From positions 1-52,249 of the IMG/VR virus record IMGVR_UViG_3300044823_000078: 52,249 bases of DNA; one strand, 5' to 3'. The DNA is from a virus. Numbering within the stretch: the first letter of the stretch is position 1; each line of letters opens with the position of its first letter. Shown here one piece after another: positions 1 through 52,249 of the stretch. Below the pieces are notes generated by a model, which was not told where the DNA came from, did not search any database, and was given only the letters and a program-made list of their open reading frames with translations. Both the position numbers and the translations under genes were made by a program.

Positions 1-127
1 TGGCGGAAGCGGCGAGGTCGTTGGAGTCACAAGTTGTCTCAGTTATAATGTATGATGACCACGGCGAACAAGGTCAAACAACTGACCGCAATGAGCCTCA
101 CCGCCGACTACTACGCCAAGCCCTCGC
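1..127. repeat. 127-bp exact direct repeat, copy 1
   Basis: Compared base by base with 43019-43145: all 127 positions match, and base 128 (t) differs from 43146 (c). The repeat starts exactly at base 1. A 127-base exact match starting at a contig end is what a de Bruijn assembler run at k=127 produces, so it may mark circular closure or a graph branch and not a biological terminal repeat. Confidence 0.95.
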
Positions 128-158
128 TCAACTCGCCGCCGTTCGCGGTGGAAAGTAA
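1..158 (+). CDS. Partial phage hypothetical protein, C-terminal end only
   Basis: Open from the window edge, in frame from base 3, ending with TAA at 156-158. It encodes the last ~51 residues of a protein whose full-length relative lies at 42688-43194, and it ends in the motif LAQLAAVRGGK. Bases 1-127 are identical to 43019-43145. After base 127 there are a few substitutions and this copy stops right after GGK. If the genome is circular, this is the true 3' end of the gene that starts at 42688. Function unknown. Confidence 0.7.
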   Translation, partial: AEAARSLESQVVSVIMYDDHGEQGQTTDRNEPHRRLLRQALAQLAAVRGGK

Positions 159-187
159 AACATTATCAACTTAACTAAAACGACTAT

Positions 188-958
188 ATGAATTACGAAG
201 AAGCATTACGAAAAGCCGCCCTCTGCTTAAAGCTGGCGCAGTCCTCAAATACAAACGAGGCCGCGCTTGCGGCAAGCAAGGCGCAAGAAATTATAGACCG
301 ATACCAGCTCGACGTGAATCAGCTCGGCTATGATTCTGCGCAAGAAAAGTTGGACGCAGAGCCGATAGTGGATTACGGCTATGGCGACCCGCTCGACGTG
401 AGTCCGTATTCCTTTGCCGGCCATATCCGGCTCGCCAGCACGATCTCACGCCATAACGGATGCAGGATTATCCTTGGTCGCCAAGGTCAACACGCAAGGG
501 TGTTTAGAATCGTTGGCCGCCCTCGTGACGTGCAGACGGCGCGTTATATGTATGCGATGCTGAAGTCCGAGGCTGATAGGCTTACTAAGGCTTGCTGCAA
601 TGCTGGCCACTCCGCCAGTTACCGCAACCAGTTTTATATCGGAGTAGTGGATGCCATTACAATTAAGCTTGAAGAAACACGCAAGGCAACTTTCCAGAGC
701 CTACGCACCGAGCACAGTAATAACCCAATGGCACTGGTGCGTGTTAATAATGCCATTGCGAAGATGGAAAACCAATCGCTGCAAGTCCACAGCTGGATGA
801 AAGAAAAAATCCCAGGACTGCGCGCAACCCGCGCAGTTGGCAGCATCGGCTCCGAAGCTGGTTACTCAGGCCGCGAGCATGGCCGACGCGAAGGTGCATC
901 AATCCGTATTAGTAAAGCGTCAGGCTCACTCGGCTCTGGAAGAAAGGCATTACAATGA
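188..958 (+). CDS. DUF2786-type phage protein
   Basis: 256 residues. The first ~45 residues (EEALRKAALCLKLAQSS..EAALAASKAQEIIDRYQLD) fit the DUF2786 helical domain common in phage and phage-derived proteins. A longer region with an RIVGRPRDVQTARYMY segment follows, then a Gly/Ser/Arg-rich basic tail. The biochemical role of DUF2786 proteins is not established. It is preceded by an AAAACGACTA element instead of a Shine-Dalgarno. Its TGA overlaps the next ATG. It would be the first complete gene after the ORF cut by the window edge. Confidence 0.75.
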   Translation: MNYEEALRKAALCLKLAQSSNTNEAALAASKAQEIIDRYQLDVNQLGYDSAQEKLDAEPIVDYGYGDPLDVSPYSFAGHIRLASTISRHNGCRIILGRQGQHARVFRIVGRPRDVQTARYMYAMLKSEADRLTKACCNAGHSASYRNQFYIGVVDAITIKLEETRKATFQSLRTEHSNNPMALVRVNNAIAKMENQSLQVHSWMKEKIPGLRATRAVGSIGSEAGYSGREHGRREGASIRISKASGSLGSGRKALQ

Positions 959-1137
959 ACATCTACGACCTAATCCTCGAAATTGACTACGCGAAATCCG
1001 CGCTGGAACTTCGGCGCATACGGAAGAAGGTTGTTCGAGCCTGCCCGGAGAACCTGCAAGCCGTTAACGTGGCCATTGACCAACAGTTCGCATTGCTAAA
1101 TTCGGCTGAGGTTAACCAAATTCCGAGGTGGAAATGA
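955..1137 (+). CDS. Small hypothetical protein
   Basis: 60 residues, starting in an ATGA overlap with the DUF2786 gene and ending in an ATGA overlap with the next gene. The charged helical sequence (LRRIRKKVVRAC) has no motif I recognise. Coupling on both sides supports a real gene. Confidence 0.6.
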   Translation: MNIYDLILEIDYAKSALELRRIRKKVVRACPENLQAVNVAIDQQFALLNSAEVNQIPRWK

Positions 1138-1475
1138 AACGCATAATCCTCGCCATCATTCTATCCCTGCGCGGTTGCGAACCTTGTCCAGCCGCGCAGG
1201 CTCCAGACTTCGAGCGTATTGCCGATGCAATAAAGATTGCCGAAGGTTGCAATCCCCATTGGTGGTATGGAGTGCATCACAAAGGAAAGACTCCACTTGC
1301 CGAACCTGAAGCCCGCAGACGTTGCATCAATACCTTGCGCGGCCTTTGGAATCATTGCCCGGATGGGCAAGACTTCATTGGCTTCGTGGCTCCGGTTTAT
1401 TGTGGTGGAGATGAGAAGCAATGGGAACGAAATGTAAAAGCAATAATTAAAAAACAAAACAAAAAACTAAAATGA
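1134..1475 (+). CDS. Small lysozyme-like protein with N-terminal hydrophobic segment
   Basis: 113 residues from ATG 1134, chosen because it overlaps the previous stop as ATGA; an in-frame GTG lies at 1128. Residues 1-20 are hydrophobic (MKRIILAIILSLRG..) and could be a short signal or anchor. The rest has the pattern DAIKIAEG..WWYGV..EARRRC..TL..LW..DFIGFVAPVYC....WERNVKAII. From memory this resembles small transglycosylase-like proteins of Verrucomicrobia and their phages, with a Glu after the first helix as candidate catalytic residue. Position among early genes is odd for a lysis enzyme, so function is uncertain. Confidence 0.55.
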   Translation: MKRIILAIILSLRGCEPCPAAQAPDFERIADAIKIAEGCNPHWWYGVHHKGKTPLAEPEARRRCINTLRGLWNHCPDGQDFIGFVAPVYCGGDEKQWERNVKAIIKKQNKKLK

Positions 1476-2170
1476 AAACGACTAATAAAACCATAAGTGG
1501 TTACCACTTCACGGGAGATAAGCTTCGTAACGGCGCGGATATTCCAGTTATCGGAACTTGGCTGAAATTCAGTGGTGCAATTGTCCCATGCCAATCCGGA
1601 CTGCATATGTCCGAGCATCCGTTAGACGCATTGAAATATGCGCCCGGAAATCTACTTCACAAAGTCGAGCTTGGCGGAACATTAGTTTCACATTGTGAAA
1701 CCGAACCAACAATTGATAAGTGGTGTGGGGGCGAACGGAAAATTCTTGCAACAATTAACGCAGAAAAACTTCTACATGACTTTGCAAGATGGAATGCACT
1801 TCAAGTAATTCATTTGTGGAAAGCTCCGGCCATAGTTAAACAATATCTGGAGACCGGAGATAAGTCTATCAGGGCTGCTGCGCGGGATGCTGCGTTGGAT
1901 GCTGCTGCGTTGGATGCTGCGTGGGATGCTGCGCGGGCTGCTGCGTGGGATGCTGCGTGGGATGCTGTGCGGGATGCTGCGTTGGATGCTGCGTGGGATG
2001 CTGCGCGGGCTGCTGCGTTGGATGCTGCGTGGGATGCTGCGCGGGCTGCTGCGTGGGCTGCTGCGTGGGATGCTGCGCGGGATTGGGATGCTGCGTGGGA
2101 TGCTGCGATTGAAAAATCTCGTGCAAAGTTTTTAGAAATGGTAACTGCTGCATTTTTGGAGGCTAAATGA
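1472..2170 (+). CDS. DUF7666-like protein with Ala/Trp/Asp repeat tail
   Basis: 232 residues. Residues 1-~125 form a compact domain (GYHFTGDKLRNG, GLHMSEHPLDALKYAPG, LHKVELGG) like phage proteins I know as DUF7666. Residues ~130-215 are a low-complexity helix built of AAWDAA, AARAAA and AALDAA units encoded by near-identical 12-15 bp repeats. Such Ala-rich repeats are usual after this domain in phages. Function unknown. It starts in an ATGA overlap and ends overlapping the helicase start. Confidence 0.65.
   Translation: MKTTNKTISGYHFTGDKLRNGADIPVIGTWLKFSGAIVPCQSGLHMSEHPLDALKYAPGNLLHKVELGGTLVSHCETEPTIDKWCGGERKILATINAEKLLHDFARWNALQVIHLWKAPAIVKQYLETGDKSIRAAARDAALDAAALDAAWDAARAAAWDAAWDAVRDAALDAAWDAARAAALDAAWDAARAAAWAAAWDAARDWDAAWDAAIEKSRAKFLEMVTAAFLEAK
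1872..2108 (+). repeat. Tandem low-complexity repeat (gctgcgtgggat units)
   Basis: About 235 bp of short degenerate tandem units (gctgcgtgggat, gctgcgcgggct, gctgcgttggat) encoding AAWDAA/AARAAA/AALDAA. It stays open in several frames on both strands, which creates long spurious ORFs. Such a tract can change copy number by slippage. Confidence 0.9.
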
Positions 2171-4488
2171 AAACCCTAACCTGGAGCGACGAACAAAAAG
2201 CTATCTTCGCTGAGTTCAAGAGCGGCACCCGGCATGTCGTCGTTGAGGCCTATGCCGGGACTGGCAAGACGGCCACAATCAAGGAGGCATTTAATCATTC
2301 GCCGGAACGTCGAATGCTCTACGCTGTATTCAATAAGCGTGCGCAAAAAGAGGCTGAGGCTAAAATTACAGGCGACCGCGTGGATGTTCGCACGCTCCAC
2401 TCGCTCGGCTATATGTTCATCAAGAATGTGTGGAGCAACGCCAAGGCCGATAATGATATTGAGTATGAACGTGCAGTTCAAACCTGCGGCCCCGGTGATA
2501 AGGAATACATCGGCATGGTAGTTAAGCTTGTTAGCTTCGTAAAGAATACGTGCATCAATCCGACCGAGGCCGAGATAATCCAAATCGCAAATGAGCGGCT
2601 TCAATGGGACGGAGAATCTGCCCGCGTGTTGGCCGGAGCCTGCCAGAAGATTCTTGCGCAGTCCAAAGTCCGAGACTCGCATGGCCGCATTTCCTTCGAC
2701 GACATGGTCTGGCTTCCGGTGGCAATGAACTGGGTTAAGCCTCGCTACGAATTAGTGGTCGTTGACGAGGCACAAGATATGAATACACCCCAACTGGCGA
2801 TGGCTCGGCAAGCGTCAAGCGGTCGGGTGATTGTGGTCGGTGACCGCCGGCAGGCCATCTACGGTTTCCGGGGGGCAGCAACTGACGGAATGGGAATGAT
2901 GAAAACTGTCTTGCGCGCCACTGAGTTGAAACTCACTACAACTTACCGCTGCCCAAAGGCTGTTGTGAAAGAGGCCAACTCCGTAGTCCCGGAATACCGC
3001 GCCGCTGATACCGCGCTGGAAGGCCTGGTCGCCCCTGGAAGCGTTTCAAATGCCGAGGTAGGTGATTCTATCCTATCCCGCCTAAACGCCCCCCTGATGC
3101 CCATTGCGCTTCAACTCATACGTGCAGGAAAGCCTGCAAGGATTGAGGGTCGGGATATTGGCCGGCAACTGCTTTCCATGGTGCGCACAATGAAAGCCCG
3201 GAGCGTGCCGCATTTTATTGAACGCGTTGAGGGTTGGCTTGCAAAACAAATCGAGCGGCTCGGGAAGCAGAAGAAAGCCGAGAAGCGAATTGAGCAAGCG
3301 GATGATATTGCGCAAACCCTCAAGGCTGTGGCTGAAGGCTGCAAGGGTGTAAGTGAAGTCGAGCAACGCATCCAGAATTTATTCGAGGACACTACTGCGC
3401 AGAGTCGGCCAGCAATAGTCCTTTCCTCGGTTCACAAAGCCAAGGGCTTGGAATGGCCACGAGTGTTCCTGCTGACCGAAACCTTTCGGCGCGGCAAGGG
3501 AACGGAAGAGGACAACATTTATTATGTTGCCGTGACTCGTGCAATGAAGGAATTGTATTTGGTCGGTGGAAAAGAAATTCAACTTCAAAAAACTGTAGGT
3601 ATTGGTCAATCTGCGCCAGGAACAATTCCTGGTGCTGTTCAAATTTCTCCGGCGGTTGAACCTAGTCGTCTGGACGCTTCGGCTCCAGTTCCGGTTGCTG
3701 TGATTGTTAGCACTCAACCCGCAACCGCCGGAGTTACTTTGGATAACTACCGAACCCCAACCGGGCTTATTTACCATCAGCTTGGGAATGTGGTAAAGCT
3801 CGTCGGAACGGAACACGTTTGCATCGGAGTGAACGACTGCACGGCCAAGTTTGTTCCATGCGGAAAGGTGACCCGAGTAATTGAGAATCGGTTCGATGCC
3901 GAAAAGAATCGCACTGTAGAGTTTACATCCAACAAGCAACAGAATATATGTTCAACCACCGACCCGGAGTTTATCATCCGGGTCATGCCGAAAAAGGAAT
4001 TGCAAGTTTTCCTTGACCGAGTAGCCGGTAAGTCAAAGGAAAAAACCGAAACCGGCAAACAACAAACAACCGAAGAAAATAGTATGAAGACAAAAGGCAA
4101 AGCAGTGAAATCCAAATCCAAAACATCCGACACGTTGAGCACAATCGTTGCGCTGGCCAAGTCCGGCAAGACGGAAGCCGCAATCGTGGCAGGAATTAAG
4201 AAAGCCAACGGCGGTGAAATCAGCGCGGCACAGACTTATCTTTGTGGCCGGGAATGGCGCCGGGAAAATGATATGCTCCGCAAAGGTGGGCCAATCCGTT
4301 CCACAAAGGCCGCCAAAACGCCCAGCAAGCCCGCCAAGGCTTCTAAAGCTCCAGCTAAGCCTTCCAAGGCCAAAGCGACTAAAGCCCCGGCGCGGAAGCT
4401 CCCACAGCCGCCGAAGCTGCCCGTTCCCGCGAAGCCCGTCAGCTCAACCCCGCCGCCGCGTCCCGGCTCCGACCAAACCAGCGAGTAA
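2167..4488 (+). CDS. UvrD/PcrA-like SF1A DNA helicase with basic tail
   Basis: 773 residues. Helicase motifs in order: Walker A AYAGTGKT (28-35), Walker B VVVDEAQD (197-204), GDRRQAIYGFRGA (225-237), TTYRCP (~260), SSVHKAKGLEW (420-430) and the motif VI region YYVAVTRAMKELYLV (~450). These identify a superfamily 1A 3'-5' helicase, acting in replication, repair or recombination. After ~residue 480 comes a non-helicase extension that becomes Lys/Ala/Pro-rich and ends STPPPRPGSDQTSE, the PPPRP peptide seen in several unrelated proteins here. It starts in an ATGA overlap; GGAGG lies just upstream. Confidence 0.92.
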   Translation: MKTLTWSDEQKAIFAEFKSGTRHVVVEAYAGTGKTATIKEAFNHSPERRMLYAVFNKRAQKEAEAKITGDRVDVRTLHSLGYMFIKNVWSNAKADNDIEYERAVQTCGPGDKEYIGMVVKLVSFVKNTCINPTEAEIIQIANERLQWDGESARVLAGACQKILAQSKVRDSHGRISFDDMVWLPVAMNWVKPRYELVVVDEAQDMNTPQLAMARQASSGRVIVVGDRRQAIYGFRGAATDGMGMMKTVLRATELKLTTTYRCPKAVVKEANSVVPEYRAADTALEGLVAPGSVSNAEVGDSILSRLNAPLMPIALQLIRAGKPARIEGRDIGRQLLSMVRTMKARSVPHFIERVEGWLAKQIERLGKQKKAEKRIEQADDIAQTLKAVAEGCKGVSEVEQRIQNLFEDTTAQSRPAIVLSSVHKAKGLEWPRVFLLTETFRRGKGTEEDNIYYVAVTRAMKELYLVGGKEIQLQKTVGIGQSAPGTIPGAVQISPAVEPSRLDASAPVPVAVIVSTQPATAGVTLDNYRTPTGLIYHQLGNVVKLVGTEHVCIGVNDCTAKFVPCGKVTRVIENRFDAEKNRTVEFTSNKQQNICSTTDPEFIIRVMPKKELQVFLDRVAGKSKEKTETGKQQTTEENSMKTKGKAVKSKSKTSDTLSTIVALAKSGKTEAAIVAGIKKANGGEISAAQTYLCGREWRRENDMLRKGGPIRSTKAAKTPSKPAKASKAPAKPSKAKATKAPARKLPQPPKLPVPAKPVSSTPPPRPGSDQTSE

Positions 4489-4549
4489 ATCCCAAATCAA
4501 AAGTCGGCGCGGTCTCGCAATTGAAGGCCGCGCCACTTTCATTAAATTT

Positions 4550-5236
4550 ATGGACTTAATTGAAAACCAGGATTACGTTTTTGTAAAAGGGCACGGAATA
4601 AAACATCCACCCTTCGGCCACTACCTTTTATGCAGCAACGATGATGGGAGCAAAAGGAATGCCGTCGTTCCGTATATGGATGGCTTTAAGCTGCTTAACT
4701 TTTTACCGACCGATACGGTCGTTGACATCGGCGCTTACTGCGGAACATTCTTTTGCTTTGTTGATAAGTTTCGAGTTGATAGGGTTGATTTTTACGAGCC
4801 AACCATGCGCGCCTTTTATATTGCCAGCATGAATGCGGCTCGTTGTAAAAACAAAGTAGTCGGCCATCATTCAGCAATAGTCGCCGGAATTAAGCCAGTA
4901 ACTGAGTTTTATATTTCGCCAGGCATCGGTGTTACGAATAGGCTTTGGCCGGCGAGCAAGTCGCGCAAGGTCGTTATCAGCGCAACCCAATATTCCCGCG
5001 CCGTTAAAAATGCAACGGTGGTAAAGATTGATATTGAGGGTGGCGAGTATAACCTGCCGCTTGTCCAGCCGAGTCTGCGTCAAGCCTGTATTGATTTTCA
5101 TCCGATTCCTAGGAATAAACTTTGGACAGATGAGGCGGATAGTCGTATTGCAGAATTTGAAGCTGCCGGATTTACGTGCCTACTGCGCCCGACATGGAAA
5201 AATGGATGGAGCCGGGTTGCTGTTTTACGAAAATAA
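4550..5236 (+). CDS. FkbM-like SAM-dependent methyltransferase
   Basis: 228 residues from ATG 4550. The frame is open further upstream, but that part is a shadow of the helicase tail. The motif DTVVDIGAYCGTFFCFVD (~60-77) is a Rossmann SAM-binding loop, followed by VDFYEP at the second strand, and VKIDIEGGEYNLP matches the FkbM-family IDVEGxE motif. FkbM-type enzymes usually methylate sugars or small molecules, so with the glycosyltransferase at 14312 it could modify glycans. No strong ribosome binding site is visible. Confidence 0.75.
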   Translation: MDLIENQDYVFVKGHGIKHPPFGHYLLCSNDDGSKRNAVVPYMDGFKLLNFLPTDTVVDIGAYCGTFFCFVDKFRVDRVDFYEPTMRAFYIASMNAARCKNKVVGHHSAIVAGIKPVTEFYISPGIGVTNRLWPASKSRKVVISATQYSRAVKNATVVKIDIEGGEYNLPLVQPSLRQACIDFHPIPRNKLWTDEADSRIAEFEAAGFTCLLRPTWKNGWSRVAVLRK

Positions 5237-5301
5237 CTTACTTAATATCATCTGCCCAATTTGAACTTCCAAAAATTCCCCACTTAATATAAAGTCCTTT
5301 T

Positions 5302-5520
5302 ATGAAAGTAAAAAAACCCAAAACCACATCGGGCTTTCATTGCTACCTGCCGAACGAAACAGTCCAGATGCTCAAGCAGGACTCTATCCATTTCAACAAA
5401 ACCACTTCGGAAATCTGCGCAGCTATTTACCGGACTCACTTTGCCTTTAAGACTGCGGAGCGGGCAATCGTCTATAAACTTATCCCGAAGAAAACCATTG
5501 GCAGAAAGGTGGTCGTATGA
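5302..5520 (+). CDS. Small hypothetical, possible ribbon-helix-helix protein
   Basis: 72 residues. The pattern GFHCYLPNETVQMLKQDSIHFNKTTSEICAAIYRTHF (basic strand, then two helices) resembles ribbon-helix-helix DNA-binding proteins, but this is only a shape match. It ends in an ATGA overlap with the next gene and is preceded by a ~65 bp gap after the methyltransferase. Confidence 0.5.
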   Translation: MKVKKPKTTSGFHCYLPNETVQMLKQDSIHFNKTTSEICAAIYRTHFAFKTAERAIVYKLIPKKTIGRKVVV

Positions 5521-5726
5521 TTTACATCGGACTTTCAATCGTAGCCTTCGTTTATATTGTTGCAATCCTTGCGTTAAAACATGCACCATTTCCCGAGCCG
5601 CGCGACCTGGGTTACCGTGCCGACTCGGTGCGGGCAGGAAAGCTGCCGGCAGGTTCGGTTCCTAACGTGGCCGAACCTGCCACGGATTTTATAGTTGATG
5701 AAGCCCATCACCCAAAGGGTTATTGA
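5517..5726 (+). CDS. Single-pass membrane microprotein
   Basis: 69 residues with an N-terminal membrane helix (MIYIGLSIVAFVYIVAILALK), then a soluble Pro-rich tail ending DFIVDEAHHPKGY. The helix resembles the microproteins at 31107 and 32106 (MIIIGLL..VA..). The end resembles CVVDESHHPN near the start of the 42688 protein. Function unknown; the topology fits a small inner-membrane protein. It starts in an ATGA overlap and overlaps the nuclease gene by ~29 bp. Confidence 0.6.
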   Translation: MIYIGLSIVAFVYIVAILALKHAPFPEPRDLGYRADSVRAGKLPAGSVPNVAEPATDFIVDEAHHPKGY

Positions 5727-6861
5727 TTTTATGAATCGAAATAACGTCCTGACCGCCTCTCGGATGAATGCCGAGATGTCCTGCTCCCGGAAGCATTACT
5801 GGGGCAATGAAGTCGGCCTGACTAAAACTGAAGTCGGCGTTGCCTTACGCATCGGCTCCGCTTGGGCGCGTGCAATGGAAGCCCGGTGGCATGGCAAGAC
5901 TTACGAGGCGGCATTACTTGAAGCCATCCCGGACGGGATAGACCTAAATGCCTATGATTGCGCAGTAGTCTCAGCCCTGCTCGCTGCTTACTACGAAGTG
6001 TATGGCCGCAACGAGAAAGTCGGAAAGCTGCATCCTGAAGTTGAAATCCCACCACGCAAACTTGGAGTCGGTGACTTTATTGTGCGCGGAAAGTTGGACG
6101 GCCTTGGCTCATTAAAGGATGGTCGCTCAGTTATTATCGAATCCAAAACAACTTCTGCACGGCTCGATGCCTCATCTGATTACTGGCTCCGGCTATCGTT
6201 CAACCTTCAAGTGTATCAATACTTGGTCGAGGCTCGGCAGATGGGCTGGGATGTGGCCGTGATATTCTATGACGTAACCCGCAAGCCGATGATTCGTCCA
6301 TGCGAGATAAACAACCTTGACCAAAAGGGATTGAAGATTGTCGTGGATAAAAATGGAAAGAGAATTTATGCGACTAAAAAAATCAAAACTGGAAAAGGAA
6401 AGACAGCGAGAGTTCGAGAAGTTGAAGACCGAAATAAGCCAAGGCAATCTGCGGACGTATCAAAAGGTTGGGCTGTTAAATCTCATACGGAAACTCCGGA
6501 CGAATACTGCGACCGGGTTTACAAGGATGCACTTGCTCGTCCAGATTTTTACTTCGCGCGTCGGGAAATCCCTGTGATAGACCAACAGCTTGTAGCTTTC
6601 GAGCTACAACGTGAAGCGATTGCCCGACGTATCCTGCGCCAGCGCGAAGATGAGGCCGGGCTGGTTAATCCTGAAGACGCATGGCCGCGTAACGTCTCTG
6701 AGCACACTTGCAATTTCTGTTCCTACAAATCATTTTGTCTAAGCAACATTCACCCAAACATAAACAACCCACCGGAAGGTTTCGTCATACGCGACCACAA
6801 CCCGGAACTTGAAAGGATAGAACCATGCGAATCCGGCTCACCGAACGAACCCGCTGCGTAG
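5698..6861 (+). CDS. Cas4/AddB-type PD-(D/E)XK nuclease with Fe-S cysteines
   Basis: 387 residues from ATG 5698 (a TTG precedes it). The catalytic pattern is D134 in GKLDGL, E148 and K150 in VIIESKTTS, followed by the RecB-motif helix LQVYQYLVEAR. Cysteines C29, C338, C341 and C347 (CNFCSYKSFC) match the one-plus-three arrangement that binds a 4Fe-4S cluster in Cas4 and AddB nucleases. The likely role is ssDNA or end resection in phage recombination with the annealing-type ATPase at 7523. Here the cluster and nuclease core look intact. Confidence 0.87.
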   Translation: MKPITQRVIDFMNRNNVLTASRMNAEMSCSRKHYWGNEVGLTKTEVGVALRIGSAWARAMEARWHGKTYEAALLEAIPDGIDLNAYDCAVVSALLAAYYEVYGRNEKVGKLHPEVEIPPRKLGVGDFIVRGKLDGLGSLKDGRSVIIESKTTSARLDASSDYWLRLSFNLQVYQYLVEARQMGWDVAVIFYDVTRKPMIRPCEINNLDQKGLKIVVDKNGKRIYATKKIKTGKGKTARVREVEDRNKPRQSADVSKGWAVKSHTETPDEYCDRVYKDALARPDFYFARREIPVIDQQLVAFELQREAIARRILRQREDEAGLVNPEDAWPRNVSEHTCNFCSYKSFCLSNIHPNINNPPEGFVIRDHNPELERIEPCESGSPNEPAA

Positions 6862-7022
6862 TCAAGCAGCCGAACTATTCAATTCCAGCCAAGACTCACG
6901 CCGAGTTCAAGGCCATCGTTGAAAGCCTTTACCCGGACTTCGGCCTAGTCTTTACGAAGATGAAAGCCCGCGTCGAGCCGTTTAGTCTAAGCAGAATCAA
7001 ATTAACCTGGAAACCAATATGA
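6825..7022 (+). CDS. Small hypothetical protein
   Basis: 65 residues, basic, no recognised motif. It overlaps the nuclease gene by 37 bp and its TGA overlaps the next start (ATGA at 7019). Supported only by coupling and coding-like spacing. Confidence 0.5.
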   Translation: MRIRLTERTRCVVKQPNYSIPAKTHAEFKAIVESLYPDFGLVFTKMKARVEPFSLSRIKLTWKPI

Positions 7023-7147
7023 ATCCACAACATCGAATCAACAAAAAATCAAACCGGGAACGTCGCCTGCTTAAAAACTCAAAAGCCATGATGGATAAAC
7101 ATGAGCACGACAAGAACCGGGTTCAACCGAAAGACAAACAAATATGA
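7019..7147 (+). CDS. 42-residue basic microprotein
   Basis: An ORF whose ATG overlaps the previous stop and whose TGA overlaps the next ATG at 7144, so it sits exactly between two coupled genes. The product is highly charged (HRINKKSNRERRLLKNSK..) and could bind nucleic acid. Function unknown. Confidence 0.5.
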   Translation: MNPQHRINKKSNRERRLLKNSKAMMDKHEHDKNRVQPKDKQI

Positions 7148-7518
7148 GACTATCAAACGCAAAAGAGTATCTGCCATTTGTGCAAGCTGCGGCGGAAGGT
7201 AAATCAATACAGTGGAGGCCCGCCGGTAATAATTCGTGGGAAGACGCTGCCCGTTTAAACTTTGATGAGGGTTATGAGTTCCGCATCAAACCCACCCCAA
7301 CCCTGCGTCCTTGGAGACCAGAAGAAGTGCCGGTTGGGGCGCAAATACGGAGAACTATTTGTCCGATTGATAGGAATATAATTTCTGGAGTTTCGGCCTT
7401 AACAATTAGGTTGGCTGGCGACTGTTATCCTAATAAAATGAACCTGTGCAATTTAGATGAGTTTGAACACTCCCTTGACCATGGAAAAACCTGGCTTCCC
7501 TGCGGTATTATTGAATAA
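7144..7518 (+). CDS. Phage hypothetical protein (EGKxIQWRP family)
   Basis: 124 residues. The N-terminal half (FVQAAAEGKSIQWRPAG..W.DAARLNFDEGYEFRIKP) is a pattern seen in many uncharacterised phage early proteins. No catalytic motif is visible. It starts in an ATGA overlap and ends 4 bp before the AAA ATPase gene. Confidence 0.65.
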   Translation: MRLSNAKEYLPFVQAAAEGKSIQWRPAGNNSWEDAARLNFDEGYEFRIKPTPTLRPWRPEEVPVGAQIRRTICPIDRNIISGVSALTIRLAGDCYPNKMNLCNLDEFEHSLDHGKTWLPCGIIE

Positions 7519-7522
7519 CATT

Positions 7523-8347
7523 ATGCCATCACCTAAAATGCCCACACGTCCACCCGCTCCGCCGCAAAGTCAGCAGGCTAAATCTAAAGTTTCCTTTGCG
7601 CCAATCCCGGCCACGAAAGGCCATCGAGTCCTGCTCTACGGCCCAGGTGGTATTGGCAAGACGACCCTGGCCTGCCAAGCTCCTGGAACGGTAGCTGTAA
7701 TTGATGCCGACGAATCCCTCGGCATCCTGAAGTCCCAACTGACTGCGCAGGAAATCCAAATCCCGAAACTTGTTCCAGCATCCAACTGGGCCGAAGTCCG
7801 CACAGCCTTGCAATCGGACGGATGGAACGGAATCAACACTATCGTAATTGATACCGCCACGAAGCTCGAGGAGTGGTGCGTGGCGCATATGATTAAAACC
7901 GTAAAGCATGAAAAAGGCCACGTGGTCCATTCGATTGAAGACTACGGATTTGGAAAAGGTTTCCAGTTTGTCTTTGATACGTGGTTGAATATCCTCGGAG
8001 ACCTTGACCGTCACGTCCGCGCGGGCAGGAATGTTATCTTGGTTGCGCATGACTGCGTAAGTAACGTGCCGAATCCCAATGGTGAGGATTGGATACGCTA
8101 TGAGCCTCGGCTCCAAGACCTGAAGAGTGGTAAGGCGTCTATCAGGCTCCGCTGTAAGGAATGGTGCGACCACGTTTTATTCGTAGGTTACGACGTGGCC
8201 GTAAAGGAAAAGAAAGCGCAAGGTTCAGGGACGCGCACAATGTACACGGCCGAGCTTCCATTCTGTATGGCCAAGTCCAGGACTACGAACGAGCAGTTTA
8301 ACATCGAACTTGGTCAGGAAAATCCCTGGGAGCAAATCATTAAATAA
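7523..8347 (+). CDS. RecA-like P-loop ATPase, Sak4/AAA_24 type
   Basis: 274 residues from ATG 7523. Walker A is LLYGPGGIGKTT (~36-47), a Walker B-like strand is TIVIDTATKLEEW (~108-120), and a later strand is NVILVAHD. This is the phage nucleotide-binding family that includes Sak4-type single-strand annealing ATPases. The likely role is recombination with the protein at 8713 and the nuclease at 5698. The N-terminus is Pro-rich (TRPPAPP), a looser version of the recurrent PPPRP peptide. Confidence 0.82.
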   Translation: MPSPKMPTRPPAPPQSQQAKSKVSFAPIPATKGHRVLLYGPGGIGKTTLACQAPGTVAVIDADESLGILKSQLTAQEIQIPKLVPASNWAEVRTALQSDGWNGINTIVIDTATKLEEWCVAHMIKTVKHEKGHVVHSIEDYGFGKGFQFVFDTWLNILGDLDRHVRAGRNVILVAHDCVSNVPNPNGEDWIRYEPRLQDLKSGKASIRLRCKEWCDHVLFVGYDVAVKEKKAQGSGTRTMYTAELPFCMAKSRTTNEQFNIELGQENPWEQIIK

Positions 8348-8353
8348 AAAACT

Positions 8354-8653
8354 ATGAAATCATCTATAAACCACCAAAATAAAATCCGTATTACTATTGC
8401 GGCAATTGCGGCGTCACTTACACCAACAATCAATCGGGTTAAGTCCGCAAGGGCGGCTGTATTAAAGCTGCTCGGTAAAATCCCCGAAGGAACGGCAACA
8501 TATAAAACGCTATGCCCGCGCGGTGCGGGTTCTGGACCTGGTAGCCATACCTTTGAACAGCAAACTGAAGTTGGCTCGCGACGGTTCGCTCGCCGTCGCC
8601 AAAAGTTTATCAAGGATTTATCCCATACTGAATGGGGCCGGCAGTTTAATTAA
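8354..8653 (+). CDS. Hypothetical basic protein
   Basis: 99 residues. N-terminal helices (IRITIAAIAASLTPTINRVKSARAAVLKLL) are followed by a basic Arg-rich segment. No family recognised. It lies between the ATPase and its likely partner and probably shares their transcript. Confidence 0.5.
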   Translation: MKSSINHQNKIRITIAAIAASLTPTINRVKSARAAVLKLLGKIPEGTATYKTLCPRGAGSGPGSHTFEQQTEVGSRRFARRRQKFIKDLSHTEWGRQFN

Positions 8654-8712
8654 CCAATCTCGGCTCGCGAGCCAAGAGCAAACAAAAACAACAAACGAAA
8701 GGTAAAAAGCAA

Positions 8713-9408
8713 ATGAGCAAAAACATTCCAAACGCCGGGACATATCCGGCCAAGACTACCGGTCAAATGGTCGTCTATGAAACTGAAAAGGGCGCGCTGT
8801 GCGTAGCCATTCCCGTTGAGATAATGGGAAGTGAAGTGGCCTGGCGCGGCAAGCATACAGCAACCCTCGCCAAGCAGGACGGAACTTTGATGGCGCGTGG
8901 CATCCAAGACCTGAAGACCATCTTTGGTTGGGACGGTATTGACCCGTTCGCCTTGCAGGATATTGAAGTCGGCGCGCACGAGTTTGAAATCGTGGGAGAG
9001 CATCAGGAATACACTCCGCCCGGAGATGATGCCCAGCCGGTCATGACGTTCAAGATTGTGTTCATGAATCCGCCCGGCGGCTCGTCCAAGATGCCAGCCA
9101 TGCTGGAAGGCAATGACGCGAAGGCAATCCGCACGAAGTATGCCTCGAAGTTCAAAGCCTTGTCCGGCGGCAAGTCCGCATCATCCGGCCCGCCGTCACG
9201 CAAGTCCACCGGAGCTGTTGCGCGCACTTCTACGCAAGAGGAAGTCTGGACGGCATTCGCCGCTGCGCACGAAGGCGAAGACGAAGGCGAACTCGGCAAG
9301 CAATACTGGGCCGCCGTTGCCGAAGTCGAAGGCACCGAACCTGATGCCGTCACCGGAGAACTCGACCTGAAACAATGGGGCGAAGTCGCCGTGAAGCTTG
9401 AGGTTTAA
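8713..9408 (+). CDS. Putative ssDNA-binding protein partner of the Sak4-like ATPase
   Basis: 231 residues. A beta-rich N-terminal ~130 residues (GTYPAKTTGQMVVYETEKGALCVAIPVEI, HEFEIVGEHQEY, MTFKIVFMNPPG) is followed by a Ser/Pro linker and an acidic C-terminal region (EGEDEGELG). The shape and position next to a Sak4-like ATPase match the SSB-like DUF669/DUF2815 proteins of other phages, but direct homology is not visible. Confidence is for the gene; the role is inference. Confidence 0.6.
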   Translation: MSKNIPNAGTYPAKTTGQMVVYETEKGALCVAIPVEIMGSEVAWRGKHTATLAKQDGTLMARGIQDLKTIFGWDGIDPFALQDIEVGAHEFEIVGEHQEYTPPGDDAQPVMTFKIVFMNPPGGSSKMPAMLEGNDAKAIRTKYASKFKALSGGKSASSGPPSRKSTGAVARTSTQEEVWTAFAAAHEGEDEGELGKQYWAAVAEVEGTEPDAVTGELDLKQWGEVAVKLEV

Positions 9409-9586
9409 TTACCGGCAAAATCATACACGACGCCGAACATTGTAGAATTATGAACCTGAAACAAAGTTGTCAATCTGCAATGCAGGCTTCCGGTAATAGT
9501 CCTGAGATTCGCTGCCGTATGATAAGACTTTAAACTATTGATTACGGAGCAGTTGGCAGACCTGTAAAACTGCCACTAATTTAATT
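9409..9586 (+). other. Intergenic stretch with one short ORF and a hairpin
   Basis: 178 bp without a clear gene. It contains a 27-codon ORF (9450-9533) of doubtful value and a 5-bp hairpin (GGCAG/CTGCC) at about 9555-9574 that looks like part of a tRNA but lacks acceptor and T arms. AT-rich sequence precedes the next ATG. Confidence 0.4.
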
Positions 9587-9778
9587 ATGAAAAAACAACA
9601 ACCATTCAAGTTGACGAAACAGTGGAAGCGACTGCGGGGCGGCATGGTGATAAAAGACGGAGACCGATTCAAGACGGCGCTCGGATGGTTGCTTGCTACT
9701 CCGTGGCCGGACCATAAGGTTGGCGATTTTCACTACCCGGACGGAAGTCCGTTCATTTACATCCGTAAAATATCATGA
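9587..9778 (+). CDS. Small hypothetical protein
   Basis: 63 residues, basic N-terminus and aromatic C-terminal half (LGWLLATPWPDHKVGDFHYPDG). No family recognised. Its TGA overlaps the next ATG at 9775. Confidence 0.5.
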   Translation: MKKQQPFKLTKQWKRLRGGMVIKDGDRFKTALGWLLATPWPDHKVGDFHYPDGSPFIYIRKIS

Positions 9779-10614
9779 ACCAACAACTTCAACCGCTCCA
9801 GTGGAAACGATTTAAGGAGCTTGAACAAATCTGCGTCAATGGCCGTGCCGTATTCTACATGGTCGGCATGGCGCTGAATGAAATCAAGCAGGAAAAGTTT
9901 TACGAGTCGAAAGGGTTTGATTCGTTCCCGGAATACTGCGAATCAATTGGCTACTCAAGGCGCCACTGCGAGCGGTTAATCCTCGGAGCAAATGTCGTTA
10001 GCCAACTGCCTGATAATCTGCGAAGGCTTATTCAAGGTGAACACGCCGCCCGTGCCCTACTTAATATCCCGGCCAGCCTTCGTGTGGCCGCCATAGTTAG
10101 GGCTACCAGCGCCGCCACGAAGCCGGCCACTGCAAAAGCTATAAAGCAAGCCGGACCACCCCCAAGGCCACTACGGTCCAACCAGAGCGTTTTACCGCCT
10201 AAACCTGCCCCAAACCGACCTAAACCCTTGCAGCTACAACAAAAAAGTGGACCAATTGGTCCAAAAGACCGAACCGGCCTTCCCATCCCTAAAGAGGTCC
10301 TACCGACCTGGGAGCGTCGCGGAGAAATCGCCACCCTGCTTACCGACCTGTCGAAGGTCAGGACTTCCTTGCGCAAGGCTAAGGAATCCGGCGATAACCT
10401 TTTTGCTGAAGTGGACTTCACGGACAACGAGGCCAAGCTCTCGATGGTTTACGAAGATTTACAAACAGCCATGCCTCACGCCGTCTGTCCGGAGTGTAAC
10501 GGCAAGATAAAGGTGGCCGACTGCGGAGTGTGTAGTGGGCGTGGATTCGTCTCTGAATTTTATTGGCGGGTAAAAGTCCCGAACGACATCAAGGAAATCA
10601 CAGGAAGAAAATGA
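9775..10614 (+). CDS. DNA-binding-like protein with C-terminal zinc ribbon
   Basis: 279 residues. The N-terminal ~110 residues resemble phage and plasmid DUF3102-like helical proteins (VGMALNEIKQEKFYESKGFDSFPEYCESIGYSRRHCERLI). The middle is Pro-rich and contains AGPPPRPLR, one of the recurrent PPPRP sites. Near the C-terminus CPECNGKIKVADCGVCSGRGF is a DnaJ-like four-Cys zinc ribbon. A 17-bp stretch containing a perfect palindrome, repeated at 21998, lies within the gene at 10248. A role in DNA binding or replication is inference. Confidence 0.65.
   Translation: MNQQLQPLQWKRFKELEQICVNGRAVFYMVGMALNEIKQEKFYESKGFDSFPEYCESIGYSRRHCERLILGANVVSQLPDNLRRLIQGEHAARALLNIPASLRVAAIVRATSAATKPATAKAIKQAGPPPRPLRSNQSVLPPKPAPNRPKPLQLQQKSGPIGPKDRTGLPIPKEVLPTWERRGEIATLLTDLSKVRTSLRKAKESGDNLFAEVDFTDNEAKLSMVYEDLQTAMPHAVCPECNGKIKVADCGVCSGRGFVSEFYWRVKVPNDIKEITGRK
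10248..10264. promoter_or_regulatory. Second copy of the GGACCAATTGGTCC palindrome
   Basis: TGGACCAATTGGTCCAA occurs inside the coding region of the zinc-ribbon protein (9775-10614) and matches 21998-22014. It encodes GPIGPK in a Pro-rich linker, where sequence is free to vary, so the palindrome could be a kept site. Confidence 0.5.
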
Positions 10615-10811
10615 AAGCAACTAAAGATATAGACGGAAAATTCATCTTCAATATCGGTAATGATATTTGCCGAGTATGGACAGATGAAGACGGCATCCAC
10701 ACCCAAAGGCGGTCGCGTTATGAAAATAGTTTCGTAACGCATACCGTCCAAACAATTTCATTCGAGCGCGTAGTTATTTTGGCCGAAGGCCAGATTGAGT
10801 TACCGTTATGA
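10611..10811 (+). CDS. Small hypothetical protein
   Basis: 66 residues from ATG 10611, which overlaps the previous stop as ATGA. The sequence suggests a small beta-rich domain (KFIFNIGNDICRVWTDEDGIHTQ). It ends in an ATGA overlap with the resolvase gene. Confidence 0.55.
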   Translation: MKATKDIDGKFIFNIGNDICRVWTDEDGIHTQRRSRYENSFVTHTVQTISFERVVILAEGQIELPL

Positions 10812-11257
10812 AAATCCTCGCACTTGACCCGGCTACCCATTGCGGATGGGCGCATTCGGATGGACCTAGTGGCACCTGGGATTTGTCTATGCGCCGGGAT
10901 GAATCTGCCGGCATGAGATTGATTCGTCTGCGCGGAAAGTTAAACGAGATACTTTACTCGCAGGGCGTCGGGTTGGTTATATTTGAGGCTGCGCGGAACG
11001 CTGGGCCGCATATGCAGGGCGCACTGGTCGTCCAGTCCGAACTTCAAGGCGTAATAAAACTTTGGTGCGAAGATAACGACCTTCAATATAAGGGCGTCTC
11101 ACCAACTGAAATCAAGAAGCATGCGACCGGAAAAGGCAACGCTAAAAAAGTTCACATGATTGCGGCGGCTAAAAAGAAATGGCCAGAAGTTGAAATCGTG
11201 GACGATAACCAGGCCGATGCCATGTGGATTCTGGACTTTGCAAAAACAATTATATGA
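10808..11257 (+). CDS. RuvC-like Holliday junction resolvase
   Basis: 149 residues with an RNase H-like fold pattern: D7 in ILALDPATHCGWA, E60 in VIFEAAR and acidic residues D133/D137 in VDDNQADAMWIL form the expected metal-binding set. A basic helix (KKHATGKGNAKK) lies before the last motif, as in phage RuvC proteins. It would cut branched DNA made by recombination before packaging. It overlaps both neighbours by ATGA. Confidence 0.87.
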   Translation: MKILALDPATHCGWAHSDGPSGTWDLSMRRDESAGMRLIRLRGKLNEILYSQGVGLVIFEAARNAGPHMQGALVVQSELQGVIKLWCEDNDLQYKGVSPTEIKKHATGKGNAKKVHMIAAAKKKWPEVEIVDDNQADAMWILDFAKTII

Positions 11258-11397
11258 AAAACCTAATTAAAAGAATTTGGAGGCTACTATTCGCTAATCC
11301 AAAAACCTGTAATCATAAATGGATACGTGACGGTGACCTATATGTGAAGTGCGATAAGTGCGGAGAACTGGCTGTGTATATCGGAGGCCAATTATGA
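11254..11397 (+). CDS. 47-residue zinc-ribbon microprotein
   Basis: ORF with ATGA overlaps at both ends (11254 and 11394). The product has a basic N-terminal helix and the pattern CNHKW..VKCDKCGE, a likely Cys/His zinc ribbon. Function unknown. Confidence 0.6.
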   Translation: MKNLIKRIWRLLFANPKTCNHKWIRDGDLYVKCDKCGELAVYIGGQL

Positions 11398-11750
11398 ATC
11401 TGACTGAACTTTCAAAACGAGTTCATGCCGCCAATGAAAAGTGGTGGCAAGACCCGCAAACTGGGTTGCCGATTAAACGGAACCGCGGAGAGTTAATTGC
11501 CCTTGAACATTCAGAGCTAAGCGAATGCCTTGAGGGCGAGCGTGAGAATCTTATGGACGATAAGCTTCCGCAATACCCGATGCCAGTAGTTGAGCAGATT
11601 GACCTTATTATTCGCGCATTAGATTATCTTGGTGGATTCTGGCCGGATGCGAACCTTGATGAAATCTTCGAGGCAAAGATGGCCTTTAATGCGCAGCGCG
11701 AAGACCATAAACACGAGGCTCGCCTTATTGCTGGTGGTAAACAATTCTGA
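11394..11750 (+). CDS. MazG-like NTP pyrophosphohydrolase
   Basis: 118 residues from ATG 11394. The helical pattern LIALEHSELSECLEGERENL followed by VEQIDLIIRALDYLGG resembles the all-alpha MazG/dUTPase superfamily, where ExxE and ExxD residues bind magnesium. Phage MazG-like enzymes adjust host nucleotide pools or ppGpp. The second motif is E..D..IR, as in the family. Neighbours are small coupled early genes. Confidence 0.72.
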   Translation: MNLTELSKRVHAANEKWWQDPQTGLPIKRNRGELIALEHSELSECLEGERENLMDDKLPQYPMPVVEQIDLIIRALDYLGGFWPDANLDEIFEAKMAFNAQREDHKHEARLIAGGKQF

Positions 11751-11753
11751 ACT

Positions 11754-11924
11754 ATGAAACTCTCTGAAATTCCAAAAGCCCAAAGACTAAAATTACAAAA
11801 GAAATACTTGGTATTTCATCGCTCATTCGTAAAAGAAATGATAGCCAGAACTGGGGCTATGCCGAATGAGCAATTACTTATTTGCCGCCAACAGTTTGCG
11901 AAAAAGCATAATATCGAGTTATGA
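11754..11924 (+). CDS. 56-residue hypothetical protein
   Basis: A basic helical microprotein (MKLSEIPKAQRLKLQKKYLVFHRSF). It starts just after the MazG-like gene and ends in an ATGA overlap with the next gene. No family recognised. Confidence 0.5.
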   Translation: MKLSEIPKAQRLKLQKKYLVFHRSFVKEMIARTGAMPNEQLLICRQQFAKKHNIEL

Positions 11925-12127
11925 TTGAATCCGAAATCATAAAAGTCCAAAGCCAATTCCTTGTTTTATTTCATAACCAGCTTGCCGATTTAGAAGCATG
12001 GCCAAGTGAAAAGCTTATCGACTTACAACATCGCTCAGGCGAACTTCGGATGCACCAGGATTTTTCTATGCGCGTCTCTGGCGAAGTTAATTTTGCGGCA
12101 ACAAGCCTGATTTTGGAAAAACGATAA
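11921..12127 (+). CDS. Small hypothetical protein
   Basis: 68 residues, mostly helical, no motif recognised. It overlaps the previous stop by ATGA, and its TAA overlaps the helicase ATG (TAATG). Confidence 0.5.
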   Translation: MIESEIIKVQSQFLVLFHNQLADLEAWPSEKLIDLQHRSGELRMHQDFSMRVSGEVNFAATSLILEKR

Positions 12128-13857
12128 TGAAACTTCGACAGTATCAACTTACTGCGCAACAATCCACTCTGGATGGGTGGAAGGCCGGTGAGCGGACCCA
12201 GCTCGGAGTAATGCCAACGGGCTGCGGCAAGACAATAGTGTTCGCTTCACTTATCCGAGCCAAGTTTCCGAAGCGCGCAATGGTGTTAGCGCACAGACAT
12301 GAGCTTATCTGGCAGGCTCGGGATAAAATCCAACGCGTGACTGGATTTAAGGTTGATGTTGAGATGGGCGAATATAAGGCATCGGTTGACCGGGATTTAT
12401 TCCATCCGAAGTCGCAAGTTATTGTCTCGACCATCCAGACTCATTGCGCAGGCGGAGATGGTGGCGGGCGAATGGGTAAGTTTGACCCGAAGGATTTCGG
12501 GGTGTTAATCGTTGACGAAGCTCATCACGCCACCTCGCGGTCGTATCGGCGCGTGATAGATTACTATATGCAAAACCCAGACCTGGTTGTGCTCGGAGTA
12601 ACTGCCACGCCAGACAGGTCAGACGAAGAGGCTCTCGGGCAAGTATTCGGTTCAGTTGCTTTTGATTACGAAATTCTCGACGCAATTCATGATGGATGGC
12701 TTACGCCGATAGACCAGCAGATGGTTTCAGTTGAGAGTTTGGATTTCGGGAAAGTAAGGACGACAGCCGGAGACTTGAATCAAGCCGACCTGGACGCTGT
12801 GATGACTGCCGAGAAACCTTTACACGGCGTAGCAAGTTCCACGATTGATATAATCGGCGACCGTCGCGGAATAGGATTCGCAGCATCAGTTCATCATGCG
12901 CAAATGCTTTCGGAAATCTTCAACCGGCATCGTCCGGGAATGTCAGCCTTTGTCTGCGCAGGAACAGACAAGGATGAGCGGAAGAAAATCGTCTCTGACT
13001 TTGCGCGCGGAGATATTCAATGGCTTTGGAATTGTGGCGTGTTTACGGAAGGCTTCGACGACTCAGGTGTGGCCGTAATCGCAATGGCCAGGCCGACAAA
13101 GTCCCGCTCGCTCTACGCGCAGATGGCAGGCCGGGGAATGAGACCCTTAGAAAGTATAGTGCCGAGGCTTAATAACTCCTTGGCGGCCCCTTTACGGCGC
13201 GCCACGATAGCCTCCAGCAGCAAGCCAGCTTGCTTAATTATCGATTTTGTCGGTAATAGCGGCAAGCACAAGCTCATGTCAACTGCCGATATCCTCGGCG
13301 GGAATGCTTCAGACGAAGCCATCGAAGCCACAAAACTCTTTGCACGGAAACAAGGTATGCCGGTTCGGATAGCCGAACAACTCGAAGATGAAGAGGAACG
13401 TATCGAGGAAATGAAAAAGAAGCGGCTCGAAGCTGAACGCCGCAAAGCCAACCTGACTGCAAAAGCCACTTACAAAACTCAAAGCATTGACCCGTTCGAT
13501 ATTCTGCAAATTAAACCTGCCAAGGTTCGTGGATGGCATGAAGGAAAAGCACTAAGCGAAGGCCAATCAAATGTTCTACGCAAAGCAGGACTCGACCCGG
13601 CCAAGTATGATTACGCGCAAGGTTCACAATTATGCCATGCCATTATCGAAAGATGGCATGATGACCGATGCACACTTAAACAAGCCGGACTACTTGAGCG
13701 TTGCGGATGGTCAAAGCAGGAAGCAACTGAAATGAAATTTAAGGACGCCTCCGTGGCGATAGACCGCGCCGCAAAGAATAACTGGCATAAACCCGCCGAC
13801 TGGAAGCCAGCACCGAAGGTAGTATTGGCGGACAACAATGATAATGTTCCGTTTTAA
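12127..13857 (+). CDS. SF2 DEAD/DEAH-box helicase
   Basis: 576 residues. Motifs: LRQYQ near the N-terminus (Q-motif-like), Walker A MPTGCGKT (29-36), DEAH box LIVDEAHH (127-134), TATPD (159-163) and motif VI region QMAGRGMRP (332-340). These place it with the SSL2/RAD25- and type I R-M-like SF2 helicases common in phages. The C-terminal ~180 residues are a charged coiled-coil-like segment and then a Trp-rich region (CGWSKQEATEMKFKD). It likely unwinds or remodels DNA during replication or recombination. Confidence 0.9.
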   Translation: MKLRQYQLTAQQSTLDGWKAGERTQLGVMPTGCGKTIVFASLIRAKFPKRAMVLAHRHELIWQARDKIQRVTGFKVDVEMGEYKASVDRDLFHPKSQVIVSTIQTHCAGGDGGGRMGKFDPKDFGVLIVDEAHHATSRSYRRVIDYYMQNPDLVVLGVTATPDRSDEEALGQVFGSVAFDYEILDAIHDGWLTPIDQQMVSVESLDFGKVRTTAGDLNQADLDAVMTAEKPLHGVASSTIDIIGDRRGIGFAASVHHAQMLSEIFNRHRPGMSAFVCAGTDKDERKKIVSDFARGDIQWLWNCGVFTEGFDDSGVAVIAMARPTKSRSLYAQMAGRGMRPLESIVPRLNNSLAAPLRRATIASSSKPACLIIDFVGNSGKHKLMSTADILGGNASDEAIEATKLFARKQGMPVRIAEQLEDEEERIEEMKKKRLEAERRKANLTAKATYKTQSIDPFDILQIKPAKVRGWHEGKALSEGQSNVLRKAGLDPAKYDYAQGSQLCHAIIERWHDDRCTLKQAGLLERCGWSKQEATEMKFKDASVAIDRAAKNNWHKPADWKPAPKVVLADNNDNVPF

Positions 13858-13860
13858 CTT

Positions 13861-14328
13861 ATGAGCCAACCACCACCGAGGCCGAATAAATTAACAGGGC
13901 CGCCGCCGAGGCCGCCGAAAAAGTTCCAGTTACATATTCAGAGGGACTTAATCGAGCCGGCCACTGAAGATGGTCAAGCTCCAGGCTATACGTCGAAGAT
14001 TCTAGCTCCGATTTACAAGCCGAGCGGAAAGAAGCCGGACATACTAGAACTGCTTAACCAGTCGAAAGCGAAAGCGTTAATTGGGAAGATTCTAGCGTCG
14101 AAGGTTTCTGAAGCCGAAAAGAAGTTCCTGGTCGAGGCGGCAAAGCGGCATAATGTTTTTTACTATAAGCTAATTGCAAATTATTATGCGCAGTCCTCTC
14201 CGGAAATGCAGGCATTAATGGAACAGTCGGCACTTGTCATTATTGACTTCGATAAGGCAATCGAAAGCGGTTACATAGATTTTAACGAAGAGGTTGAGGA
14301 GTTATACAAACGTGAAACAGGCCACTGA
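13861..14328 (+). CDS. Hypothetical protein with doubled N-terminal PPPRP peptide
   Basis: 155 residues. It begins MSQPPPRPNKLTGPPPRPPKK, two copies of the PPPRP peptide, then a mostly helical domain (SEAEKKFLVEAAKRHNVFYYKLIANYYAQSS). The family is unknown to me. It starts 3 bp after the helicase and its 3' end overlaps the glycosyltransferase start by ~17 bp. Confidence 0.6.
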   Translation: MSQPPPRPNKLTGPPPRPPKKFQLHIQRDLIEPATEDGQAPGYTSKILAPIYKPSGKKPDILELLNQSKAKALIGKILASKVSEAEKKFLVEAAKRHNVFYYKLIANYYAQSSPEMQALMEQSALVIIDFDKAIESGYIDFNEEVEELYKRETGH

Positions 14329-15430
14329 AAATTTCTGCATCTTTATTTTAAGTCGAGGCCGGCCCGACAGCATGGCAACGTGCAGCCTGCTTGAGCGGTA
14401 TGGATACGACGGCCCGCTCTTTATACTGTTAGATGAAGACGATAAGACGAGGGATGAATACCACGCCAGGTACGGAGATAAAGTCATCGTAATTAAAACT
14501 CCATCTGCGCAGAGCAATCTGGATAGCTTTGATAACTTCGGAAAACACGCAGTCCTGCACGGCCGCAATGTGTGTTTCGATATCGCCGAGTCGCTGGGTT
14601 ACAAATACTTTCTGCAACTTGATGATGATTATACTGGGTTTGGGTTTCGGTTTCCAGAACCGGAATTAAAGAATGTCCACGGCGGAATAAAGTGGTCGTG
14701 GGTTATGACTAGGAAAACACTTAACGAAGTAATTCGGGCAACGATTCGGTTATTTATTAAAACTGGAGCATCTAGTATCGCCTACTCTCAGGGCGGCGAC
14801 TGGATGTCGGCAAGTTCGGGAAGCTCTGCATCGTTTTCGTTCCGTAAGTGCATGAACTCGTTCTTTTGCTCAACAAGCCGAAGGTTTAATTTCATCGGAC
14901 GCGCAAACGAAGATGTAAATACCTATACATTACTCGGAAGTCGCGGGCTTTTATTTCTAACCTTACCGCATTTCCAAGTATGCCAGCGCACGACCCAAAA
15001 ATGTAAAGGCGGCACCACAGACGTATATCTTGATGAAGGCACATATGTTAAAAGTTTTTATTCGATACTCTGCGCGCCAAGTTGTGTTAAGATAAAAATC
15101 ATGGGCAGCGCGCGGCGAAGGTTGCATCATAAGATTAACTGGGATACAGCTGTTCCAATGATTCTAAGTGAACAGCATAAAAAGGAAAAGGGCGGCGCAC
15201 GTGAAATAGTTAACGAATGGCCGGAAACTTCTGAATCGGATTTATTTACCAGAATGCAGTATCGTGATGTTTTAATTAAACCGAAAGTGGTTATAAAGCG
15301 CCGAATTAAAACCGCTGAACAACTTTTACCGAAGAAAAAAAGCATAGAGATTACGACAGAATTTGTAGACCACTTTGCCGGCCGTGGATTTTATCGTAGT
15401 CCGAAAGCCGATATCCAACCAAACTTATGA
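14312..15430 (+). CDS. GT-A-like phage glycosyltransferase
   Basis: 372 residues from GTG 14312, with GAGGA a few bases upstream; the frame is also open from TTG 14294. FILSRGRPDSMATCSLLERYGYDGPLFILLDEDD, then DNFGKHAVLHGRNVCFDIAESLGYKYFLQLDDDYTGFGFR, match a phage glycosyltransferase family. DDD would be the metal/nucleotide-sugar motif. Relatives include glycosyltransferases linked to hypermodified bases (TET-associated type), but no TET/JBP-like dioxygenase is visible here. The substrate could be DNA, a virion protein or a host glycan. Confidence 0.68.
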   Translation: MKQATENFCIFILSRGRPDSMATCSLLERYGYDGPLFILLDEDDKTRDEYHARYGDKVIVIKTPSAQSNLDSFDNFGKHAVLHGRNVCFDIAESLGYKYFLQLDDDYTGFGFRFPEPELKNVHGGIKWSWVMTRKTLNEVIRATIRLFIKTGASSIAYSQGGDWMSASSGSSASFSFRKCMNSFFCSTSRRFNFIGRANEDVNTYTLLGSRGLLFLTLPHFQVCQRTTQKCKGGTTDVYLDEGTYVKSFYSILCAPSCVKIKIMGSARRRLHHKINWDTAVPMILSEQHKKEKGGAREIVNEWPETSESDLFTRMQYRDVLIKPKVVIKRRIKTAEQLLPKKKSIEITTEFVDHFAGRGFYRSPKADIQPNL

Positions 15431-15624
15431 ACTGTGAAAAATGTGGAAAAGAAATACCGCAAGAGCGATTAGAAATCCTACCGAATACAACTACATGCGT
15501 TGCCTGCTCAACCGTTAAGCGCGTGAAGGGCAATATGGTATTTGAGAAGAAGATGGCTTCGGAACTAATCCTGCGGTCAGCTGATTCCATAAACCCATCC
15601 AAAGGCTCAACGTTTAGAAAGTAA
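15427..15624 (+). CDS. DksA/TraR-like zinc-finger protein
   Basis: 65 residues. CEKCGKEIPQERLEILPNTTTCVAC is the C4 zinc-finger pattern of DksA/TraR proteins, including the usual IPxxRL segment. Short phage TraR-like proteins can bind the RNA polymerase secondary channel. This one lacks the long coiled coil of DksA. ATGA overlap with the glycosyltransferase. Confidence 0.75.
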   Translation: MNCEKCGKEIPQERLEILPNTTTCVACSTVKRVKGNMVFEKKMASELILRSADSINPSKGSTFRK

Positions 15625-15625
15625 T

Positions 15626-15820
15626 ATGAGCCGACCTCCGCCGCGTCCAAAATCAAGGCCGCTAATCAAGATGCAACTGAACCGGCTATTCGATAGCGAA
15701 GACGAGATGAGACAATTCGTAAAGTCCCAGATGCCGGGCACGTTAATCATCAAGAAGTGGAAGGTGGAACAATTTGCCTGTGAAGTATTGTATAAACCAC
15801 AACCGAAAGGAACAAAATGA
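15626..15820 (+). CDS. Small hypothetical with N-terminal PPPRP peptide
   Basis: 64 residues beginning MSRPPPRPKSRPL and followed by a small alpha/beta domain (FDSEDEMRQFVKSQMPGTLIIKKWKVEQF). Family unknown. It starts 1 bp after the previous stop and overlaps the next ATG. Confidence 0.58.
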   Translation: MSRPPPRPKSRPLIKMQLNRLFDSEDEMRQFVKSQMPGTLIIKKWKVEQFACEVLYKPQPKGTK

Positions 15821-15972
15821 AAGTCAAAGAACTAATCGAAGAACTTCAAAAATGCAACAAGGACGCCGATGTAGTGGTCGGTGACTTTAATCTTGTTGTT
15901 GGTGTTGATTCTGGTATTCCATCCAGTTGCGTCCAGCCTGTTACTCTCGAAACTGAATACTCTCGAAACTGA
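15817..15972 (+). CDS. 51-residue hypothetical (MKVKELIEELQK family)
   Basis: ORF starting in an ATGA overlap. The start MKVKELIEELQKCNKDADVVVG matches a widespread family of tiny phage proteins of unknown function. The 3' end has a tandem duplication: actctcgaaactgaa occurs twice in a row (about 15943-15973), so the last ~5 codons are probably a recent addition and the stop is new. Confidence 0.55.
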   Translation: MKVKELIEELQKCNKDADVVVGDFNLVVGVDSGIPSSCVQPVTLETEYSRN

Positions 15973-15978
15973 AGAACA

Positions 15979-16824
15979 ATGAGCAGTGAGGGAAAAATCT
16001 GGAAGCGGGTATCGGTCGAGAATCCTTGCCCGATATGTTGCAGCACGGACTGGTGCCAATTCGGCGACCGCGCAATGAAGTGCATGCGGGTCGAGTCTCA
16101 ATTCCCATGCAAGAGTGGCGGATTTTATCACCATTACGATAAACTAAATCCAGACTTCCTTCCGAAGCAACGGCGTGAAACTCAAGTCAAAAAGATTGAC
16201 GCCTTCGGCTTGATGCAGAAGTTCCGAGCCAAGACCGAACCGCACATGTTTAACTGCCTCACCAAAGACCTTGGAGTGACGCCAGAATCGCTTATGGGGC
16301 TTCAATGTGCCTGGGCACAGGAATATAAGGCTTGGGCATTCCCGATGAAGGATGGAACGGATACAACGATTGGGATACGTCTGCGGAATCAGGCTGCATT
16401 TAAGTGGGCAGTGACCGGAAGCGCGCAGGGCATATTCATCCCGAATACCGAACCGCAGCCGATTGTTTACCTGCCGGAAGGCCCGACCGATACTGCTGCG
16501 TGTTTATCCATTGGACTCTTTGCAATTGGCCGCCCGAATAATATCTGCGGAGCTGAGATGATTAAAGTTGCAATGAATCGGCTCGGAATCCATAAGGCCG
16601 TAATCATTTCTGATAATGATGAGATGAAGCGCGATAAGTTTTCGGGCCGCGAGTGGAGACCGGGCATCGTCGGCGCGCTTCAGTTGAAAAAGGAACTCGG
16701 AGTCCAGTCAGTTATTTGGGTGCCACCGTCGCCGCTCAAGGATATTCGGGAGTTCGTGCAGAAGGGCGGACACCGAGTCATTATCGAATCACAAATACGG
16801 AATAAAGTTTGGAGCAGGAAATGA
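15979..16824 (+). CDS. Zinc-finger/TOPRIM DNA primase
   Basis: 281 residues. An N-terminal zinc-binding region (NPCPICCSTDWCQFGDRAMKCMRV, ~16-40) is followed by a TOPRIM domain: LPEGPTDTAACLSIG carries the catalytic Glu and IISDNDEM the DxD pair. Later residues form a short tail without a helicase domain. It most likely makes primers for a host polymerase, because no polymerase gene is in the window. It overlaps the next gene by ATGA. Confidence 0.85.
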   Translation: MSSEGKIWKRVSVENPCPICCSTDWCQFGDRAMKCMRVESQFPCKSGGFYHHYDKLNPDFLPKQRRETQVKKIDAFGLMQKFRAKTEPHMFNCLTKDLGVTPESLMGLQCAWAQEYKAWAFPMKDGTDTTIGIRLRNQAAFKWAVTGSAQGIFIPNTEPQPIVYLPEGPTDTAACLSIGLFAIGRPNNICGAEMIKVAMNRLGIHKAVIISDNDEMKRDKFSGREWRPGIVGALQLKKELGVQSVIWVPPSPLKDIREFVQKGGHRVIIESQIRNKVWSRK

Positions 16825-17024
16825 GAATTGGACTTCCACCTAAACCGATACGCCGATGCGCCGAGACTGGAAACAGCTTTCATTATTTGACTATTATGAA
16901 CAATGCGACCGGGGAGAAATTTGAAAACCAAGTGTATTGCAAAGACTTTGCGCAAGCCATTTGGTATGCTCGTAAAACCTGGAGCAATAAACAACTATGG
17001 ACAATCATTCCGAAACATAAATGA
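16821..17024 (+). CDS. Small hypothetical protein
   Basis: 67 residues from ATG 16821 (ATGA overlap with the primase). N-terminus MRIGLPPKPIRR, then a small beta-rich region (FHYLTIMNNATGEKFENQVYCKDF). Family unknown. It ends in an ATGA overlap with the DUF1376-like gene. Confidence 0.55.
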   Translation: MRIGLPPKPIRRCAETGNSFHYLTIMNNATGEKFENQVYCKDFAQAIWYARKTWSNKQLWTIIPKHK

Positions 17025-17386
17025 AACCCGATGCCTACATGCCGATGTATTGGGCGGAGTTTTGGGCAGCAGTGGATGGCCAGCCCGATAACATTATCCT
17101 CGGTTATGAACGGGCCATGTCGCATTACTGGCAGCACAATCATTGCGCAGGCTTAAGGGACGACTCTGAATTTCTCCGCAGGCTGTGCCGCATTGAACGT
17201 GAAGATTGGGAAGCGGCAATGGCCATTATATTCGATAACGACAAATTCTTTACGCTCGGCGAGGATAACTTATGGCATCAGAAACGGTGCCGACAAGAGT
17301 GGGACTGGGCGATTGAAAAATACAATAAGGCGGTCGAGAATGGAAAGCTCGGCGGATACCGGAAACACAAACGAAGGAGACAATAA
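17021..17386 (+). CDS. DUF1376-like replication-region protein
   Basis: 121 residues. DAYMPMYWAEFWA..ILGYERAMSHYWQHN..LRDDSEFLRRLCRIEREDWEAA..FF resembles DUF1376 (YdaU N-terminal) domains of phage replication proteins. The usual C-terminal extension is absent. Its stop TAA (17384-17386) lies in the left end of an attC-like structure, so the C-terminus may have been trimmed when foreign sequence arrived. Confidence 0.68.
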   Translation: MKPDAYMPMYWAEFWAAVDGQPDNIILGYERAMSHYWQHNHCAGLRDDSEFLRRLCRIEREDWEAAMAIIFDNDKFFTLGEDNLWHQKRCRQEWDWAIEKYNKAVENGKLGGYRKHKRRRQ

Positions 17387-17507
17387 CGAATCAAGCTCTG
17401 CCACGAGTGGTGGGCGGAGCGCAACAAATGAAACCAAACCGTAAAATTAACGCGATGCCGCCAACTGGAAGGGACACCACTCGTTGTGCAGCAGCGCGTT
17501 GTTAGGA
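17382..17507 (+). repeat. attC-like inverted repeat 1
   Basis: Left arm TAACGAATCAAGC..ACGAGTGGTG (17384-17412) pairs with right arm CACCACTCGT..GCGCGTTGTTA (17475-17504). The inner 10 bp are perfect and TAAC/GTTA boxes lie at the ends. The right box GTTAGGA (17501-17507) is close to the integron R' consensus GTTRRRY. The middle ~60 bp is unpaired. This geometry is that of an integron attC site; the left box is the less canonical one. Confidence 0.68.
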
Positions 17508-17515
17508 AGCGTCTT

Positions 17516-17749
17516 ATGGCAGACATAAAAAATAAAGCACCTGAAAATGTAATCGGAAAATACTTCGTGGACTGTGCCGAATGTATTGACTGTGACCTAT
17601 GCAATGAAACCGCCCCGAATAATTTTGGCCGCAACAGCGACAAGGCATATTCATTCGTCAGCAAGCAGCCGACAACGCCAGAGGAAGAAAAGCTCTGCCG
17701 TGAATCAAAGGAAATATGCCCAGTAGAGGCCATCGGGGTAGCTTCCTAA
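17516..17749 (+). CDS. Single-cluster 4Fe-4S ferredoxin
   Basis: 77 residues from ATG 17516. Cysteines C20, C23, C26 and C29 (DCAECIDCDLC) and a distant C68 followed by Pro (EICPVEA) match a mono-cluster ferredoxin; C-x2-C-x2-C plus CP are the ligands and C20/C61 are extra. It would carry electrons in host metabolism and has no obvious phage role. It lies between matched cassette boxes (17501 and 17741), and its stop TAA is part of the CCTAACG box. This suggests arrival as a gene cassette. Confidence 0.85.
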   Translation: MADIKNKAPENVIGKYFVDCAECIDCDLCNETAPNNFGRNSDKAYSFVSKQPTTPEEEKLCRESKEICPVEAIGVAS

Positions 17750-17794
17750 CGACAAGCTGAGGCGTGCTGTGACCGACAACCAACAAAGGTAAAT

Positions 17795-17956
17795 ATGACA
17801 AATGATAATTGCAAAACTGAGAAAGTGTGGTGCTACGTTTCGCTTGTGGCCCTTGGTGTAACTTTGGGCTGCATCATCACAGGAAACGGCTCTAGTGCAA
17901 TCGCCGCTTCCATTATTTTCGCAACGTCGGTCTATGGGTATGAGCACCAAACCTAA
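17795..17956 (+). CDS. 53-residue membrane microprotein
   Basis: After a short polar start, two hydrophobic stretches (VWCYVSLVALGVTLGCIITG and SAIAASIIFATSVYGY) suggest one or two membrane helices. Family unknown. It overlaps the next ORF by 23 bp inside the cassette patch. Confidence 0.45.
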   Translation: MTNDNCKTEKVWCYVSLVALGVTLGCIITGNGSSAIAASIIFATSVYGYEHQT

Positions 17957-18113
17957 TTCGCCGATAAAACGCCGATATGCAGAGGGATGGTGCGAAGGAA
18001 AATACTTCTGCATCCAAGTCGCCGCCGGAGAAACGATGACGCAACTTAAAAAGCACTTCCGAGAAACGGTGGGGCATGATCGTATAAATGTGTGGCGGTG
18101 GTTTTGGGCCTAA
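17934..18113 (+). CDS. 59-residue cassette ORF, HTH-like
   Basis: From ATG 17934 (ATG 17940 also possible). A basic protein KRRYAEGWCEGKYFCIQVAAGETMTQLKKHFRETVGHDRINVWRWFWA whose last part could be a helix-turn-helix, a weak impression only. The stop TAA (18111-18113) is inside the GCCTAAC box of the attC-like site that follows, as is common for integron cassettes. Confidence 0.5.
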   Translation: MGMSTKPNSPIKRRYAEGWCEGKYFCIQVAAGETMTQLKKHFRETVGHDRINVWRWFWA

Positions 18114-18217
18114 CGCTGCCCGATGAGCCACGTCGGACTAATGACTTTATGAAACCTGAACTCGAAGTGAATAAAACTGGACGCCCAACCGACGTTGGCT
18201 CCGGCGACTGGTTAGGT
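18108..18217. repeat. attC-like inverted repeat 2, complete
   Basis: Outer boxes GCCTAAC (18108-18114) and GTTAGGT (18211-18217). Inner arms GAGCC-ACGTCGG (18125-18136) and CCGACGT-T-GGCTC (18189-18201) pair over 12 bp with one unpaired T. Two complementary box pairs, a single extrahelical base and an unpaired middle are the defining shape of an integron attC. The extra base is in the right arm, which would suit a minus-strand orientation, while the ORFs around it point to plus. The minus strand reads NQSPEPTSVG here. Confidence 0.72.
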
Positions 18218-18251
18218 GTCCGGTCAACTGAAACAAAATCGAACATAAAAT

Positions 18252-18452
18252 ATGGACTCAACTAACTCACTAACTGTCTGCGAGGTGAACGGTAAAAGCC
18301 GCTCGGAACTCGAAGAACTGCCGCGCTGCGAAATCCGCAGTCATTGGAACGACAACGATCTCGTCGTCGTGCAAATCCTCAACCAAGTCGTGACGCTGCG
18401 AGCGCGTGAAATCATCGCTGCCGTCTCAAACTCAACCAACATCCCGCGCTAG
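18252..18452 (+). CDS. 66-residue cassette ORF, hypothetical
   Basis: LTVCEVNGKSRSELEELPRCEIRSHWNDNDLVVVQILNQVVTLRAREIIAAVSNSTN reads like a compact alpha/beta protein. Family not recognised. It lies between GTTAGGT (18211) and GCCTAAC (18456), complementary boxes apart from one G-T wobble, so it has the layout of one integron cassette. Confidence 0.55.
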   Translation: MDSTNSLTVCEVNGKSRSELEELPRCEIRSHWNDNDLVVVQILNQVVTLRAREIIAAVSNSTNIPR

Positions 18453-18498
18453 GATGCCTAACGACGGAGCTATGCCGCGCTGACAAACCAAAAACGAT

Positions 18499-19056
18499 AT
18501 GGGAAATATACCCCCAAAACCCCTCCTAAAAAGGCTAGTTTTAAGGCCAACTAAAAGTAGCGACCCTAGTAGCCACCCTACTAGCTTATCTACGTTTGCA
18601 GCTACTAGCTCCACTAGTAGCAATAAGAGTATAAGACAGGGCTGCGCAAGGAAAAAGGTTTGGCTCTTTGCTTTTAGCCCACCCCCACTCTCCTTGCTCC
18701 CAAAGCATCTATCCGTAACCCAGCCAGCATCCGTCCCGTTCTGGGAACATTCACTGCTTCGTAAAATGGATTTATTATTAAGCAGTCCGATTGGATTCAC
18801 GTATCTGTCCGTATTAAGGAAGCGGTCGTTGGATTATCGGAGGGCAGGTGCATCTGAATCCTGGAGGCTGGCCGCACGCGACTTGTATCACGCGCTGGGA
18901 TTCGATTTGAGCCGTCCGATGCCCGAGAAGCCTAAAAGGTTAGGGGCGGGGCTAATGAGGCCGCCAGTACGCGTCCAGGCTCCAAGAATAAGCGGTGTGG
19001 TGCCGCCCCGTCCGGACAAACGCAAGGAATCTTTTACTGGAAAGGTTTCAAGCTAG
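18499..19056 (+). CDS. Doubtful ORF over a palindrome-rich region
   Basis: 185 residues. The first ~75 are low-complexity Ser/Thr/Pro/Leu sequence that crosses two CTAG-rich palindromes. The last ~70 (SLDYRRAGASESWRLAARDLYHALGFDLSRPMPEKPKRLG..VVPPRPDKRK) look more like real protein and carry PPRP-type peptides. Either a real gene with a disordered N-terminus, or a shorter gene downstream of a DNA site. It lies just before the small terminase. Confidence 0.4.
   Translation: MGNIPPKPLLKRLVLRPTKSSDPSSHPTSLSTFAATSSTSSNKSIRQGCARKKVWLFAFSPPPLSLLPKHLSVTQPASVPFWEHSLLRKMDLLLSSPIGFTYLSVLRKRSLDYRRAGASESWRLAARDLYHALGFDLSRPMPEKPKRLGAGLMRPPVRVQAPRISGVVPPRPDKRKESFTGKVSS
18531..18625. promoter_or_regulatory. 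Cluster of CTAG-containing palindromes, candidate packaging or operator site
   Basis: Two perfect inverted repeats with 5-bp loops: CTAGTAG-CCACC-CTACTAG (18566-18584) and GCTACTAG-CTCCA-CTAGTAGC (18601-18621), with further CTAG copies nearby. CTAG is rare elsewhere. The position upstream of the small terminase gene is where lambda-like phages keep cos and terminase-binding sites. Function is inference; operators are an alternative. Confidence 0.5.
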
Positions 19057-19103
19057 GGCTTAGAACAGTCCTGACTGTAGCTATAATTTTCTAAAAAACG
19101 AAT

Positions 19104-19613
19104 ATGTTAAAAGCGAAACGTAAAAGCGGCCACAGCGGACGCGTTAGAATACAGTGGCCAACACTCACTGGAGCGGCGGCGTTTTGTGGATTGACCGGCG
19201 CGCCCGAAAGCGTAGTGAAGTATTTACGTGCGGACGGGAAGTGCGATGCCTTTTTGTCAAATAACCGGATTCATTCACTGAAAATGATTCGTGCGGTATT
19301 CGGAGAATTGCTTAAAGCCGGAGAACTTCCGAGCGGCATTGCCACGCCTCAAGACTGGAAAGCACTGGAACAGGCGCGGCGCGAATCAATCAAACGGAAG
19401 CACGATGAGAAGCTGTTTATGTTGACCGCCGATGCTATGCGCCAGGCCAGTCAAGCGATGGCCTTGACCTTTGTGGAATGGGAACGTCTTGCCCGAGAGC
19501 TTCCACCAGCAGTGGCAGGACTTGCGGCGGATGAGGTTGGCGAACGGATGACGGTGGAGATTGAACGGATGCGGAAAACATTAACCAAGAAGTTTATGGA
19601 GATTGGAAAATGA
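19104..19613 (+). CDS. Small terminase subunit (Nu1-like candidate)
   Basis: 169 residues. The basic N-terminus and TLTGAAAFCGLTGAPESVVKYLRADGKCDAF read like a winged-helix or excisionase-type DNA-binding fold, followed by a long helical region that could oligomerise. It lies directly before the large terminase with a 4-bp overlap. Assignment rests on position plus the DNA-binding-like N-terminus. It would recognise the packaging site, perhaps the palindromes upstream. Confidence 0.72.
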   Translation: MLKAKRKSGHSGRVRIQWPTLTGAAAFCGLTGAPESVVKYLRADGKCDAFLSNNRIHSLKMIRAVFGELLKAGELPSGIATPQDWKALEQARRESIKRKHDEKLFMLTADAMRQASQAMALTFVEWERLARELPPAVAGLAADEVGERMTVEIERMRKTLTKKFMEIGK

Positions 19614-21571
19614 CTAAATCCCCACCACCAAATCCTTTTCGGGTTGTGCATCAAATCTTCGCCAACTCAATTCCTGCGCCACCCCCAGCAGATATAGTCG
19701 AGTGGGCAGAACGGATTGGGATAAAGGTGGACGGGCATTCATTTGACTCTGCGCGCAATCCTAGAATCCTCGACCCAATGCGCGCAATGTGTGATTCTCG
19801 GACTCGTATCGGGACTTTAATCAAGCCCGTGCAGGACGGCGGCTCAACTGCCGGTGAAGTTGTTTGCGCATACTGGGCCGCATTCTTTACCGGACTGATT
19901 CAATACAACTGGCAGGATGATGACAAGGCGAAGGATAGATGGTTCGACCGGATTAAACCTACCCTTGATTCCTGCGCAGACATTCGCAGAACCGGTGGGC
20001 GATTCTCCGAGACTATTTGCGAGGCCCGCTATGTTAATTCAACCGTGCGCGTCCAGGGCGTATTCAATGAATCGTCCCTCGACTCCGATACGATACCACT
20101 TCAACTGAATGAGGAAATCCATTTATGGAAACCTGGCTTTCTTGGAAAGGCGCGGCGCAGACAGACTCAAGTTTGGAATGCGAAGGCGCTCGACATATCA
20201 AATGCCAGTAACATCGGCGACCAACTCCACTCGGCGTGGCAGGACGGAACGATGCAAGAGTGGGAAATCTTTTGTCCGAAGTGTGGAAGTTATCACGCAA
20301 TGCACTTCCGCTGGAATCCAGACAAGCCGGAACTTGGCGGGCTGCGTTATAATACTGATGGATGCCGGATGAAAGATGGACGGTTCGATTATAACCGGCT
20401 GGAACATACGATACGCTACCAGATGCCGTGCGGTCATGAAGTCAAGGACACAGCCTCAGACCGGCGCAACTTAAAAGGCTGGTGGTCGCTTCCAAGGAAC
20501 GAAGGAGCGCACGTCTCGCACCGCTCTTGGAACTATGAGGGTGTGTCCTGCGAGGCAATTAGCTGGCTTGCGCTGATTCAGGAATGGCATTCGGCGGTCA
20601 GAGCATTGAAGGCTGGAGACATTCAGCCTATGCGCAGGTTCGTTACTGAGCGTGAATGCAAATTCTGGTCTGAAGAGTCTATCCCGTTCTCCGGCGTGGT
20701 GATAGTGAATAAAATGTTGACCAAATCCCGTAAAGGTTTGAAAGGCCGCGCGGCGCGGTTCTGGTTTGCGGACAAGCAAAAAGGATATGTTCACAAAGGC
20801 CAGTTCGTCCATTACTGGTTGGTGATTCGTGATGTGATGAAAAACTGCGACAGTCAGTTGGTGTTCGAGGGATTGGTCCAGACGGATGCCGACTTGCTTG
20901 CAAGGTTGGCCGAACACGACTGTGTTCCACAAAGCGGCGCGGTTGATTGCGGCTGGGATAGGGAAAATGTTTTACAGCTTTGCTACCGGAACAACTTCAA
21001 TGCACAGACTTCATCTGCGCAGGAAAAGTTATTTTTCCACGTGCTTGACCGGACGTATAAAATTTACTCGAAGCCGGAAGGATTACATAAGCAGTTGAAA
21101 GTTCCGCCGAAGTTTGATTACACGCAGCTAAGGAATATGGACGGTTCAATCGAATACATTCCAAATCCCGAAGAGCCGATGCACTGGGCAATCCACAAGG
21201 TCGGCTCACTGAAACTCTTGAAGTTTCTGCGTGGCCACAAAGAGCTGGTTGAAAAGAATGGCGGAACGGATTTTATCAAGTGGGAAGTTCCGGGCGATGT
21301 GAGTGATGAATATAAACGCCACATGGAGTCCTGGGAATTCACTACCCGGAAACGGGTCGGAACAAACGAGACGGTGGAAGTCTGCCGGCAAAGGTTTGCA
21401 GACGACCATATGTTGATGTGCGAAGCTGGAATCGCAAACCTGATGGCGATGGCTCCGCATCCAGACTTCCCGACAATATCAATCCTGTCTGTGCGGCTTG
21501 CGCAGATGGGAATCACCGAAGATGTGGTCGGCGGTAAACAATCAACAACAACTGAGGAGGAAAAGAAATGA
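19610..21571 (+). CDS. Large terminase subunit, GpA family
   Basis: 653 residues, near the usual 600-700 for GpA-type terminases. Features: ATPase region around RTRIGTLIKPVQDGGSTAGE (~65), a QVWNAKALDISN segment, the zinc-binding CPKCGSYHAMHF (from C222) followed by a distal Cys (MPCGHEV), and nuclease-domain acidic residues in SGAVDCGWD (D446). It cuts concatemers and powers DNA entry into the prohead. GpA-type enzymes generally work at cos sites, though this is not proof. Start overlaps the small subunit gene. Confidence 0.9.
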   Translation: MTKSPPPNPFRVVHQIFANSIPAPPPADIVEWAERIGIKVDGHSFDSARNPRILDPMRAMCDSRTRIGTLIKPVQDGGSTAGEVVCAYWAAFFTGLIQYNWQDDDKAKDRWFDRIKPTLDSCADIRRTGGRFSETICEARYVNSTVRVQGVFNESSLDSDTIPLQLNEEIHLWKPGFLGKARRRQTQVWNAKALDISNASNIGDQLHSAWQDGTMQEWEIFCPKCGSYHAMHFRWNPDKPELGGLRYNTDGCRMKDGRFDYNRLEHTIRYQMPCGHEVKDTASDRRNLKGWWSLPRNEGAHVSHRSWNYEGVSCEAISWLALIQEWHSAVRALKAGDIQPMRRFVTERECKFWSEESIPFSGVVIVNKMLTKSRKGLKGRAARFWFADKQKGYVHKGQFVHYWLVIRDVMKNCDSQLVFEGLVQTDADLLARLAEHDCVPQSGAVDCGWDRENVLQLCYRNNFNAQTSSAQEKLFFHVLDRTYKIYSKPEGLHKQLKVPPKFDYTQLRNMDGSIEYIPNPEEPMHWAIHKVGSLKLLKFLRGHKELVEKNGGTDFIKWEVPGDVSDEYKRHMESWEFTTRKRVGTNETVEVCRQRFADDHMLMCEAGIANLMAMAPHPDFPTISILSVRLAQMGITEDVVGGKQSTTTEEEKK

Positions 21572-21815
21572 GTAAACCGCCGCCCAGACCTGGAAAAGAA
21601 ATAAACGTCCTTAGCCTTGGAGCTGGAGTCCAAAGTTCTGTAATGGGACTAATGGCCGCATGCGGAGAAATAACACCAATGCCGGAAAATGTGCAGGCGT
21701 CCCGTATTTACATTCTAGCGCAATTCCATTAGGTAATGTAGATTTTTTTACCGAAGAGGATAATGGCCAAATGAATATGTTTAATAATGAATGTGAAGGG
21801 ATGTGTGGGGTATGA
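21568..21815 (+). pseudogene. Internally deleted PAPS-reductase/PP-loop-like gene
   Basis: The N-terminal 54-codon ORF (21568-21732) begins MSKPPPRPGKEINVLSLGAGVQSSVMGLMAACGEI, the PP-loop start of phage PAPS-reductase-like proteins, and stops after MPEN. Another frame from ~21698 to TGA 21813-21815 encodes CAGVPYLHSSAIPLGNVDFF..NECEGMCGV, the usual C-terminus of the same family. The middle, normally some 200 residues, is missing and the frames differ. The C-terminal TGA still overlaps the LuxR-type start, so the deletion is secondary. A natural decay or a local assembly error are both possible. Confidence 0.78.
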
Positions 21816-21994
21816 CCCTCTCACCCCGCCAACGCCAAGTCATACTCCTCGTTTGTTCTGGTCTGGCGAATAAGCAGATTGCCGACCGGCTTGGCATTTC
21901 GGAGAATACGGTCAGCAATCACATGAAGATGATTTTCCGAAAGCTGAAATGTTGTTGTCGGGCACAGGCGGTAGCGAAATGGCTAAGGAGATAA
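21812..21994 (+). CDS. Stand-alone LuxR/GerE-type HTH protein
   Basis: 60 residues from ATG 21812, which overlaps the previous stop as ATGA. LSPRQRQVILLVCSGLANKQIADRLGISENTVSNHMKMIFRKLKC is a complete GerE helix-turn-helix with no sensor domain. Such minimal forms occur in phages as transcription regulators. A perfect 18-bp palindrome (21997-22014) and a strong terminator follow immediately, so it may control its own region or the start of the head genes. Confidence 0.85.
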   Translation: MTLSPRQRQVILLVCSGLANKQIADRLGISENTVSNHMKMIFRKLKCCCRAQAVAKWLRR

Positions 21995-21996
21995 TG

Positions 21997-22014
21997 TTGG
22001 ACCAATTGGTCCAA
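21997..22014. promoter_or_regulatory. 18-bp perfect palindrome, candidate operator
   Basis: TTGGACCAATTGGTCCAA is a perfect palindrome 2 bp after the LuxR-type gene. Seventeen of its bases recur at 10248-10264 inside another gene. LuxR-family sites are often 18-20 bp palindromes, so a link with the neighbouring gene is plausible but unproven. Confidence 0.6.
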
Positions 22015-22061
22015 GCGTGTAGTCATAAATGGCCATACGGATAGCTAAAAATGTTTAGTGT

Positions 22062-22098
22062 TTTGGTAGTAGCTACATCTAGCTACTACCATTTTTTT
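22062..22098 (+). terminator. Strong intrinsic terminator before the portal region
   Basis: GGTAGTAGCTA-CATC-TAGCTACTACC is a perfect 11-bp stem with a 4-base loop, followed by A and eight T. It would stop transcripts coming from the terminase/LuxR genes before the head genes at 22121. Antitermination or a separate promoter would then be needed for the late genes. Confidence 0.88.
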
Positions 22099-22120
22099 TG
22101 TCTTGGCTTAAAGTTCTTAC

Positions 22121-22582
22121 GTGGATTCTAATACAGACGACTTGGCTGCGTTCCTTGACCGCGCTTGGAATAATGCTAAGGATGGTGCCAATGCCCTGCC
22201 GGAACAACTTTCCATTGAACAACAGGCTGCGTTAAATTTCATTGCCCCGATAGGTTCGGTCATTTCGGTTTCTAAAAACTCTACTTCCCAATCTTCCGGC
22301 GGATATAATCCAGGCAACCTTACGCTGCGGCAGGTGGTCGGAATCTGGACCAAGCTGATTGAGTTGTATGATGAAGTCAAAGCAAGGATAGTTTCGGCAG
22401 CGGCCTGTGATTCGGTTGTGCTTCCTGACGGATTTGATTTTGATGGCCCAGTGTATCAAGTAATGAAAAGCACTCTAAAAGTTTCAGGCCGGGTCGCTAC
22501 TAGTCCAGACTTGCGAGACCTGCGCGTTCCACTTTCTCGAACCGAGACTCTTGAATTTAATGTGGTCGGTTATATTCCATGA
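22121..22582 (+). CDS. Hypothetical protein between terminase and portal
   Basis: 153 residues starting at GTG 22121. N-terminus DLAAFLDRAWNNAKDGANALPEQLS, a later helix LRQVVGIWTKLIELYDEVKARI. In lambda-like phages the small head-joining protein gpW sits here, but the sequence does not show it. It overlaps the portal gene by 4 bp. Confidence 0.6.
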   Translation: MDSNTDDLAAFLDRAWNNAKDGANALPEQLSIEQQAALNFIAPIGSVISVSKNSTSQSSGGYNPGNLTLRQVVGIWTKLIELYDEVKARIVSAAACDSVVLPDGFDFDGPVYQVMKSTLKVSGRVATSPDLRDLRVPLSRTETLEFNVVGYIP

Positions 22583-24381
22583 GAAAAACCACACAACATA
22601 AATCTCGTAAACCAAGCCGAACGCGCATGATTCAAAATGAGTCTCGTGCGATTGCTTTACTTTCAATTACAAACCCACGCCAGGTTCAGTTTGCGCCGCG
22701 TAATGAGCGCAGGTTAGTTGAGCGTGCGGTGAAAACTCTTTGCTTCGGTTCAAAGCCTCACCTTGTTCGTAACTGGTATGAATCCGGGAATCCTTATTCG
22801 GACGGTTCGCGCTCATACTTGCCGGAAGTCTTAACCGATGCACGCTACGACCAGAATCAAATCACTCGGCGTGAAGCAATGCGCCGGATGCGTTACTGGG
22901 AGCAAAATTCAATCTTCGTAAAACGTGGACTTGATGTTAGCGAGCAGTATGTAATCGGCACGCATTGTCCAGTGGTAACTTCACTTTCCACGAATACGGA
23001 TTGGGCGGCTCAGGCTGAGATTGTTTTCCACGAGATGTGCCAGAATGCCGGACTCGATGGTGAATCCATTTTCTCATTACTCTGTGTTGGCCATCGTCGG
23101 AAGAAAGTTGACGGAAATGTTCTGTTCGTTCAGACGAGCAGGCCCGGCTCGGTTACTATTCGGCGCGGAACAAAATACGAAACCCTACTCGGAGTGATGC
23201 GGCCCTGTTACCAGATGGTTGAATCCCATCGCGTCGGGACTCCGTTCGCCATGTGGCAGGAAGAAGGCCAAGACATTTTCGATGGTATCGAATACGGAAT
23301 TATTTCGACTCAGCTTCCCGGCGGACAATCGGTTGAACATAAAGTCAAGACCTGCTACTGGGTGAATGAATCTGCAAACGTCTTTTCGGTTCAACAGGGT
23401 TTCACCAAGGTGCCGGTTCAGTTCGCTTATTATGCTGCGCAGGCTCATCGGGTAAACGAACCGCGCAGCATGACTGATTTTTACGCCGCAGAGCCGACAC
23501 TTGCATTGCTCGAAGACATGCTCAAGTTGGAAATGAAAGCGCAGGAAGTCCAAAGCGATATTTCGTTGTTCATTACGAATGGGGCCGGGCAGGAAGTGAA
23601 GCCTGGCATGCAATCAACCTTGGCCGCTCTCGGTGTGAAGGTAACTGCCGGCGCGAACGGTGCTAATCCGGTGGTGACTACGAACGACATCGAGAAAGTC
23701 AAAACCATTTATGAAAAAATCTGGGGTGGGCGCACGGCTGTTGGTCGAACCGGAGACACACTTGCGACCGTTGCTCCGAATCGTCCTGCTGAAGCGACCC
23801 TTAATCTATGGAACTTCCTTATTGATTCGTTTTGCGCCGCTAGTGGCTTTCCCCGTTTGCTTATCTTTCCCAAATCCCAGATGAAAGGGCAGGGCACGGA
23901 AGTCCGCGCCGAAATTGAAGCTGCCAATGCGATGTTCATCAAGGAGTTTAACCAAATCTGGAAACCATTTATCCATCAAGTCTGGGAATACTTTATGGGC
24001 TGGGCAATCCGAAATGATGAGCGTGTGAAAAATGCTCCAGCGGATTGGATGAACATAGATGTTTCCCATCCGCGCTCGATAGTGGTTGACCTTGGTTATG
24101 CTACTGCCGAAACAATTTCATTCTTGGCCGCAGGCCTTATTAACCTTCACCAAGTCGCCCAACAATTCGGGACGACACGTTCTAAAATCATAGCCGGGGC
24201 GGTCAAGGATGTTTTTGATATAAAGCTTGCGTGTCAGGAAATGGCCAAGCTTCCGCAGTATAAAGGAATTGAAGTGGATGCCGCCGAAATCCGGGCAAGC
24301 CTTGGCGATGCTGCGCAAAAGTTGGCATCGAGTAATGCGGCTAGCGAAACATCGGCAATATCCGCGAATAGTGAATTATGA
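22579..24381 (+). CDS. Portal protein, lambda family
   Basis: 600 residues, close to the family length. The N-terminus is basic, followed by NWYESGNPYSDGSRSYLPEVLTDARYDQNQITRREAMRRMRYWEQNSIFVKRGLDVSEQYVIG, the start pattern of lambda gpB-type portals (many use DAR..). Later GNPVFVQTSRPG-like and CAASGFPRLLIFPKSQMKGQGTEVRAEIEAANAMFIKEFNQIW segments match the portal core and C-terminal helix. It forms the dodecameric DNA gate. Overlaps the protease gene by ATGA. Confidence 0.9.
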   Translation: MRKTTQHKSRKPSRTRMIQNESRAIALLSITNPRQVQFAPRNERRLVERAVKTLCFGSKPHLVRNWYESGNPYSDGSRSYLPEVLTDARYDQNQITRREAMRRMRYWEQNSIFVKRGLDVSEQYVIGTHCPVVTSLSTNTDWAAQAEIVFHEMCQNAGLDGESIFSLLCVGHRRKKVDGNVLFVQTSRPGSVTIRRGTKYETLLGVMRPCYQMVESHRVGTPFAMWQEEGQDIFDGIEYGIISTQLPGGQSVEHKVKTCYWVNESANVFSVQQGFTKVPVQFAYYAAQAHRVNEPRSMTDFYAAEPTLALLEDMLKLEMKAQEVQSDISLFITNGAGQEVKPGMQSTLAALGVKVTAGANGANPVVTTNDIEKVKTIYEKIWGGRTAVGRTGDTLATVAPNRPAEATLNLWNFLIDSFCAASGFPRLLIFPKSQMKGQGTEVRAEIEAANAMFIKEFNQIWKPFIHQVWEYFMGWAIRNDERVKNAPADWMNIDVSHPRSIVVDLGYATAETISFLAAGLINLHQVAQQFGTTRSKIIAGAVKDVFDIKLACQEMAKLPQYKGIEVDAAEIRASLGDAAQKLASSNAASETSAISANSEL

Positions 24382-25835
24382 AAAAACTTTTTAACTTTCT
24401 TTGGGGCAGCATCGAAGTGGTTAACTCTGCCGGCGGCCCGTCCCAAATGGCCATCTACGATACTATCGGTAAAGACGACTTTTCTGGCGGTGGTATTACC
24501 GGGGCTGATTTTTCCCAAGCGCTGAACTCGGCAAATAACATGCAGGACTTGCACATCCACGTGAACTCGAAGGGCGGAGATGTTCATCACGGAATGTCAA
24601 TGCGTAATGCTTTGAAAGCTTGGAAGAACAAGACCGGGCGCAAAGTAACGACTATCATTGATGGTATAGCGGCCTCCACTGCTTCCTGGGCCTTCCCCAC
24701 AGCCTCCGATGAGGTAAAAGCCTATAAAGGGAGCCAAGTCTTTGTTCACGAAGCCATGGCGCTGGCGGCCGGTTCGGCGGAGAACTTCCGGGACACGGCA
24801 GACATCCTCGATAAGACTTCGATGCAGATTGCGGATATGTATGCCGAGAAGTCCGGCAAGCCGGCATCCATGTGGCGCAACAAGATGAAGTCCGGTTCAC
24901 TTATGACCGGCGATGAGGCAATGGGCGAAGGCTTAGTGGATTCGATTATCGACGGCAACGCTACCAACTTTGGTCCGTGGGTTGAGACCGTGAAGCAACA
25001 GCTGGTGATTCAGAATCAGTTGTTAAACTTCAATGAGAATCACGACGAAAAGGGACAGTTTGCCACCGGAGTTGCTGAAGCAAAGCAATTAAGCAGTAAG
25101 GCATACAAGGCAAGTGCAAAGGCCAATAAGTCTCAAAAGGAAATCGATCACGGTGACGCTATGCGCGCCCACGAAAAAGCTGGCAAGGCGTGGTTCAAGT
25201 TAGAAAAACAAGACCCAAGTTTGCGGGCTGAAAAAGGCGGGTATGAATCTGACCGCTCAGTTGAACATTCAACCTATGCCGAAGAGCATAGAATGTCAGG
25301 AAATGTAAAAGAAGATTTTAACATTCCTGAACATAAAAACCAAATTTCATCCGCTCCCACGCAGGGCGCGGAGAACGACAAACAAAACGAAAGTGAAAAA
25401 CAGTTGGTGATTCAGAATCAGTTATTGAATTACAATGAGAATCATGACGAGGGTGGGCGATTCTCTGAAAGTATGTCATCGGCGTCAGCCGATGCAGATT
25501 CAAGGGCAGCCGAGGAAGCGTCCCACGATGCTGATGAACATGACCGAGCCGATAAACATCAAAACGCCGCAAAGTTAAACCGCGATGCCGCAAAAAGTCA
25601 TAGCGCTGTCGCTAAAGAATATCCCAAGGGAAGCAGCGACCGCTCGCGCCACGAAAGAATGGCAACTGAACATCGCCAAGCCGCAAGTTGGCATGCAACA
25701 TTTTCTAAAAATCAAATTTCTTCCGCTCCCACGCAGGGCGCGGAGAATCTGGACACGATTAAACTGATTTTGAATTTTAATCCGCCAGAGAAAAGCGCGC
25801 TCGATTTAATTAGCTCTGCCGTCGCAGGGCAGTAG
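24378..25835 (+). CDS. ClpP-like head maturation protease with repeated scaffold-like tail
   Basis: 485 residues. Residues 1-~205 are a ClpP-like S14-type prohead protease: VNSKGGDVHHGM (~62), catalytic S100 in DGIAAS, H124 in VFVHEA and a following Asp-rich helix. The C-terminal ~275 residues hold two copies of LVIQNQLLN(F/Y)NENHDE-G-(Q/R)F (about 208 and 341), each followed by Ala/His/Lys-rich helices and then NQISSAPTQGAEN. The tail is probably a scaffold or targeting region, enlarged by internal duplication. Confidence 0.87.
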   Translation: MKKLFNFLWGSIEVVNSAGGPSQMAIYDTIGKDDFSGGGITGADFSQALNSANNMQDLHIHVNSKGGDVHHGMSMRNALKAWKNKTGRKVTTIIDGIAASTASWAFPTASDEVKAYKGSQVFVHEAMALAAGSAENFRDTADILDKTSMQIADMYAEKSGKPASMWRNKMKSGSLMTGDEAMGEGLVDSIIDGNATNFGPWVETVKQQLVIQNQLLNFNENHDEKGQFATGVAEAKQLSSKAYKASAKANKSQKEIDHGDAMRAHEKAGKAWFKLEKQDPSLRAEKGGYESDRSVEHSTYAEEHRMSGNVKEDFNIPEHKNQISSAPTQGAENDKQNESEKQLVIQNQLLNYNENHDEGGRFSESMSSASADADSRAAEEASHDADEHDRADKHQNAAKLNRDAAKSHSAVAKEYPKGSSDRSRHERMATEHRQAASWHATFSKNQISSAPTQGAENLDTIKLILNFNPPEKSALDLISSAVAGQ

Positions 25836-25867
25836 AAAACAAAAACAAAAAAACAAGGTAAACATAT

Positions 25868-27409
25868 ATGAGAAAAAAAATGGAAGCCCTGCTGAATAGT
25901 TGGCAGGTGCCGTTTACGAAAGAAAATACCGACGAAGAACTTTTTACGTTGGTTGAAAATAATAAGGCCGCGCACGCTGAAAAGATTGTGCCGCCCGTTG
26001 TGGAAAACAAAGTCACCGGCTTGAGTGCGGCTGACCAGCAAGTCTTGGCTGACCTTCGCAACCAGCTGTCCAATTCGCGCCGGAAGGAAATTCTGGGCGT
26101 GGTTGAGAAGCACGCCAGCGATGGCCGCATCCCGGTCAATGAAATCGAAAACTGGGTGAACGACGCCGTCGCGATTCAGGACAATCCGACTACTGGCAAC
26201 TCGGTTTTGAACCGCCTCGCTAAGTTGGAAGCGCACGCCCCGGGCATGGCTCCGCTCCCGATGGAAAACACCAAACTTGATGTGGTGAATGCCGACATCA
26301 AGGACATCTCGAAGGGCTTCCAGCTCCACAACGAATCTACGAAGGCATTCCAACGCGGATTGATTGATGGTGAGCGGGCGATGAAAACCATCCGCAATGA
26401 TGCGGTCGCCAAGGCGCACTTTTTCAAGAAGTTCAAGAGCCGCTTCCTGGAAGTGATGAACGCGAACACCATTGACGCCGGACTCCAGCGCCAGGTGATC
26501 CTGCAAGACGTGGTTATTCGGGACTTCGCCCGCAGGGTCATCTCGCTGAATATGTTCAGTACCGTATTCCGTGATGTGCCGCTGCAAGGTTTGGATACGG
26601 TCGAAGTTCCTTACTACGACCTGGACACATCGGCTTCTACGCCGTTTGTTTCCGGCACCGGTTACACCACCGTCGGGAATACAACCAGTTCCAAGCGTGA
26701 GATTCAAATTGGTGAAGGCACGGGCGGAACTGGTATTGTTGGCGCAGGACATTGCCGGCTCTATCAGGCTCTGGCTTTTAGCTCGCAGGAAATTGCTCGC
26801 CAGCCTTACTTGAAGGTTGCTGAGCTTGCTGGATTGAAAGCCGAGAAATTGGCCTTCGATATTTGGCAGGATATTCTGTCCGTGATTACGGTTGCCAACT
26901 TTGGTGCGGCCGCAATTACGAAGGCTGCTGCTCAGTTCGATAGTGATCAAATCGCGCTGCTCAAACTGGCCTGTAAGAAATGGCCTGAAGGTGGCCGTGG
27001 TTTAGTTCTGGATTCGGCATACGATGCGAACCTGCTCCAAGACCCGTCATTCAAGTTCGCTCTCAATGCCGCCAGCGACCTGGCCATCAAGGAAGGCCGA
27101 CTGTTCCCGCGCGTGATGGGATTTGATTATACCGAAAATCCAAATATCCCAGCAAACGGAATCAACCTGGTTGGTTTCGCAGTTTGGAAATACGCCATTC
27201 TGGTTGCCTTCGCCCCCGTTCCTCCGGTCGAGGAAGTCCGCCGCGCAGGCACGGTGTGGGAAATGATTACCGACCCGGCCACTGGTATCACCCTGGAATA
27301 CCGCCAGTTTGGTACTAATACGACCGACGTTGCCACGAACGTGATTGAATCATCCTACGGTTATGCCGCAGGACTCAAGACTGCGTTGAAGATGATTGTT
27401 TCCGCATAA
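25868..27409 (+). CDS. Major capsid protein, unit 1
   Basis: 513 residues. Residues 1-~150 form a charged helical extension (LADLRNQLSNSRRKEILGVVEKHASDGRIPVNEIENWV) resembling a built-in scaffold domain. The rest fits an HK97-type capsid fold: IVIRDFARRVISLNMFSTVFRDVPLQGLDTVEVPYYDLD and later VIESSYGYAAGL. Position straight after portal and protease makes it the main shell protein. The extension is probably removed by the upstream protease. A GC-rich hairpin follows the stop. Confidence 0.85.
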   Translation: MRKKMEALLNSWQVPFTKENTDEELFTLVENNKAAHAEKIVPPVVENKVTGLSAADQQVLADLRNQLSNSRRKEILGVVEKHASDGRIPVNEIENWVNDAVAIQDNPTTGNSVLNRLAKLEAHAPGMAPLPMENTKLDVVNADIKDISKGFQLHNESTKAFQRGLIDGERAMKTIRNDAVAKAHFFKKFKSRFLEVMNANTIDAGLQRQVILQDVVIRDFARRVISLNMFSTVFRDVPLQGLDTVEVPYYDLDTSASTPFVSGTGYTTVGNTTSSKREIQIGEGTGGTGIVGAGHCRLYQALAFSSQEIARQPYLKVAELAGLKAEKLAFDIWQDILSVITVANFGAAAITKAAAQFDSDQIALLKLACKKWPEGGRGLVLDSAYDANLLQDPSFKFALNAASDLAIKEGRLFPRVMGFDYTENPNIPANGINLVGFAVWKYAILVAFAPVPPVEEVRRAGTVWEMITDPATGITLEYRQFGTNTTDVATNVIESSYGYAAGLKTALKMIVSA

Positions 27410-27427
27410 GCCACTGCCGGCTAATGG

Positions 27428-27456
27428 GCCGGGTGGAGGTTGCTTGACCACCCGGC
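27428..27456 (+). terminator. GC-rich hairpin after the capsid gene
   Basis: GCCGGGTGG and CCACCCGGC form a perfect 9-bp stem around an 11-base loop, without a long T run after it. It may be a weak terminator or an RNA-stabilising hairpin that helps keep capsid mRNA abundant compared with downstream genes. Confidence 0.65.
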
Positions 27457-27479
27457 TCTAATTAAAGCAAAAAACTTTT

Positions 27480-27815
27480 ATGATTGAAACAATTCTACTG
27501 GCCCGGGAACGAAAATCCGGGAAGCAGGTTGTGTTGATGGGCAGTGAGATTGAGTTTCACGTCCAGAAATCCAAGCTGCATGAGTTTGACCCAAGCGTCA
27601 ATGATGAGTTCAGCTCCGTTGGTCTTTACCAACTTGTTGCGCAAAAGAAAGTCCTGCGCTTGATGACTTCTGCCGAGGCGAAAGCCCTGGCTGATACGAC
27701 CAAAAAGCACAACGATATCCAAGCAAAAGCGGAAGCTGATGCGGTCGGTATTGAACTTGGGAAAACCGAACCGAAACAAAAGTCCAAAAAAATTAACCGC
27801 CGCGACGCGGCATAA
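27480..27815 (+). CDS. Hypothetical head-region protein
   Basis: 111 residues: a beta-rich start (TILLARERKSGKQVVLMGSEIEFHVQ), a helical middle and a Lys-rich end. Position after the capsid gene suggests a head-tail joining or capsid-associated role. Not recognised by sequence. Confidence 0.55.
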   Translation: MIETILLARERKSGKQVVLMGSEIEFHVQKSKLHEFDPSVNDEFSSVGLYQLVAQKKVLRLMTSAEAKALADTTKKHNDIQAKAEADAVGIELGKTEPKQKSKKINRRDAA

Positions 27816-27832
27816 CAAAACAACAAACGACA

Positions 27833-28393
27833 ATGAAAAATAAAATGAAAATACTTATCGGCGTCGCGGCAGTAATGCTGGCGATGGTTACGGTAGCGCT
27901 GGCTGACAACTACGCTTCGTATTATATCAATACGACTAACCAAGTCGTAACTGCTGGCGGGGCAACCACGAACGCCCACGCCAATGTGGTGCCCGCGCTT
28001 ACTACGCAAACATTCAACTTGTCACTTACTGCCGGGAGTACTAATGGTGATGCATCCCTTTGGCCGGCTTGTCCGTTAGTTACTCAGGACAATATGTATA
28101 ATCCAAGTCGGTGGATTTCGTATCAGGGGCAAAATTCTGCAATGTCTAGCGGCACTAATACTTGCGTGACTTACGTTGAGAATTGGGCCGGGACTACGGA
28201 CGGGAGTCATTGGAACACAAACCCATGCCCGCTAATTATCATTTACAGCGAGACGGCTGGGTCTGGTGCTCAGTTAATGACTAACTTGGACTCTGGCGGC
28301 ATTCAGGGGTATTGTCTTTTTACCCGTGTCAATACCAATGCAGTTGCAGTGACCAATACGTTTGTGGGAACTGGGTTCAAGCGCGGACTTTAA
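27833..28393 (+). CDS. Exported Thr/Asn-rich protein in the head module
   Basis: 186 residues with a clear Sec signal peptide (MKNKMKILIGVAAVMLAMVTVALA|DNYAS, cut near residue 25). The mature part is rich in Thr, Asn and Gly, with four Cys in pairs that could form disulfides outside the cytoplasm. Where a decoration protein is expected, an exported protein is unusual. It could be a surface protein of the infected cell, or a virion protein that is not really cleaved. Start preceded by ACAAACGACA. Confidence 0.7.
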   Translation: MKNKMKILIGVAAVMLAMVTVALADNYASYYINTTNQVVTAGGATTNAHANVVPALTTQTFNLSLTAGSTNGDASLWPACPLVTQDNMYNPSRWISYQGQNSAMSSGTNTCVTYVENWAGTTDGSHWNTNPCPLIIIYSETAGSGAQLMTNLDSGGIQGYCLFTRVNTNAVAVTNTFVGTGFKRGL

Positions 28394-28398
28394 TTCAT

Positions 28399-28743
28399 AT
28401 GGGATTCTCTGATTTATTACTCGACCTTGGCTGTGCGCGGCAAATTGAAGCCGCGCACGGCGAGGCCGTTACAGTAATGAGCGGAGTTGATGCCGGAAAA
28501 ATCTTTTTGGCAGTCCGTGAAACTGAAGATGACCTTACCGTTAATATGGAGACCGGCGGAACCGACCCGCGCTCACGTCGCGTGCTTCGTTTCAGGACGA
28601 CCGGAGCTGTCCCAAGGCTATCTAGCCAGGATGTTGTTAAAACGGCCTCTGGGGACTTGTGGCGCGCAATACGGGCACCTAGAAGCGGCTATCTAACTAC
28701 TGATTTTGAACTAATTGAGATTTTGGCCGGAAAAGATACATGA
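28399..28743 (+). CDS. Head-tail joining candidate
   Basis: 114 residues from ATG 28399. VTVMSGVDAGKIFLAVRETEDDL..LRFRTTGAVPRLSSQDVVKTASGDLWRAIRAPRSGYLTTDFELIEI looks like a small beta-barrel, similar in shape and place to lambda gpFII-type joining proteins. Assignment is by position and shape. It overlaps the next gene by ATGA. Confidence 0.6.
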   Translation: MGFSDLLLDLGCARQIEAAHGEAVTVMSGVDAGKIFLAVRETEDDLTVNMETGGTDPRSRRVLRFRTTGAVPRLSSQDVVKTASGDLWRAIRAPRSGYLTTDFELIEILAGKDT

Positions 28744-30494
28744 AAAAACTATTTACCATTTTGCTGGCGGCACTGCTCGGCCTTTCTGCGCAGGCTTCAA
28801 ATGTTGTCTTTTCATTTACGAATAGCTCAACTGGCCAACTTGACACGAATGACTTTAAGATTATTCCACTTGGGCATATTCGCAATTCCGATGGAACATT
28901 TAATAACCCCGGCCTTCCATTGCGTATTCATAACCAGACTGGGGTTTCTACGAATTGGTTGGTTGCGCAGTATTATCAAATAACAAACCAGTTTATTGGT
29001 GATGGATTTTTTATCAGGTGTTCAGACTCTTCCAGCAATATCGTGATGGCTGGGGATAAGAGCATTTATTGTGGGAGCGCGAATCCTTTCATCGAGATAG
29101 TGGTGACGAATACTGTTATTATAATTTCGTCGGTGGCGACGAATGCGTTGAACGCATCCCAATCAAATGTGGTTGCGTCCGCAATTATTAACAGCGGCGG
29201 AACGAATATCACCGTCCCACCCGACACGGCGGCAGTGCTGCATCAAAGCAACGTGGTCTCGACAGCGGCGGGAAATGTGTTCACCGGGACGAACACTTTC
29301 ACCGGCCCTGTAACGACAACCAACTTAAATCTTCGGGGTAATCTAGTCATGACTGGCGACCAAAGTTACTTCGCCATGACGAATAATAGCAATGGTGGGA
29401 ATTTCTTTAGTCATTATGACATTGCTAATGCCGATACGTTTGGCGTTACACATAGTGGCGGTGAATTCTTACTTGGGATTGTCAACGATCTTTCCCAGAA
29501 ATCATACATTGATTTCAATATAGGTGGTGAATCTGAGTATGTAGCGAAGGGGGTAAACTTTGGTGACCTTGGTTCAATGACACATTCGTTTTATATCAGT
29601 GTTAACGGCTCTCCTGACCAGTTGTATGCGAGAATTTCCACTAACGGCCTTTGGGCAACGCGATTTTCCGGCAACGGCTCCGGCCTGACTAATCTTCCAG
29701 GTGTTAATATAGCTACTAATGGCCCTGACGGATCGCCACTCATGACTCAAGATACTACTATTCCATCTTCACAATTTGCAGGGTCACGGACAAACACGAG
29801 TGGAATCCCGTCATATGTTTCATTGGCGGACGTGGCAGTGGTGGCGACGAATCTTGTCGGCTCCGGCTCCGGGCTGACGAATCTGCAAGCATCAGGGGTC
29901 TCCACCAATGGCAGCACTGCCGGACAGGTGATGATAAACGGCGGCAATGGAACTGTGGTCTGGACAAATAATCAGTCAGTTGTTGCGGCGGGTGATGGCG
30001 AGACCGCCGAGACGATGACCACCAACCCCGTCACCGGACAAGTGACGTACACCTCCAACGTGAACACTAATCAGTTTCTGGCCTCAACCGGGAACTCGCC
30101 TTTCAATGGGAGTGCGATTACCAATCTCAATCTGCAAATTACCGCCTCCGTTTCGGTGCCCCTCACGAATGGTCTTGGCCTCACCAACTTCACCATCGCT
30201 GACGGGCTGACCAATCCACCGGGCTATTTGCGGGCCGTTTTGGTTTGCATCACCAACGATTCTTGCGGACTCAAAACCAATTCAGAGACCCCCATTGATG
30301 AGTTTTGTATCTACATCTCCGGTTCCAGCCGGGGGCCACTCTTCAGCGTCAGTGCCGACAGCACCGGCACCAACATCGTTTTCAATTATTGCGGCGTGGG
30401 AGGCTCCTCCGCGGCTTTTGTCTATGGTGGAACGGCAAATGTGGCCATCCAATCGTTCTCAAACTTCAAATTCAAGGCGTACTACCACCAGTGA
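28740..30494 (+). CDS. Exported fibre-like protein with GSGLTNL repeats
   Basis: 584 residues with an N-terminal signal peptide (MKKLFTILLAALLGLSAQA|SN). The rest is Asn/Thr/Gly-rich, with GNGSGLTNLPG and GSGSGLTNLQA units (~315 and ~380), as in long beta-structured tail fibres and many Verrucomicrobia surface proteins. It may be a fibre or adhesin, but the signal peptide does not fit a tail protein built in the cytoplasm. Overlaps the lipoprotein gene by GTGA. Confidence 0.72.
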   Translation: MKKLFTILLAALLGLSAQASNVVFSFTNSSTGQLDTNDFKIIPLGHIRNSDGTFNNPGLPLRIHNQTGVSTNWLVAQYYQITNQFIGDGFFIRCSDSSSNIVMAGDKSIYCGSANPFIEIVVTNTVIIISSVATNALNASQSNVVASAIINSGGTNITVPPDTAAVLHQSNVVSTAAGNVFTGTNTFTGPVTTTNLNLRGNLVMTGDQSYFAMTNNSNGGNFFSHYDIANADTFGVTHSGGEFLLGIVNDLSQKSYIDFNIGGESEYVAKGVNFGDLGSMTHSFYISVNGSPDQLYARISTNGLWATRFSGNGSGLTNLPGVNIATNGPDGSPLMTQDTTIPSSQFAGSRTNTSGIPSYVSLADVAVVATNLVGSGSGLTNLQASGVSTNGSTAGQVMINGGNGTVVWTNNQSVVAAGDGETAETMTTNPVTGQVTYTSNVNTNQFLASTGNSPFNGSAITNLNLQITASVSVPLTNGLGLTNFTIADGLTNPPGYLRAVLVCITNDSCGLKTNSETPIDEFCIYISGSSRGPLFSVSADSTGTNIVFNYCGVGGSSAAFVYGGTANVAIQSFSNFKFKAYYHQ

Positions 30495-31096
30495 CCCGCT
30501 CACTCACCATCCTTGCGTGCCTGCTGCTGGCCGGTTGCTCCGCGCCGCCGGCAAAGAGGGTTGTTACCGTTCCATCGGCTGCAATGCTTGTGCCGAAGAC
30601 CGTGGTCAACCCCGCAGTCGTGCATTGGCGGGACACCAATGGGTGCGGCTGGTCGGTGATAAACGGTAAAACGAACGGGCCGTTTTGCCCGAATCCACCG
30701 ACAACGAATCTCACCATCACCTGCACGCCGGGTGGTGTGTTCGCGGTTTCAAACTTGGTCGGACAGCAGTCCTGGCGCACGTCGAATGCTGTGCTGCAAG
30801 TGTCTGCCGGCCTCAAGACATGGGTGGACGTTGCGCCGCTGGCCGATGGAAGCGTAACCTTGGCGTGGAATGCAAGCACTGATCCAAGCGTCGCGGGTTA
30901 CAACATTTATTACGGTGGGGCCAGCGGCACATATACCAATAGGATTGACGCCGAAGGCGACACCACAGCGACCGTTTCCGGCCTGACTGTGGGAGCCACC
31001 TATTATTTTGCGGCCACAACATATTCAGCGGACGCAGAAAGCCTGTTTTCATGCGAGGTGGCGTGGACAAACAGGCCGGTTTTAACAATTCAATGA
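30491..31096 (+). CDS. Lipoprotein with fibronectin type III domain
   Basis: 201 residues from GTG 30491 (GTGA overlap). The N-terminus MTRSLTILACLLLAGCSAPP has a lipobox LAGC, so Cys ~16 is likely lipidated. The C-terminal ~95 residues (VTLAWNASTDPSVAGYNIYYGGASGTYTNRIDAEGDTTATVSGLTVGATYYFAATTYSADAESLFS) are an Fn3 domain. It would sit on the host envelope. This might be a receptor-masking or superinfection-exclusion protein; that is inference. Confidence 0.78.
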   Translation: MTRSLTILACLLLAGCSAPPAKRVVTVPSAAMLVPKTVVNPAVVHWRDTNGCGWSVINGKTNGPFCPNPPTTNLTITCTPGGVFAVSNLVGQQSWRTSNAVLQVSAGLKTWVDVAPLADGSVTLAWNASTDPSVAGYNIYYGGASGTYTNRIDAEGDTTATVSGLTVGATYYFAATTYSADAESLFSCEVAWTNRPVLTIQ

Positions 31097-31106
31097 AAGG
31101 AAAAGT

Positions 31107-31229
31107 ATGATTATTATCGGACTGTTAATCGTAGCTGTTATCTGCCTGACTGTGGCTTTGATTCTTGCAATTAAATATGCCCCGTTCGGATACGAGGCCC
31201 AACAGCGCGAATTGAGGGGCGGTAAATAA
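31107..31229 (+). CDS. 40-residue membrane microprotein
   Basis: One membrane helix (MIIIGLLIVAVICLTVALILAIK) and a short polar tail. Nearly the same start, including upstream bases aaaagtatgattattatcgg, recurs at 32106, and a relative lies at 5517. Within a cluster of small membrane proteins near a peptidase, so a lysis accessory role is possible. Confidence 0.6.
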   Translation: MIIIGLLIVAVICLTVALILAIKYAPFGYEAQQRELRGGK

Positions 31230-31231
31230 CC

Positions 31232-31339
31232 ATGTTTGACACTCTGGTAAATCTGTTTTCCGAATATGGGTGCGCCGTGCTCATGGTGTTGATGTTTTGT
31301 GCCGTGCTGTTCCAATGGGGAGATAAACCGAAAGGGTGA
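31232..31339 (+). CDS. 35-residue membrane microprotein
   Basis: One hydrophobic segment (YGCAVLMVLMFCAVLFQW) and a charged end. It starts 2 bp after the previous stop, and its TGA overlaps GTG 31336. Possibly part of the lysis group. Confidence 0.5.
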   Translation: MFDTLVNLFSEYGCAVLMVLMFCAVLFQWGDKPKG

Positions 31340-31677
31340 ACGGATATATGACCACACTTCAAATTCGCAGTCAGGTAGGAAAACCAGTCGAAAGAAAGAC
31401 CCTTACGGAATGTCTCAAGCTTCTGGGGGTGTCGCCGGATAAAAAGCGATCCTGCAATCCAAAAGCGTTTATGCTCAAGGCAGGCAGGCAACATTCCTTT
31501 TCCGACAATTCAGAGGGCCGGTTGTATGACCTATACGAAAAAGCGCGCCCGGCTTTTTTGGGGCTGTGCAAGCGGAACCAAATTCATCTGGCCTCCAACC
31601 ACGAGACCGGAGTTTGGATAAACGCCTTGTGGTCGCGCACGGTAAAATTGTTCCGGCGCAAAGGGATTGAAATATGA
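31336..31677 (+). CDS. Hypothetical basic protein
   Basis: 113 residues from GTG 31336 (GTGA overlap) or 109 from ATG 31348. Lys/Arg-rich (VERKTLTECLKLLGVSPDKKRSC), no motif recognised. It ends in an ATGA overlap with the next gene. Confidence 0.55.
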   Translation: MNGYMTTLQIRSQVGKPVERKTLTECLKLLGVSPDKKRSCNPKAFMLKAGRQHSFSDNSEGRLYDLYEKARPAFLGLCKRNQIHLASNHETGVWINALWSRTVKLFRRKGIEI

Positions 31678-32087
31678 ATGAGACAATTATCTTGGCATTG
31701 TTTGGAGGCATTGGAATCTGTCTGATGGCCCTGGCTGGCGCCACTTACACGCTGTCCCAGCGCATGACCAAGATGGAGACCATATTTAACTTCTGGATTG
31801 AAACCATCGGCAATAAAGCGGCGAAGATTTTACACAGCCCGGGAGATTCTCTCGGATTGGACAAGTACCTTGATAAATATCTCAACGACCATCCGGCATT
31901 GGTTTTAGAGGATTGGGTTGAAATAAAACTGATGTGTGAGAAGGTGGAACAGAACCGTGAAGTAGATGCCGGGAAACGATTGATTGCCGGCTTTGTCGCC
32001 GCTGGCGCTCAACAGAAAATCTTGCTCATTACGAAAAACCTTCCCCGCCAAAGTGAACTACGAAATAACCCGGATAAACAAAACTGA
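31674..32087 (+). CDS. Membrane-anchored hypothetical protein
   Basis: 137 residues with one N-terminal membrane helix (ILALFGGIGICLMALAGATYTL), then a helical cytoplasmic or periplasmic part (QRMTKMETIFNFWIETIGNKAAKIL). The N-out or N-in anchor plus coiled-coil shape would fit an i-spanin or holin partner, without proof. Confidence 0.55.
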   Translation: MNETIILALFGGIGICLMALAGATYTLSQRMTKMETIFNFWIETIGNKAAKILHSPGDSLGLDKYLDKYLNDHPALVLEDWVEIKLMCEKVEQNREVDAGKRLIAGFVAAGAQQKILLITKNLPRQSELRNNPDKQN

Positions 32088-32105
32088 AATTACGAAAGTA
32101 AAAGT

Positions 32106-32177
32106 ATGATTATTATCGGACTGTTATTCGTAGTAGCTATTATCTGCCTGCGCGCAGAATTGAGGGCCACAAAATGA
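32106..32177 (+). CDS. 23-residue membrane microprotein, shortened copy
   Basis: MIIIGLLFVVAIICLRAELRATK; the start and upstream bases match the 31107 gene, and the end (RAELRATK) matches its last residues (QRELRGGK) with the middle missing. It is a tandem paralogue that lost ~17 residues. Its TGA overlaps the peptidase start. Confidence 0.5.
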   Translation: MIIIGLLFVVAIICLRAELRATK

Positions 32178-32641
32178 ACTTCCCCGACGACCTATTGCCC
32201 GGCGACGTGCTGCTTTACCACGGCGACACGCTGTTCAACAAAATCACCGATATCAAAACCGGCGGCGTTGTTGACCATGTGGAAGTTTACATGGGCCACG
32301 GCTTGACCGTTGCCGCACGGCAGGAGGGTTTCAATTATTACAACTTCGACCCGAACGGGCTGGCCAAGGTTCGCCGCCCGATTGCGCCGTTTGATTTGCA
32401 AGCCGCCGAGACTTGGATTGGGCCGTTGCGGGGATTGTCCTACGACGACCCGGGGCTGTTTGAGTTTTTCAACTGGTCAATCACGAACAATGGATTCATC
32501 TGTTCGGTCGGAGCGGCGTACGTGCTTAAAATGGGCAAGGTGCTTATATTTGCCGACGACATGGACTTGAACAAGATTTCACCACGAGATTTTGATTTGC
32601 CCCGCGAACTCACAACCATCTGGACAAAGCAAAACGTATGA
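32174..32641 (+). CDS. Permuted NlpC/P60-like (YiiX-type) hydrolase, endolysin candidate
   Basis: 155 residues. LLPGDVLLYHGD and VVDHVEVYMGHG (H35) come first and GFICSVGAAYVL (C110) later, the His-before-Cys order of circularly permuted NlpC/P60 or YiiX-like hydrolases. It could cleave peptide or amide bonds in peptidoglycan. No signal peptide is visible, so a holin would be needed; the next gene is a candidate. Confidence 0.72.
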   Translation: MNFPDDLLPGDVLLYHGDTLFNKITDIKTGGVVDHVEVYMGHGLTVAARQEGFNYYNFDPNGLAKVRRPIAPFDLQAAETWIGPLRGLSYDDPGLFEFFNWSITNNGFICSVGAAYVLKMGKVLIFADDMDLNKISPRDFDLPRELTTIWTKQNV

Positions 32642-32919
32642 ACAAACATTGGCAGACCAACCTTGGCGGTGCAATCGGCATGACCGGCGACGGACTCATT
32701 GGCATCGGCGTTCTCGGCGGGGCAAACCCGGCTTATCAAAAAGTATGCTGGTGGATTGCCTTGATCGGGTTTGTCATCAGCGCCATCGGCAAGGGCTTGA
32801 CCGCCCTGTTCGCCGCCGATGCCGGCACGGTGAACAACATCGCCGCTGCCGTTGACCAGATTAACCAACAGGGAGCAAGCCCAATGGCTGCGCCCTTAAC
32901 AACCAAAACAACACCATGA
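32638..32919 (+). CDS. Holin candidate
   Basis: 93 residues with two hydrophobic stretches (IGMTGDGLIGIGVLGG and WWIALIGFVISAIGKGLTALFAA) and a polar Gln/Pro/Thr tail. Size, topology and position next to the peptidase fit a phage holin. Overlaps both neighbours by 4 bp. Confidence 0.6.
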   Translation: MNKHWQTNLGGAIGMTGDGLIGIGVLGGANPAYQKVCWWIALIGFVISAIGKGLTALFAADAGTVNNIAAAVDQINQQGASPMAAPLTTKTTP

Positions 32920-33476
32920 AAAAACTCACGACCATTATTCTATTCGCAGCAACCATCGGCCTGCTCTGCCTGTTCGCAGTCGGAGCAAGGGCGCAAACAT
33001 TTCAATCGTTCACAGACGGAGCTATAACCAACGGCGCGGTTGGCGGTGGCTTTTGGAGGGGCTTAACTGGAAATTACAACATCGCCAGCTATGATTATTT
33101 GTACAGCATTAACCTAACCACCAATGGTTTGAGTGCTGGACTTATACTGGGAGGTGATTATATGTGGAGTGGAAAGAAAGTTCACGAGCAGAATGACGTC
33201 AAGGGTGGATTTTCCCTTCAGTACACGATGACTCCACTCAGGTTTGCAGGAATAACAAACGTACTGCTTGTCGTAAATGGTGGAAATGCTTTGGCGACTC
33301 CGCGTCAAGCTGGTGCCAGCGTGGGTGACATTACTTATTTCGGCGCAAACTATAAAATAAACGTCTATAAGACGATTAATTTCAACATTAACCCCTCCTG
33401 GCAAATGCGCGTAGGGCAGGGAGCATTTGACAGACAGTATGTCGGCATTCAGGGGTTTTTCAGCTTGGGATTCTGA
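32916..33476 (+). CDS. Outer-membrane beta-barrel-like protein
   Basis: 186 residues. Signal peptide MKKLTTIILFAATIGLLCLFAVGARA|QTF. The mature part alternates polar and apolar residues and ends QYVGIQGFFSLGF with C-terminal Phe, the Bam-recognition pattern of outer-membrane barrels. It could insert in the host outer membrane and block adsorption of other phages, as phage-encoded outer-membrane proteins can. The host must then be a diderm. Confidence 0.65.
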   Translation: MKKLTTIILFAATIGLLCLFAVGARAQTFQSFTDGAITNGAVGGGFWRGLTGNYNIASYDYLYSINLTTNGLSAGLILGGDYMWSGKKVHEQNDVKGGFSLQYTMTPLRFAGITNVLLVVNGGNALATPRQAGASVGDITYFGANYKINVYKTINFNINPSWQMRVGQGAFDRQYVGIQGFFSLGF

Positions 33477-33496
33477 TTCTTGGGTGAGGATGGGCC

Positions 33497-33530
33497 TGGG
33501 CGGGTTTTTAGGTTGCCCGCTCAGGCCGTT
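33497..33530 (+). other. Hairpin between barrel gene and tail genes
   Basis: GGCCTGGGCGGG and CCCGCTCAGGCC pair over 12 bp (one G-T wobble) around a T-rich loop, followed by an A run. It is not a standard intrinsic terminator because no T run follows on either strand. It marks a transcription-unit or module boundary before the tail genes. Confidence 0.55.
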
Positions 33531-33541
33531 AAAAAAAAACT

Positions 33542-34390
33542 ATGAGCGACACTGTAATTGATATGCGCGAACTCACGAGGTTAATTAGCTCTCTATGGTT
33601 TGCCATTGCCGGAAGCGGCGTTGAGCATGGCGATATGCAATCCATCTTGAAGACTGAGGCCGGCCAACTTGCCTGGGAAATATCCGAGCAGATTGGTCCG
33701 AAGACTTTAGCCGCCGGAAACAGGAAGCTGGAAAAAGATATGCGCCGGACGTTCTTTCCATTGGCCTCTGGCCCAGCGGAACAGTTCGATGGTAAGCAGG
33801 GAAAGAGTACTGACCTTTGGCTGTTCTCATATAACAAAAATGGAAACAGCTTTTTGGTCGGTGCGCATCAATCGGACATAGTTGGAAATGGAACAAATCT
33901 CAAACCAATTCTTTACGGTGATAACTCCCGCCGCGGCGCGGTGTGGGGTAGGGTTGGGAATCGCGGAAAGCAAGGCGTGGTTATCTTAAACCGCAAAGTT
34001 GTTACTGAGTCGGCTTATGCGAATCTGGCAGCCTCGATACGAAAACAATTTGGCCAGATGCGTGCATCTTTTGCGCGAACAGCTCAAGAGCTTGTCCCGA
34101 AAAAAAGAATACCGGCATGGGTTGGCGCGCAGATACAAGCTACAATCGGAAATGGTAAAAGCCTTTTTAATATGGCCGGTCTTAATAATAAAACAGACCC
34201 GTTTATTGAATTTGGAAGTCGGGCGCGTGGCGTGGTAAGTAATCCAAAGATTTCCGAGAAAATTCATAATGCCACTAAGTCAAGGATGATGGTTGTGGCC
34301 GATAAGCTTAAAAAAGTAATTAGCGGATATAAGTATCAATGGGATACTGGGCAATGCTATAAGCAGCCGGAAATAACGGAGGCCGAATGA
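33542..34390 (+). CDS. Hypothetical tail/neck protein
   Basis: 282 residues, mostly helical, basic. Located at the start of the tail block where HK97 gp10-like or minor tail proteins lie. Phrases: LKTEAGQLAWEISEQIGPKTLAAGNRKLEKDMRRTFFPL and FIEFGSRARGVVSNPKISEKIHNATKSRM. No firm family. Its stop is next to the opposite-strand ligase. Confidence 0.55.
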   Translation: MSDTVIDMRELTRLISSLWFAIAGSGVEHGDMQSILKTEAGQLAWEISEQIGPKTLAAGNRKLEKDMRRTFFPLASGPAEQFDGKQGKSTDLWLFSYNKNGNSFLVGAHQSDIVGNGTNLKPILYGDNSRRGAVWGRVGNRGKQGVVILNRKVVTESAYANLAASIRKQFGQMRASFARTAQELVPKKRIPAWVGAQIQATIGNGKSLFNMAGLNNKTDPFIEFGSRARGVVSNPKISEKIHNATKSRMMVVADKLKKVISGYKYQWDTGQCYKQPEITEAE

Positions 34391-34392
34391 CT

Positions 34393-34929
34393 TTATTTTT
34401 CAAACTTCCAACGGAGCAGGTTTCCAGTACGACCGGCGCTGTATTTAGTTTCATTAGGATTTCGGAAACAAGCACCCTCGGCTCCGAGCTTACGCAGATT
34501 AGCCATATAATTTACCAGTCCGAACGGGCTTTTAATGGCCTGCCATTGGAGCCTAAACCGTCCAGGAACGGTCGAAGTCCTTTCAAGCCAGCTTCCCTTA
34601 ACTTGCGGCGCGTCGAAGGCTGTAAACGTAATGTCCGGCGTAAGCCACTTTTCACCGTGAACGACTGCCCGCATAGCAATTTTATACGCCGAATTTTCGT
34701 TACCGAATCCAATCCCACGTCCGGCATGAATTTCACCGTCCAAGTGCATATCGGGAAGGTTGCGCGCGAAACTGCGCGGCACCTGAATCTTATTTCCGGC
34801 GCGAGTCCAGAAGGATTTTCCGTCCCAATAGGCGCGGCATCCGTTCAGTTTTTCCGAGGCAAACCAGCCGACCAGCGAGCATTGCCCAATCCAATCTTGG
34901 GCCAAAATTATTTGAGACTCATCAATCAC
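34393..34929 (-). CDS. ATP-dependent DNA ligase-like protein, opposite strand
   Basis: 178 residues starting at GTG 34929. SEKLNGCRAYWDGKSFWTRAGNKI..P..F...LP..HLDGEIHAGRG matches the nucleotidyltransferase core of short ATP-dependent ligases: motif I lysine K27 in EKLNG (the usual Asp after it is Asn, as in some phage ligases) and LDGE (E66). Motif IV-V region EGACFRNPNETKYSAGRTGNLLRWKF. There is no OB domain. It is the only confident minus-strand gene in unit 1 and has its own promoter. Confidence 0.82.
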   Translation of the reverse strand: MIDESQIILAQDWIGQCSLVGWFASEKLNGCRAYWDGKSFWTRAGNKIQVPRSFARNLPDMHLDGEIHAGRGIGFGNENSAYKIAMRAVVHGEKWLTPDITFTAFDAPQVKGSWLERTSTVPGRFRLQWQAIKSPFGLVNYMANLRKLGAEGACFRNPNETKYSAGRTGNLLRWKFEK

Positions 34930-34934
34930 AAGGA

Positions 34935-34966
34935 CATAATATCATATCCTGGAAAGATGTAAACAA
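34935..34966 (-). promoter_or_regulatory. Ligase promoter, same element as the leader promoter
   Basis: On the minus strand: TTGTTTACATC (34966-34956), 10 bp, ATGATATTATG (34945-34935). The hexamers TTTACA and TATTAT are 16 bp apart. The same 11+10+11 element occurs on the plus strand at 41953-41984. The predicted start falls on the ligase GTG. Confidence 0.82.
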
Positions 34967-34974
34967 CTATTTTT

Positions 34975-35565
34975 ATGACCTTCCAAGACTTTGCGAAATT
35001 CAACGACTTCTCGTTAATTGAGAAAGCAGTCCAGGCTTTCTTCTGCGCGGTTGACGGCGGTTCGTTTGTGGCCCCGAAAGATGATACCGACCTGACCCGG
35101 GAATCTTTTGAAGCTGGCCCGGATAACATTGCTTTTTATACCGCGTTTCAGGCTTTGACTTTTACGAAGTGCAGGCCGCGAGTATTTATCGGATTGAGTT
35201 CCGTTACAAGGCTTGCTGGCGCATACGCAATCGACCCCAACGGAAACCTGCGCGAGAAATCGTGGCGCGGCTCGATAACTTTTGGAATGATAACGAAGCC
35301 GGATTATTCTTTGCATACCCAACTTCGGGCGCAAGTGCTTTCAATAATTCAGCAAGTGCTTCCGCAAATTTCCGCCGATAATTCACTCTTTACTTCGACC
35401 GGGATAAATGATTTACTCGACCATTACCAAGTAAGCGAATTTTGGGCGCGAAACATTTCAACAAATATAATCCCGGAAGATGGAAACTATCAATCAACAA
35501 TTCCAGTCGAAATCGCTTTCTCCGTTAATCCGACCGCATGGCCGGCGGGGATGATAACAGTATAA
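34975..35565 (+). CDS. Tail completion/terminator candidate
   Basis: 196 residues. FAKFNDFSLIEKAVQAFFCAVDGGSF..NIAFYTAFQALTFTKCRPRVFIGLSSV and a beta-rich end with VPVEIAFSVNP are compatible with a tail terminator or completion protein, by shape and position only. A weak A/T-rich leader precedes the ATG. Confidence 0.5.
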   Translation: MTFQDFAKFNDFSLIEKAVQAFFCAVDGGSFVAPKDDTDLTRESFEAGPDNIAFYTAFQALTFTKCRPRVFIGLSSVTRLAGAYAIDPNGNLREKSWRGSITFGMITKPDYSLHTQLRAQVLSIIQQVLPQISADNSLFTSTGINDLLDHYQVSEFWARNISTNIIPEDGNYQSTIPVEIAFSVNPTAWPAGMITV

Positions 35566-35581
35566 AACGAAAGAAATAAAA

Positions 35582-35989
35582 ATGAAAAAAAAATACATCT
35601 CACTAATTAGTATTGCGGCCATGCTTTGCTTGTCTGCATTTACTTCCAGCGCCGGGTTCGGCGGGTATGCTCCTTGGCCCATACTCTGCACGACCAATGC
35701 TCCCAACTATGTTACGAACTATGTATATGTTCAGTTGCCATCTGTGGCCTTTACCGCAACCGCAACAAATTCCACGACTCGGACCACTAACTATATTGTT
35801 CAGTCGTTCAACCCCGCCGGCGGTCAGTTTACAATTTCTGTTTCAAACACATTTGTCTATGACGCCAGTATCTACGGCACAAACTTCTCAACAAACTTTC
35901 CGGCCATATCAATCGCGACTCCGGTTTGCACCGGGTTTCAATCAGTTCCGGCGCTTTCCACCGGAACAGCTTCACAGACTGTCAACTAA
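35582..35989 (+). CDS. Exported Thr/Asn-rich protein in the tail module
   Basis: 135 residues. Signal peptide MKKKYISLISIAAMLCLSAFTSSA|GFGG; the rest is Thr/Ser/Asn-rich with TNYV and TNST runs and two Cys. It lies between tail terminator and tail tube candidates. Similar style to the 27833, 49464 and 51916 proteins. Confidence 0.62.
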   Translation: MKKKYISLISIAAMLCLSAFTSSAGFGGYAPWPILCTTNAPNYVTNYVYVQLPSVAFTATATNSTTRTTNYIVQSFNPAGGQFTISVSNTFVYDASIYGTNFSTNFPAISIATPVCTGFQSVPALSTGTASQTVN

Positions 35990-36008
35990 TAATTAACCAT
36001 CAAACATT

Positions 36009-36533
36009 ATGCCTATTACATCAACTCCAGTCATTCTTTATTCTCCGTCAGGTCAACCAATCGGCCCAGCCGGCGGGATTCGTGCCTTGCTTCAATTCTA
36101 CCGTCCGCCAGTTACTGCCGATGCGGCAGGACTTGTTAACCTTGCACAGCCGGTTGCGCTCGGCGCTGGCAACATTACTGTTGGTGGCCCAGTGGCAGTT
36201 TCCGAGTTGAGCCTTGAGCTTGATTCAACTACGCACGAAACCACCGGTCGCTACGGGGAGCCGAATAACGACCCAACAGTTATGCGCGGAAGTCCGAAGC
36301 TAAACTGTGGAACGTTTGTCCAGGCCGCTGGCCAACCAATGCTTGCTCCGGGCGACTTTGTTGAGCTGTCTATTGGGACGAAGCAAACATCAACCCCGGG
36401 TGCTCCGGTCTATGAGCCGGTCTCACGTTGGGTAGTTACAGGGAACAGCCTCGGCACTTCCGGGGTGAATAAGTATTCGCTCAAGCTGGAATTGGACCGC
36501 GTGAATAGTGACCCGGCGTTGAACTTGTTCTGA
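36009..36533 (+). CDS. Tail tube protein candidate
   Basis: 174 residues, beta-rich (GNITVGGPVAVSELSLELDSTTHETTGRYGEPN..SPKLNCGTFVQAAGQPMLAPGDFVELSIG..RWVVTGNSLG). Size, fold impression and position two genes before the tape measure fit a major tail tube protein. Its TGA overlaps the next ATG. Confidence 0.58.
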   Translation: MPITSTPVILYSPSGQPIGPAGGIRALLQFYRPPVTADAAGLVNLAQPVALGAGNITVGGPVAVSELSLELDSTTHETTGRYGEPNNDPTVMRGSPKLNCGTFVQAAGQPMLAPGDFVELSIGTKQTSTPGAPVYEPVSRWVVTGNSLGTSGVNKYSLKLELDRVNSDPALNLF

Positions 36534-37234
36534 TGAACAGTGCCGTAGAATTTTCACTTAATGACTTTCCAGGTTATTCCGAGGCAGTAGCAAAAGAAAA
36601 TGAGATTCGGTCTCGTGCCTGCCTCGGAATAAACGAAGTCATCTGCGGGCTGGAAGTCAAGCCGCTCTGCGCGCTTCATGTTCAGTTGTTTTCACTTGTG
36701 CGCTCCCCGTTTTTGGGCGCGTATCAAGTGGAGCAGTTGATGGATAAACCGGACATTCTGGATGACATTATGAGGTTCTTGTGGATAGTCTCGCCCATGT
36801 ATAGGCTGGAAGCCCCGCCAAAGCGTCCAGGATGGCTTCAGAGAGGCTTTGATTGGCGCAAGGTAGAAAGCCCCAGAGACCGATTTAATGTCGCCTACGG
36901 CCCAATAATGAAGCAAAAGCTGGACACAGTAATCCGGGAAATTCTCGATTATATTAATGACTCGTTTTCGGACGCGGAACCAGGTGAGAAAGATGCCAAA
37001 AGCTACTACGCGTTTGAAGTTTCTATCGCGCATGAACTTCACGAGCATTACGGCTATCGTATTGATTTCTGGAATCCATATTGTCCCGCATCAAAAAATC
37101 CACTGCTCGTTCCGTTGAAAATAGTATTCCAGCTTCGTAAGTTGCGCGCACAGATTGCCGGGGCCGCATCCGTAAATAAGTCCGACAAACTTATTGAGCT
37201 TGGATTGGCTGAGATTGCGAAAAGGAAAAAATAA
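36533..37234 (+). CDS. Tail assembly chaperone candidate
   Basis: 233 residues directly before the tape measure, where tail chaperones lie. Helical (ICGLEVKPLCALHVQLFSLVRSPFL), with a basic end. No slippery frameshift site was noticed, and the family is not recognised. Confidence 0.5.
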   Translation: MNSAVEFSLNDFPGYSEAVAKENEIRSRACLGINEVICGLEVKPLCALHVQLFSLVRSPFLGAYQVEQLMDKPDILDDIMRFLWIVSPMYRLEAPPKRPGWLQRGFDWRKVESPRDRFNVAYGPIMKQKLDTVIREILDYINDSFSDAEPGEKDAKSYYAFEVSIAHELHEHYGYRIDFWNPYCPASKNPLLVPLKIVFQLRKLRAQIAGAASVNKSDKLIELGLAEIAKRKK

Positions 37235-37237
37235 ATC

Positions 37238-38686
37238 ATGGCTGAAACGGCAGAGCAACTAATGATTCGGATGGGCTTCGATGCCACGCAAGTCAAGCTT
37301 GGGCTGGCAAAGATGCAGGCCGACAATGAAGCCGCAGCTGTCCGGGTAACTGGCATTTGGAAAAAGGCCGAGACCGACCGCCGGATGATGACTGTGGCTG
37401 AAGTTGAAAAGACTGAGGCGGCAGTTACGGTAATTGAAATTGAAGAGGCAACGCGCCGGAATCGCGCAAGGTATTTATTGCGCCAACGCGGGATTCGGCA
37501 GGAAGCAACTTTGGCCGCTGAGCAGGCTGCGGCAAATGTTTCGATGGCCGCTGGAAGTATTCCAGCAAATATGGCTGGTGGAGCCGAGAGGAAGGCTGCA
37601 TCTGCGGCCGCTTCTGGGGCTGAGGGCGCTGTTGCTGGTATAGTTGGTATGGGCGCAATACGCGGAATGATAGCTGCTGTTCGTGGGGCTTTAGTTGGAA
37701 GCTGGAATCATATGGCGATGGGGATTGTTCATACATTGACCCGGCTCGGAATGACCGCCGCAACAGCAGTATCAAGTATTCCTATAATTGGAACAGCAGT
37801 TGTTGCCGGAATTGCAATGAAGCATTATGCAAATTCAATGAATGAGGCTGAAAAAGTTTCCGAAGAGAGCGGAGTTTCTGTTCGAGAGTCTCGCGAAATA
37901 GTCAAGAAGCGCCACGCTGAATGGTTAGCCGAAAAAGCTAAGGCTGAGAAAAAAGTTCAGGACGAAAAAGATAAGTTGGACGCGGAACATGCCGCCCTAA
38001 AAAATAAATTGGACGTGGCCGAAGCTACCGGGCAAAATAAAATTAATGAGATGAGACTCAAAGAGTATAATATAATGCATGAGATGTCGCTTATGAGCGC
38101 AAGTTCGGTCGAGTATAAAAGGAAAATGATTGAGTTTGATAAGGCAGAACTCGAAATTCAGAAGCAACAAAAAGATGTTGCAAGGGAAAAGTCTGATATT
38201 GAAAAGTCCATCCACGAAAAGAAAATTGAGATTGCAAAAAGCACGGAAGAAATAAACAAGATTGGTGTGAGTGATGCAATTCCAACTCTTAATGATTTAG
38301 CCGCAAACGGCGACGGCTGGATAACCAATCAAGCAAAAAAGCATAAAGCGAATATGATGTCTGGCAATAGTCCGTTTCAGGGTGCTGCCCGTGATGCAAT
38401 ATGGTGGAAGGATGCTGAGGAGGAGGATATTAGAATGGGGCGGGCGAAGTGGACAGAGCATCGCGACAAGGCCGGCAATTTGGAAAGCACAGAGCTAACT
38501 GGTGGACAGGCCTATACCGACTTACAGAATCGGCTTAAAGCTGAAAATAAATTATCAGCGGCTGGGCTTGAGACTCCAGAAATGAAACAAGCCGCCATGC
38601 AAAAGGGCATTGACGGAATTAACGCCAATATTGCTGAGCTATTGGCCAAAGCAAAAACTGACGGAATTAAAATTGCTGACAAATGA
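37238..38686 (+). CDS. Tape measure protein (short)
   Basis: 482 residues. The start QLMIRMGFDATQVKLGLAKMQADNEAAAVRVTGIWKKAE is typical of tape measure proteins; two Gly/Ala-rich hydrophobic stretches (~105-190) follow, and then long charged coiled coils (~210-345). At ~0.15 nm per residue this suggests a siphovirus tail of roughly 70 nm, on the short side. Overlaps the next gene by ATGA. Confidence 0.78.
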   Translation: MAETAEQLMIRMGFDATQVKLGLAKMQADNEAAAVRVTGIWKKAETDRRMMTVAEVEKTEAAVTVIEIEEATRRNRARYLLRQRGIRQEATLAAEQAAANVSMAAGSIPANMAGGAERKAASAAASGAEGAVAGIVGMGAIRGMIAAVRGALVGSWNHMAMGIVHTLTRLGMTAATAVSSIPIIGTAVVAGIAMKHYANSMNEAEKVSEESGVSVRESREIVKKRHAEWLAEKAKAEKKVQDEKDKLDAEHAALKNKLDVAEATGQNKINEMRLKEYNIMHEMSLMSASSVEYKRKMIEFDKAELEIQKQQKDVAREKSDIEKSIHEKKIEIAKSTEEINKIGVSDAIPTLNDLAANGDGWITNQAKKHKANMMSGNSPFQGAARDAIWWKDAEEEDIRMGRAKWTEHRDKAGNLESTELTGGQAYTDLQNRLKAENKLSAAGLETPEMKQAAMQKGIDGINANIAELLAKAKTDGIKIADK

Positions 38687-39513
38687 GCACTCAAACCCCA
38701 TCTATTATTTACGAATCGGCCAAGCGGATTTTGGCCGTCGCCTGCGGCCCGCCGCGCCGAAAGTTCCTGCTGCCATCAAGTTCGCCGATTCAGTTTGCGG
38801 CCTATTCCTTTGACCAGGAATTTGAAATGCTCCTGGCCAACTTCCCGCCTGCGCAAAAGAATGTGGCCAGCAGTTCTGGTCCGTTTGCCGGGCTGCTCGA
38901 TGCGAATGCAATCCTTACGTCGTTAAGTCAGCCAACTCCGACCGGTGGCGGGAAAGGAAAGTTCACTGCATCATTTTCAATCGTTCCTGCATCTTGGGAT
39001 GATTATCAAACCCAGATTGTAAACTTCCCCGGGTGGTCGAACGTAATCGGAACAAACTTCCGAGACCTGAAGCCGTCTGAGGTGAGCGTGCGATTGCATT
39101 ATGATTACTTCGTAGTCGGAACCGTTGTCGGTGGTATTCTGGATTCAAGCGGTGCGGCAATAGCAACGGCAACTGCCAAGGGTGCCATTCCAATCCTGCG
39201 CAGGACTCCATGGTTGGCCACCTATAGTGGTGCCGTGTTGCCTAATGACGAGGCTAAATCACTCGTGCCCGCCGCCGGGGTGTCTGGTTACCAGCCAACA
39301 CTTCCAACGGTTGAGCAGTATCAAGCATGGTGCGCGATTGCTGCTGCATTTTATGCCAGTGGAACCGCCTGGGATGAAACCCACCCACCAAAATGGGATG
39401 GAGCATCTTCCACCGATGTCCTGTCTGGTCAGTTCCGGCTGGCCAACTCCAAGCTTATGGATTATGCCGGAAACATTATTGCACGGGTAACTACCTATGC
39501 CCTCGTTGAATAA
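38683..39513 (+). CDS. Minor tail protein candidate
   Basis: 276 residues after the tape measure, where distal tail or baseplate proteins lie. Beta-rich, with SIVPASWDDYQTQIVNFPGWSNVIGTNFRDLKPSEVSVRLHYDYF. Family not recognised. The next gene overlaps its 3' end by 17 bp. Confidence 0.55.
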   Translation: MSTQTPSIIYESAKRILAVACGPPRRKFLLPSSSPIQFAAYSFDQEFEMLLANFPPAQKNVASSSGPFAGLLDANAILTSLSQPTPTGGGKGKFTASFSIVPASWDDYQTQIVNFPGWSNVIGTNFRDLKPSEVSVRLHYDYFVVGTVVGGILDSSGAAIATATAKGAIPILRRTPWLATYSGAVLPNDEAKSLVPAAGVSGYQPTLPTVEQYQAWCAIAAAFYASGTAWDETHPPKWDGASSTDVLSGQFRLANSKLMDYAGNIIARVTTYALVE

Positions 39514-40129
39514 TCTTAACCTGCTTGGTGCGCAGATTGACCCGCCAGATAATCCTGGAACTTGGATTGGAAAACTTTGGCGCGAAAAGATTTGTACGAT
39601 ATTAACCTGCCTGCTCAAGCCGAGGCTTATAGTCCCGATTGATAATGGCAATGGTATTCCAGTCCCGCAGGATGCTATCATTACGATGGGCCGCAACGGG
39701 TGGACGGCAATGTTCCCAGCGCTGGCCGCAGCTGGAGCTATAAGCGGCGGCGGCGGGGGAAGCAACTGGCTTCGGGTAAAAGACGACCAGGGAGCATCGT
39801 TGCTTTGCCATTCTTGGGACGGAACAACCGAAGGTTCGGCTGCAATTTATGTCGCTAAACCCCAAGACTTGCGCAATACAATAGCAACCGAAAATATACG
39901 CGGGACTGTATTCACCTATTCTTACACTCTGTCTGCGGGGGCAAACGGAATGCACTTTTTAACCCGCACAGCAACTGGTGGGTCAGTAAACACAACGGAC
40001 TACATCACGAAGGATTATTTGACCAATGATGAAATATGGGCTGAAACTTGCGCGGCAATTACTCTCGACGGTCATGCCTGCTCTTTAATTGACGACAACC
40101 GAGCGGGTCGGGCCTTTGCATCTGTATGA
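39497..40129 (+). CDS. Minor tail/tail-tip protein candidate
   Basis: 210 residues. A GGGGG linker (~78) separates a short N-terminal part from a beta-rich domain (NWLRVKDDQGASLLCHSWDGTTEGSAAIYVAKPQDLR). Part of the tail-tip block; overlaps the next gene by ATGA. Confidence 0.55.
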   Translation: MPSLNNLNLLGAQIDPPDNPGTWIGKLWREKICTILTCLLKPRLIVPIDNGNGIPVPQDAIITMGRNGWTAMFPALAAAGAISGGGGGSNWLRVKDDQGASLLCHSWDGTTEGSAAIYVAKPQDLRNTIATENIRGTVFTYSYTLSAGANGMHFLTRTATGGSVNTTDYITKDYLTNDEIWAETCAAITLDGHACSLIDDNRAGRAFASV

Positions 40130-41733
40130 GTATTTACTCGGCACCACAGCGGGCGGCTAATGGGGCATTCAAGCGGTCGTTAAGTGGTGTGCGACAACTG
40201 CCTAGGAAACCGCCGATTATTGACTCCCAACTTGCAATGGCAATTCTTCGGAGAGTTGGACTTGGGAAATTCATTGGAAGCGCATCCGGTCCGACTGGAA
40301 AAGACGGAAACGGAAACCCAATTGGCGGAGGCTATTTAATTTCACCGTCCGGGCCATTGATCGAGGCCAACCCAATTTCCGGGTTTACGAATACGACCAT
40401 TGCCCCGCTCTATCAAGTGATGACCGGCTCAATTACTTGGGATAGCGGCGCATCGGCAAATCTTACGATTAGTTACGATGTGACAAATCAGGACATGTCA
40501 TACACGTATTCGTATTCTTGGAAAAGTAGTACCGTTGTCACGAACACCGCTCCAGGCTTTCCGGGATTTCTTTCCGGTGGAGATAATCCCGGCGACCCGC
40601 CGGCTATTAATCATCAAACGTATGGTCATGGCCCCGGGCCGGATTCATCCACAATAGCCGATACCAGCATTAGTTTGACGTGGAACGGCTATACGGACGA
40701 TTCGGGAGTTTATCATTTTGGATGCACGCTGGTGTTTTCTCTAAGCGACCCATTTCAAATGAGTGACTATGCGGCGGTGTGCAATGGCTTTCTTTCTCAA
40801 ATGACATTTGATGACCAGATATTTAATCCATCGAAAACTTACTCGCTTTATAATGAGACAGGTCAAAATGATTTCTGGTTCACAACGATGGCGGCAATGT
40901 TTATCAACTTTAGCCTCCCAAACAAATCGTATTACTCGACAAGTGTTTTATGGGTAAAGTACAGCAGGGAATCTGGGTATCAATTTTACATGGTACAACC
41001 GCCAGTAAATAATTCGTGTTTTATTAATTTCCCATACGGAAGCCCGTATCCGTTTAATGCAGACGTTTTAGACCCGAATACAGGACTTCCAGTAAACAAA
41101 AATAAAACAATTTTATCCGCAAGCGGGATGCCTTTTCCTCCTCCTGGGTCGGTGGTGGCTTTACCGACCGCTGGGTTTTTAGACCCCACCGCGCTTCCGA
41201 CTCCAACCGATCTCGTGGCTTATATTTGGTCGGCCAAAAGCAGCATCACCCCGCCATTCGGATTAAGCAATGGGCAGCAAATTGTGTATGACCCGGCAGC
41301 AAACTCTTTTTCAGTTGGAAGTTTTTCGTTGCCAGACACAACGTCCAAGGTTCAATTTAATCCGTCAACCGGGTTGATAATTGGAGTCTTTGATAATCCA
41401 ACTTACGTTGAGCCGGAAATAAGCCCGGGCAGCAACCCTCCGAGATTTTCACCAAACGGAGCAAGCCCAACCGCAAACGTAAAAGTTCTTACACACGGAA
41501 CGCTTTACACTTTCAATTCGGTCTCAAATAATGCTGGTGGGCAATTTTTCTCGATTCAGACTGCGACCTGGGTAGTGAATACGATTTCGGGAAATGCCCC
41601 AACATTAGTCGTCGCGCCGGACGGGAAAAGCGCAACAATAATCAGCTCTGTGGCCGCGCCATACGGCGTGCATAGTTTAGTTGTTTCTGCCGCAGGCCTT
41701 GCGTCATGGCCGTTACAGATTGAGTTTTATTAA
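40126..41733 (+). CDS. Large tail-tip/receptor-binding candidate
   Basis: 535 residues, last gene of the tail block. Rich in Thr, Ser, Gly, Pro, with beta-strand repeats and FNPSTGLIIGVFDNP; the end (APYGVHSLVVSAAGLASWPLQIEFY) looks like an Ig-like beta sandwich. Position, size and composition suggest a host-recognition protein. No signal peptide. Confidence 0.6.
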   Translation: MSIYSAPQRAANGAFKRSLSGVRQLPRKPPIIDSQLAMAILRRVGLGKFIGSASGPTGKDGNGNPIGGGYLISPSGPLIEANPISGFTNTTIAPLYQVMTGSITWDSGASANLTISYDVTNQDMSYTYSYSWKSSTVVTNTAPGFPGFLSGGDNPGDPPAINHQTYGHGPGPDSSTIADTSISLTWNGYTDDSGVYHFGCTLVFSLSDPFQMSDYAAVCNGFLSQMTFDDQIFNPSKTYSLYNETGQNDFWFTTMAAMFINFSLPNKSYYSTSVLWVKYSRESGYQFYMVQPPVNNSCFINFPYGSPYPFNADVLDPNTGLPVNKNKTILSASGMPFPPPGSVVALPTAGFLDPTALPTPTDLVAYIWSAKSSITPPFGLSNGQQIVYDPAANSFSVGSFSLPDTTSKVQFNPSTGLIIGVFDNPTYVEPEISPGSNPPRFSPNGASPTANVKVLTHGTLYTFNSVSNNAGGQFFSIQTATWVVNTISGNAPTLVVAPDGKSATIISSVAAPYGVHSLVVSAAGLASWPLQIEFY

Positions 41734-41902
41734 TTAAGTACCCTTTATGACCCACCGCCACCCCATCCACCGCGCCGCAGCCTTGATTTAAGCCGCCAGA
41801 GGCCCGCCAAGCTCTTTTGTTCTGCGCGCCTAATCTTCTCTGCCTTTTCCGTCTCCGGCCCCTTAAAAACGGCTCGGCGGGCTTTTTATTTAACGCTTAA
41901 AC

Positions 41903-41924
41903 CCCTTTCATTCAAAGGGCTTTT
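41903..41924 (+). terminator. Terminator after the tail genes
   Basis: CCCTTT-CATTC-AAAGGG followed by CTTTT makes a short intrinsic terminator. A longer-range pair GCCCGCC (~41802) with GGCGGGC then TTTTT (~41877-41888) is another possible end. Both lie between the tail genes and the leader promoter, at the late/early boundary. Confidence 0.65.
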
Positions 41925-41952
41925 CCGCCACAACGAAAATAAATGAAGATTT

Positions 41953-41984
41953 TTGTTTACATCCACGCGGGAGATGATATTATG
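41953..41984 (+). promoter_or_regulatory. Early promoter for the leader and the 42346 genes
   Basis: TTGTTTACATC, 10 bp, ATGATATTATG; hexamers TTTACA (41956-41961) and TATTAT (41978-41983) 16 bp apart. Identical in both halves and spacing to the ligase promoter on the other strand. Through circular closure it would drive the whole early region. Predicted start ~41990, on an ATG. Confidence 0.85.
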
Positions 41985-41989
41985 TAGGT

Positions 41990-42109
41990 ATGTTAAATAC
42001 TTCTCTTTCCCTCCAAGGGAGAAAAAGTATCGGTTCCAACACCGCAAGGTTGGCGCAGAAAAGTCCGTCCCGGCCGATTGAAGAGGAAGCGAAAACCTCT
42101 AGGCTTTAA
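41990..42109 (+). CDS. 39-residue leaderless ORF in the leader
   Basis: ATG 41990 lies at the predicted transcription start. The peptide MLNTSLSLQGRKSIGSNT..RPIEEEAKTSRL is basic with no known family. The frame continues past its TAA (42107) with no further stop until the TGA that overlaps the next gene's ATG at 42346, so a 119-codon frame has only one internal stop. It may be a leader peptide, a gene broken by TAA, or chance. Confidence 0.35.
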   Translation: MLNTSLSLQGRKSIGSNTARLAQKSPSRPIEEEAKTSRL

Positions 42110-42345
42110 AAGGATTGGCGGAACTTTAGGACTGCGGAAAAAAACTTCCCTCGAAAGGGGACACGGCAACCGACGAATGCGAAAGCCAATAAGGTTGCAG
42201 CCGACTCCGCGAATGTGACTACTCGATTAGCTTCAAGTTCACCACCGGAACGCACCGGCAGCCGAACACGAAGCCCATTGAACTTCGTGTTTCGACTTCT
42301 GCCGCCACAAACTTCGACGGCAGAAAACCGAAACACAAAACGACT
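41990..42345 (+). ncRNA. Hairpin-rich leader RNA candidate
   Basis: About 350 nt between a strong promoter and the first early gene. Clear stems: CCAAC/GTTGG (~42036), AGAGG/CCTCT (~42082), CCC/GGG around tcgaaa (~42148), GCAACC/GGTTGC (~42167-42198), CGAACACGAAG/CTTCGTGTTTCG (~42263-42294) and TTCTGCCG/CGGCAGAA (42297-42325). AGTCC/GGACT may pair at longer range. No known RNA family recognised; a protein reading of the same region is given separately. Confidence 0.55.
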
Positions 42346-42612
42346 ATGAAAAGTAAATCTCAAACCCAAACAGTTAACAATACTTCCTGGACGCCGGACC
42401 AAATAAAAGGGTTCGGATATATCGGCCGCACGGTAAATAAATGGAGAGGCCGGAGCGTTGCTCTTTATAACCACCCGTCAGACCCTGCGCGGGTTATTTC
42501 TATTGGTGTAACATTTGATGGGGACGTGGTTGTAATTGCAGACGAGTCCCGCTCGGATTGGTGCATGGCGCTGGCGGCCATTTCTGAGGGTAGGGTTTTA
42601 ACAACAGAATGA
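42346..42612 (+). CDS. Hypothetical early protein
   Basis: 88 residues: GFGYIGRTVNKWRGRSVALYNHPSDPARVISIGVTFDGDVVVIADES looks like a small beta-rich domain. First clear gene after the leader, preceded by AAAACGACT. Function unknown. Confidence 0.58.
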   Translation: MKSKSQTQTVNNTSWTPDQIKGFGYIGRTVNKWRGRSVALYNHPSDPARVISIGVTFDGDVVVIADESRSDWCMALAAISEGRVLTTE

Positions 42613-42687
42613 TTCCCTCGTTCGTCCCATCCTTTGCGGTGCGGGCGACCGAAGCAATTACGCTTCACAAAATAAAACGACTAAATT

Positions 42688-43194
42688 ATGAAAACGACTA
42701 AAACATTAAAACTCTCCGGCAACATGATTGCAATTCCCATAGACAGCGCAACTGGTGACTGTGTAGTTGATGAATCGCACCATCCAAACCTAAACAAGAC
42801 GGCCAATAATCCAGACGGCTTATGCTACGCTCGTCACATCTACGACCAGCAGCAGGCGCAACGCGCAACGCCCACGCCGTGGCAGCTGGTTATTGACCAT
42901 CACCGCATTACTGGCGCGGACGGCTCAACAATTATCTACGCGAATGGACTTGGAAATTCGACAGCAAATCTCTCGAAGGCTGTTCAGGCCGTGAACGAAC
43001 ACGCTGCGCTTGTGGCGGTGGCGGAAGCGGCGAGGTCGTTGGAGTCACAAGTTGTCTCAGTTATAATGTATGATGACCACGGCGAACAAGGTCAAACAAC
43101 TGACCGCAATGAGCCTCACCGCCGACTACTACGCCAAGCCCTCGCCCAACTCGCCGCCGTTCGCGGCGGGAAAGGAATCTCTCCCGGCTCTTAA
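42688..43194 (+). CDS. Phage hypothetical with LAQLAAVRGGK C-terminus
   Basis: 168 residues. CVVDESHHPN near the start, TPWQLVIDHHRITGADGSTIIYANG in the middle, and an ANLSKAVQAVNEHAALVAVAEAARSL helix. This is a common phage early-gene architecture with unknown function. The 3' third contains the 127-bp repeat shared with the window start. In unit 1 the true end is probably the version at 128-158; the version here continues GISPGS. Confidence 0.65.
   Translation: MKTTKTLKLSGNMIAIPIDSATGDCVVDESHHPNLNKTANNPDGLCYARHIYDQQQAQRATPTPWQLVIDHHRITGADGSTIIYANGLGNSTANLSKAVQAVNEHAALVAVAEAARSLESQVVSVIMYDDHGEQGQTTDRNEPHRRLLRQALAQLAAVRGGKGISPGS
43019..43145. repeat. 127-bp exact direct repeat, copy 2
   Basis: Identical to bases 1-127. 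To the right, base use changes towards the GC-rich unit 2. The part from ~43138 (aagccctcgcccaactcgcc..) also recurs at 44139 with ~41 identical bases. Confidence 0.95.
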
Positions 43195-43287
43195 TTTGCG
43201 TTCATCCGGGAGCGGCGGTTGCGCCGAAGGGCAACCCAAGCGCAGCCGCCAATAATTTAAAACAAAACCAAAACAACAAACGAAATT

Positions 43288-43857
43288 ATGTGCAAATTCA
43301 AATCTGGAATCGTGGTGTGCGACGAGCGCGAAAAAGGCGGATACCGGCTGGTGATGTCTCCGTGGACAGAATCCCACAGCGAACTGGAAACAATCTTCAA
43401 TCTCCGCGAGGGCAAGAGTCTCAATTTTGCCAAGGTGGAATTTTCGCCCGACGACATGGCGGAAGCTTACCTGGTCGAGAAATACAAGCTGAACATTGAC
43501 GAACACCGAACGCCGGAATGGTTCGACGACGAAATGAAAGAGCGAGTCACAGAAGAGATGACCGATTACATCAAAACAATCATTGTTCACGGCGACGTTG
43601 AATTGTTGATTGGTGGCCAATTCATCATTGCGCCGGACGCCAAAATCCAATGCGCCAAAGCGATGGTGATAAACGCGATGTGTGGCGGCACCTTGACCGC
43701 GATGCGGGGCGGCACCTTGACCGCGATGTGTGGCGGCACCTTGACCGAGATGTGGGGCGGCACCTTGACGGCAATCAAAAAATACTTCGACGGATTGATT
43801 GGCAAAATCAACTCAGGCGCAACCGTCATCAAAGACGAACGCAAGGAGAAGAAATGA
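43288..43857 (+). CDS. Hypothetical with GGTLTAM solenoid repeats
   Basis: 189 residues. An alpha/beta N-terminal domain (~1-130) is followed by four 8-residue repeats GGTLTAM-R/C/W- (~131-165) encoded by 24-bp near-identical units. Such GGTI-type repeats in phage proteins suggest a small beta-solenoid. Function unknown. It overlaps the next gene by ATGA. Confidence 0.62.
   Translation: MCKFKSGIVVCDEREKGGYRLVMSPWTESHSELETIFNLREGKSLNFAKVEFSPDDMAEAYLVEKYKLNIDEHRTPEWFDDEMKERVTEEMTDYIKTIIVHGDVELLIGGQFIIAPDAKIQCAKAMVINAMCGGTLTAMRGGTLTAMCGGTLTEMWGGTLTAIKKYFDGLIGKINSGATVIKDERKEKK
43680..43775 (+). repeat. 24-bp tandem coding repeat
   Basis: Four copies of atgtgtggcggcaccttgac-type 24-bp units with small differences (gatgcggggc, gatgtgtggc, gatgtggggc). 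Copies keep frame and vary mainly at one residue (C, R, C, W). Confidence 0.88.
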
Positions 43858-44189
43858 AACCACACAAGCGATTAATGGCCGCGATGAAAGCGGCGAAACA
43901 AATGCGTGGGAAGATTCTATTGAAGGATTGGCTTGCGCAACAACCCAAGAGCACGCGCAAAGGAGTCGCACGCGGAACGAAAAAAGCTGAGCCACCGCCG
44001 ACTCGTGACGTGAACCGCGACAGCGGAACGGACAGCGCCAACGGCGGTTGGCTCCGGCGACTTTACGGACACAACTCAACTTTTAGCTATGGCAACAAAG
44101 CTATTGTGAAAGGCGTTGACTGCGTTGCCGTTCGCGAAGCCCTCGCCCAACTCGCCGCCGTTCGCGGCGGGAAAGGAGGCGCGAAGTGA
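43854..44189 (+). CDS. Basic hypothetical with LAQLAAVRGGK C-terminus
   Basis: 111 residues from ATG 43854 (ATGA overlap). Lys/Arg-rich N-terminus, then CVAVREALAQLAAVRGGKGGAK. The last ~14 codons are almost identical in DNA to the 42688 gene although the rest differs, so the tail behaves as a shuffled module. Overlaps the next gene by ATGA. Confidence 0.58.
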   Translation: MKPHKRLMAAMKAAKQMRGKILLKDWLAQQPKSTRKGVARGTKKAEPPPTRDVNRDSGTDSANGGWLRRLYGHNSTFSYGNKAIVKGVDCVAVREALAQLAAVRGGKGGAK

Positions 44190-44587
44190 AACGGCACGAG
44201 ACAACGGTCGCGCTCGATGGGTTTGGCGTGAGCAGTATGACCGGCGACGGGAAGTGCGTTGCGCAGCCGACGCGGCACTTCGCCGGTCTCAACATGAAGT
44301 GGCTGCACTGCTCAATGTACGGCAAGCAGTTCAACAGCAGCGATGAGGCGCACTCTGCAATGCACGAGCACGGGTACAGCGAGACGTACTACTCGCGGCG
44401 GTCTGTGCCGGCTCCTGTGTTCGCGAAGCTCAAAGGCGAGCGCGAGCGCTGCAAGTTCGATGCGCTGTACCGCTTGTACAAGTGGATGGGCAGACGCGGG
44501 CTGAACCGTCGCGCAGTGCGCGACCGTCTTGTGCGGCTTGCGGCGCGTGGCAATTTCCATCCCGCAGCGAAGCAGTTCGCTGTTTGA
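44186..44587 (+). CDS. Hypothetical protein
   Basis: 133 residues, basic, with LNMKWLHCSMYGKQFNSSDEAHSAMHEHGYSE, which has Cys and His spacing that could bind zinc (C..H..H). Family unknown. Base use is already that of unit 2. Confidence 0.5.
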   Translation: MKRHETTVALDGFGVSSMTGDGKCVAQPTRHFAGLNMKWLHCSMYGKQFNSSDEAHSAMHEHGYSETYYSRRSVPAPVFAKLKGERERCKFDALYRLYKWMGRRGLNRRAVRDRLVRLAARGNFHPAAKQFAV

Positions 44588-44638
44588 TTTTTTGTTCTTT
44601 GAAACTTTGTTCTGCGGCGACGTGGCCGGAAGGTCTTT

Positions 44639-44661
44639 CTGCGCGACTCCAAGACGCGCAG
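44639..44661 (+). terminator. Hairpin in the gap before the unit 2 portal
   Basis: CTGCGCG-actccaaga-CGCGCAG, 7 bp perfect, followed by cttattcc and not a T run. Possibly a weak terminator for the 44186 gene. Confidence 0.4.
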
Positions 44662-44902
44662 CTTATTCCTTCATCGGTCTGGAACTCGCCTTAGCTGGAA
44701 CCTCATAAGTCAGGACTGCTCGCCCGCACGAGAGCGACAAGCGGCACTGTTAGGCCGATATAAACGAACCGCGAAAAACTTTGCGCTCGACGCGGAGGGA
44801 AGTAAACGGCGCAAGAACGGCGCGGCGGAGTGTCCTGTGCAAGGTTACGCCTTTACTGAGGGCTGTATTTTCCTGCCTCTCCAGCAGCGGAACAAAGTTT
44901 TG

Positions 44903-44931
44903 TTGACAAGCGCGCGCGAATCGCTTATTGA
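44903..44931 (+). promoter_or_regulatory. Promoter of the unit 2 portal gene
   Basis: TTGACA (44903-44908), 17 bp, TATTGA (44926-44931). The predicted start is about 7 bases further, at ATG 44939 of the portal, so the mRNA would be leaderless. Confidence 0.75.
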
Positions 44932-44938
44932 TTTGCTG

Positions 44939-46744
44939 ATGGCGCGCAAGTCCTCACCCAAGCCGAAGGCGACGAGAGTTGCCACAGTCCGTTCTCCCAA
45001 GTCAGCGCCGTTCCAGACGCAGAAGCCCGTCACCGACCCGAAGACGACCGTTGGCGCTGGCATGTTCGCAATTACAGGCAAGGCAGCGGCAAGGCTCGAA
45101 GGGCCAGCGACGAGCACTCCGAGCGGCCCGCTTCCGTTTATGGAAGCGATTTCCGGCGACAGCGTAGTGACGCCCCAGCGGCTCTGGTACTACAAGCTCA
45201 CGCGGTTCAACCCTATCCGGCAGCTCAAGCCTGAGACGCTCGCGCACTACCTCGACCTGTTCCAGATGGGCTACCTGCGGTACTTCGACATGCTGGCCGA
45301 CGCGATTGAGCACCGCGACGCGACGCTGATGACGGTCATACCGAAGCGCAAGGCGGCGGTGAAGCGGCTGCACTGGGACGTGTTGGTCAACGAGAACTTG
45401 AGCAAGAGCGAGATGAAGGAAGCGGAGGACCAGAAGTCCGTGCTGTATGATTTCTACAACCGGGCGCGAGTGACGAGCGCGGTTGACTTGAACGTGCGCG
45501 GCATGATGCCGATGCTGTTCGACAAGATGCTGGACTGCCGAGGGCACCGGTACAGCTCGTTTGAGATTATTTGGGAGCCGGACGCGAATGGAGATTTGAC
45601 TGCGCGCTTCAACTGGGTGCCGGCGTGGTTCTTCGAGAACCGGACAGGCGCGCTGCGATTCCTTGAGATGGACTACGGCATTGACGGCAGGCCGCTCAAG
45701 GAAGGTTCGTGGCTTGTCTGCACGTCCGATGGTTTGCTTGAACCGTGCGTGGTGGCGTACATGTACAAGCACATGGCGTTGCGCGACCTCCAGATTTATT
45801 GCGAGAAGCACGCGATGCCGTCGGTCGTTGGGAAGACGGACGCGCCGGTCAATTCCGACAACCACAATGCGATGGTGAAGGCAGTCCACGACTTGGCGGT
45901 TGACTTCTCGTGCGTGATGGGGTTGAAAGACTCGATTGAGAAGATTGACGTGAGCCACGCAGGCGAACTTCCGTACTCGGCGATGGTTGACTACATGGAC
46001 CGCGCAATGGCGACGCTGTGGCGCGGCGCTGACCTCAGCACAATTTCAGGCCGCACATCGCAAGGCGGTCAAGGCGCGCTGTTGCAAGGCAAGGAAGAGT
46101 ACAACATCCAGTGCGACGACGCGCAGCTCATCTCGGAGTTCCTGAACATCCAGATTGACCCGCTGGTCATCCGCTGGCACTTCGGGAAGGACGCGAAGCC
46201 GCTGTGCTACTTCAAGCTGGTCGTGCCGCCGAACATCGAAGCGAGCACGGACATCGCAATCATAAACGCGATGCTGTCGTGGGGTGTAGATGACATTGGC
46301 CGCAAGCAGATACACGAGCACTTCGGCATCGGGAGCATGATGGACGACGACGAGGCGCTGGTCGCTCCGGCGCAGCAGCAGGCGGACATCCAAGACCAGA
46401 GCCTGTCGAAGCAGTACGGGCAGTCGCTTGAGGCGGCTGACGAGAACCGGCTCGCTGCGAACGAGCGCGTGCAGGCGGCGCTCAAGGGCGTGATGACTCA
46501 GGCGCTGGACGACATGGCGCGCGACACGTCGAAGGCGCTGGAGCCGATTGCGGTAGAGATACGGCGAGTGATGGCTCTGCATCCTGCTTTGCTGCTGCCC
46601 GCATGCCGGCAGTTGCGAAAGGACGCGCCGAAGATTCTAATGGCGGTGAACGAGAAGCCGGAGAACGCGCAAGCGCTCGCGAACGCGATGGGCAAGGCGT
46701 GGTTCCAAGGGCTGTTCGCAACAAAGAAAGGAAAACGACAATGA
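44939..46744 (+). CDS. Mu-type portal protein, DUF935 family
   Basis: 601 residues from ATG 44939, chosen because of the promoter. A basic N-terminus is followed by the DUF935 pattern YYKLTRFNPIRQLKPETLAHYLDLFQMGYLRYFDMLADAIEHRDATLMTVIPKRKAAVKRLHWDV, later SSFEIIWEP, WFFENRTGALRF and ISGRTSQGGQGALLQGKEEY. This is the Mu gp29-like portal family, unrelated in sequence to the lambda-type portal of unit 1. Ends in an ATGA overlap with a microprotein. Confidence 0.9.
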   Translation: MARKSSPKPKATRVATVRSPKSAPFQTQKPVTDPKTTVGAGMFAITGKAAARLEGPATSTPSGPLPFMEAISGDSVVTPQRLWYYKLTRFNPIRQLKPETLAHYLDLFQMGYLRYFDMLADAIEHRDATLMTVIPKRKAAVKRLHWDVLVNENLSKSEMKEAEDQKSVLYDFYNRARVTSAVDLNVRGMMPMLFDKMLDCRGHRYSSFEIIWEPDANGDLTARFNWVPAWFFENRTGALRFLEMDYGIDGRPLKEGSWLVCTSDGLLEPCVVAYMYKHMALRDLQIYCEKHAMPSVVGKTDAPVNSDNHNAMVKAVHDLAVDFSCVMGLKDSIEKIDVSHAGELPYSAMVDYMDRAMATLWRGADLSTISGRTSQGGQGALLQGKEEYNIQCDDAQLISEFLNIQIDPLVIRWHFGKDAKPLCYFKLVVPPNIEASTDIAIINAMLSWGVDDIGRKQIHEHFGIGSMMDDDEALVAPAQQQADIQDQSLSKQYGQSLEAADENRLAANERVQAALKGVMTQALDDMARDTSKALEPIAVEIRRVMALHPALLLPACRQLRKDAPKILMAVNEKPENAQALANAMGKAWFQGLFATKKGKRQ

Positions 46745-46854
46745 GCAAAGAAGCTGCCGAATTCTACGCCAAGAAGTTCTTTCCGCACCTGCTGCTACCT
46801 CACGCGGTAGAGTGCATCAAGGCAATTCTAAACAACAGGAGAAAACGACAATGA
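46741..46854 (+). CDS. 37-residue microprotein
   Basis: ATGA overlaps at both ends. MSKEAAEFYAKKFFPHLLLPHAVECIKAILNNRRKRQ is one amphipathic helix with a basic end. Function unknown. Confidence 0.5.
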   Translation: MSKEAAEFYAKKFFPHLLLPHAVECIKAILNNRRKRQ

Positions 46855-47267
46855 GCAAGACAATCAAACCAACGGATGCAACGAACAGCGTGTCGGTCGC
46901 GGAGGCGACGGCGCGCGGCAAGGAAGTGATGGCAGCGAATACTTGGAGCGACTCCGCTCGTGAAATGTCTGCTGAGGCTCGTAAGCGTCGAGCTAATGAA
47001 TCGCAGCATCGAGAACTCGAAGCACGAAAAGCTCATTCTCAGGCGCAACACCAAGCAGTGGCTCACGATTATTCTGCGTCTGCCCATGCGGCTTCACAAA
47101 AAGCGTTTCTTGATAATACTCCCGAAGCTCATGCGCTTGCTGCCGAACAACACCGCCAAGCTGCCGAAAAACAAGATGACGGCGGGGATAGAATGGCGGC
47201 AGGAGTTCATCGTGGTATGGCAGAACAACATGAAGGATGGGCTCAAGACCTTCGTGCAAAGAAATAA
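46851..47267 (+). CDS. Ala/His-rich helical protein, scaffold-like
   Basis: 138 residues from ATG 46851. Mostly helix with repeated AxxH patterns (SQAQHQAVAHDYSASAHAASQKAF, HALAAEQHRQAAEKQ). Similar A/H-rich helices make up the tail of the unit 1 protease (24378-25835). In unit 2 this is a separate gene between portal and protease, so it may be a scaffold component. Preceded by GAAAACGACA. Confidence 0.55.
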   Translation: MSKTIKPTDATNSVSVAEATARGKEVMAANTWSDSAREMSAEARKRRANESQHRELEARKAHSQAQHQAVAHDYSASAHAASQKAFLDNTPEAHALAAEQHRQAAEKQDDGGDRMAAGVHRGMAEQHEGWAQDLRAKK

Positions 47268-47344
47268 TTTCCACTCCCACGCCGCCTGCGTGTACTCGCG
47301 GGCAACACCGCCACCGGTGACTTTCAAGGCGGAGGGATGGTTGG

Positions 47345-47370
47345 GCGCGTCAGCAATGGCGCGCTTTTTT
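47345..47370 (+). terminator. Intrinsic terminator after the A/H-rich gene
   Basis: GCGCG-tcagcaatgg-CGCGC followed by six T. It ends the portal transcript just before the promoter at 47376. Confidence 0.75.
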
Positions 47371-47375
47371 ATTTG

Positions 47376-47404
47376 TTGACAGCGAGCGCGGACTGATTTA
47401 TGTT
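47376..47404 (+). promoter_or_regulatory. Promoter of the small RNA candidate
   Basis: TTGACA (47376-47381), 17 bp, TATGTT (47399-47404). It lies right after one terminator and ~95 bp before another. Confidence 0.75.
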
Positions 47405-47410
47405 CGCGTC

Positions 47411-47528
47411 ATGGTATTGCAGAACAGTGTTCAAGTTTTTGGAATATGCGGCGCGTCTTTTCAGGCGCGTAGCAGAACACGGAGCAGCAATACCGTAACG
47501 CCGCCGATTGAACACCGGCGGCGTTTTT
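47411..47528 (+). ncRNA. Small RNA candidate, ~118 nt
   Basis: Predicted start 47411, end at a strong terminator: CGCCGCCG (47499) - loop - CGGCGGCG (47516) with five T. Inside, GGTATTGC (47413-47420) pairs exactly with GCAATACC (47487-47494) and closes most of the RNA. Promoter, self-closing stem and terminator make a self-contained gene. A 63-codon ORF also begins at 47411 but runs through the terminator, so it is unlikely. Confidence 0.68.
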
Positions 47529-47907
47529 GCTGCTGTGATTCGAGTTCATCTTCGAGCGGTCGCAATGCCACTTTACGTTCCGCAATCTTCGCGGCGACAT
47601 AAGTAGCGAAGCGCGTTCTCATCAACTGCCCATAATGCTTGGCGCACGGGATGAAACAACGGCAAGTGTGATGGCGATAACAAACCGGCTTGCTTAGAAA
47701 GTCTCCTGCGACGGAGACAAATGCTGCAACTCTCGCGCGATAGCGAAGAGCTTTGTGATGGTTAAAGTTGTGCTCACGAGTTGCTAAAAACGCCCAAGCG
47801 TGTCCTATCCGAGCGACATTCAAGAGCGAGCAAATCCGAATCGCGGGTTTGCTTTGCCAACCCAGCGGAACCTTCCAAGCGCGCATCAAGACCAAGCGTG
47901 AAAACAA
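47461..47907 (-). CDS. Uncertain minus-strand ORF
   Basis: 148 residues: RAWKVPLGWQSKPAIRICSLLNVARIGHAWAFLATREHNFNHHKALRYRARVAAFVSVAGDFLSKPVCYRHHTCRCFIPC reads fairly like protein, with Cys/His residues that could bind metal. No family recognised. Its 3' end overlaps the small RNA region, and no + strand gene competes for 47529-47923. Confidence 0.33.
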   Translation of the reverse strand: MFSRLVLMRAWKVPLGWQSKPAIRICSLLNVARIGHAWAFLATREHNFNHHKALRYRARVAAFVSVAGDFLSKPVCYRHHTCRCFIPCAKHYGQLMRTRFATYVAAKIAERKVALRPLEDELESQQQKRRRCSIGGVTVLLLRVLLRA

Positions 47908-47923
47908 ATTTCAACAATTCGTG
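47529..47923. other. Gap without a clear + strand gene
   Basis: About 400 bp between the small RNA terminator and the next promoter. Only the weak minus-strand ORF covers it. Short inverted repeats (GTCTCCTGCGACGGAGAC near 47700) could be operators or RNA hairpins. Confidence 0.45.
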
Positions 47924-47952
47924 TTGACAAAGTTCGCTGAATGCTGTTTATT
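47924..47952 (+). promoter_or_regulatory. Promoter of the unit 2 protease-capsid block
   Basis: TTGACA (47924-47929), 17 bp, TTTATT (47947-47952). The predicted start falls on ATG 47960, which begins a six-codon ORF (MEGLKA) with an AGGTTTGAAAGCCT hairpin, ~55 bp before the protease gene. Confidence 0.72.
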
Positions 47953-48015
47953 GCTTGCGATGGAAGGTTTGAAAGCCTGAAGTCAAGAGCCTCGCGGTGG
48001 CAGAGCAGATGAAGA

Positions 48016-49452
48016 ATGAGACCAAACCGCGAGCGCGACATTTCAGCAGCCAACGAGGACAGCACTCAGCCCGAGGAGCTGTCCATTGGCGTCTTGGTAG
48101 CGAACCAGTATTCCACGAAAGCGAAAGACAACTGGGTTCTGCTTTCCCCTTACGGCGAGTTTCCGAACGTGGTCGGGCTGCAAGTCTTCAATAAGACGGA
48201 CGCGGAGGCAATCTGCAACGAGTTCAATTCGGCGCCTTCGATTGGCGTTCGCGCTATTGGCTTGCCATGGTACGTCGGGCACCCCGACCACCCGCAGTTC
48301 AAGGAGCAGTACAAGGACACCGCCGCGAAGGGCCGCATCAAAGAGCTTGAGGCGCGCGACGACGGCCTGTGGGCGAACGTGAAGTGGAACGACGAGGGCA
48401 AGAACCTGATTACGAGCGAAGCGTTCCACGGGCACAGCGTCAACTGGCGTATGCGCCGCAACGGCGACAACGAGTACCACCCATTTTCTTTGAAGTCGGT
48501 CGGGTTCACGAACGAGCCCGGAATTCCAGTACCAGCAATCACAACCGCAAACGAAAGAACGAATATGAGCAAGCCTGACAATCAAACCGGCGTGGCGAAG
48601 AAGCCGACGCTGATGGACTACATCAAGAAGCTGACCGGCAAGGACGTTGCCAACGATGACGACGCGATGGGCGCGATGGACGGCTACGCTGCGAACAGCA
48701 AGAAGGAGCTGGCCGACCTGACGGCGAAGCACTCGGACTTGACGGCGAAGCACGGCGTCTTGCAGACCATGTGCAACTCAGTGCTGGCGAAGTACGGCGC
48801 GAACGAGAAAGGCGAGCTGCCGGAGGCTACGCTGACCACGCTCAAGGGCGTTGAATTTGCTGTGCCGGAGAAGGATTTGGTCGTCACGATGGCCAACGAG
48901 ATTTCGACTGTCCGCAAAGGCTTGGCTTCCGCGCTTGCGGTTGTCAAGGAAGCGGGCGTCGAAGTGCCGAAGGACGCTGACTTGGTTGTGCTGATAGCGA
49001 ACGAGGTCAAGACGGCTCGCGCCGGGCGCACCGCTGCGGAGCTGCTCGTGGCGAACGAGCGCAAGGCGAGCGCGGACCTGATGCTGGGCACGATGATTGC
49101 CGGCGGGTTCCTGACAAAGGCCGAAGCCGACGCGCTGCGCAAGGAGGATGGCAAGGACGTGGACTTCGCGAACGAGGCGAGCAACAAGGCGCTGGTCGGC
49201 AAGTTGTCGGGCTTGAAGCCGAAGATTGCGGTCGTCTCGACGGTCGGCAATCTTGGGCACGTCAGCTCGCAGATTCAGAAGAAGGCGGCGACAACGGCTG
49301 CCCGCACCGACTTGATTATCCAGGCGGCGAACGAGTACATGGAAGCCGAGGTGGCGAAAGGCCACAAGTGCGACCAGATGAAGGCGCACGCGCACATCGC
49401 CAAGACGCGTCCCGACCTGTTCACCGGCGACGACAAGAACATCACTCGGTAA
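48016..49452 (+). CDS. Mu I-like protease/scaffold protein
   Basis: 478 residues. The N-terminal ~180 residues (WVLLSPYGEFPNVVGLQVFNKTDAEAICNEFNSA, VGHPDHPQFKEQYKDTAAKGRIKELEARDDGLWANVKWNDEGKNLI, SVNWRMRR) match the Mu-like prophage I protein family, a prohead protease. The C-terminal ~280 residues are helical (scaffold part), possibly also made from an internal ATG (MSKPDNQTG, 48565) as a separate scaffold, as in Mu. Confidence 0.85.
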   Translation: MRPNRERDISAANEDSTQPEELSIGVLVANQYSTKAKDNWVLLSPYGEFPNVVGLQVFNKTDAEAICNEFNSAPSIGVRAIGLPWYVGHPDHPQFKEQYKDTAAKGRIKELEARDDGLWANVKWNDEGKNLITSEAFHGHSVNWRMRRNGDNEYHPFSLKSVGFTNEPGIPVPAITTANERTNMSKPDNQTGVAKKPTLMDYIKKLTGKDVANDDDAMGAMDGYAANSKKELADLTAKHSDLTAKHGVLQTMCNSVLAKYGANEKGELPEATLTTLKGVEFAVPEKDLVVTMANEISTVRKGLASALAVVKEAGVEVPKDADLVVLIANEVKTARAGRTAAELLVANERKASADLMLGTMIAGGFLTKAEADALRKEDGKDVDFANEASNKALVGKLSGLKPKIAVVSTVGNLGHVSSQIQKKAATTAARTDLIIQAANEYMEAEVAKGHKCDQMKAHAHIAKTRPDLFTGDDKNITR

Positions 49453-49463
49453 TCGAGGTGCCT

Positions 49464-49874
49464 ATGAGGAAGATTTTATTCGCAGCAGTTGCGGCGTGCG
49501 CGTTGCTCGCAGCGTGTGCGGTTCACGCGCAAGTAGTAGGGTTCGGCTCAGGGCAGGCACTGACCGGCACAACCAACACGCCGTCGGTGGACACGAACTA
49601 CCAAAGCGTTCTCGTCAAGAAAGTGACGCTGACTGTGTCGAGCGCGAACAGCACGACCATCACCGGGCTGATTGGGAACGTGTGGCTGACGTACACGCCG
49701 AACCAGCCGACCAACGGGGTGAACGTGGGCACGTTCACGGCGACGAACTTCACCTCAACAAACCTGACATTCATCGGATACTACACGAACCCGCCGCTGT
49801 ACACGGTGCTGCAAGCGCAGTGCGGGACGAATCAAATCCTTGCAACCGAACTTTACGGGCCGAACCAAAACTGA
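49464..49874 (+). CDS. Exported Thr-rich protein in the unit 2 head module
   Basis: 136 residues from ATG 49464, with GAGGTG just upstream. Signal sequence MRKILFAAVAACALLAACAVHA|QVV; LAAC could also be a lipobox. The mature part is Thr/Asn/Val-rich beta sequence (NTPSVDTNYQSVLVKKVTLTVSSANSTTITG). It lies between the protease and scaffold genes, where an exported protein is not expected. Confidence 0.68.
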   Translation: MRKILFAAVAACALLAACAVHAQVVGFGSGQALTGTTNTPSVDTNYQSVLVKKVTLTVSSANSTTITGLIGNVWLTYTPNQPTNGVNVGTFTATNFTSTNLTFIGYYTNPPLYTVLQAQCGTNQILATELYGPNQN

Positions 49875-49902
49875 AACTCACAACCAAACTGACCGAACTA
49901 TT

Positions 49903-50226
49903 ATGAGCAACGAGAACGACAACTTAAAGATTGAGCAGCTAAAGAACGAGAATGAACGTCTCTCGTCCGAGTTGGACGCGGCGCAGCAGACCATTGCGCG
50001 CCAGACGCAGCAGATTGAGGACTTGAAGAGCGGCTTGGGCTCCGGCCTTGACTCACTGCCGAAGGAAGTGCGCGAGGACGCTCAGGAGCGTATGCGCGCC
50101 GGTCTTCCGAAGGATATCGCGATTGAGCGCGCGCTGGTTCAAGCGCGTCACAACAAGAATTTGGCCGCAGCGCAAGCTGAGGGCGCCACTGCAACCCCCA
50201 CTGGCAAAGGAAAAGCCAAAGCCTAG
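49903..50226 (+). CDS. Coiled-coil scaffold-like protein
   Basis: 107 residues from ATG 49903. NDNLKIEQLKNENERLSSELDAAQQTIARQTQQIEDLKS is a heptad coiled coil, followed by LPKEVREDAQERMRAGLPKDIAIERAL and a basic end. Position before the cement and capsid genes suggests a minor scaffold. Confidence 0.6.
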   Translation: MSNENDNLKIEQLKNENERLSSELDAAQQTIARQTQQIEDLKSGLGSGLDSLPKEVREDAQERMRAGLPKDIAIERALVQARHNKNLAAAQAEGATATPTGKGKAKA

Positions 50227-50256
50227 AAAGCCACGGCAAAACACGAAAGACAAACC

Positions 50257-50805
50257 ATGAAGCAGAAATTGATTATGCTCATCGAGGCGGCTGTCGGACT
50301 GCCGGCGGCTGCGGCTCGTTGGGTTCGGAATCGCGGCAAGGACATTGTTCTCGCTGCAAACGCGTTCACGCCTTCGACGCACGAGAAGGTCATCACCAAG
50401 TTCAGCACGGTAGCAATCGCGACCCGGTACTTGCTCGGCAAGTTCCACGGCACGGCGGCCAACGCTGCGCTCGGTCAGGTTATCACGACCACGCAGGGCG
50501 ACCGCGCGCTGTTCGTGATTCAAGACACGGTGGCAGCGGCTGACTTGACTGCCACGAGCAATTTCGCGCCGATTGGGTGCGTCATGCTTGGCGTGACAAA
50601 TGACACGGTGCCGATGGTAGCGAACGCGGCGCTGGCGGTCGGAACGGTTGTTTACCCCGACTTGGTCGGCACGGTGAACAGCTACGCAGGCGCGGGCAGC
50701 GGGACAGCGTTCCCGGTCGGCGTCATTGTAGGCCAGCCTTCGGCGCAGGCGGGCGACATTGTCGAAGTGATGAGCTGCATCGGCTTCGTCGCGTCGGCAG
50801 TCTAA
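50257..50805 (+). CDS. Capsid cement/decoration protein (DUF2190-like)
   Basis: 182 residues. AADLTATSNFAPIGCVMLGVTNDTV..ALAVGTVVYPDLVGTV..GTAFPVGVIVGQPSAQAGDIVEVM follows the repeated GxV beta pattern of DUF2190-type cement proteins, which sit just before capsid genes in many phages. The N-terminal ~40 residues are basic and may be an added tail. Confidence 0.72.
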   Translation: MKQKLIMLIEAAVGLPAAAARWVRNRGKDIVLAANAFTPSTHEKVITKFSTVAIATRYLLGKFHGTAANAALGQVITTTQGDRALFVIQDTVAAADLTATSNFAPIGCVMLGVTNDTVPMVANAALAVGTVVYPDLVGTVNSYAGAGSGTAFPVGVIVGQPSAQAGDIVEVMSCIGFVASAV

Positions 50806-50844
50806 CCAACCTGAAACCAAACTGAGCGAAGGAATATAAAGACC

Positions 50845-51849
50845 ATGAAACAGGACATTTTGCAAACAGCGGAAGCGTTCGACAGCCAGCCGATTCTCAC
50901 CGACCGGATGGGCGGTAACGTGCCGGACGTGATATACGGAGCCAACGAGTCGCGCTTCATGGAAGCGACGTTCTCGGAGCCTTTGACGGCGTTCGCCGTG
51001 GGCTACAAGGACCCGGGCCAGCTCCAGGAGCTGCTCGACTTCATCGCGCCGGTCGTGCCCACGACCCGCCGGTTCGAGTATGCGTACGCGACCAACGCGG
51101 AAGAGTTCCAAGCGGAAACGAACAACGAAGACGTGCGCGGCATCGGCGCTTCGTTCAAGCGCGTTGAGTACACGACCCACAAGGCTGTGGGCGTGACGTA
51201 CAACAAAGGTTTGACCATCCGGGTTGACCTTGACAACGTGGAAGACCAGCCGCTGTGGGAGCAGATTTACACGGCGCGCATCATGCGGCGCCTGCTGCGC
51301 GCGGAAGCGCTCAGGGCGTACACGGTGCTGGCCGCTTTGGCGACCAACACGCCGCTGGTGTGGAACGCGACTGCGGGCCTCGACCCTGACCAGGACATTG
51401 CCGACTTGGTCGTGGCGTTCGCGGACTCGATGGGCATGAACCCGACGCGCGTGCTCTACGGCATCAACGCGTGGCAGGCGCGCCGCAAAGCGCACCGGGC
51501 GCAGAACACCGCCGGCGGCTTCGCTTCGTCTCAGCAGACGATTGACGAGGTTGCGGTTGGCGTGGGCGTGGACGAAGGCTTCATCAGCCGCGAGCGTTAC
51601 AGCACGAGCGCGACGGCGAAGAGCAAGATTGTGCCCTCGACGGTGCTCGTGTACATGAGCGAGGCGAACCAGTCGCCCGAGGACCCGTCCAACGTGAAGC
51701 GGTTCGTGAGCAACACGCAGGGCGGCACGCCGTTCCGGGTATTCCGCCAAGTGGTGAACGCGAAGCTCGTTGACATCACCGTGGAGCACTACTCCAACAT
51801 CCTGCCGACAGCGACGCTGGGCGTGCAGATGGCGACCATCGCCAGCTAA
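50845..51849 (+). CDS. Major capsid protein, unit 2
   Basis: 334 residues. ESRFMEATFSEPLTAFAVGYKDPGQLQELLDFIAPVVPTTRRFEYAYATNAEEFQAETNNEDVRGIGASFKRVEYTT and TLGVQMATIAS at the end fit a single-domain HK97-type capsid protein. It has no scaffold extension, unlike the 513-residue unit 1 capsid, consistent with separate scaffold genes. The start is preceded by GGAATATAAAGACC. Confidence 0.85.
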   Translation: MKQDILQTAEAFDSQPILTDRMGGNVPDVIYGANESRFMEATFSEPLTAFAVGYKDPGQLQELLDFIAPVVPTTRRFEYAYATNAEEFQAETNNEDVRGIGASFKRVEYTTHKAVGVTYNKGLTIRVDLDNVEDQPLWEQIYTARIMRRLLRAEALRAYTVLAALATNTPLVWNATAGLDPDQDIADLVVAFADSMGMNPTRVLYGINAWQARRKAHRAQNTAGGFASSQQTIDEVAVGVGVDEGFISRERYSTSATAKSKIVPSTVLVYMSEANQSPEDPSNVKRFVSNTQGGTPFRVFRQVVNAKLVDITVEHYSNILPTATLGVQMATIAS

Positions 51850-51915
51850 CCATTGTGAGCGCGGACAGCCAACGCGCTCAAACCAATCTCCAACAATAAA
51901 GGAAAGACAAAAGAC

Positions 51916-52249
51916 ATGAGAACATTCAAACATTTGATTGCGGCTGCGATGCTCACGATTGGGCTCGCGGCAATGGCGGGACAGCCGGTGCTGCTGACGA
52001 TGAACATGGGAACGAACACGCTCCCGAACATTACCACAGGCTCTGCTACGTGGGCGGTGAACCCGTTCCTCCTAACAACTGCCTCTGGAGCGACAGTGAC
52101 AAACTTCGACTCCGAGTTCCAATCGCAGTACACGGTGTATTTCACCGCGCTTCCGACGTGGACCGGGGCGTACACCGCTGCTGGCACTCTGACGGCATCC
52201 ACGCTCGTCTCGCCAGACAGCTCGACATGGTTTGCAGGGCCGTCGTTCG
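51916..52249 (+). CDS. Exported protein after the unit 2 capsid gene, 3' end missing
   Basis: The reading frame is open to the window end (111 codons seen). Signal peptide MRTFKHLIAAAMLTIGLAAMAG|QPVLL, then Thr/Asn-rich beta sequence (NMGTNTLPNITTGSATWAVNPFLLTTASGATVTNF). Same arrangement as 27833 in unit 1: an exported beta-rich protein shortly after a capsid gene. Confidence 0.65.
   Translation, partial: MRTFKHLIAAAMLTIGLAAMAGQPVLLTMNMGTNTLPNITTGSATWAVNPFLLTTASGATVTNFDSEFQSQYTVYFTALPTWTGAYTAAGTLTASTLVSPDSSTWFAGPSF

Follow-up and report, generated by a model that had tools for sequence, protein, structure and literature searches.

An integrase-less array of integron-like cassettes in a tailed-phage contig and a putative phage integron family with reversed gene polarity

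The phage contig and the location of the array

The viral record IMGVR_UViG_3300044823_000078 is 52,249 b in length, linear and possibly incomplete. The whole of this stretch is referred to here as the window. The first ~42 kb of the window is tailed-phage coding as determined by Pfam and PHROG matches. The phage genes include those for helicases, a PD-(D/E)XK nuclease, a DUF1376 protein, a small terminase, a Clp-type protease, a GpA-type large terminase and a lambda-type portal. An array of small ORFs and hairpins at positions 17381–18480 is located between the DUF1376 gene and the terminase genes (Table 1), and the flanking DUF1376, GpA terminase and portal genes identify its setting as a phage genome. 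The DUF1376 gene ends in a TAA that falls within the sequence CAATAA↓C (17381–17387; the arrow marks the putative point of exchange here and below). This sequence is the 5' box of the first hairpin and apparently marks where the array was inserted on its left side. Two other viral contigs, L002 and L040, are closest to the window at its terminase and helicase loci, respectively; neither covers the array region, and an empty site was therefore not observed.

Other parts of the window show additional features. The ORF that follows the array (18499–19056, 185 aa) has a repetitive, serine/threonine-rich N-terminus, and only its residues from 50 on are present in L002, whose contig begins there. 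A TET-associated glycosyltransferase (TAGT) gene is present at positions 14294–15430 (Pfam E 1.9e-27), which suggests that the phage DNA may be hypermodified. Near 43 kb the GC content steps up from ~0.49 to 0.60 (window positions 42000–52249). A second portal gene, Portal_Mu (44837–46744), and a Mu-like protease gene (48016–49452) are found in addition to the lambda-type portal gene (22579–24381). The GC step and the two portal types may mean that two distinct phages are arranged in tandem or that the contig is chimeric.

A contig with two unlike parts, differing in GC content and portal type, is also what a mis-assembly would produce, and host or integron DNA could have been joined to a phage contig in this way. 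However, the array is far from the ~43 kb join and lies between co-directional phage genes, and neighborhoods of DUF1376 gene and array recur in independent contigs. An assembly error as the origin of the array is thus very improbable.

Table 1. Features of the array and of the outlying attC site in the window (E-values of covariance model R1 are rough)
Feature	Position	Strand	Basis
DUF1376/primosomal-protein-like phage gene	17021–17386	+	Pfam DUF1376 30.2 bits; PHROG primosomal protein
attC1, complete, degenerate 5' box CAATAAC	17381–17507	+	R1 35.7 bits, E 5e-9, match 17381–17505
Ferredoxin cassette, left end, GTTAGGAAGC (3' box + 3 bases)	17501–17510	+	10/10 complementary to 17741–17750
Ferredoxin, single 4Fe-4S cluster type, 78 aa, cargo	17513–17749	+	Pfam Fer4_13 69 bits, E 6e-19
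Ferredoxin cassette, right end, GCTTCCTAAC = GCTTCCTAA↓C	17741–17750	+	Exact reverse complement of 17501–17510
Half attC (5' box + L arm TTCCTAACGACAAGCTGAGGCGTGC; 3' half lost)	17743–17768	+	5' start comparison
Small ORF, 53 aa, middle cassette	17795–17956	+	No family match (Pfam/PHROG)
Overlapping ORF, 72 aa	17895–18113	+	Stop = TAA of box GCCTAA↓C
attC3, complete	18108–18217	+	R1 67.6 bits, E 1.5e-19
Small ORF, 66 aa, cargo of attC3	18252–18452	+	Ends GTTAGGTGTCC / GGATGCCTAAC, 9/11 match
Half attC (5' box + L arm GATGCCTAACGACGGAGCTATGCCGCGC; 3' half lost), right array end	18453–18480	+	Matches L027, L048
Decayed attC	43972–44068	+	R1 78.4 bits, E 4e-23; GC-rich Mu-like part of contig

attC sites and half sites in the window

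Covariance model R1 was constructed from 18 attC sites, all from other contigs and none from the window. The seed consists of sites with GGCTCCGGCGACTGGTTAG, the 19-mer from the 3' half of attC3, which has exact matches in 15 stretches from other viral contigs; most of the 15 also carry the matching 5' half, GCCTAACnnnnnnAGCTGAGCCA. An exact 28-base attC pattern was too strict, and the 19-mer was used instead. Several of the related records are fragments. A search of Rfam gave chance matches only, as there is no attC family there.

R1 detects three sites in the window, all on the plus strand. The preliminary description of this DNA had reported two attC-like structures, and both are confirmed: attC3 and attC1 score 67.6 and 35.7 bits, compared with 13.5 bits for the best background match. 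The boxes of attC3 are GCCTAAC and GTTAGGT, and the inner arms are GAGCCACGTCGG and CCGACGTTGGCTC, each 12 bp with one extra T in the 3' arm, in agreement with the 12-bp arms and extra base described before. Over 124 bp, attC1 shares 95% identity with L010:801–924, a site in a different viral contig, and the identity ends at both boxes. The third site, at 43972–44068, was absent from the preliminary description and was found by R1. Its L stem and center are intact but both outer boxes are mutated. The ORF at positions 43650–44189 reads through this decayed site, such that attC DNA encodes ~30 residues of the predicted protein.

Two half sites are present in addition. The one at 17743 has a 5' start, AACGACAAGCTGA, that is shared with a complete attC in L024:18834–18941. 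The half site at the right end of the array (box at 18456) has a 22 bp exact match in L027:15606–15627, and its L arm is the same as in a complete attC in L048:7678–7784. The missing 3' arms of both half sites were searched for downstream, and none matching was found.

The hairpins have the R''-L''...L'-R' layout of attC sites with complementary R boxes, the 5' box of attC1 being degenerate. With two complete attC sites 0.6 kb apart, two half sites and no intI, the array has the form of a CALIN. Genes for intI and sites for attI were looked for across the window and are absent; it does not hold a complete integron.

Hairpins are numerous in phage genomes, and transcription terminators or chance inverted repeats might be mistaken for attC sites. 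Several results contradict such an origin. The combination of boxes and arms at the observed grade was not found in any of 60 dinucleotide shuffles of the window, and the R1 matches have rough E-values of 1e-19 and 5e-9. When the 18-site alignment was folded, 11 of 20 predicted pairs displayed compensatory changes. In an enlarged set of 75 attC sites, 91.7% of pair cells are paired and compensatory changes occur in every L-stem pair; the covariation score is 0.514, versus 0.158 after shuffling and 0.04–0.08 when the alignment is slid. Related phages carry such sites linked to intI and attI. Terminators and chance repeats are refuted by the covariance and cassette-end tests, and their probability is negligible. 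R1 also detects four class 1 attC sites (44, 33, 28 and 22 bits; aadA1, 44.4 bits), and therefore the hairpins represent integron attC structure. The window sites are attC structures by sequence and folding; their recombination by an integron integrase is putative. The proposal of integron-like cassettes without an integrase in a phage genome thus survives the covariance-model test.

Cassettes, cargo genes and matched ends

In arrays built from these attC sites, a 3' box matches the box of the next cassette over ~10 bp, with 93–100% agreement per position (n = 43). The 3' box of an attC does not match its own 5' box, and a class 1 array behaves likewise. The ferredoxin gene in the window has one such pair of ends. 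The complementary boxes noted before at 17501 and 17741 agree at 10 of 10 positions, and the stop codon of the gene (17747–17749) is the TAA of the box. The small ORFs had been described as ending at or next to the boxes, and this also holds for the other two cassettes: the stop codon of ORF 17895–18113 is likewise a box TAA, and that of ORF 18252–18452 is 3 bases short of its box. The ferredoxin and ORF 18252 cassettes each consist of one small gene with matched ends (10/10 and 9/11); in the middle cassette, one end is missing.

The 4.8-kb viral contig L010 provides a comparison. Its attC1-like site is followed by a different gene with its own 10-bp pair, GTTAGGAGAC / GTCTCCTAAC. The matching of ends, together with a site in L010 that is bounded at the boxes, shows that the cassettes are real. 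Since attC1 is joined to another gene in L010, an attC and a gene are not a strict travelling pair. The ferredoxin has no close relative in viral contigs. A blastn search with the array or with attC sites of the family against plasmid and isolated-phage records gave nothing.

Related phages with complete integrons

An R1 scan of whole records revealed 19 attC sites in G011, 18 in G012, eight in G004 and seven in G009. The contig G013 has a TerL 62% identical and a small terminase 34% identical to those of the window, and it carries a DnaB-like gene, an IntI gene and three attC sites. G004 has portal, capsid, terminase and integrase genes in one contig. Its IntI is closest to VchIntIA (PDB 2a3v), with 158 bits versus 86 bits for the next protein, XerA, and it retains the integron-specific region. 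G028 and G029 have integrases that are 84% identical, plus attC sites. The integrase of G030 matches TIGR02249 with 275 bits, which is over the curated cut-off, and this contig has three attC sites. When the DUF1376 protein was used as the sole query, attC sites or arrays were found in four of five newly fetched phage contigs, one of which (G030) has the integrase. In L041, the nearest relative that extends past the DUF1376 gene, a half site of the same kind as those of the window is present one ORF downstream of that gene.

In G004 and G013, phage hallmark genes were confirmed for each contig by itself, and in the pairs G028 with G029 and G030 with G034 for the pooled contigs; G012 has only a weak large-terminase match. 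TIGR02249 also matches ordinary tyrosine recombinases in control genomes, and because of this the IntI assignment rests on the match to VchIntIA, the integron-specific region and the neighboring attI and attC sites.

Two of the records have large arrays. G012 (IMGVR_UViG_3300046484_000054), a 71.6-kb viral record, has at least 18 attC sites over 8 kb (55958–64276) and no integrase. G011 (IMGVR_UViG_3300048821_000195; L018/L019) has its 19 sites in two blocks near the contig ends and on opposite strands. One cassette interval of G011 looks the same in G012.

As judged from these comparisons, related phages have one attC family in common, and several of them have their own predicted intI and attI. 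The preliminary description had proposed capture by a host integron. A host chromosomal integron could have supplied the window cassettes in trans by way of the host integrase, the phage integrons being acquired separately from the same hosts. The window has neither intI nor attI, which is compatible with such a source. By its terminase, the nearest isolated phage is Verrucomicrobia phage P8625, although the relationship is weak (24% identity), and the consensus attC, when translated from its minus strand (NQSPEPTAVGAVSSAIAVHVTSRRWLSFFR), presumably resembles small ORFs in Verrucomicrobia genomes. A Verrucomicrobiota host of the window phage is a lead only. Related phages, however, hold the whole integron machine at a similar genome position, including intI, attI and attC arrays of the same family, and the family was not found in plasmid or isolated-phage records. 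A host source is thus not favored and appears unlikely, and a source other than a captured class 1-type integron is preferred.

Reversed gene polarity of the phage cassettes

The extrahelical bases, the central spacer and the terminal loop of an attC direct which of its strands recombines, and hence the orientation of the cassette (PMC8946536). The phage attC sites have two unpaired extrahelical bases in the L stem (alignment columns 117 and 125), and these are on the 3' half; in the canonical layout they are on the 5' half. The canonical layout was verified on an annotated class 1 array, where the extra bases are on the gene-proximal half of the attC, the first gene begins next to attI and the genes are directed away from intI. 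R1, which is oriented with the phage genes, reads the four class 1 attC sites on the strand opposite the annotated genes. The match to the published attC of phage TJE1 is likewise on the strand opposite the genes.

In four contigs the phage attI abuts the last gene at its end, directly before intI. It has the sequence TAA↓CAGTTAATTGAACAA in G013 and G029, GAA↓CAGTTAATTGAACAA in G028 and TAA↓CAGTTAATTCAATCA in G004, and the genes to the left of attI differ among the four. A scan with the 17-mer of attI gave 31 stretches, and only those in known phage integrons adjoin an IntI gene. In G013 the gene end CTGCTACCAGCACGCCACGCCGAGCCGTCTAA is present twice, once followed by attI and once by attC, and the two copies diverge exactly after TAA. 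This doubled gene end looks like two products of one recombination. The coordinates of a gene end joined to attI and to attC in L021 are 6820–6850 and 8588–8620 (minus strand).

Gene direction was compared in 49 intervals between sites: 35 are forward, three are reverse and 11 are unclear. Cargo genes with domain matches (methyltransferases, PAPS reductase, ATP-grasp) run forward. An upstream ATG lies inside the preceding attC for 22 of 49 forward ORFs, which is an upper bound, as the first ATG was taken. In the related phages the cassette genes are downstream of an attC and point toward attI and intI; they do not have the canonical position, upstream of the attC and pointing away from attI. 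The polarity of the attC and the position of attI imply that the attC is upstream of the gene with which it travels.

In the ordinary orientation, a cassette is a gene plus the attC that follows it, with exchange at the 3' box, and the reversed extrahelical bases would be a harmless peculiarity. The period of the array and the matching of boxes fit both orientations, and the different genes after attC1 in the window and in L010 are compatible with the ordinary one. However, the ordinary orientation does not explain why attI touches a gene end and not a gene start in four contigs, or why the two copies of the gene end in G013 diverge precisely at TAA↓C. It also conflicts with the opposite-strand reading of class 1 and TJE1 attC sites by R1 and with the part that extrahelical bases play in directing the recombining strand (PMC8946536). 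The assignment of each gene to the following attC is probably wrong here, and the ordinary orientation is quite improbable.

Proposed origin of the window array

The best explanation of positions 17381–18480, with a probability of about 0.7, is an array of three cassettes that lacks an integrase, was derived from or fed by a phage-carried integron family with reversed genes, and is being fixed. It is also probable, though somewhat less so, that a tailed-phage lineage keeps its own, backward-built integron, in which attC is ahead of the gene, exchange occurs at the stop codon, and cassettes are traded among phages. Each attC would then double as the leader or start region of its gene, and genes, intI and phage transcription would be co-directional. 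The traded cargo would include methyltransferases, PAPS reductase-like proteins, ATP-grasp proteins and ferredoxin.

A phage IntI would insert folded single-strand circles with an attC at attI. Under the strand rule, and because of the positions of the extrahelical bases, the folded coding strand of the attC would be the recombining strand, with exchange at TAA↓C in the 5' box, i.e., at the end of the gene. A gene that is backwards in its cassette would thereby land co-directional with intI and with phage transcription. The cassette genes may be expressed by read-through from phage promoters farther upstream, often with starts inside the attC. Since the window cassettes lie at CAATAA↓C at the DUF1376 stop with neither attI nor intI, they would represent insertion at a secondary site or an array whose integrase part was lost; a donor in trans, host or phage, is also possible on this account. 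The half sites and mutated boxes suggest that the window cassettes are becoming fixed.

Comparison with known integrons

Integrons are known mainly from bacteria, where they serve to capture genes and where the folding of attC sets cassette direction for the attI promoter. If the reversed phage family is as proposed, it would suggest that the direction of the cassettes depends on who transcribes the array, and phages would gain a dedicated means of swapping accessory genes. The family also opens a direct test of the strand-choice rule. In such arrays, standard annotation, which pairs a gene with the following attC, is suggested to assign the wrong attC to each gene.

Cassettes in phages had been called rarely described. 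Published cases are few, but they exist: CALIN-bearing phages and temperate phages with captured bacterial integrons were reported, and five of six phage attC sites tested worked with IntI1 (Qi et al. 2023, PMC9892861). The window is similar to these in that attC sites and small cassettes are present in a tailed phage with no integrase in the record. It differs in the reversed polarity of genes relative to attC and in the half attC sites, and in that one attC family extends across related phages, several with their own intI and attI. Neither reversed cassettes nor integrons common to the members of a phage lineage turned up in a search of the open-access literature, which is weak evidence; the reversed architecture and the shared phage lineage look new.

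Virus Rctr41k (KX853513; L053) is another virus record with an IntI-like integrase beside attC-like sites. At positions 4680–10101 the integrase is followed by approximately five weak attC matches. Here genes and attC are oriented to each other in the canonical way and the cassettes follow intI, unlike in the window family. This virus is not named in the main text of the 2023 phage-integron paper (PMC9892861).

The phage IntIs resemble VchIntIA (PDB 2a3v) and IntI1, with 33–36% identity to IntI1, the catalytic residues conserved, and the integron-specific region before the HxxR motif as in known IntIs. They differ in being encoded by phages and in having the same direction as the cassettes; there is none in the window. 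The cassettes themselves share with class 1 cassettes (aadA1 etc., plasmid p1658/97) the R and L boxes, two extrahelical bases and ~10-bp matching ends. They differ in gene position: class 1 genes are upstream of the attC and point away from intI, whereas the genes of the phage family are downstream of the attC and point toward intI.
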